A stretch of 64,000 nucleotides of DNA from Rhizobacter sp. SG703. GTDB lineage: Bacteria > Pseudomonadota > Gammaproteobacteria > Burkholderiales > Burkholderiaceae_C. The stretch's first letter is position 1. Each line of letters begins with the position of its first letter. The DNA is taken from contig NZ_JAAZQK010000003.1 in assembly GCF_012275445.1 (NCBI RefSeq), forward strand, positions 1-64,000, in the 5' to 3' direction. The notes beneath the pieces were generated by a model, which worked only from the letters and a program-made list of their open reading frames with translations, was not told the origin of the DNA and did no database searches. Below are positions 1 through 64,000 of this stretch, one piece after another. A program made the position numbers and the translations under genes.

Positions 1-26
1 GTGTGAAAGTAGGACATCGTCAGGCT
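1..26 (+). rRNA. rrf: 5S ribosomal RNA, 3' end (partial)
   Basis: The first 26 bases (gtgtgaaagtaggacatcgt, then caggct) match the conserved 3' end of betaproteobacterial 5S rRNA. The rest of the gene lies upstream of the window. An intrinsic terminator follows 12 bases later, as expected at the end of an rRNA operon. Confidence 0.85.
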
Positions 27-38
27 ATTAATAAGGCC

Positions 39-78
39 AACCCCCGTCTCCTCCCAAGGTGACGGGGGTTTCGCTTTT
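39..78 (+). terminator. Intrinsic terminator of the rRNA operon
   Basis: A perfect 10-bp stem pairs aacccccgtc (39-48) with gacgggggtt (61-70) across a 12-nt loop. It is followed by tcgctttt. It sits directly after the 5S rRNA end and should stop rRNA operon transcription. Confidence 0.9.
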
Positions 79-226
79 GGGGGATTCGAATTGCGCTGCG
101 TGGATGCTGTCTGCAGCGACGGTATACGCACCACATGCGCGACTGCTTCCAAGCAATACCCGCATTGCCGCGTTCCAGATCATGCCCTAAGGTCTCGCAT
201 TCCATGAACTTCATCGAGGACGCGTC

Positions 227-892
227 ATGACCATCTCCCGTCACTGGATCGCGCCGGTTTGCCTGGCCTGCCTCGCTGGTCTTGCCGCATGCGCCGGGGC
301 GCCAGCCAACAAGAACCCGATGAGCTTCTTCGTGACCAGTGCGAACCCGGGCAAGGGTGCCGATCTGGGCGGATTGGCGGGCGCTGACAAGTACTGCACG
401 GCACTCGCGAGCGCTGTCGGCGCGGGCGACAGGACCTGGCGTGCCTACCTCAGCACAGACAGCACCGGAGGCGCCACGCCGATCAGCGCCCGAGACCGCA
501 TCGGACGCGGTCCATGGCGGAACGCGAGGGGCGTCGTCGTGGCGACCGACGTCGAGCAGCTCCACGGTGCCAACAACCTCACCAAGCAGACCGCCCTCAC
601 CGAAAAAGGCGAGGTGATCAACGGCCGTGGCGACACGCCGAATCTGCACGACATGCTGACCGGCTCGACGCCGGACGGCCGCGTCGCCACCGGCGACAAG
701 AACCTGACTTGCGGCAACTGGACGCAAAGCGGCGAGGGCTCGGCAGTCGTCGGCCACCACGATCGCACCGGGCTCGACGAGCAGGCGCCTGCGAAGTCGT
801 GGAATGCGTCGCACCCGTCGCGCGGCTGCAGCCCGGAGGCGCTGAAGACCACCGGTGGCGCCGGCCTGTTCTACTGCTTCGCCGCCGACTGA
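227..892 (+). CDS. Secreted lipoprotein with lectin-like domain
   Basis: The product is 221 aa. The N terminus is a lipoprotein signal peptide: a basic start, a hydrophobic stretch, and a lipobox ending LAAC with Cys22 as the predicted lipidated residue. The mature part begins with MSFFVTSANPGKGADLGGL and contains paired Cys residues and many Asp/Gly/Asn turns. This resembles the endostatin/C-type-lectin-like domain proteins often annotated 'lectin' in Burkholderiales. A gagga element lies about 8 bases before the ATG. The gene stands alone, 13 bp from the convergent DUF1415 gene. The family match is from memory; ligand and role are unknown. Confidence 0.75.
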   Translation: MTISRHWIAPVCLACLAGLAACAGAPANKNPMSFFVTSANPGKGADLGGLAGADKYCTALASAVGAGDRTWRAYLSTDSTGGATPISARDRIGRGPWRNARGVVVATDVEQLHGANNLTKQTALTEKGEVINGRGDTPNLHDMLTGSTPDGRVATGDKNLTCGNWTQSGEGSAVVGHHDRTGLDEQAPAKSWNASHPSRGCSPEALKTTGGAGLFYCFAAD

Positions 893-904
893 AACGAGCC
901 GAAC

Positions 905-1471
905 TCACCCCATAGCATCTTGCTTGCAGCGCTGCCGCAGCGCCAACCACCCGGCAACGCCCAGCGTCTCCATCGTGCGCATGTTGGTCTCGTAGATGCT
1001 GTCGGGATCCGGGAAGCTGTCGACTGCGCGCGTGATGCTGTCCTCGCGCAGCAGGTGCAGCGTCGGCCAGGGCGAGCGGTTGGTGGCATTCGTGATGTCG
1101 TCGGCCTCGGTGCCGCCGAACTGGAAATCCGGATGGAAGGCCGCGACCTGCAGTACGCCTTCGAGCCCCATCTCGTCGACCGCGGCTTCGGCAACACCGA
1201 GAAAGTCGTTGAAGTCGCCGAAGTCGCCCAACACGCCGGGATGGATCAGCAGCGTCGTCTCGACCTCGGCCGCGGGCGTGTCGACCAGGCGCTGCATCTC
1301 GTCGCACAGCGTCGAGAGCAGCGCTTCTTCGTCCGCCGCATCGCTGACCACGTACCGGATCTGGTTCTTGACCTGTGCCGCCTTCGCGAACGGGCACAGG
1401 TTCAGCCCGACGACGGCCAGTTCGACCCACGCGCGGGTTTCGGCCGCCACGGCCTCTTCATCGATGTCCAT
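905..1471 (-). CDS. DUF1415 domain-containing protein
   Basis: The product is 188 aa from the ATG at 1471 (MDIDEEAVAAETRAWVE...). The open frame extends upstream to 1540, but those extra 23 residues look non-conserved, so the shorter start is preferred. Recognisable DUF1415 features are the NLCPFAK motif near residue 25, the LLIHPGVL and FHPDFQFGG segments, and the PWPTLHLLRE region. The family is widespread in proteobacteria; no function is established to my knowledge. It is divergent from the YgjP-type peptidase gene, with about 90 bp between starts that must hold both promoters. Confidence 0.85.
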   Translation of the reverse strand: MDIDEEAVAAETRAWVELAVVGLNLCPFAKAAQVKNQIRYVVSDAADEEALLSTLCDEMQRLVDTPAAEVETTLLIHPGVLGDFGDFNDFLGVAEAAVDEMGLEGVLQVAAFHPDFQFGGTEADDITNATNRSPWPTLHLLREDSITRAVDSFPDPDSIYETNMRTMETLGVAGWLALRQRCKQDAMG

Positions 1472-1562
1472 CCGCGGATTGTCGCCGGTGCCGAAGGCAG
1501 TGCTGGCACACTGCGCGACTCGCTCGAACGACTGCAGCACCGCCCCGCCGATGACCCCGCCA

Positions 1563-2060
1563 ATGAAGTACCTGACCGGCTATGCCGAACCGCTGCAAGC
1601 CCAGGTGCGCGACCTGCTGGCCGCCGGCACGCTGGGCGAGCGCCTCGCGTCTCGCTACACCGACCAGCACGAGGTCCGCACCGACGGCGCGCTCTACGAC
1701 TACACGATGGCGCTGAAGAACCGCTACATGCGCAGCTCGCCGCCGCTCAGCAAGGTGGTGTTCGACAACAAGCTGCAGGTCGTCGAGCAGGCGCTCGGCC
1801 TGAACACGATGACCTCCCGCGTGCAGGGCAGCCAGCTGAAGGCCAAGCGCGAGATCCGCATCGCCGGCGTGTTCCGCACGACGCCGGCCGATTTCCTGAA
1901 GATGATCGTGGTGCACGAGCTCGCCCACCTGAAGGAGCGCGCGCACGACAAGGCCTTCTACCAGCTCTGCACGCACATGGAACCCGACTACCACCAGCTC
2001 GAGTTCGACCTGCGCGTCTACCTCACCTGGCGCGAGGCAGGGGCATCGCGCGCACCCTGA
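1563..2060 (+). CDS. YgjP-type M48-like zinc metallopeptidase
   Basis: The product is 165 aa from the ATG at 1563. The zinc-binding HELAH motif is at residues 118-122, followed by His128 in the AHDKAFY segment, the arrangement typical of the YgjP/DUF45 family. An N-terminal region rich in charged residues precedes the catalytic part. No signal peptide is seen, so a cytoplasmic enzyme is likely. The frame stays open upstream to 996, but that part is antisense to the DUF1415 gene and is not expected to be translated. Substrate unknown. Confidence 0.85.
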   Translation: MKYLTGYAEPLQAQVRDLLAAGTLGERLASRYTDQHEVRTDGALYDYTMALKNRYMRSSPPLSKVVFDNKLQVVEQALGLNTMTSRVQGSQLKAKREIRIAGVFRTTPADFLKMIVVHELAHLKERAHDKAFYQLCTHMEPDYHQLEFDLRVYLTWREAGASRAP

Positions 2061-2072
2061 GCCGCACGTCGC

Positions 2073-4613
2073 TCACCAGTCTTCCTTGACGGCCAGTGCC
2101 ATCTGCCGCCCCGCTGCGCTGCGGGCCGACAACCAGGCCGTCAGCGTGCCCGCGGCGATCACCGCGGCGCACAAGGCCGCGAGCCGGCCCAAGGGCAGCA
2201 GCAGGTCCATCGTCCAGTGGAAGCTCTGCGGATTGACGACCTTCACCAGCACGACGCTGACCGCCAGCCCCAGCAACAGCCCGAGCAACGCGCCGGCGGC
2301 GGTCCACACCGCGCCTTCGATCGACACCACCGCCAGCACCTGGCGGCGCGTCAACCCCAGGTGGGCCAGCAGCCCGAATTCCTTGCGGCGGGCCAGCACC
2401 TGGGCCGAGAAGCTGGCCGCGATGCCGAACAGCCCGATCGCGATCGCGACCGCCTGCAGCCAGTAGGTGACGGCAAAGCTGCGGTCGAAGATGCGCAACG
2501 ACAGCGCGCGGATCTCGCCGGGCGATGCGAACTCCAGCAAGCGCCCATCGAGCCCGCTCGCCTGCGCCGCGGCCCGCAACGCCGCCTGCACCGCGCCGGC
2601 ATCGGCGCCCGGCGCCAGCCACAGCGCCATGTCGTTGACCTGCGTGTCGCCGGTGAGCTGCTGGTAGTCGGTCGATGTCAGCGTGACGGCGCCATGCTGG
2701 CGCGCATAGTCGCGCCACACGCCGCGCACGAAGAGCCGCGCGCGCTGCCCGTTCGGCAGCGGCAGGTCGAGCCGCGTGCCGGGCGCCGCGCCGTACAGGC
2801 TCACCATCGCCTCGCTGACGTACGCGGCGCGCTCGCCGTCCGGCAGCGGCAGCAGCTCGCCGACCAGCGGCAGCGCCGTCTCCGGCCGCGCCAACGGCCG
2901 CGCGATCAGCATCACGCCCGGCCGTTGCGGATCCAGTTGCACCACCGACACCCGCTGCGACTCGACGCGCAGCACGCCGCCGATTGCAGCCGCGCGCTGC
3001 AGCAGCTGCGGCGGCAGCGTCACCACGTCGTTGCCGCCCGGGCCGGCCGCCGCGCGCAGGTAGAGGTCGGCCGGCAGCACCGTGTCCAGCCAATGCGTGA
3101 CGGCATCGCGGAAGCTCGCGACCATCACCGTCAGCGCGACCGCCAGGCTCAGGCTCGCGACCACGCCCGCCACCGCGATCGTCGCGGTGCTGCGCTGGTG
3201 GCGGGCTCGTTCGATCGCCAGCAGAGCGAGCGGCCGCGTCGACGGCTTCAGCAGCGACAGCAGCGCCGCCACGCCGGCCGGCACGCAGGCGATGCCGCCC
3301 AGCAGCAGGCAGGCGACCGAGACGTACGCGGCAAGCGGGATCTCGGCGATCGGCGGCATCAGCGCGAGCAGGACTCCCCCGATCAGCAACACCGGCCCGG
3401 GCCAGCGCGCCGCGCGGCCTTGCTGCGTGCCCAGACCCTTCAGCGCCAGCGCGGGCGCCAGCTGCTGCGCCGCCCGCGCCGGCAGCCAGCCGCCGACCAG
3501 CGCGGCCGCGACGCCCAGCCCGCCATAGGCGATGGCCGCGAGCGCGCTGAACTGCAGCTGCGGTGCCACGCCGGGAAAGTAGCCGCCGCCCAGGTCGCCC
3601 GCCAGCAGCCGCAGCGCCAACGCGGCAAGCCCGGTGCCCAGCGCCAGCCCGAGCAGGCTGCCGACCAACCCCAGCAGCGCCGACTCCGCCAGCACCAGCT
3701 GCAGCCGCTCGCGCCCGCCCAGCCCGAGCACGCCGAGCAGCGCCAGCTGCGGCTGCCGCTTCGCGACCGACAGCGACAGGATCGAGAACACCAGGAACGC
3801 ACCGGTGAACAGCGCGACCAGCGCCAGCACCGTCAGGTTCACGCGGTAGGCGCGCGACACGTTCGACACGCGCTGCGCCGCCTCGTCCGGCGATGCCGCA
3901 CGCACGCCCTCGGGCAGCGCCAGCGCACGCAGCACGGCCGCGCGGTCGGCGCCGGGCGCGAGCCGCACGTCGATGCGGCTGAGCCGGCCGCTCCAGCCGA
4001 AGGTGGATTGCGCGCCGGCGATGTCCATCACCGCGAGCGCCGGTCCGTTCGCGCCGATGCTGCCGCGCACCTGCAGCTCGACGCTGCCGGCCGTCGTCTG
4101 CAGCCGCACCCGGCGCGGATGCCCGAGTTGAAGCTGCGCCTGCGCGTTCAGGAAGATCGAGTCGGCCGCGAGCACCGCGAAGCGATCGTCATCCTCCGCG
4201 GCATCGCTGGCCGCGCTCGCCGGCGCTGCGGGCCGCGGCATCAAGGCCGGCGACAGCGGCCCCGCCACCAGCGCATCGACCCCGACGACGTGCAGCGGCA
4301 CGCGCTGCCCCTGCGCGTCGAACGCGTAGGTGTCGAGCTCGACGATCGGGCTGGCGATGGCCACCTGCGGCTGCGTCGCGACGCGGCCGTACAGCCCTTC
4401 GTCGAAACCGCCGCGCTGGCTCCTCAGCTCGAAATCCGGCTCGCCGTTGACCGCCCGCACCGCCGAGCTGAATTCGCCCAGTGCCGACTGGTTGATCAGC
4501 TGCACCGAGAACGCCAGCGCGACCCCGAGCATCACCGCCAGCAGCGCGGCCAGGTTGCGCCACGGGTGGTGCCGCAGTTCGGGCCAGGACAGGTGGCGCA
4601 GCAGCGACAGCAC
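2073..4613 (-). CDS. YbbP-like FtsX-family ABC transporter permease
   Basis: The product is 846 aa and starts at a GTG (4613), two bases after the stop of the upstream ATPase gene, so the two are translationally coupled. TM1 lies at about residues 20-43. It is followed by a soluble domain of roughly 200 residues, then a cluster of membrane segments (about 260-500), a second soluble domain, and three C-terminal TMs around residues 710-835. This is the ten-TM, two-FtsX-domain layout of YbbP, about 800 aa in E. coli. With the LolD-like ATPase it should form a mechanotransmission-type ABC complex in the inner membrane. The substrate is not evident; the family is often linked to lipid or envelope processes. 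Confidence 0.85.
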   Translation of the reverse strand: MLSLLRHLSWPELRHHPWRNLAALLAVMLGVALAFSVQLINQSALGEFSSAVRAVNGEPDFELRSQRGGFDEGLYGRVATQPQVAIASPIVELDTYAFDAQGQRVPLHVVGVDALVAGPLSPALMPRPAAPASAASDAAEDDDRFAVLAADSIFLNAQAQLQLGHPRRVRLQTTAGSVELQVRGSIGANGPALAVMDIAGAQSTFGWSGRLSRIDVRLAPGADRAAVLRALALPEGVRAASPDEAAQRVSNVSRAYRVNLTVLALVALFTGAFLVFSILSLSVAKRQPQLALLGVLGLGGRERLQLVLAESALLGLVGSLLGLALGTGLAALALRLLAGDLGGGYFPGVAPQLQFSALAAIAYGGLGVAAALVGGWLPARAAQQLAPALALKGLGTQQGRAARWPGPVLLIGGVLLALMPPIAEIPLAAYVSVACLLLGGIACVPAGVAALLSLLKPSTRPLALLAIERARHQRSTATIAVAGVVASLSLAVALTVMVASFRDAVTHWLDTVLPADLYLRAAAGPGGNDVVTLPPQLLQRAAAIGGVLRVESQRVSVVQLDPQRPGVMLIARPLARPETALPLVGELLPLPDGERAAYVSEAMVSLYGAAPGTRLDLPLPNGQRARLFVRGVWRDYARQHGAVTLTSTDYQQLTGDTQVNDMALWLAPGADAGAVQAALRAAAQASGLDGRLLEFASPGEIRALSLRIFDRSFAVTYWLQAVAIAIGLFGIAASFSAQVLARRKEFGLLAHLGLTRRQVLAVVSIEGAVWTAAGALLGLLLGLAVSVVLVKVVNPQSFHWTMDLLLPLGRLAALCAAVIAAGTLTAWLSARSAAGRQMALAVKEDW

Positions 4614-4615
4614 GG

Positions 4616-5295
<680 letters not shown>

Positions 5296-5299
<4 letters not shown>

Positions 5300-6222
5300 G
5301 CGACCAGCCGCAGCGCGCACTCGACCGCGCGCGCCAGCGCGTCCGGCGCATCGCAGGCGATCACCTGCCGCTGCGGCATGCCGCGCAGCCAGGTGATCTG
5401 CCGCTTCGCGAGCTGGCGCGTCGCGGCGATGCCGCGTTCCGGCAGCTCGCTGAGGTCGTCCTCGACCAGCGCCTCCCAGGTCTGCCGGTAGCCGACGCAG
5501 CGCATCGACGGCATGTCGGCATCCAGGTCGCCACGCGCTTCGAGCCGGCGCACCTCGTCGACCAGGCCGTCTTCGAGCATCTGGTGGAAGCGGGCTTCGA
5601 TGCGCTGGTGCAGCCACGCGCGATCGGCCGGCTCCAGCGAGATCAGCGGCGGCAGCTCGCGCGCCGGCTTCTCGGTGTGGAAGGACGAGATCGGCTGGCC
5701 GCTGACGCGGTACACCTCCAGTGCGCGCTGGATGCGCTGCTGGTCGCCCGGCTGCAGCCGCTTCGCGGTGACCGGGTCGACGCGCTGCAGTTCGCGGTAC
5801 AGCGCATGCAGCCCGTCGCGCTCGCACTGGGCCTCCAGCGCGGCACGCACCGCACGGTCGGCGGCCGGCATCGCGTCCAGCCCTTCGAACAGCGCCTTGA
5901 AGTACAGCATCGTGCCGCCGACCAGCAGCGGCAACGCACCGCGCGCGCCGATCTCGGCGATCAGCCGCTCGGCATCGCCGACGAAGCGCGCGGCCGAGTA
6001 GGCCTCGCTCGGCTCGATGATGTCGATCAGGTGGTGCGGCACCGCGGCGCGCTCGGCGGCGCCGGGCTTCGCGGTGCCGATGTCCATGCCGCGGTAGACC
6101 AGCGCCGAGTCGACGCTGACGATCTCGACCGGCCTGCCGCGTTCGGCCAGGGCCTGCGCGATCGCGAGCGAGGCGGCGGTCTTGCCGGAAGCGGTGGGGC
6201 CGGCGAGGCAGAGGTAGTTCAT
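5296..6222 (-). CDS. miaA: tRNA dimethylallyltransferase MiaA
   Basis: The product is 308 aa from the ATG at 6222 ([15 protein letters not shown]). The P-loop GPTASGKT is at residues 8-15. Downstream motifs typical of MiaA include [22 protein letters not shown], the GGTMLY motif and the C-terminal QTWEAL segment. The enzyme transfers a dimethylallyl group to N6 of A37 in tRNAs reading UNN codons. Its stop overlaps the ATPase start by four bases. The frame extends to 6261, but the extra residues precede the usual N terminus. Confidence 0.95.
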
Positions 6223-6264
6223 GGGGCGCAAGGAGCTCTCGTCAATTGTTTCGGGACACATTCG

Positions 6265-7464
6265 TCAGGCGGCTCTGGCAAACACCGGCTCGCCGTGCCG
6301 CTGCACCAGCGTCCACGCCACCGTGGCCACGCCGACGCTGCACAGCCCGATCCCCAGCGTCAGCGGGTAGACGGTGCCGTCGAGGTGCTTGCCGAGCCAC
6401 AGGCCGACCGCCAGCGCGCTGAGCGTCATGCCGAAGCCCGACAGCGACGCTGCGGTGCCGGCTTTCTCGGGGAACGGGCCGACCGCGCCGGCCTGCCCGC
6501 AGGGTTGGTGGATGCCGTGGCCGAGCGCGTACAGCCACTGCGGCAGCACGATCGCCCACACCGCGTGCACGCCGGCCAGGCTCAGCGCGGCCATCGTCAC
6601 GCCGCCGCCGAGCGTGAAGCCGCCGCCGACCGCCACCGTGCGGCGCAGCCCGTGCGAGGCCAGCAGCCGCCGGCACAGCAGCGTGCCCAGCGTGTACGCC
6701 AGCGAGTTGCTCAGCATGATCACGCCGTAGCCCACGCGCGAGGTGCCGAGCACCTCGATGAACACGAACGACGAACCGGCCAGCAGGAAGAACAGCCCGC
6801 CGTAGGTGAAGGCCGACAGCGCGGCCCAGGCCTGGAAGGTCGGGTGGCGCAGCACGCTGCCCCAGTTGCGCAGCAGCGGGCCGAGCCGCGTCGCGCCGGC
6901 ATTCGGCACCGGCACCGTCTCGTCGAAGCGCCACGCGATGAAGGCCAGCGTCAGCGCGCCGAACACCGCCGGCGCCATCAGCGCCGCATGCCAGCCGAGG
7001 TGCTGCGCCAGCAGGCCGCCGATGACCGGACTCGCCATCGCGATCACGCCCAGGCCGCTCAGCGCGCGCGACATCACCCGCGCACCTTCGTGCGGCGCGT
7101 ACAGGTCGCGGATGATCGAGCGGCCGCAGGTCACCGCCGCCGCCATCGCGGCGCCCTGCAGCGCGCGCCACCACACCAGCCAGCCGATCGACGGCGCGAG
7201 TGCGCTCAGCACGCTGGCCACGGTGTACAGCGCGAGTCCGGCCAGCAGCACCGGCCGGCGGCCGAAGCGGTCGGCCAGCGGCCCGCAGACCAGCTGCGCC
7301 AGCCCGAAGCAGATGATCAGCGCCGACAGCGTCAGCTGGGCCGCCGACACCGGCGCGTCGAGCGCGCGCGTCAGCATCGGCAGCGCCGGCAGGTACAGGT
7401 CGGTCGTGACCGGCTGGATCCCGAGCAGCAGGATCAGCGAGAGCACCACCACGGCGGGGCTCAT
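6265..7464 (-). CDS. Bcr/CflA-family MFS drug exporter
   Basis: The product is 399 aa from the ATG at 7464 (MSPAVVVLSLILLLG...), the usual family length. About twelve membrane segments are visible. The GPLADRFGRRPVLL loop between TM2 and TM3 is the MFS motif A. The N-terminal QPVTTDLYLPALP segment is characteristic of Bcr/CflA drug:H+ antiporters, also annotated DHA1 family. No clear Shine-Dalgarno supports one start: a GTG at 7485 is also possible, and the frame is open to 7608. It lies 42 bp beyond the miaA start in the same direction. Confidence 0.88.
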   Translation of the reverse strand: MSPAVVVLSLILLLGIQPVTTDLYLPALPMLTRALDAPVSAAQLTLSALIICFGLAQLVCGPLADRFGRRPVLLAGLALYTVASVLSALAPSIGWLVWWRALQGAAMAAAVTCGRSIIRDLYAPHEGARVMSRALSGLGVIAMASPVIGGLLAQHLGWHAALMAPAVFGALTLAFIAWRFDETVPVPNAGATRLGPLLRNWGSVLRHPTFQAWAALSAFTYGGLFFLLAGSSFVFIEVLGTSRVGYGVIMLSNSLAYTLGTLLCRRLLASHGLRRTVAVGGGFTLGGGVTMAALSLAGVHAVWAIVLPQWLYALGHGIHQPCGQAGAVGPFPEKAGTAASLSGFGMTLSALAVGLWLGKHLDGTVYPLTLGIGLCSVGVATVAWTLVQRHGEPVFARAA

Positions 7465-7640
7465 CGAATGGCGGGAAGAGGTCACGGCAGCATGAAGGGG
7501 AGGGGGCGCGCGGCACGCATGCAGCGGCGCAGACCCGGAGCCTATCAGGCTCGCGCCGCGGATTCGCCTGACCTCGGCCGGCTTGCTACGATGGCCCGTC
7601 GCGCCCACCCGCGCCGTCCCGACCCGCCGGAGATCCCCGC

Positions 7641-8048
7641 ATGCGTCCTGCCACCCGCCGTCCGTCCTTCGTGTTGTCCGCCGTGTTGTCCGCGAGCCTC
7701 GCGCTGGCCGGTGCGCCGGCGCATGCGTTGACGATCGGCACCGAGCAGGTCGCCGAAAGCGAAGGCATCGTCAGCGGCGCCGCGCAGCGCGAGCGCCTGC
7801 TGGCGGCGCTGCAGCGCGACGACGTCGCCCGCGCGCTGGCCGAGCGCGGTGTCGAACTCGACCAGGCTCGCCTGCGCATCGCGGCGCTGAGCGATGCCGA
7901 GGCGGCGCGGCTCGGCGACGAGATCGACCGCGCGCCGGCGGGCGCCAACGACATCGTCGGCTCGCTGATCTTCGTGCTGGTGCTGCTGCTGATCACCGAC
8001 ATCCTCGGCTACACCAAGGTGTTCCCGTTCACGCGGCCGATCCGCTGA
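7641..8048 (+). CDS. PA2779-family small membrane protein
   Basis: The product is 135 aa with an N-terminal signal peptide ending near AHA (about residue 29). A helical, charged middle region resembles a short repeat (ERLLAALQRDDVARALAERG). A C-terminal TM segment (about residues 105-125, IVGSLIFVLVLLLITDILGY) precedes a short basic tail. This matches the PA2779/DUF6627 family, which almost always precedes a PA2778-type cysteine peptidase, as here with a 4-bp gap. Function unknown. It is divergent from the MFS gene, with about 175 bp of shared upstream region. Confidence 0.85.
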   Translation: MRPATRRPSFVLSAVLSASLALAGAPAHALTIGTEQVAESEGIVSGAAQRERLLAALQRDDVARALAERGVELDQARLRIAALSDAEAARLGDEIDRAPAGANDIVGSLIFVLVLLLITDILGYTKVFPFTRPIR

Positions 8049-8052
8049 GTCG

Positions 8053-8973
8053 ATGCGCGCCGCGTGGCTGGCGCTGAGCCTCTTCCTCACCGGCTGCGCG
8101 GTGCAGACCGCCGCGCTGCGCGCGCACCCGCCCGCCGACCTGCCTCCGGTCGTCGAGTTGCGCGCGACGCCGTTCTTCCCTCAGACCGACCACCAGTGCG
8201 GCCCGGCGGCGCTGGCCACCGCGCTCGGCGCAGCCGGCATCGCGGTCGGTCCGGTCGCGCTGGCCGACGAGGTCTTCGTGCCGGCGCGTGCCGGCAGCCT
8301 GCAGGCCGAGATGCTGGCCGGCGCGCGTCGCCACGGCGCGGTCGCGACGCGCATCCCCGGCGAGCTCGAGGCGCTGCTGCGCGAGCTGGCAGCCGGCCAC
8401 CCGGTCGTCGTGCTGCAGAACCTCGGGCTGTCGTTCGTGCCGCTGTGGCACTACGCGGTCGTCGTCGGGCACGACCTGCCGCGCGGCGAAGTGCTGCTGC
8501 GTTCCGGCCGCACCGAGCGCGAGCGCCTGCCGCTGTCGACCTTCGAGCACACCTGGGGTCGCTCCGGCTTCTGGGCCTTCGTCGCGCTGCCGCCGGGCGA
8601 CTGGCCGGCCACCGCGCACGCAGAATCTGCCATCGAAGCAGCCGTCGGCTTCGAGCGCAGCGCACCGCCGGCGGTCGCGGCCGGCGTGTATGCGTCGGCG
8701 CTGCAGCGTTGGCCGCGTGTGCTGAGCCTGCAGGTCGGCCGGGGCAACAGCCTGCGCGCTGCCGGCGAGCCGGCGCAGGCGGCTGAGGTGTTCCGTGCCG
8801 CGGCCGAACAGCACCGCAGCGCCGCGGCGTGGATCAACCTCTCCGACACGCTGCTTGCGCTCGGCCGCCGCGACGACGCGGTGCAGGCGGCGCGGGCCGC
8901 GCTCGCGTTGCACGACCGCTGGCAGCCGCAGGCGCAACAGGCGCTCGACGAAGCGTTGAATCGCTCACGCTGA
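8053..8973 (+). CDS. PA2778-family C39-like cysteine peptidase lipoprotein with TPR
   Basis: The product is 306 aa. The lipobox LTGC gives Cys15. The C39-like peptidase domain covers about residues 35-185, with the catalytic motif DHQCGPAAL (Cys49) and a likely catalytic His133 in LWHYAVVVGHD. The C-terminal third (about 215-300) is helical with TPR-like repeats (ALQRWPRVLSLQVGRGNSLR; AAAWINLSDTLLALGRRDDA). It probably acts at the periplasmic face of a membrane together with the PA2779 partner. Substrate unknown. This is the last gene before the biosynthetic operon. Confidence 0.88.
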   Translation: MRAAWLALSLFLTGCAVQTAALRAHPPADLPPVVELRATPFFPQTDHQCGPAALATALGAAGIAVGPVALADEVFVPARAGSLQAEMLAGARRHGAVATRIPGELEALLRELAAGHPVVVLQNLGLSFVPLWHYAVVVGHDLPRGEVLLRSGRTERERLPLSTFEHTWGRSGFWAFVALPPGDWPATAHAESAIEAAVGFERSAPPAVAAGVYASALQRWPRVLSLQVGRGNSLRAAGEPAQAAEVFRAAAEQHRSAAAWINLSDTLLALGRRDDAVQAARAALALHDRWQPQAQQALDEALNRSR

Positions 8974-8987
8974 CCCGCATTCCAGGG

Positions 8988-9040
8988 GGCGCCGCCTCAC
9001 TCAGATGGGGGGTCGTCACCAGGGTGTCGCGGCGCCTTTT
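8988..9040 (+). terminator. Candidate terminator after the PA2778-type gene
   Basis: ggcgccgc (8988-8995) can pair with gcggcgcc (9029-9036), followed directly by tttt. The 33-nt loop is long for an intrinsic terminator, so support is modest. Its place between the peptidase gene and the biosynthetic operon fits a transcription boundary. Confidence 0.35.
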
Positions 9041-9067
9041 GACTTTACATTGCTTCACTGGAAAGAC
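9039..9067 (+). promoter_or_regulatory. Weak candidate promoter of the PKS-NRPS operon
   Basis: The 153-bp gap before the thioesterase gene is the only sizeable non-coding space upstream of the twelve-gene operon, so its promoter is expected here. A good -35 (ttgact, 9039-9044) is followed 17 bp later by a poor -10 (aaagac, 9062-9067). A purine-rich ggagg at 9070-9074 lies too far from the ATG at 9127 to act as its ribosome binding site. No recognisable activator site is seen. Confidence 0.25.
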
Positions 9068-9126
9068 ACGGAGGATCACAGGCCGCACTCGGGCGGGCTC
9101 GACCCCGTTGTCGACGGCGTCCTGCG

Positions 9127-9903
9127 ATGAGCGCAAATTCCTGGCTGCAACGCTTCACTCCCCGCACCGAGGCGCGAGCCCGGCTGTACTGCTTCCACCA
9201 TGCCGGTGTCGGCGCGGCCGTGTACCGGCCGTGGCTGGCCGGCCTGCCGGCCGAACTGGAGCTGGTCGCGGTGCAGCTGCCGGGCCGCGCGAACCGGCTC
9301 GACGAGCCGCCGATCGACCGCATGGCCGCGCTGGTCGACGCACTGCTGCCGGCGTTGCGCGCGGACTTCGACGGCAAGCCGTTCGCGTTCTTCGGCCACA
9401 GCATGGGCGCGGTGCTCGCCGCCGAAATGGCGCGTGCGTTGCAACAGCACGGCGCGCCGGGGCCGCAGCAGCTGATCGTGTCGGGCCGCCGCCCGCCGCA
9501 CTGGCCGTCGAGCGACGCCCCGCTGCACCGCCTGCCGGACGACGCCTTCGTCGCCGAGATCCAGCGCCGCTACGGCGGCATCCCGGCCGAGCTGCTGCAG
9601 CATGCCGACGTGATGGCGCTGCTGCTGCCCAGCCTGCGCGCCGACATCGCGGCACTCGAAACGCACCAGCCGCCGGCCGGCCGCGTGCCGCTCGACTGCG
9701 CGCTGTCGGTGTTCGGCGGCAGCGACGACCCGCTGACGCCGCGCGCCCACCTCGACGGCTGGCGCGGCGAGACGCGCGGCCCGTTCCGCGTGCGAGTGTT
9801 CCCCGGCGACCACTTCTACCTGGCCGGCCGGCGCGATGCGCTGCTGGCCGACCTGTCGGTCACGTTGGCGCCGCTCTGGGCAACGTCTCCTTCCTTCGCC
9901 TGA
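9127..9903 (+). CDS. Type II thioesterase of the PKS-NRPS cluster
   Basis: The product is 258 aa with an alpha/beta hydrolase fold. The nucleophile elbow is GHSMG with Ser92. The acid is Asp200 or Asp201 in GGSDDPLTP, and the base is His229 in GDHFYLAGR. The N-terminal RLYCFHHAGVGAAVYRPW segment is typical of external thioesterases such as GrsT/RifR. These remove misprimed or stalled acyl groups from carrier-protein phosphopantetheine arms. It is the first gene of the operon and ends 13 bp before the PKS A start. No strong Shine-Dalgarno precedes the ATG. Because no integrated TE exists, a role in product release cannot be excluded. Confidence 0.92.
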   Translation: MSANSWLQRFTPRTEARARLYCFHHAGVGAAVYRPWLAGLPAELELVAVQLPGRANRLDEPPIDRMAALVDALLPALRADFDGKPFAFFGHSMGAVLAAEMARALQQHGAPGPQQLIVSGRRPPHWPSSDAPLHRLPDDAFVAEIQRRYGGIPAELLQHADVMALLLPSLRADIAALETHQPPAGRVPLDCALSVFGGSDDPLTPRAHLDGWRGETRGPFRVRVFPGDHFYLAGRRDALLADLSVTLAPLWATSPSFA

Positions 9904-9916
9904 CCCCGAGGCCCCG

Positions 9917-15151
<5,235 letters not shown>

Positions 15152-15153
15152 CG

Positions 15154-26092
<10,939 letters not shown>

Positions 26093-26096
<4 letters not shown>

Positions 26097-29000
26097 GCAG
26101 TCCTGTCGCCGACACCACGCCGCTGACGCCGCTGCAGCGCGCCTTCCTGGCGCTGCAGCAGGCGCAGGCGAAGGTCGCCGCGCTCGAAGGCGCGGCGCGC
26201 GAGCCGATCGCGATCATCGGGCTGGGCTGCCGCGTGCCCGGCGGCGGCGTCGATGGCGACAGCTTCTGGCGATTGATGCGCGACGGCGTCGACGCGACCG
26301 GCCCGCTGCCGCGCGACCGCTGGGATGTCGATGCGCTGTACGATCCCGACCCCGAGGCGCCCGGCCGCATCGCGACGCGCGGCGGCGGCTTCCTCGGTCC
26401 GGTCGACGGCTTCGACCCGACCTTCTTCGGCATCACCCGCCGCGAAGCGCAGGGCATGGACCCGCAGCAGCGGCTGCTGCTGGAGGTGGCCTGGGAGGCG
26501 CTGGAGAACGCCGGCCAGGCGCCCGACCGGCTGGAGCGTTCGGCGACCGGCGTCTACGTCGGCGTCTGCGCCAACGACTATGCGCAGATGCAGCTGGAGA
26601 CGGGCGACCGCGGCTTGCTCGATGCGCACTTCGCGTCGGGCATCGCGCACAGCATCGCATCGGGCCGGCTGTCGTACCTGTTGGGGCTGCAGGGGCCGAG
26701 CGTCACGCTGGACACCGCCTGCTCGTCGTCGCTGGTCGCGCTGCACCTGGCCTGCCAGGCGCTGCGCTCGCGCGACTGCCGCATGGCGCTGGCCGGCGGC
26801 GTGAACCTGATCCTGTCGCCGGACCTGTACATCGCGTTGTCGCATTCGCGCATGCTGTCGCCGGACGGCAGATGCAGGACCTTCGATGCGGCGGCCGACG
26901 GCTTCGCGCGCGGCGAGGGCTGCGGCGTGGTGGTGCTGAAGCGGCTGGCCGATGCGCAAGCCGACGGCGATCGCATCCTCGCGGTGGTGCGCGGCAGCGC
27001 GGTCAACCAGGACGGCCCGAGCAGCGGGCTGACCGCGCCGAACGGCCCGGCGCAGCAAGCGGTGATCCGCGAGGCGCTGGCGCGCGCCGGCATCGCGCCG
27101 CACCAGGTGGGCTATGTCGAGGCGCACGGCACCGGCACGCAGCTCGGCGATCCGCTGGAGGTGCAGGCGCTCGGCGCGGTGTTCTCCGAAGGGCGCGCTG
27201 CGGCGCACCCGTTGCTGATCGGGTCGGTGAAGACCAACCTCGGCCACCTGGAAGCGGCGGCCGGCGTCACCGGCCTGATCAAGCTGGTGCTGTCGCTGCA
27301 GCGGCGGCAGGTCCCGGCGCACCTGCACTTCAAGACGCCGAGCCCGCACATCGCGTGGGGCGACCTGCCGTTGAAGGTGCCGACCGCGCTGATGCCCTGG
27401 GACGCGATCGACGGGCGGCGCATCGCGGGGGTCAGCTCGTTCGGGTTCAGCGGCACGAACGCGCATGTGGTGGTCGAGGAATGGAATGACGACCCCTCGA
27501 CCGACGGGTACGTCGGCCACTCCCCCGAGGGGAGGGCGGGCCGGCCTGGGAGCGGCCCGGCGCCCGGCCCGCAGGGCGCCGCGAACCACCATCTGTTCAT
27601 CCTCTCGGCCCGCGACGAAGCCGCGCTCGCCGACACCGCGCGCCGCTTCGCCACCGCGCTGGCCGGCCGCCCCGACCGCGAGCTGCCCGACCTCTGCTTC
27701 ACCGCCGCCGTCAGCCGCGCGGGCTTCGCGCAGCGCGCCACCGTGCTCGCGCGCTCGGTCGCCGAGCTGTGCGAGCGGCTGCTGGCGCTTGCCGACGGCC
27801 GCGAGGCCGACGGCGTGCAGACCGCCCGCGCGACCCGCCGCGACCCGGCGCGCATCGCCTTCCTGTTCACCGGGCAGGGCGCGCAATACGCCGGCATGGC
27901 GCGTGCGCTGTACGCGCAGCAGCCGGTGTTCCGCGCCGCGCTCGACGAGTGCGCACAGGCCCTCGCCGGCGTGCTGCCGCGGCCGCTGCTCGACGTGATG
28001 TTCGACGAGGTCGGCTCCGCCCTCGACGAGACCCGCTACACCCAGCCCGCGCTGTTCTCGCTCGAGATCGCCCTCGCGAAGCTGTGGGCCGCGTGGGGCA
28101 TCGCGCCCGATGTCGTGATCGGCCATTCGGTCGGGGAGTACGCCGCGGCCTGCGTGGCCGGCGTGATGACGCTGCCGCAGGCGCTGGCGCTGATCGCCGA
28201 GCGCGGCCGGCTGATGCAATCGCTGCCGGCCGGCGGCGCGATGGCGGCGGTCTTCGCGGCCGAGGCCGACGTGGCCGAAGCGGTCGCGCCGTTCGCCGCG
28301 CAGCTGTCGATCGCCGCCGTCAACGCACCGGACCAGACGGTGATCTCCGGCAGCGCGGCCGCGGTCGACGCGGTCTGCGAGCGCTTCAGCGTGCGCGGCG
28401 TGCGCTGCCAGAAACTGCCGGTCTCGCATGCCTTCCATTCGCCGCTGGTCGAGCCGGTGCTCGACGCGTTCGAGCAGGCCGCTGCCGCGACGACGCTGAG
28501 CCGCCCGCAGCTGCGCCTGGTGTCCAACCTGACCGGCCGGCTCGCCGATGCCGACGCGATCGTGCAACCTGCCTACTGGCGCCGCCATGTGCGCGAGGCG
28601 GTCCGCTTCGCCGACGGCCTGCGCACGCTGGCCGGGCTGAAGCCCGACCTCTGCATCGAGGTCGGCCCGCACCCGACGCTGCTGAACTTCGCGGAGGATC
28701 TGCCGGTGCGCGTGCCGACGCTGCGCAAGGGCCGCGCCGATGCCGACCAGCTGGCCGAATCGCTGGCCGCGCTGTACCGGGCCGGCGCGCCGCTCGACTG
28801 GCGCGCCGTCTGGTCGGCCAGCGGCGCCCGGCTCGCCGACCTGCCGCCGACCCCGTTCCGCCGCGAGCGCTGCTGGTTCCAGGCGCGCCCGCCGGTGGCC
28901 GCGCGCAGCGGCACGCCGACCGGCCACCCGCTGCTCGGCATGCGGCTGCGCTCGCCGTTGCGGGAGGTCGTGCAGTTCGAGACCACGCTGTGCAGCGACG

Positions 29001-32000
29001 ACCTGCCGTACCTGGCCGACCACCAGGTGCAGGGCCGCGTGATCCTGCCGGCCACCGGCTTCCTCGAAATGGCGCTGGCGGCGAGCCGCATCGTGTCCGG
29101 CGTGGCACGGGCGGTGGCCGATGTCGTGATCAGCGAGCCGCTGGTGTTCGCACCCGGCGAATCGCGCACCGTGCAGCTGCTGCTGCGTCGGGCAGCCGAC
29201 CTCCAGGCCGACAGCTTCGAGATCCTGTCGCTCGGTGCCGGCGAGCCCGACGACGCCTGGCGCATGCACGTGCAAGGCAGCTACACCGCGGTCGACGCGG
29301 CGCCGTCGCACGACGCGCCCGACGCGATCCGCGCCCGCTGCACCGGCGTGCTCGATGCCGCCGGCCACTACGCGCAGCTCGCCGCGCGCCAGCTCGCGTT
29401 CGGGCCGGCGCTGCAAGGCGTGCAGCAGATCGCGCGGCGCGACGGCGAAGCGCTCGGCGAGATTGCGCTGCCGGCCGCTGCCGGCCGTGCCGGCTACGTG
29501 ATGCACCCGGCGCTGCTCGACGCTGCGCTGCAGGTGATGGCGGCCGCGCTGCCGGCGCAGGCCGCGGCCGGCCGGGCCTACCTGCCGCTCGCGATCGGCC
29601 GGCTCGCGGTGCACCGTGAGCCGGGCGAGCGGCTGAGCAGCCATGTGCGCATCGCACCGGGCGGCAGCGGCGACACGCTGAAGGCCGACCTGGTGCTGTT
29701 CGACACGCATGGCACCGTCGCCACCTTGCATGGCATCGCGCTGCGCGCCGCCGCGGTGCCCGCCGCGAACGGGAACGGCGAGCCGGTCTACCGCATCGCG
29801 TGGGAACCGGTGCCAGGCGCCGGCTGGATGCCGACGCCGGCCGAGCTGGCCGCGCAGGCCGGGCCGCGGCTCGACGCGCTGTCGCGCGAGCACGACCTGG
29901 CCGACTACCAGGAAGCCTTCGTCGCACTCGAAGCGATGAGCGCGGCGTGGATCGCCCGCGCGCTCGGCGAGCTCGGCTGGTCGCCGGCGCCCGGCGAGCG
30001 CGTGCAGGCCGATGAGCTGGCGCGGCGGCTGAAGATCGCGCCGCGCTACCACCGCCTGCTGCCGCGGCTGCTCGCGATCCTGGCCGAGGACGGCTGGCTG
30101 CGCGCCGACGGCGGCGCCTTCACCGTGACGAACTGGCATCCGGTCTCCGATCCGGCCCAGCGCGTCGCGCCGCTGCTGCAATGCCACCCGGCCTCGCGCC
30201 CGCGCATCGCGCTGACCGCGAACTGCGGCGCGGTGCTCGGCGACATCCTGGCCGGCCGGGCCGATCCGCTGCACCAGCTGTTCCCGAACGGCTCGACCGA
30301 ACTGGCCGAGGCGCTGTACCGCGATGCACCCGAGGCCAAGGCCTACAACCAGCTGCTGCGCGAGACGGTGCGCGCCGCGCTGCAGCGGCTGCCGGCCGGG
30401 CAGCGGCTGCGCATCCTCGAAGTCGGCGGCGGCACCGGCGGCAGCACCGCGTGGGTCGCGCCGATGCTGCCGGCCGACCGCTGCGACTACCTGTTCACCG
30501 ACATCGGCCCGCTGATGGTGGCCCGCGCCCGCGAGCGCTTCGGGCTGCACCCGTTCATGCGCTTCCAGCCGCTGGACCTCGAAGGCTCGCTGGCGGCGCA
30601 GCTGGCCGGGCAGCACTTCGACATCGTCATCGCGGCCAACGTGATCCACGCGACCGCCGACCTCGGCCGCACGCTCGGCCAGGTCCGCCAGGTGCTCGCG
30701 CCGGGCGGCACGCTGCTGATGCTGGAAGTGGCCGGCATGGAGCGCTGGATCGACATCACCTTCGGGCTGACCGACGGCTGGTGGCGCTTCACCGACACCG
30801 CACTGCGGCCGGCGTACCCGCTGCTGTCGCGCGAGCGCTGGCTGGCGCTGCTCGGCGAGCTCGGCTTCGAGGCCGCGGCGATCGATGCGCCGCAGCCGAA
30901 TTCGCGCGAGGTGCTGCTGGCCGCGCGGCGGCCGGTGCAGGCGGTCGATGCGCTGCCGGCGTCGAGCTGGCTGCTGGTCGGCGACCGCGCCGGCGTCGGC
31001 GAGGCGCTGGCGGTGCAGATGCGCGCGGCCGGGCACGAGGTGCTGCTGGCCTCGGCCGGTGCCGACATGGCTTCGCTCGTGGCCGGCCGCAGCCTGCGCG
31101 GCATCGTGCACCTTGGCGCGCTCGAGCTGGCGATGCCCGATGCCGGCCGCGCGGAGTCGCTGGTCGACACGCAGCGCGCGAGCCTCGGCTCGCTGCTGGC
31201 ACTGGTGCAGGCGCTCGGCGCGCAGTCGTTCGCAGCCGGCACGACGCCGCGGCTGTGGATCGCGACCCGCGGCGCGCAGCCGGTGCGCGACGGCGAGGCG
31301 CCGAACCCGCTGCAGGCCCCGGTGTGGGGCTTCGCGAAGGTGGTCGCGCTGGAGCATCCGGAGCTGCGCACGACGCGCATCGACCTCGATGACGCGCACG
31401 ATGCAGCCGCCGCGCTGTGGCAGGCGATCTGTGCCGACGGCGACGAGCCGCAGCTCGCGCTGCGCGGCGGGCAGGCCTTCGTCGCGCGGCTGGTGCACGG
31501 CAGCGCCGCGCCGTCCGACCCGGCGCCGGTGCGGCTGGAGAAGGCCGCCAGCGGCGTGTTCGACGAGATGCCGCTGGTGCCGATGGCGCGCCGCGCGCCC
31601 GGCCCCGGCGAGGTCGAGATCCGCGTGCGCGCGGCCGGGCTGAACTTCCGCGACATCATGAATGCCGTCGCGCTGCGCGCCGACCCGGAACCGCTGGGCG
31701 GCGAATGCGCCGGCACCGTCGTCGCGCTCGGCGAGGGGGTGCAGGTTTTCGCGATCGGCGATGCGGTGGTCGCGACCGGCGAGGCCTGCTTCGCGAGCTA
31801 CATGACGACCGGCGCGCAGCACGTCGCGCCGCTGCCGCGCGGCATCGGGTATGCCGAAGGCGCGACGCTGCCGTTCGCGCTGATGACGGCCTGGCATGCG
31901 CTGCAGGTGCTGGGCGGCATCCGCGCCGGCATGACGGTGCTGGTGCATGCCGCGGCCGGCGGCGTCGGCATGGCGGCGGTGCAGATCGCGCAGCGTGCCG

Positions 32001-33721
32001 GTGCCACGGTGTTCGCGACCGCCGGCAGCGAGGCCAAGCGCGCGCTGCTGCGGGCGCAGGGCGTGGTGCAGGTGATGAACTCGCGCACGCTCGATTTCGA
32101 GGCCGAGGTCGCGCGGCTGACGGAGGGCCGAGGCGTCGACCTGGTGCTGAACTCGCTGGCCGGCGAATTCATCCCGGCCAGCGTGCGCAGCCTGTCGGCG
32201 CAGGGCCGCTTCCTCGAGATCGGCAAGCGCGACATCTGGAGCCCGTCGCAGTTCCGCGAGCTGCGCCCGCAGGCGCGCTACCACGCGATCGACCTGAACG
32301 CTCAGCGCTACCAGGACCCGGCGGCCGCGCAGGCGCTGTTCGCCGCCGTGATGGCTGCGGTGCAGCGCGGCGAGCTGAAGCCGCTGCCGCTGCATGCGTT
32401 CCCGCTGGAGCGCGGCGGCGAGGCCTTCCGCTTCATGGCGCAGGCGCGGCACACCGGCAAGGTGGTGCTGACGCAGCACGATGCGCTGCAGGCCTCGATG
32501 CAGGCGCTGACGCCGCGCGGCGTCTACCTGGTGACCGGCGGGCTGTCGGGGCTCGGGCTGCTGACGGCCGGCCGGCTGGTCGAGCGCGGCGCGCGCCACC
32601 TGGTGCTGGTGGGCCGGCGCGCGGCGTCGCCGGCGGCGCAGGCCACGCTCGATGCGATGCGCGCGCAGGGCGCGCAGGTGCAGGTGCTGCAGGCCGACAT
32701 GTCGCGCGCCGACGCGGTGGCGCGCGTGCTCGACGGCATCGCGCGGGGCGGGCTGCCGCTGCGCGGCGTGATCCATTCGGCCGGCGTGCTGGAAGACGGC
32801 GCGCTGCTGCAGCAGGACTGGTCGCGCTTCGTGCGGCCGCTCGGTCCGAAGCTCGACGGCAGCTGGGCGCTGCACGTGCTGACGCGCGGCGAGCCGCTGG
32901 ACTTCTTCGTGCTGTATTCGTCGATGGCGTCGGTGCTCGGGTCGTCCGGCCAGGCCAACCATGCGGCGGCGAACGCGTTCATGGATGCACTGGCCGCGCA
33001 CCGGCGCGCGCTCGGGCTGCCGGGGCTCAGCATCGGCTGGGGTGCGTGGAGCGAGGTCGGCGCGGCGGCGGACCGGCAGGTCGACCAGCGGGTGGCCGCG
33101 CGCGGCATCGACGTGATCACGCCGGCGCACGGGCTGGAGCTGCTGGAGAAGCTGATGCGTGCCGAGGCCCCGCATGCCGGCGTGTTCCCGGTGCGCTGGG
33201 AGCGTTTCCTGGCGAGCGGTGGCGTGCCGGGGCCGTTCGTCTCGCACCTGGTCGAGCACCTGCGCGGCGCGCTGAAGCCGGGCGCGAAGCCGGCCGCCGG
33301 TGCGAAGCCCGCAGTGGCCGCCGGTGCCGCGCTGATCGACGAGCTGAAGCAGGCCACGCCGCAGCGCCGGCGCGAGCGGCTGCTGGCCTTCGTCGCCGAG
33401 CATGTCGCGCGGGTGGTCGACGCGCCGAGCGCGCAGGCCATCGACCCGCGCCAGCCGCTCAATGAACTGGGCCTCGATTCGCTGATGGCGGTCGAACTGC
33501 GCAACCGGCTCGGCACCGGCCTCGGCCTGGCACGCAGCCTGCCGGCGACGCTGGTGTTCGACCACCCGACGCTGGAGGCGCTGGCGGCCTACCTCGAAGC
33601 GCTGGCGGTGCCGGCCGCGCCAGCGGCGGTGGCCAAGCCGGTCGACGCGGTCGGTACGCTCGACGAGATGAGCGACGAAGAAGTCGAAGCGATGTTCGCG
33701 AAGAAATTGAAGAGGCCCTGA
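26093..33721 (+). CDS. PKS D: KS-AT-DH-MT-ER-KR-ACP module
   Basis: The product is 2542 aa. The GTG start (26093) overlaps the PKS C stop and has a strong ggagggg upstream. A docking helix (about 8-35) precedes the KS (Cys210, His345, His385). The AT has Ser679 (GHSVG) and HAFH (malonyl). The DH has His977 in [11 protein letters not shown] and Asp1143 in DAALQ. The C-methyltransferase has LEVGGGTGG from 1442 and the His1519/Glu1545 dyad. The ER (about 1812-2130) has AAGGVGMA near 1953. The KR has its nucleotide motif from 2145, but the catalytic Tyr position is His2290 (QANHAAAN); Asn2294 is kept. The ACP has Ser2463. The C-terminal helix contains [11 protein letters not shown]. It carries every possible tailoring domain, so a saturated alpha-methyl unit is expected. 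An in-frame GC-rich insertion sits in the KS-AT linker. Confidence 0.94.
27487..27585 (+). repeat. In-frame GC-rich repeat-like insertion in the KS-AT linker of PKS D
   Basis: About 100 bases encode a Gly/Pro/Arg-rich stretch ([20 protein letters not shown]) absent from the sister modules. It contains the small palindrome ctccccCGAggggag and a second GC-rich inverted segment. It resembles the ccccgagggg-type intergenic repeats common in Burkholderiales, but I cannot confirm a second genomic copy from this window. Confidence 0.45.
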
Positions 33722-45968
<12,247 letters not shown>

Positions 45969-45972
<4 letters not shown>

Positions 45973-46967
45973 AGTCCGCAGGCCGGATGCCCATCCGGGA
46001 TCTCCGCCAGCGCCCACCCGAATTGGCATCCGGGCTGCGGTTCGCGTTCGCCTTCGCCGTCTTGTGGGCGCTGCTGGAATTGATCGCGTCGCGCCTGCAA
46101 GGCGGCTACGACGTGCTGCAGATCGAGGGCTGCCGCTTCGCGGTGCAGCTCGCGTCGATGCTCGCGGTGCAGCGCTGGCGCCGCGATGCACCGCCGTGGC
46201 GCACCGGCCGGCCGCTGGCGCAGGGCGTGCGCGCGCTGCTGATGCTCGCGATCCCGCTGTCGTTCGGCGTCGCGGTGCTGCAGGGCGCGTCGCCGCACCT
46301 CGCGATGACCGGCCTGTGGGTCGCGCCGGTGTTCGCGCTGCTGCTGGCGCGCGGCTGGCTGCGGTCGAAGGCGCCGCTGCTGCCGTGGATCGCCGCCGCG
46401 GCCGGGCTGTGCGCGACGGTCGCGATGCTCGAGCCGGCGCGGCCGCCGACGCTGCAGGCCTCGGTCGTGCCCCTGCTGATGGGGCTGGCCTTCGCCGGCT
46501 ACCTCGCGTTGACGCGCTCGCTGCGCCACGAGCCGGCGATGACCAACCTGTTCTGGGTCGGCCTCGGCGGGCTGGTCGGCGTGCTGCCCTTCCTGCCCGG
46601 CGTGTGGGTGACGCCCACGCTGCACGACGCGCTGGTGTTCGCCGCGCTCGGCGTCGTCGGCTTCGCCGCGCTGTGGCTGCTGGAGCAGGCGCTGCGCCGC
46701 GCGCCGCTGCCGTGGATCGCGCCCGCGCTGTACGTGCACGTCGCCTGCCTGACGATGGTGTCGCTGGCGGTGCGCGGGCACCTGCCGTCGCTGCGCATCG
46801 CGCTCGGGCTGCTGATGGTCGGGGGCATCGCGCTCGCGCTGTGGCGCGCCGCGGTCGCGCGCGACCTGCCGGCGCAGCAGGCTTCGACAAGCGCGCCGAT
46901 CGGCGCCCCGATGCGGCTGGAATCGGCGACCGGCCCGGTGCCGCTGGACGACGAGACGAGGCCGTGA
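45969..46967 (+). CDS. EamA/DMT-family transporter, first of a pair
   Basis: The product is 332 aa. The GTG start overlaps the PKS F stop (GTGA). A polar N terminus of about 25 residues is followed by about ten predicted membrane helices in two five-helix halves, as in EamA/RhaT-type drug/metabolite transporters. The charged C-terminal tail (about 300-332) is longer than usual. Its place between the last PKS and the NRPS, within an overlapping gene series, suggests export of the product or supply of a precursor. The substrate cannot be told from sequence. It resembles the next gene (shared LQGGYDVLQIEG / LQLHYSLMQVVW pattern), suggesting a duplication or a heterodimer. Confidence 0.85.
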
Positions 46968-46969
46968 CG

Positions 46970-47884
46970 ATGGACGTCGCGCCGCTGCACCCCGTGGCCT
47001 CGCTCGCGCAGCGCGCGCCGGGCCGCGGCGCGATGCTGCTGCTGGCGCTGTTCGCGCTCGCCTGGGCGGTCGTCGAAGGCGTGTTCGGTGCGCGGCTGCA
47101 GTTGCACTACTCGCTGATGCAGGTGGTGTGGTGCCGCTATGCGGTGCACCTGGCCTGCCTGGGGCTGCTCGTCGGCTGGCGCGCGCCGTCGCGGCTGTGG
47201 CGCACGCGGCGCCTCGGCTTCCAGCTGTCGCGCTCGCTGCTGATGCTGGTGATGCCGGCCAGCTTCGCGCTGTCGCTCGCGGCCGGCGACCGGCCCGGCA
47301 CGGTGTGGGCGCTGTTCTGGGTGGCGCCGCTGATGATCCTCGGCTTCGCGCGGCTCGCGCTGGGCGAGCGTGTGCCGCGCTGGGTGTGGGCGGTGGCGGC
47401 GATCGGCAGCGGCGTGGCCGCGGTGATGGCCGAGCCGGCGCTGCCTCGGTCGCTGGCCGGCGCGGTGCTGCCGATCGTGATGGCGCTGTCGTTCAGCATC
47501 TACGTCGTGATGACGCGCGCGCTGCGCGACGAGCCGGTGCAGGCCAACCTGTTCTTCACCGCGCTCGGCGTGTTCGCGCTGCTGACGCCGCTGATGCCCT
47601 TCGTCTGGGTGATGCCCAACCTGCACGATGCGGCGCTGCTGGCCGGCATCGGCATCGTCGGGCTGCTGGCGCTGTGGGCGCTGGACCGGGCCTGCGAACG
47701 CGCGCCGGTCGCGCAGGTGGCGCCGACGCTGCATGTGCACCTGCTGTGCATGGCGCTGGTGGAGTGGGGCGCCGCCGGCGAGGCGTTCACGCACCGCGAC
47801 CTGCTCGGCGCGGCGTGGATCGGGCTCGCGCTGCTGGCGCTGTGGTTGTGGCAATCGGCTCTGGAAAGGACCCCTGCGACGTGA
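46970..47884 (+). CDS. EamA/DMT-family transporter, second of a pair
   Basis: The product is 304 aa from the ATG at 46970, two bases past the previous stop. An in-frame GTG at 46964 overlapping that stop is equally possible. About ten hydrophobic helices are visible (ALFALAWAVVEGVFGARLQL, LFWVAPLMILGFARLALGE, FTALGVFALLTPLMPFVWV). It is a paralogue of the preceding transporter. Its stop overlaps the NRPS GTG start. The two may work as a heterodimer, as some DMT proteins do. Export of the lipopeptide is an inference from context only. Confidence 0.85.
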   Translation: MDVAPLHPVASLAQRAPGRGAMLLLALFALAWAVVEGVFGARLQLHYSLMQVVWCRYAVHLACLGLLVGWRAPSRLWRTRRLGFQLSRSLLMLVMPASFALSLAAGDRPGTVWALFWVAPLMILGFARLALGERVPRWVWAVAAIGSGVAAVMAEPALPRSLAGAVLPIVMALSFSIYVVMTRALRDEPVQANLFFTALGVFALLTPLMPFVWVMPNLHDAALLAGIGIVGLLALWALDRACERAPVAQVAPTLHVHLLCMALVEWGAAGEAFTHRDLLGAAWIGLALLALWLWQSALERTPAT

Positions 47885-50800
47885 CTCAAGTGACTCCGGT
47901 GACCGACCTGCTGTCCGCGCTGGCCGCGCAAGGGGTGCTGCTGTGGTTCGAGGGCAGCCGGCTGCGCTTCCGGGCGCCGCAGGGTGCGCTGTCGGCCGAG
48001 CAGCGCGCGCAGATCGGCGCGCGCCGCGACGAGGTGCTGGCCGCGCTGCGCGCGCAAGCGGCGCAGCAGCAGCGCATCGCGCCGCTGTCGCACCCGCAGC
48101 AGGCGCTGTGGTTCGTGCACCAGGAGCAGCCCGACAGCGCGGCCTACAACGTGGTGTTCGCGCTGCGCGTGCTGTCGCCGGTCGACGAGGCCGCGCTGCG
48201 CCAGGCGCTGCAGGCGCTGGTCGACCGGCATGCGGTGCTGCGCACCACCTACGACATGATCGACGGCCTGCCGCGCCAGCGCATCGCCGGTACCGGCGTG
48301 GCGGTGCTCGACGTGCATGACGTCGCAGGGCTGGGCGACGCCGCGCTGCGCCAGCGCCTCGACGCCGACGCCCGCCGCCCGTTCGACCTGGTGCACGGCC
48401 CGGTGATGCGCAGCGTGCTGTACCGCCGCGCGGCCGCCGACCAGGTGCTGCTGCTCGCGATGCACCACATCGCGATCGACGGCTGGTCGCTGCTGATGCT
48501 GCTGGAAGAGTTCCGCGCGCTGCTGATCGAAGCCAGCGGCGGCGCACCGGCCGGGCTGCCGCGCGTCGAGCTGCAGTACGCCGACTACACCGGCTGGCAG
48601 GCCACGATGCTGGCCGGCCCGCAGGGCGAGCAACTCGCCGCGTACTGGACGCGCCAGCTCGCCGCGCCGCGCGCCGAGATCGAGCTGCCGCCCGATCGCC
48701 CGCGGCCGCCGCGGCGCAGCGGGCAGGGCGCCACGTTCGACTTTCATGTCGACGCGGCCACCACCGCACGGCTGAACCAGCTGGCGCGCGACGAGGGCAT
48801 GACGCTGTACGTGCTGCTGCTGGCGGCGTTCAAGGCGCTGCTGTTCCGCCACACCGGTTGTGAAGACGTGATCGTCGGCACACCGACCTTCGGCCGCACG
48901 CAGCCGGAGTTCGCACGCGTGATCGGCGACTTCGTGAACCCGGTGGCGCTGCGCTCGCGCGTGCATGCCGGGCTGCCGTTCCGCGCGCTGATGCAGCAGG
49001 TGCGCGGCACGCTGCTGGAGGCGCTGGACGCGCAGGAGTACCCGCTGTCGCTGCTGGTCGAGCGCCTGCAGCCGGTGCGCGATGCGAGCCGCTCGCCGCT
49101 GTTCGAGACCATGTTCGTGCTGCAGCGCTTCGAGCAGTTCCGCGAGCTGAACGACCTGCTGGTCGCCGGCGCGAGCGACGTGCCGGTCGACTTCGCCGGC
49201 TGGCGCGTGCTGCCGTATGCGATGGCGCAGCAGGAAGGCCAGTTCGACCTCGGGCTCGGCCTGATCGACCGCAGCGATGCGCTGTCGGGCGCGTTCAAGT
49301 ACAACCCGTCGCTGTACGACCGCGCGACGATCGAAAGGCTGTGGGCGCACTACCGCGTGCTGCTCGACGGCATCGTCGCCGACCCGGCGATGCCCATCGG
49401 CCGGCTGCCGCTGCTCGACGCGGCCGAGCGTGCGGCGGTGCTGCCGCCGGTGGCCGCGGTCGCCGCCGACGTGCGGCCCATTCACCATCGTTTCGAAGCC
49501 CATGCCGCGCGCACGCCCGACGCGACCGCGCTGCGCTGCGACGGCACTTCGATGTCGTACGGCGAGCTGAACCGCCGCGCGAACCAGGTGGCGCACCGGC
49601 TGCAGGCGCTCGGCGTGGTGCCGGGCACGCGCGTCGGGCTGTGCGCCGAGCGCTCGATGGCGCTGGTGGTCGGGCTGCTCGCCATCGTGAAGGCCGGCGG
49701 CGCCTACCTGCCGGTCGACCTGTCGTACCCGGCCGAGCGGGTCGCGTTCATGCTCGGCGATGCGCAGGCGTCGGTGATGCTGACGCAGACGGCGCTGCTC
49801 GCGCAGTTGCCGCAGCACGCCGGCACGACGCTGTGCCTCGACGACCCGTCGCTCGCCGACGCGCCGGCCGGCAATCCGGCGAGCCCGGTCGGCGCCGACG
49901 ACTTGGTCTACGTGATCTACACCTCCGGTTCCACCGGCCAGCCGAAGGGCACGCTGCTGACGCACCGCGCGGTCGACCGGCTGTTCAGCGCGACCGCCGG
50001 CTGGTTCCACTTCGGTCCGCAGGATGTGTGGACGCTGTTCCATTCGGTGGCCTTCGATTTCTCGGTGTGGGAGCTGTGGGGCGCGCTGGCGCACGGCGGC
50101 TGCCTGGTGGTCGTGCCGCAGGCGGTGAGCCGCTCGTCGGAGGCCTTCCTGCAGCTGCTGCACGACGAGCGCGTCACGGTGCTGAACCAGACGCCGTCGG
50201 CGTTCCGGCAACTGGTGCAGGCCGATGTCGACAGTGGCGCGCCGCGGCGCACCGCACTGCGCGAGGTGGTGTTCGGCGGCGAGGCGCTGGAGCTGCAGGC
50301 GCTGCGCCCGTGGTTCGAACGCCATGGCGATGCGCAGCCGCGGCTTGTCAACATGTACGGCATCACCGAGACCTGCGTGCACGTGACGTACCGGCCGATC
50401 GTGCGGGCCGATGTCGACGCGCGCGCCGGCAGCGTGATCGGCGTGCCGATCCCCGACCTGCGGGTGCGGCTGCTCGATGCGCTGATGCAGCCGGTGCCGG
50501 TCGGCGTGACCGGCGAGATGCATGTCGGCGGGCCGGGCCTCGCGCTCGGCTACCTGAACCGGGCGGAGTTGACGGCCGAGCGTTTCGTCGACGATCCGTT
50601 CCACCCCGGCGCGCGGCTGTACCGCAGCGGTGACCTCGCGCGCTGGCGCGTGCGGCCTGCCGACGGTTCGCTGGAGCTGGAGTACCTCGGCCGCATCGAC
50701 CACCAGGTGAAGATCCGCGGCTTCCGCATCGAGCTCGGCGAGATCGAGGCATTGCTCGCGCAGCAGCCCGGCGTGCGCGAGAGTGCGGTGCTGGCGCGCG

Positions 50801-53800
50801 AGGACGTGCCGGGCGACCAGCGGCTCGTCGCGTACGTCGCCGGCACCGCCGAGGTCGACGCGCTGAAGCAGGCGCTGCGCGAACGGCTGCCCGACTACAT
50901 GGTGCCGGCCGCGTTCGTCGCGCTGCCGACGCTGCCGCTGACCGGCAACGGCAAGGTCGACCGGAAGGCGCTGCCGGCGCCGGCGGGGCTGGCCGCGACG
51001 GCCGCGCGGTGCGTCGAGCCGCCGCAGGGTGGGATCGAGCCGGGCCTCGCGGCGATCTGGCGCGACGTGCTCGGGCTGGGCGATGCCGGGATCGGCCGTC
51101 ACGACAACTTCTTCGAACTGGGCGGGCACTCGCTGCTCGCGACGCAGGTCACCGCACGCATCCGGCAGGCCTTCGACCGCGGCTTCGTGCTGCGCACGGT
51201 GTTCGAACGGCCGGTGCTGCACGAGCTGGCGCAGGCGATCGAGGCGGGCCGCGCGCCCATGGCGGCGAGCGGGGCGATCCCGCGGCTTGCTGGCGACGGC
51301 CCGTCGCCGTTGTCGTTCGCGCAGGAGCGCATGTGGCTGCTGCACGAGCTGGCACCGGAGAGTTCGGCCTACAACATGCCGGTCGCGCTGCGGCTGCACG
51401 GCGCGCTCGACCGCGCCGCGCTGGAGCGGGCGCTCGATGCGCTGGTGCAGCGCCACGAGACGCTGCGCACGACGTTCGCGATGGTCGACGGCCGCCCGCT
51501 GCAGACGGTGCAGCCGCACCGGCCGGTCGCGCTGCCGTTCCACGACCTGCGCCCGCAAGGCCGGCAGGCCGAGGAGGCCGCGATCGCACTGGCGACCGAC
51601 ACCGCGCGCGCCTACTTCGACCTGGTGCACGGGCCGGTCTTCCGCACGCTGCTGGTCCAGGTGGCCGACGACGAGCACCTGCTGCTGCTCGCGATGCACC
51701 ACATCGCCGGCGACCAGTGGTCGTACGGCGTGCTGGGCCGCGAGTTGGCCGAGGCCTATGCGGCATTCCGCCGCGGTGCGGCACCGGCCTGGCCGCCGCT
51801 GGCGCTGCAGTACCGCGACGTCGCGGTGTGGCAGCGCGAGCGCTTCCGGGGCGAGCTGCTGGAGGCGCAGCTCGGCTACTGGCGCCGCCAGCTCGACGGC
51901 GTCGCGCCGCTGCTGCTGCCGACCGACCACCCGCGGCCGACCATCCTGTCGGACCGCGCCGCGTGGCATGCCGACGTGCTGCCGCCGGCGCTGATCGCGT
52001 CGCTCGAGGCCTTCAGCCGCGCGCACGGCTGCACGTTGTTCATGACGCTGTTCGCCGCGTACGTGACGCTGCTGCACCGCTACAGCGGGCAGGCCGACAT
52101 CGCGGTCGCGGTGCCGATCGCCAACCGCGAACAGCGCGAGGTCGAAGGGCTGGTCGGCGGCTTCATCAACACGCTGGTGATGCGCAGCACCTGCCGCGAC
52201 GAGCTGCCGTTCGCCGAGCTGCTGGCGAACGTGCGCACGACCGCGCTGGAGGCGTATGCGCACCAGGAGCTGCCGTTCGCGAAGCTGGTCGAGGAGCTGC
52301 GGCCGCTGCGCGGCCCGGCGCTGCCGCCGCTCGCGCAGGTGCTGTTCACGCTGCAGAACGCGCCGATGAGCGGCATCGAGTTCCCGGGGTTGCAGTGGGA
52401 GCCGGTCGCGATCGACCGCGCTGCGGCACCGTTCGAGCTCGGGCTGTACATCGAGGCGGCCGTCAGCGGCAGCGTGCTGTTCGAGTACTCGACCGAGCTG
52501 TACGACGAGCCGACGATCCGCCGCATGGCGGGGCACTACCGCACGCTGCTCGAATCGCTGGTGGCGGCGCCGGCCGTGTCGCCGGCCACCGCGCTCGCGA
52601 AGCTGCCGATGCTCACCGCCGACGAGCGGCGCTGGCTGCTGGTCGAGATGAACGGCACCGCCGCCGCGCATGCCAACGACGTGTACCCGCGCCTGTTCGA
52701 GGCGCAGGTCGCGCGCAGCCCCGCGGCCGAAGCGGTGCGCTACGAGGGTGCGTCGCTCACCTATGCCGCGCTGAACGCCCGCGCGAACCGCGTGGCGAAC
52801 CGGCTGCGCGCGATGGGCGTCGGCCCGGGCAGCCTGGTCGGCGTGTGCCTGCAGCGTTCGCTCGCGCTGGTGGTGGCGCTGCTCGGCGTGCAGAAGGCGG
52901 GTGGGGCCTACGTGCCGCTGGACCCGGGCTTCCCGGCCGAGCGGCTCGCCTACATGCTGGAAGACAGCGGCGCGACGGTGCTGGTGGCCGGCGGCGACGC
53001 GGCCGACGGCATCGCGCTGCCGCCCGGCGTGCAACTGTTGGACGTGCTGGCCGACGCCGTCGCGCTGGGCGCGGGCAGCGAGGACAACCTCGCGAGCACG
53101 CCGGCGCCCGGCGACCCGGCCTACGTGATCTACACCTCCGGCTCCACCGGTCGGCCGAAGGGCGTGGTGGTGCCGCACGGCGCGCTCGCGAACTTCCTGC
53201 ATTCGATGCGGCGCGAGCCGGGGTTGCAGGCCGGCGACGTGCTGGCTGCCGTGACGACCGTCTCGTTCGACATCGCCGGGCTGGAGCTGTACCTGCCCTG
53301 GCTGGTCGGCGCGCGGGTCGAACTGCTGCCGCGCGAAACGGCGGCCGATGGCGTCGCGCTGGCGGCGGCGCTGGCGGCCAGTGGCACGACGGTGCTGCAG
53401 GCGACGCCGGCCACCTGGCGACTGCTGCTCGAAGCCGGCTGGACCGGCGGGCCGGGCTTCCGCGCGCTGTGCGGCGGCGAGGGGCTGCCGCGCGAGTTGG
53501 CCGATGCATTGCTGGCGCGTGTCGGCGAACTGTGGAACCTGTACGGGCCGACCGAGACGACGATCTGGTCGACCGCCGAGCGCGTGATCGGCGGCGGTGC
53601 ACCGGTCACCATCGGCCGGCCGATCGACAACACGCAGGTGCATGTGCTGAGCCGGGCCGGCGAGCTGCAGCCGGCCGGCATCCCCGGCGAGCTGTGGATC
53701 GGCGGCGCGGGCGTGGCGACCGGCTACCACCGGCGGCCGGAGCTGACGGCCGACCGCTTCATCGCCGACCGGTTTTCGGCCCAGCCGGGCGCGCGGCTGT

Positions 53801-54453
53801 ACCGCACCGGCGACCTCGGCCGCTGGACCGCGCAGGGCCGGCTGGAGCACCTCGGCCGCATCGACCACCAGGTGAAGATCCGCGGCTTCCGCATCGAGTT
53901 GGGCGAGATCGAGTCGGTGCTGGCGGGGCACGGGGCGGTGCGGCAGTCGGTGGTGATCGCGCGCGAGGCGGGGCCGGGCGACCTGCGGCTGGTGGCCTAC
54001 GTCGTCTACCAGCCCGGCGAGGACCTGACCGTCAGCGAGGTGCGGCGCCACCTGCGGCGCGAGCTGCCGGACTACATGGTGCCGTCGCTGGTGGTCGCGC
54101 TCGACGCGATCCCGCTGACGCCGAACGGCAAGGTCGACCGCAGTGCGCTGCCCGACCCGTTCAAGAACGTCGCGCCGGTGGCGGCCTACGAGCCGCCGGC
54201 GCCGGGCCTGGAGCGCTTGCTGGCCGATGTGTGGCAGCAGACGCTGCAGATCGAGCGGGTGGGCGCCGAGGACAACTTCTTCGAGCTGGGCGGGCATTCG
54301 CTGCTGTCGCTGCGCGTGGCGGTGGCGGTGGAGCAGCGCACCGGCTGGCGCATGGATCCGCGCGTGCTGTTCTTCCAGACCCTTCGCCAGGTCGCGGCTG
54401 CGGGCGCCGCGCATGTTTCCACGGACCTTTCGGACCCCTTGCCCAGCCCATGA
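47881..54453 (+). CDS. Bimodular NRPS TubC_N-C-A(Thr)-PCP-C-A(Gly)-PCP
   Basis: The product is 2190 aa with a GTG start overlapping the transporter stop. Residues 1-60 resemble the TubC-type N-terminal docking domain (VTDLLSALAAQGVLLWFEGS). C1 (about 65-510) has HHIAIDG at 195-201. A1 (about 536-1030) has pocket residues D726-F-W-N-V-G-M-V-H-K, nearly the threonine code DFWNIGMVHK. PCP1 has Ser1084 in LGGHSL. C2 has HHIAGDQ with His1274/Asp1278. A2 (about 1604-2085) has D1797-I-L-Q-L-G-L-I-W-K, the glycine code. PCP2 has Ser2140. No epimerase, methyltransferase, reductase or TE domain follows; the protein ends about 50 residues after PCP2. It should extend the PKS F acyl chain with Thr then Gly. 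Confidence 0.94.
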   Translation: MTQVTPVTDLLSALAAQGVLLWFEGSRLRFRAPQGALSAEQRAQIGARRDEVLAALRAQAAQQQRIAPLSHPQQALWFVHQEQPDSAAYNVVFALRVLSPVDEAALRQALQALVDRHAVLRTTYDMIDGLPRQRIAGTGVAVLDVHDVAGLGDAALRQRLDADARRPFDLVHGPVMRSVLYRRAAADQVLLLAMHHIAIDGWSLLMLLEEFRALLIEASGGAPAGLPRVELQYADYTGWQATMLAGPQGEQLAAYWTRQLAAPRAEIELPPDRPRPPRRSGQGATFDFHVDAATTARLNQLARDEGMTLYVLLLAAFKALLFRHTGCEDVIVGTPTFGRTQPEFARVIGDFVNPVALRSRVHAGLPFRALMQQVRGTLLEALDAQEYPLSLLVERLQPVRDASRSPLFETMFVLQRFEQFRELNDLLVAGASDVPVDFAGWRVLPYAMAQQEGQFDLGLGLIDRSDALSGAFKYNPSLYDRATIERLWAHYRVLLDGIVADPAMPIGRLPLLDAAERAAVLPPVAAVAADVRPIHHRFEAHAARTPDATALRCDGTSMSYGELNRRANQVAHRLQALGVVPGTRVGLCAERSMALVVGLLAIVKAGGAYLPVDLSYPAERVAFMLGDAQASVMLTQTALLAQLPQHAGTTLCLDDPSLADAPAGNPASPVGADDLVYVIYTSGSTGQPKGTLLTHRAVDRLFSATAGWFHFGPQDVWTLFHSVAFDFSVWELWGALAHGGCLVVVPQAVSRSSEAFLQLLHDERVTVLNQTPSAFRQLVQADVDSGAPRRTALREVVFGGEALELQALRPWFERHGDAQPRLVNMYGITETCVHVTYRPIVRADVDARAGSVIGVPIPDLRVRLLDALMQPVPVGVTGEMHVGGPGLALGYLNRAELTAERFVDDPFHPGARLYRSGDLARWRVRPADGSLELEYLGRIDHQVKIRGFRIELGEIEALLAQQPGVRESAVLAREDVPGDQRLVAYVAGTAEVDALKQALRERLPDYMVPAAFVALPTLPLTGNGKVDRKALPAPAGLAATAARCVEPPQGGIEPGLAAIWRDVLGLGDAGIGRHDNFFELGGHSLLATQVTARIRQAFDRGFVLRTVFERPVLHELAQAIEAGRAPMAASGAIPRLAGDGPSPLSFAQERMWLLHELAPESSAYNMPVALRLHGALDRAALERALDALVQRHETLRTTFAMVDGRPLQTVQPHRPVALPFHDLRPQGRQAEEAAIALATDTARAYFDLVHGPVFRTLLVQVADDEHLLLLAMHHIAGDQWSYGVLGRELAEAYAAFRRGAAPAWPPLALQYRDVAVWQRERFRGELLEAQLGYWRRQLDGVAPLLLPTDHPRPTILSDRAAWHADVLPPALIASLEAFSRAHGCTLFMTLFAAYVTLLHRYSGQADIAVAVPIANREQREVEGLVGGFINTLVMRSTCRDELPFAELLANVRTTALEAYAHQELPFAKLVEELRPLRGPALPPLAQVLFTLQNAPMSGIEFPGLQWEPVAIDRAAAPFELGLYIEAAVSGSVLFEYSTELYDEPTIRRMAGHYRTLLESLVAAPAVSPATALAKLPMLTADERRWLLVEMNGTAAAHANDVYPRLFEAQVARSPAAEAVRYEGASLTYAALNARANRVANRLRAMGVGPGSLVGVCLQRSLALVVALLGVQKAGGAYVPLDPGFPAERLAYMLEDSGATVLVAGGDAADGIALPPGVQLLDVLADAVALGAGSEDNLASTPAPGDPAYVIYTSGSTGRPKGVVVPHGALANFLHSMRREPGLQAGDVLAAVTTVSFDIAGLELYLPWLVGARVELLPRETAADGVALAAALAASGTTVLQATPATWRLLLEAGWTGGPGFRALCGGEGLPRELADALLARVGELWNLYGPTETTIWSTAERVIGGGAPVTIGRPIDNTQVHVLSRAGELQPAGIPGELWIGGAGVATGYHRRPELTADRFIADRFSAQPGARLYRTGDLGRWTAQGRLEHLGRIDHQVKIRGFRIELGEIESVLAGHGAVRQSVVIAREAGPGDLRLVAYVVYQPGEDLTVSEVRRHLRRELPDYMVPSLVVALDAIPLTPNGKVDRSALPDPFKNVAPVAAYEPPAPGLERLLADVWQQTLQIERVGAEDNFFELGGHSLLSLRVAVAVEQRTGWRMDPRVLFFQTLRQVAAAGAAHVSTDLSDPLPSP

Positions 54454-55175
54454 ACCCATTCTTCTTCGGCACGCGGCAACGGCGGCTGTTCGGCGTGTAC
54501 AGCCCGGCGCGGGCATCGGCTTCGGGCAGCGGCACGCGCGCCGTGCTGCTGTGCGCGCCGTGGGGCCAGGAGTACCTGCGTGCCCACCGCGCGATCAAGC
54601 AATTGGCGACCTTGCTGAACCAGTCCGGCGTGCACGTGCTGCGCTTCGACTGGTTCGGCACCGGCGATTCGGCGGGAGAGATGCTCGATGCGAGCCTCGC
54701 CGGCTGGCAGGGCGACATCGAGACAGCGATCGACGAGCTGAAGGACACGACGGATGCAGCGCGCGTCGGGCTGGTCGGGTTGCGGCTGGGCGGTACGCTG
54801 GCGGCGAGCGTCGCGGCACGGCGGCGCAAAGACGTCGATAGCCTGGTGCTGTGGGACCCGGTGGTGTCGGGCGAGGCGTATGTGAAGGAGCTGCTGGCCG
54901 ACGCGCCGGCCCGCAAGGCCGAGCACGGCGGCGGGCACGAGGTGATGGGCTTCGCACTGGGCGAGGCAATGGCGGCGGAGCTGCGCGGCCTCGTGCTGCC
55001 GCACGCGGAACTGCCGGCGCGCACGCTGGTGGTTCGCTCGGTGCCGGGCGAGGCCGTCGGTGCGGTGCCGACCGAGCAGGTCGAGGGCCAGCCCGCATGG
55101 CTGGAGGATCACCACTCGGGGGCCGGCGCGGTGCCGGTGAAGGTGTTGCAGCGCATCGCGCAATGGTGGAGCTGA
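54450..55175 (+). CDS. Alpha/beta hydrolase-like protein with Arg at the nucleophile position
   Basis: The product is 241 aa; its start overlaps the NRPS stop as ATGA. It has an alpha/beta hydrolase fold, with FDWFGTGDS near residue 68 and a nucleophile-elbow region reading GLRLGG, so Arg112 stands where Ser is expected. From memory, this resembles the exosortase A system-associated hydrolase 2 group, which also lacks the classical Ser. It may be a non-catalytic partner of the next hydrolase, or use a different residue. Its position right after a TE-less NRPS suggests a role in release or processing of the product. Confidence 0.8.
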   Translation: MNPFFFGTRQRRLFGVYSPARASASGSGTRAVLLCAPWGQEYLRAHRAIKQLATLLNQSGVHVLRFDWFGTGDSAGEMLDASLAGWQGDIETAIDELKDTTDAARVGLVGLRLGGTLAASVAARRRKDVDSLVLWDPVVSGEAYVKELLADAPARKAEHGGGHEVMGFALGEAMAAELRGLVLPHAELPARTLVVRSVPGEAVGAVPTEQVEGQPAWLEDHHSGAGAVPVKVLQRIAQWWS

Positions 55176-56038
55176 TGGTGAACGAACAGGTGCTGCTGAT
55201 GGGCCCGCGCAAGGCGCTGGTGGGCATCGTGACGCCGGCGGCGGACGGCGCCGCGGCGTCGCCGGACCGGCCGGCGGTGGTGGTGCTGAACTCCGGGATC
55301 ATCCACCGCGTCGGCGCGAACCGGATGACGGTGCAGCTGTGCCGGCAGCTGTCGCAGCAGGGCGTCGACGCGGTGCGCTTCGACCTCTCGGGCATCGGCG
55401 ACAGCGAGCCGCGCGACGACGGGCTGGGGCTGCTGGAGGCGAGCCTGACCGACATCAAGGAGGCGCTGGACACGCTGGAATCGGCACGCGGTTTCAAGCG
55501 CTTCGTGCTGGTCGGGCTGTGCTCGGGCGCGGACCATGCGGTGGTCTACGCGGGGCGCGATGCACGGGTGACCGGGCTGGTGCTGCTGGACCCGTCGATC
55601 CCGCACACGCCGCGCTACTACCTGAACCACTACGCGCGGCGCGCGACGCGGCTGAGCAGCTGGATGAACATCGCGCGGGGGAAGCATCCGCTGTGGCAGG
55701 CGCTGGGGCAGCGGATGGGTGGCGGTGCGCATGGCGCAGAGCCGGCCGAGGTGGACCCGCGGGCCGACCTCGATACGCCGCAGGCGAAGGCGTTCCTGAC
55801 CCAGGCGTACGCCGCCGCGCAGGCGTCAGGCAACCGCTTCCTGGTGGTGCTGACGGCCGAGCGCGAGGACCAGCACAACTACCGCGAGCAGCTGCTGGAT
55901 GCGTTTCCCGATGTGTCGTTCGGAGACCGGCTGCAGCTGGAGTACTGGGAGGACACGGACCACACGTTCACGCCGGAAGCGAGTCGGGAGCGGGTGATCG
56001 GGCGGATTGCGCAATGGGTGCCGGCGGGAGCCGATTGA
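55175..56038 (+). CDS. Alpha/beta hydrolase with Cys nucleophile, putative chain-release enzyme
   Basis: The product is 287 aa. The ATG at 55175 overlaps the previous stop (TGATG) and has ggtggag upstream; an in-frame ATG at 55163 is possible. The fold is alpha/beta hydrolase: FDLSGIGDSE near residue 70, then the elbow GLCSG (114-118) with Cys116 as nucleophile, and a likely catalytic His263 in DTDHTF. From memory it is closest to the exosortase-associated hydrolase 1 group. The only standalone candidates for product release in this operon are this protein, its neighbour and the first-gene thioesterase. A fragment of its 3' end is repeated at 57265-57328. Confidence 0.82.
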   Translation: MVNEQVLLMGPRKALVGIVTPAADGAAASPDRPAVVVLNSGIIHRVGANRMTVQLCRQLSQQGVDAVRFDLSGIGDSEPRDDGLGLLEASLTDIKEALDTLESARGFKRFVLVGLCSGADHAVVYAGRDARVTGLVLLDPSIPHTPRYYLNHYARRATRLSSWMNIARGKHPLWQALGQRMGGGAHGAEPAEVDPRADLDTPQAKAFLTQAYAAAQASGNRFLVVLTAEREDQHNYREQLLDAFPDVSFGDRLQLEYWEDTDHTFTPEASRERVIGRIAQWVPAGAD

Positions 56039-56176
56039 ACCCGGGGCCGGGCTGATGGACCGGCTTGCCAGACGTACCTTCGCAGGAGTGATCGGACACT
56101 GCGGGTGACAAAGCCGGTTGCGAGAGTCGCTTGCATTGAGCGGTTCATTCGCAGCTGTCGCGTTGGGAATCGCTGT

Positions 56177-56209
56177 ATTTGGTCATCAGCGTCCCAATGG
56201 ATTTGGTCA
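56177..56209 (+). repeat. Direct repeat upstream of the low-GC gene
   Basis: atttggtca occurs at 56177-56185 and again at 56201-56209, 24 bp apart and ending 16 bp before the putative ATG at 56226. It could be a regulator binding site, or chance in an AT-richer stretch. Confidence 0.3.
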
Positions 56210-56225
56210 ATGTGGAATACGCAGT

Positions 56226-57092
56226 ATGAGCAGTGGGATTCAAGGCAGGAGTCGGTCGAGGAGGTTGTCCACGGCAACGCAGCGGGGCAAGGCCGCAGAA
56301 GGCGGCACGATGAGGAAGCAGGGGCATCGTGGTGTGCCGCTGGCCCGTTCCAGAGCCGGTGTCTGCTGGCACGCGCTGGCCGAAAAGAACAAACCCAAAG
56401 CAGGACCTGTTGCTGCCCTGTTGGAAAACGGAATGTCAAAGCTGGCAGCAGACCTGAACGATGGCAAAGATGTTCACAAAGCAGTTGTTCATTTCTGGGC
56501 GCGGTTCGAAAGAGGACTGGAAAGTCGAAACATTTGTCTTGCGTCAACGCCCGATGAGGAGAAGTTGAACCAGGCCATGACAAAGTTTGCGGCGACGGTC
56601 CGCCGTGCCGCTGGATACCGGGAGGCCAGCGCCGCGTGGCTGACATGCAAGCATGCAGTTGCTTATTTCAAAGAGGACTTGTCCGAGGCAGGCGTTTCCG
56701 CGCTTGTGGAAACTCCGGTCACCGGGGCAGTCTTCCTTTCGGCGGAAGGATTGTCACTCCATGCGGCCGCCGATGAGCTTCAGTATGAAGGCGACTCTTG
56801 GCGTTCTTTGAATGGAACGGGATGCATAAGCGAGCATCGCGATGGACTCCTGAAGCGATTTAAATTGGTTCCGTGCATGGACAAGCAATTGGAAAAGTCC
56901 GCTTTGCAGGAAATAGAACGCTTCGCGAAGTCGAGTCACGAGATGCAAGACGCAAATGCGTACGGTCGTTTGTTGTTGGACTTCGAATACGCTCTCGCGT
57001 GCATTTCTCTTCAACAGCGCGGACTAACCAAGGAACGGGCGCAATCGCAACTTGAGAGGACTAAAAAATTCGTTCTGCAAGCTGTTCCCTGA
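56226..57092 (+). CDS. Unrecognised protein, lower GC, effector-like N terminus
   Basis: The product is 288 aa from the ATG at 56226; the frame is open from 56118 but begins less convincingly. I do not recognise the family. The first 40 residues are rich in Ser, Arg, Gly and Thr (MSSGIQGRSRSRRLSTATQR). The remainder is mixed alpha-helical, with no signal peptide or TM. Codon use is much less GC-biased at third positions than the PKS genes (aaa, att and gaa are frequent), which suggests foreign origin. The polar N terminus would fit a type III secretion effector, but no secretion system or hrp box is in the window. There is no clear Shine-Dalgarno. It lies between the hydrolase gene and a decayed copy of its 3' end. 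Confidence 0.6.
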   Translation: MSSGIQGRSRSRRLSTATQRGKAAEGGTMRKQGHRGVPLARSRAGVCWHALAEKNKPKAGPVAALLENGMSKLAADLNDGKDVHKAVVHFWARFERGLESRNICLASTPDEEKLNQAMTKFAATVRRAAGYREASAAWLTCKHAVAYFKEDLSEAGVSALVETPVTGAVFLSAEGLSLHAAADELQYEGDSWRSLNGTGCISEHRDGLLKRFKLVPCMDKQLEKSALQEIERFAKSSHEMQDANAYGRLLLDFEYALACISLQQRGLTKERAQSQLERTKKFVLQAVP

Positions 57093-57814
57093 TGATCCAT
57101 CGGCGACCTCCTGGGCTGAGACCAAGCCTGACGGTCTGGAGGCTGGCTTCGGCACGTGGGTGCGGATGTAGCGATGCGATATCCGATTCGAGGTTGGAAC
57201 TTCAACTTGCCAGTCAAGCAGGTCGGGCGCAGGTTGGACGCATCAGGCATTGCGAAGTGGCCGGCCGCGAGCAGTTGCTGGATGCGTTTCCCGATGGGTG
57301 CCGTTTTAGGCGGGAGCCGATAGAACCTCGGGATGTGGGCACGGACACGAGTGGGCAATGCGTTGGGCGATTTGCCGAAATCGGCGGAGAGGAAGTTCCG
57401 CAGCGCTCGTTTTTTTTGCCGGTGTGTGTTGGCAGAAAATTCTTGGTCGGGACCGGAGAGACGAGCAATTTGCCAGAGACGTTGCGGGCCGCGAGGTTGA
57501 TATTCCCTTCAATGGCAGGGCGGCAAGCATCACTGACAACCTTGGGCAGATAAATGAGCAGTTTCAAGGCAGCCACGAGGATTCATCCTTGGCAGATGAA
57601 GCATTGAGCAGCTGAACTCGGCAAGACTGAAACAGGGCGTGCCAGGCCCGTTGCTGCGAAGGGCCGTTGCCTGCGCGTCGGGATGCCTGGTTCCCGCAAC
57701 TCGTCCGCAAGCAACACGCCGATCTCGTCCAAGGTCGGTCGCGTTACGTCCGGCACGGGTATCGAATACGAGACTTTCAGTCGCTGAAGTATCGATTCGA
57801 CATGTCGTGATCGC
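57093..57814 (+). other. Gene-poor, lower-GC stretch with remnants
   Basis: These 720 bases hold no gene I can support. They contain the hydrolase fragment (57265-57328), a poly-T run near 57411-57418, and an 85-codon frame at 57358-57615. The end of that frame (about VAGREVDIPFNGRAASITDN onward) looks protein-like but lacks a credible start. The stretch looks like decayed insertion material between the biosynthetic operon and panC. Confidence 0.5.
57265..57328 (+). pseudogene. Decayed, internally deleted copy of the hydrolase 3' end
   Basis: 57265-57296 repeats 55882-55913 of the Cys-hydrolase gene with one mismatch in 32 bases. The sequence then jumps to a copy of 56014-56040 (atgggtgccg, five extra bases, then gcgggagccgat-gaacc), skipping about 100 bp. 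The junction falls on a shared atg. The copy cannot encode a protein. Confidence 0.8.
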
Positions 57815-58669
<855 letters not shown>

Positions 58670-59503
58670 TCAATAACCGTGGAGTGTGTCGTCGGGGAAG
58701 CGGCGGGCCTTCACATCGGCCACGTAGCGCGTGATAGCGTCGCCGATGCCCGCACTGCCTTCCATGAAGTTGCGCACGAAGCGCGGCAGCTTGCCCTGCG
58801 TGATGCCGAGCATGTCGTGCAGCACCAGCACCTGGCCCGAGCAGGCCACGCCGGCGCCGATGCCGATCACCGGGATGTCGAGCGCGTCGGTGATCTGCTT
58901 GGCCACCGCCGCCGGCATCAGCTCGAGCACCAGCATCGCCGCGCCGGCATCGGTCAGCTCGCGCGCATGCTTCAGCAACGTGGCCGCGGCTTCGTCGTTG
59001 CGACCCTGGATGCGGTAGCCGCCCAGCGCATGCACCGATTGCGGCGTGAGCCCCAGGTGCGCGCACACCGGGATGCCGCGCTCCACCAGGAAGCGCACCG
59101 TCTCGGCCGTCCAGCCGCCGCCTTCGAGCTTCACCATCTGCGCGCCGGCCTGCATCAGCACCACAGCACTCGCGAGCGCCTGCGCCGGGCCCTGCTGGTA
59201 GCTGCCGAACGGCAGGTCGCCGATCAGCCACGCCCCGCGGTTGCCGCGGGCCACGCAGCGCGTGTGGTACGCCATCTCGTCGAGCGTCACGGGCAGCGTG
59301 CTCGCCTGGCCCTGCAGCACCATGCCCAGCGAATCGCCGACCAGCAGGCAATCGACGCCGGCCGCATCGAGCAGCCGCGCGAAGCTCGCGTCGTAGCAGG
59401 TCAGCATCGAGATCGGCTCGCGGGCCGCGTGCATCTCACGCAGCCGGTGCAGCGTCACCGCCTTGCGGCCGGGCGCCGGTTCGGTGGTGGGATGCGAGCT
59501 CAT
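58670..59503 (-). CDS. panB: 3-methyl-2-oxobutanoate hydroxymethyltransferase PanB
   Basis: The product is 277 aa from the ATG at 59503, which overlaps the bioB stop (ATGA). Motifs include [12 protein letters not shown], the metal-binding [20 protein letters not shown], and [18 protein letters not shown]. It is the first committed enzyme of pantothenate synthesis, forming ketopantoate. A longer reading in the same frame up to 60139 is antisense-like noise over bioB. Confidence 0.96.
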
Positions 59504-60492
59504 GCGGGGCGCATCCCCAGCTTGTCGAGCAGCGCGCGGTCGGCCTGCACGTCCGGGTTGCCGGTGGTCAGCAGCTTGTCGCCGTAGAAGATCGAATTGG
59601 CGCCGGCCGTGAAGCACAGTGCCTGCACCGCCTCGCCGAGCGCCTGGCGGCCGGCCGACAGGCGCACGCGGGCCTTCGGCATCGTGATGCGCGCCACCGC
59701 GATCGTGCGCACGAACTCCAGCGGGTCGAGCTGCGCCGTGCCGTGCAGCGGCGTGCCTTCGACCTGCACCAGGTTGTTGATCGGCACCGATTCCGGGTAC
59801 GGGTCGAGGTTGGCCAGCGCGCCGATCAGGCCGGCCCGTTGCGCCCGCGTCTCGCCCATGCCGACGATGCCGCCGGCGCACACCTTGACGCCGGCGCCGC
59901 GCACGCGCTGCAGCGTGTCGAGGCGGTCCTGGTACTGGCGGGTGCGCACGATGTCGCCGTAGAACTCCGGCGCGGTGTCGAGGTTGTGGTTGTAGTAGTC
60001 GAGGCCGGCGTTCTGCAGCTGCTCGGCATGGCCGTCTTCGAGCATGCCGAGCGTCGCGCAGGTCTCGAGGCCCAGCGACTTCACCGCGGCGACCAGCTCG
60101 GCCACCTTCTCGATGTCGCGGTCTTTCGGGCCGCGCCACGCGGCTCCCATGCAGAAGCGCGAGGCACCGGCGGCCTGCGCGCGGCGCGCGGCGTCGAGCA
60201 CGGCTTCAGTTTCCATCAGCTTGCCGGCTTCGACGCCGGTGTCGTAGCGCGCGGCCTGCGGGCAGTAGCTGCAGTCTTCGGGGCAGCCGCCGGTCTTGAT
60301 CGACAGCAGCGTCGACAGCTGCACCTCGGCCGGGTCGAAGTGTTCGCGATGCACGGTCTGCGCGCGGAACATCAGCTCGGTGAACGGCAGCTCGAACAGG
60401 GCTTCGATGTCGGCCACCTGCCAGCGGTCGGTCGGCGCGGCTTGCGGGGCGGCGCGGGTCACGAGGTGGACGGGGGCTTCGTGGATCGTCAT
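59500..60492 (-). CDS. bioB: Biotin synthase BioB
   Basis: The product is 330 aa. The radical-SAM cluster motif CPEDCSYC has Cys70, Cys74 and Cys77. Other conserved parts are KTGGC, the YNHNLDT segment, the GGIVGMGE motif, and the C-terminal [14 protein letters not shown]. It inserts sulfur into dethiobiotin. It is the first gene of the bioB-panB-panC run. An inverted repeat 52 bp upstream of its start may be an operator. Confidence 0.96.
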
Positions 60493-60543
60493 GCGCGGGG
60501 TCGGGCAGTGAGGGTGGCGCAGTCTAAACGCCCGACGGCCCCA

Positions 60544-60560
60544 AATTGGTCAGGCCAATT
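60544..60560 (-). promoter_or_regulatory. Inverted repeat upstream of bioB, candidate operator
   Basis: aattgg-tcagg-ccaatt is a perfect 6-bp inverted repeat in the 80-bp gap between bioB and scpA. The aattggt...ccaatt pattern resembles operators of GntR-family regulators such as PdhR. No convincing sigma-70 promoter could be assigned around it. Confidence 0.35.
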
Positions 60561-60572
60561 CGGGCCGATACT

Positions 60573-61412
60573 TCAGGCGGGTTGATAGGCCAGCCGCACG
60601 TAGATCGGCGCAAACGCTTCCGCCTGCGTGATCTCCAGCAGGTGCTCGCGCGCCAGTTCGAGCATCGCGATGAATGTCACCACCAGCACCTGCGGGCCGC
60701 GGGTCAGGTCGAACAGCTCCTCGAACATCGCGAAGCGCCGGCCCTGCAGCCCGCGCAGCACGATGCTCATGTGCTCGCGCACGCTCAGTTCCTCGCGGGT
60801 GATCGTGTGGTGCTGGTTCAGCTTCGCGCGCTTCAGGATGTCGGCCCAGGCGGCGCGCAGCTCGTCGATCTCGACGTCGGGGAAGCGCGGCGTCAGCGAC
60901 TGCTCGATGGTCACCTGCGCGCGCAGGAAATCGCGGCCCAGCACCGGCAGGCGGTCGAGCGCGGCCGCGGCCAGCTTGATCTGCTCGTATTCCAGCAGCC
61001 GGCGCACCAGCTCGGCGCGCGGGTCCTCGGGCTCCTGGCCTTCGGCGACCTTCTTCGGCGGCAGCAGCATGCGCGACTTGATCTCGATCAGCATCGCCGC
61101 CATCAGCAGGTATTCGCTGGCGAGCTCGAGGTTGGTCTTGCGGATCTGGTCGACATACGCCAGGTACTGGCGCGTCACGCTGGCCAGCGGGATGTCGAGG
61201 ATGTTGAAGTTCTGCTTGCGGATCAGGTAGAGCAGCAAGTCGAGCGGGCCTTCGAAGGCCTCGAGGAAGACCTCCAGCGCATCCGGCGGGATGTACAGGT
61301 CGGTCGGCATCGTGAACAGCGGCTCGCCATACAGGCGCGCCACCGCGACGTGGTCGACCACATGGGGCACTGCCGCATCGGGCGCGGCCTGCGCCAGGGC
61401 GTCTTCGCTCAC
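60573..61412 (-). CDS. scpA: Segregation and condensation protein ScpA
   Basis: The product is 279 aa with a GTG start (61412). The N-terminal kleisin region contains FEGPLDLLLYLIRKQNFNIL (about 53-72), followed by the long helical middle, the acidic EPEDPRAELVRRLLEYE linker and the C-terminal winged helix. It links SMC heads in the chromosome condensation complex. It follows the DUF3460 gene, an order seen in other Burkholderiales. Confidence 0.95.
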   Translation of the reverse strand: MSEDALAQAAPDAAVPHVVDHVAVARLYGEPLFTMPTDLYIPPDALEVFLEAFEGPLDLLLYLIRKQNFNILDIPLASVTRQYLAYVDQIRKTNLELASEYLLMAAMLIEIKSRMLLPPKKVAEGQEPEDPRAELVRRLLEYEQIKLAAAALDRLPVLGRDFLRAQVTIEQSLTPRFPDVEIDELRAAWADILKRAKLNQHHTITREELSVREHMSIVLRGLQGRRFAMFEELFDLTRGPQVLVVTFIAMLELAREHLLEITQAEAFAPIYVRLAYQPA

Positions 61413-61448
61413 GAGGGGAATCCGTTCGGTGTCGCGTTCCGGCCCGGA

Positions 61449-61649
61449 TCAGTGCCCGGTCTGGTAGACGTAGGGCTGCTGCGGCACCTGGGCGTCGCGG
61501 TACTCGCTCTGCGCGTCGCGGTCGACCGGCTTGTCCCACAGCAGCTGGCGGCCCTGCAGCATCCGGTCCGACAGCGTCGGGTCCTTGGCCTTCAGCTCCT
61601 CGATGAACGAGGTGGTGTCGGACTTGTAGGCTTTCCAGAAGAGCGGCAT
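61449..61649 (-). CDS. DUF3460 family protein
   Basis: The product is 66 aa, a complete member of the small DUF3460 family (YKSDTTSFIEELKAKDPTL ... GRQLLWDKP). It is Pro/Gln/Tyr-rich at the C terminus, with no signal peptide or TM. The family is largely restricted to betaproteobacteria and commonly sits upstream of scpA, as here with a 36-bp gap. Function unknown. Confidence 0.88.
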   Translation of the reverse strand: MPLFWKAYKSDTTSFIEELKAKDPTLSDRMLQGRQLLWDKPVDRDAQSEYRDAQVPQQPYVYQTGH

Positions 61650-61700
61650 GGTCGGGGCCAGGTGAGCGGGAGGAGGGCGGATTTTAGCCGGGCTCGCCGA

Positions 61701-62372
61701 TCAGGCTTCGACGCGGCGCACGCTCTCGGCCAGCTTCAGGAAATCGTTCGGCTCGCCGACGATCCCGCGGGCCAGCTGGTCGAGCAGCGCCGACGTCACC
61801 TGGAACGCCGCAAACGTGGCCGTCACGGTCTCCAGCCCGTCCAGGTTCATCAGCTGGAAGGCCAGCTTGCCTTCGTCGTGGTCGGGCAGCAGCCGCAGCG
61901 TCAGCACCACGTCGGCGATGAAGCTGAAGCGCACCTGCTCCAGCCGGCCGTTGTCGGGGTGGCGGATCCATTCGGTTTCAGCGGCGATGCCGGCCTGGCG
62001 CAGCCGGGATTCCAGTCTCTCGATCTCGGGCGGGAAATCCTTGTTCAGCGTGAGCTTGCGGCCGCTCGTCTGCTGCGCGTGGATCACCACATGGTCGAAG
62101 ACCTCCTGGCCGCGGTGCTGCTTGCGTCGGGCGTCGACCCGGAAATCGCGGCGTTTCAGGCCTTCGAGTGCGGTCACCTTGTCGAGCGAAAAACGCACCG
62201 GCGCCGTCGGCAGCAGCACGTTGAGCTGCTGCGCCAGGTCCATCCAGTAGTGCCAGGTGGTCTTGCAGGCGGCTTCGACCAGCGCAGCGTTGCGGGCCAG
62301 CGTGGCGGTGTCCTCCGTCTGCTTTGACTTCAGCGCATCGGCCTGGCGCTTCAGGTCGTCCAGAAAACCCAC
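61701..62372 (-). CDS. Conserved hypothetical protein
   Basis: The product is 223 aa with a GTG start at 62372 preceded by a strong gaggagg. It opens with a helical, charged stretch (MGFLDDLKRQADALKSKQ), then a mixed alpha/beta domain with no signal peptide, TM or recognised catalytic motif. It looks cytoplasmic and complete. I recall similar proteins in other Burkholderiales but no assigned function. It is divergent from the spermidine-synthase-like gene. Confidence 0.8.
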   Translation of the reverse strand: MGFLDDLKRQADALKSKQTEDTATLARNAALVEAACKTTWHYWMDLAQQLNVLLPTAPVRFSLDKVTALEGLKRRDFRVDARRKQHRGQEVFDHVVIHAQQTSGRKLTLNKDFPPEIERLESRLRQAGIAAETEWIRHPDNGRLEQVRFSFIADVVLTLRLLPDHDEGKLAFQLMNLDGLETVTATFAAFQVTSALLDQLARGIVGEPNDFLKLAESVRRVEA

Positions 62373-62483
62373 GGAACCTCCTCTTCATCGAGTGACGGAT
62401 TGTTTCGCGGCAGCATACCGATGCCGGGTGACGGAAACATCCCCCCTTATGATGGGAAAAACCAAACAAGGGCGCGGCGCCCG

Positions 62484-63236
62484 ATGACGCCTCCCGATTT
62501 CCCGATGGCCGACGACAGCCCGCCGCTGGTTCGCGCAACCCTCGATGCGCAGGTGCTGCAGTTCTCCGATGCAGAGATCCAGAGTCGCATGCGCCTGCTG
62601 GACCCGCATGCGCTGGACCTGCAGTACACCCAACTGATGATGGGCTTCCTGATGTTCATCGCGGCGCCCACGCGCGTGGCGATGATCGGGCTGGGCGGCG
62701 GCTCGATCGCCAAGTTCTGCCACCGCCACCTGCGCCGCACGCGGCTCGATGTGGCCGAGATCAACCCCCAGGTGATTGCATTGCGCGACCGGTTCCACCT
62801 GCCGCCGGACGACGACCGGCTGTCGGTGCTGCAGGTCGACGGAGCGCGTTTCGTCAGCGAGACGGCGGTGCGTTACGACGCCCTGCTGGTCGACGGCTTC
62901 GACCGCCACGGCCTGCCGCGGCAGCTGTGCTCTCAGCGCTTCTATGACGACTGTGCCGATGCGCTGCAGCCCACCGGCGTGCTGGCGGCCAACCTGCATG
63001 CCAACCATGCCGAGCAGCCGGTGTGGCTGGAGCGCATCGGGCGCAGCTTCGGCCATGAGCCGCTGGTGGTGCATGACGACGACCGCAGCAATTGCGTCGT
63101 GTTCGCGAGCCGTGTGGCGTTGCGGCTGGCGCCGGGCACCTCGACATGCCCGCCGGGCCTTGCGTCAGCCGGCTGGCCGCCCCTGGCGGACGCGTTCAGG
63201 CTCATCGTGTCGCGGATGGGTATCCGGGCTGCCTGA
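62484..63236 (+). CDS. Spermidine synthase-like methyltransferase-fold protein
   Basis: The product is 250 aa from the ATG at 62484; an ATG at 62505 or a TTG at 62400 are alternatives. The nucleotide-binding motif MIGLGGGSIAKF is near residue 70. It is followed by VAEINPQVI, an acidic DGARFV and the LLVDGFDRHG segment, as in SpeE-like spermidine synthase-fold proteins. The N-terminal substrate part is short and there is no obvious polyamine-site signature. It may therefore be one of the many SpeE-like proteins of unknown substrate. Confidence 0.82.
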   Translation: MTPPDFPMADDSPPLVRATLDAQVLQFSDAEIQSRMRLLDPHALDLQYTQLMMGFLMFIAAPTRVAMIGLGGGSIAKFCHRHLRRTRLDVAEINPQVIALRDRFHLPPDDDRLSVLQVDGARFVSETAVRYDALLVDGFDRHGLPRQLCSQRFYDDCADALQPTGVLAANLHANHAEQPVWLERIGRSFGHEPLVVHDDDRSNCVVFASRVALRLAPGTSTCPPGLASAGWPPLADAFRLIVSRMGIRAA

Positions 63237-63353
63237 CCGGGGCAGTTTGGAGTGTGTCCACTGTCGTGTCTCTTGCTGGGAATCAAATCCCGGCTGCGGT
63301 TACTTACTCCACGGTTCTGCGTTGAAACGCAAGCCGCTTCATCGCAGCATCTC

Positions 63354-63358
63354 AGGAG
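63354..63358 (+). promoter_or_regulatory. Ribosome binding site deciding a TTG start
   Basis: aggag at 63354-63358 is six bases before ttg at 63365, the best start for the downstream frame. No ATG or GTG with comparable spacing exists in that frame nearby. Confidence 0.7.
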
Positions 63359-63364
63359 TGGAAA

Positions 63365-63913
63365 TTGAGCTATTCAACAGCGCCTTTGCAAGCATCTCCG
63401 CGTCGGCCCTCGGTGGGTGCGACGACTGGCAGTCAACCCCAGACCTCAAGTCGTGCCACGGAAAGCGAGAAGGCAAAGGGGACTCTGCAAACTGTTTTTC
63501 AGCAGCCCGAAACTTCCCAGCGTGACCTCGACGAGCGCGTCATCACCGAAGCATTGAACAGGGGTGTCGATCACCTGGATCCCTATCAAAAGTCGGCCGT
63601 GCTGATGACCCGCGTGCTGTGCCTTTTTCTTCCCAAAGAGTTGGAGACGGCGGGAAGGCTGCGCGCCGGGACGGTAGCGCTGCTCAAAGACCCCTCTTCC
63701 CTGAAAGCAGCCGAAGCGTTGTACATCCTTGCGAAAAGTGCTGTGCCTTCTGCCGACAAGAGCATCGGCACTGCATTGAGGGGGAATCGCCAAGCTTCGT
63801 GCCAACCAGACCTTCAATTTGCCAAGTATCTGATCAATATCTCACCGCTCTCGACAGACCCTGCCGTGTGGAAGACCGTACTTTCCAAGTGCGAGCCGCT
63901 CGTCCTCCGCTGA
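63365..63913 (+). CDS. Unrecognised protein with Ser/Thr/Pro/Gln-rich N terminus, TTG start
   Basis: The product is 182 aa from a TTG with a well-placed aggag. I do not recognise it. Residues 1-45 are disordered and rich in Ser, Thr, Pro and Gln (MSYSTAPLQASPRRPSVGAT). Residues about 50-180 look alpha-helical, with no TM. Base composition is lower in GC than its neighbours, as for the gene at 56226. The polar N terminus is of the sort seen in type III effectors, but no sequence match or secretion locus is visible. A 128-bp upstream region precedes it. Confidence 0.65.
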   Translation: MSYSTAPLQASPRRPSVGATTGSQPQTSSRATESEKAKGTLQTVFQQPETSQRDLDERVITEALNRGVDHLDPYQKSAVLMTRVLCLFLPKELETAGRLRAGTVALLKDPSSLKAAEALYILAKSAVPSADKSIGTALRGNRQASCQPDLQFAKYLINISPLSTDPAVWKTVLSKCEPLVLR

Positions 63914-63940
63914 GCGTGCGCAGGTGGCGTCAAGCCGAGC

Positions 63941-64000
63941 TCAACGCACCCGCAACCCCGGCGTCGCCCCCGTCCACGGCTCCAGCACGTACAGCCCGGG
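63941..64000 (-). CDS. C-terminal end of an unidentified minus-strand gene (partial)
   Basis: Reading in from the window edge on the minus strand gives 19 residues, ending LEPWTGATPGLRVR, then a TGA at 63941-63943. GC content and codon use fit a genuine gene. Too little is present to name a family. Confidence 0.5.
   Translation of the reverse strand, partial: PGLYVLEPWTGATPGLRVR

Follow-up and report, generated by a model that had tools for sequence, protein, structure and literature searches.

A predicted colinear PKS-NRPS operon in Rhizobacter sp. SG703 and a candidate two-protein, Cys-dependent release unit

Positions 9127-56038 of the window, the 64,000-nucleotide stretch of DNA that was analysed at the start of contig 3 of Rhizobacter sp. 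SG703 (genome 6.5 Mb), carry six single-module cis-AT PKS genes, two EamA transporter genes, a two-module NRPS gene and three alpha/beta-hydrolase genes, all on the + strand. Adjacent genes overlap or abut, and we therefore read the cluster as one putative operon, composed as follows.

9127..9903, + strand: type II thioesterase with the motif GHSMG (Ser); Pfam Thioesterase, 4.3e-50
9836..15151, + strand: PKS module 1, KS-AT-DH-KR-ACP, AT motif VASH, start at 9836 or 9917; domain and motif reading
15154..21687, + strand: PKS module 2, KS-AT-DH-ER-KR-ACP; domain and motif reading
21684..26096, + strand: PKS module 3, KS-AT-cMT-ACP, no reduction, AT motif HAAH; domain and motif reading
26093..33721, + strand: PKS module 4, KS-AT-DH-cMT-ER-KR-ACP, KR Tyr replaced by His; domain and motif reading
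33722..39499, + strand: PKS module 5, KS-AT-cMT-KR-ACP, KR Tyr replaced by His; domain and motif reading
39496..45972, + strand: PKS module 6, KS-AT-DH-ER-KR-ACP, altered DH motif; domain and motif reading
45969..46967, + strand: EamA-type transporter 1; Pfam EamA
46961..47884, + strand: EamA-type transporter 2, start not fixed; Pfam EamA
47881..54453, + strand: NRPS, TubC_N-C-A(Thr)-PCP-C-A(Gly)-PCP, no thioesterase; Pfam domains and alignment codes
54450..55175, + strand: hydrolase partner 1 (TIGR03101-like), elbow GLRLG with Arg and no Ser/Cys; NCBIfam and alignment
55175..56038, + strand: hydrolase partner 2 (TIGR03100-like), elbow GLCSG with Cys, and a DHTF His; NCBIfam and alignment

A first-pass annotation of this DNA had described six single-module PKS proteins followed by a Thr-Gly NRPS, which the domains and adenylation codes bear out, and its module-by-module domain series agrees with our Pfam reading. 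The type II thioesterase (9127), the EamA pair (45969-47884) and the hydrolase pair (54450-56038) were absent from its text. All six PKS modules have their own KS, AT and ACP by Pfam, and the Cys/His/His motifs of the KS domains (DTACSS, EAHGTGT and K.N.GH) are intact in all six. In the NRPS, the C motifs read HHIAIDG (C1) and HHIAGDQ (C2), and the A and PCP motifs are intact. The specificity codes, taken from the alignment with the final K assumed, are DFWNVGMVH(K) for A1 and DILQLGLIW(K) for A2, which we take to be Thr and Gly codes, respectively, in keeping with the earlier Thr-Gly assignment. No dedicated loading module was found, and the first PKS protein starts with a KS that keeps its active Cys. 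At the other end, no cis release domain (TE, R or Dieckmann) was detected in the NRPS by Pfam, and 12 residues follow the last PCP. Neither a loading module nor a cis release domain is universal among cis-AT modular PKS-NRPS hybrids. The line itself specifies neither starter nor release, which counts against the exact scaffold drawn in the first pass.

The exact scaffold proposed there, from a plain cis-AT PKS-NRPS with three C-methyl groups, every domain active and a linear acid as the product, agrees with the domain series and with the intact KS domains, but several motifs count against it, as do the missing starter module and TE. The AT1 sequence VASHSPQ aligns to YASHSPQ of EryA module 3, presumably a methylmalonyl-type motif. 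Among solved structures, the closest to AT1 is EryA, with a match to MAS as well, and AT3 and AT4 are nearest to CurL, a kind of comparison that is only suggestive of AT specificity. The AT1 motif VASH recurs in 13 of the 14 clusters read (the window and 13 relatives, described below), and module 1 may therefore add a methyl group through its extender. The other AT motifs in the window are YAFH (AT2), HAAH (AT3) and HAFH (AT4-6). Since the AT3 position, HAAH in the window, reads YASH in four of the 14 clusters, a gem-dimethyl is possible at module 3, which has its own cMT and may thus make one or two methyls. In addition, His replaces the Tyr of MAS and EryA in both KR4 and KR5 (the MAS/EryA search was run with KR4), and DH6 has Asp for Gly in HxxxG. 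The KR4 His is retained in 12 of the 13 clusters with a readable motif, which argues that it is tolerated; even so, the His of KR4/KR5 and the Asp of DH6 may lead to less reduction than drawn. We consider the exact scaffold improbable. If the line is colinear, every domain is active and the extenders are chosen as the motifs suggest, the expected core is starter-CH=C(R)-CH2CH2-CO-C(CH3)(R')-CH2-CH(CH3)-CH(OH)-CH(CH3)-CH2CH2-CO-Thr-Gly, where R would be CH3 if AT1 loads methylmalonyl and R' would be H or CH3.

The same line is present in Root1238 and OV335, giving three of 11 genomes of the genus Rhizobacter in all. The A1 code is identical across the three, and the A2 code differs by one residue in OV335. 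A GTDB genome scan with module 3 identified 386 places that encode a relative, of which the best 80 were kept (73 loci), and most of these kept loci were ordinary PKS modules at 44-50% identity. The genomes behind 19 loci were searched, together with two sister genomes that are twins of two of them, and 13 clusters taken from those 19 genomes were read with HMMs built from the window. They come from two Rhizobacter, three Hydrogenophaga, Rhodocyclales, Rhodopila, one Pseudomonadota, Burkholderiales 71_12, Rubrivivax, Methylonatrum, Polyangiaceae and an Acidobacteria MAG, with the Methylonatrum cluster more distant. By HMM reading, 12 of the 13 relatives have in common a head of KR(+/-DH), full, cMT-only and full + cMT modules; the exceptions seen with the HMMs were Rhodopila (no cMT in module 4), Rubrivivax (no DH in module 4), 71_12 (an extra module) and Polyangiaceae (a changed gene order). 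In a KS tree of 95 rows, the KS1 domains of 13 clusters fall together (100/99), as do the KS2 and KS3 domains of 12 clusters each (100/96 and 98/95, respectively); the KS4 domains of 13 clusters also group, at 92/94, which is under the star of the tree tool and open inside. KS5 and KS6 lie in two lineages, and the Rhizobacter ones go with those of two Hydrogenophaga. Module 5 of the window is without a DH, whereas the three Hydrogenophaga relatives have one there.

The cluster had been called an orphan, no characterised pathway being known to combine this domain series with Thr-Gly. The literature searched, with most subscription journals outside it, names no product and no characterised cluster of the same order, and in that sense the term stands; as a description of the line it does not, because the window is one member of a family spread over several bacterial groups.

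Behind the head, the tails vary. In nine relatives, a KS-AT-KR-PCP protein follows the first one or two NRPS modules, and the KS domains of these proteins form a clade of nine rows (100/100). The A domains before this protein are Gly-type, and so are those after it where present, except for DIVQIGQIW in Polyangiaceae. The three Rhizobacter clusters are without the KS-AT-KR module and carry a Thr module there, and only they read Thr-Gly among the 14 clusters. The window's Gly A domain falls into one clade with the terminal A domains of six relatives from other genera (nine rows, 99/99); its Thr A domain lies outside that clade on its own long branch. C1 of the window groups with the first C domains of the C-C-A proteins of Rhodopila and Polyangiaceae and with the first C of Methylonatrum (quick tree, SH-aLRT 99). 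We read this pattern as recombination of the tail on a conserved head (modules 1-4). In Rubrivivax and in Burkholderiales 71_12, the assembly line ends with the KS-AT-KR-PCP protein, and behind it come a methyltransferase and a protein with DinB_2 and FGE-sulfatase domains (EgtB-like), at L123 12409-14719 and L157 8177-10331.

A recombined tail on an old head could also belong to a line that is decaying or silent in Rhizobacter, with the product no longer made. The Rhizobacter tail does differ from those of all 11 relatives read outside the genus, and only three of the 11 genus genomes hold the line, but all frames are open, the catalytic motifs are kept and the two proteins compared show 90-95% identity to their counterparts in both sister Rhizobacter genomes. 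We regard decay as very improbable.

We then considered the hydrolase pair behind the NRPS. Partner 2 scores 103.3 bits against TIGR03100 (cut-off 168.45) and partner 1 scores 109.2 bits against TIGR03101 (cut-off 202.75), both below the cut-off. The pair was aligned across the family relatives, a 17-locus set, eight loci over the TIGR03100 cut-off and 20 loci of a class-wide survey, leaving out segments of <50 bits. In this alignment, in which some rows are near copies and the rows are not independent, the elbow of partner 1 has Arg in 51 of 54 rows and Gly in three, and the elbow of partner 2 has Cys in all 54; the DHTF His of partner 2 is present in 49 of the 49 rows with letters there, the other five being gaps. 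Partner 1 is fused behind A-PCP in seven loci, at the place where a TE would sit, and eight loci have the partners joined in a single protein. An AlphaFold2 single-sequence model of partner 2 had a mean pLDDT of 40 and was discarded as unusable. Just past the main cluster of Hydrogenophaga borbori, a second, divergent NRPS locus lies on the other strand (L096 4169-15000) and has its own hydrolase pair, with the partner 1 elbow GMGLG.

In 10 of the 14 family clusters, the pair directly follows the last module and no TE is present. The Acidobacteria and Polyangiaceae clusters carry a cis TE, the DNA read from them containing no pair, and the Rubrivivax and Burkholderiales 71_12 clusters have neither. 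With a TE profile built on three sequences, no TE was found in any of the 25 lines that end beside a pair (the 10 family clusters, the second borbori line, four of the 17-locus set and ten from the survey); a separate tally gave 23 such lines, since it counts some inner proteins and a duplicate and misses widely overlapping frames. Conversely, none of 13 TE-ending proteins carries partner 1, and a pair lies downstream of none of the 11 with DNA in view (the locus ended for the other two, L031 and L063). All these loci entered the analysis because a pair or an NRPS/PKS match was found in them, and the counts therefore do not reflect random sampling.

The pair is also found in other settings. 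A class-wide search was positive in 43 of 369 genomes at 1e-20, and of the 46 matches in genomes other than the window's own, the survey read 20, mostly top-ranking ones: ten lie beside a PCP-ended line and ten away from one, three of the latter with an A-domain-like ORF near. The 17-locus set comprises four loci beside a line, seven fused pairs, three pairs for which no line was found and three weak single matches only. None of six further loci (L219, L220, L221, L222, L223 and L224) has a PCP-ended line by these HMMs; a C/A-domain ORF, in which no PCP was found, adjoins the pair in L223, and in L220 the pair neighbours polysaccharide export genes and porin genes. Searched for across the phylum at a strict threshold, close relatives of partner 2 turned up in three of 299 genomes, the window's own included, and are therefore not common.

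We also compared the pair with the terminal residue of the line. The terminal A domain is Gly-type in all ten family clusters with the pair and in L140, L146, L192, L193, L194, L195, L198 and L201, against a small background of two Gly-type among 14 A domains from 70 other loci. In L149 the terminal code is DIAQWGVVW; a C-PCP forms the end of L152 and of the second borbori line. Stricter rules did not hold. The rule that a TE-less, Gly-terminal line implies the pair failed in both cases, L209 and L210, which have no pair downstream (they may be inner proteins of longer lines). These two, together with the Acidobacteria cis-TE line, which also ends in Gly, contradict the rule that Gly-terminal lines always carry the pair. 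Lastly, the pair does not always follow Gly, since the terminal A domain is not Gly-type in L191, L196, L197 and L199. A further line, L214, stops at a PCP and has no TE and no pair.

A fused copy of the hydrolases lies in the window's own genome (L139, G000:C7:158001-178000, 11626-19147), where its co-directed neighbours are an amino acid-[ACP] ligase, an acyl-CoA dehydrogenase, a DUF1839 protein and a glycosyl hydrolase 2-like protein; several of these neighbours have homologues in most other fused loci. The L139 ligase scores 442.8 bits (cut-off 357). A ligase homologue is present in six of the eight fused loci, and the carrier protein family NF005480 is present in all three loci tested. 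Amino acid-[ACP] ligase operons rely on a stand-alone ligase to charge the carrier. By guilt by association, we propose that what the settings of the pair have in common is a carrier protein bearing an aminoacyl or acyl group.

An alternative is that the pair serves proofreading, like a type II TE, or tailoring, and that cyclisation, spontaneous or driven by a nucleophile, frees the product, for example by attack of the Thr or a chain hydroxyl on the glycyl thioester. The pairs away from assembly lines speak for it, as do the two family clusters with neither pair nor TE and the TE-less L209, L210 and L214 without a pair. However, a Ser type II TE is already in the operon, and proofreading therefore need not be the job of the pair. 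The fusions of partner 1 to PCP C-termini and the separation of pair and TE, which occur together in none of the lines read, also point away from this alternative, and we consider it unlikely, although less so than decay of the line or the exact scaffold.

Taken together, we favor, at a probability of roughly 55%, reading the locus as a colinear cis-AT PKS-NRPS operon with two-protein, Cys-dependent release and export by EamA proteins. An acyl starter would be taken directly by KS1, and six extensions would build a methyl-branched chain, to be joined to Thr and then to Gly. The two-protein unit would release the product from the last PCP: partner 2, with its Cys and His, would attack the glycyl thioester, and partner 1, with its Arg elbow and no nucleophile, would dock on the PCP or shape the active site. 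The EamA proteins would then export the product. More broadly, and at slightly less than even odds, the Arg pseudo-hydrolase and the Cys hydrolase may together make up a split release unit that works on aminoacyl-, often glycyl-, carrier thioesters and replaces the TE in many proteobacterial NRPS and PKS-NRPS lines; the same chemistry would point to a role for the exosortase-named hydrolases as well as for the fused form in ligase operons.

Compared with cis-AT PKS-NRPS hybrids of the curacin/epothilone kind, the window is alike in module logic, cMT domains and TubC-type docking but differs in having no loading module, no cis TE and a Thr-Gly end. The exosortase A-named hydrolases TIGR03100 and TIGR03101 likewise form a tandem pair, and in the eight loci over the TIGR03100 cut-off (a set defined by score, not by an exosortase gene, with the elbows read here from the sequences) hydrolase 1 has a Cys elbow and hydrolase 2 an Arg elbow, as in the window. 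The window proteins differ from that pair in scoring below the cut-offs and in sitting behind an NRPS. Amino acid-[ACP] ligase operons (NF005479) hold the fused form of the same two hydrolases, with an NF005480 carrier in the three loci tested, and no PKS or NRPS was found at the ligase loci with fused hydrolases. The assembly line itself is thus of a known kind, and the proposed release arrangement is what would be new; the pair is not named as a release unit in the literature searched, which leaves out most subscription journals.

If the pair is a release unit, the exit of such lines escapes genome-mining rules that seek only TE, R or C-terminal C domains, and a hydrolase pair filed by NCBIfam only as a hypothetical equivalog becomes testable. 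The family spans Burkholderiales to Polyangiaceae and an Acidobacteria MAG and has no product in the literature searched, so that one isolation would explain many genomes. Its constant head and swapped tails provide natural examples of module exchange for assembly-line design.

Finally, we inspected the surroundings of the cluster. The cluster is separated from panC by about 1.8 kb (56039-57814), part of a 4-kb block with a lower GC content (0.64). The three ORFs tested there had no Pfam match, and in the 11 genus genomes the only long match to this stretch was the stretch itself. In genus genomes that lack the full line, the flanks (5299-9126 and 57815-61500) lie at a great distance from each other, for example at 0.16 and 4.83 Mb in G001, and the site therefore looks like a rearrangement junction, judging from the genome comparison. 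A simple insertion into a conserved site was unsupported, as the flanks are distant and no plain empty site was found in the genus genomes. The same genome also has a second large NRPS at G000:C1:287881-294564, in an open frame of 6652 aa.
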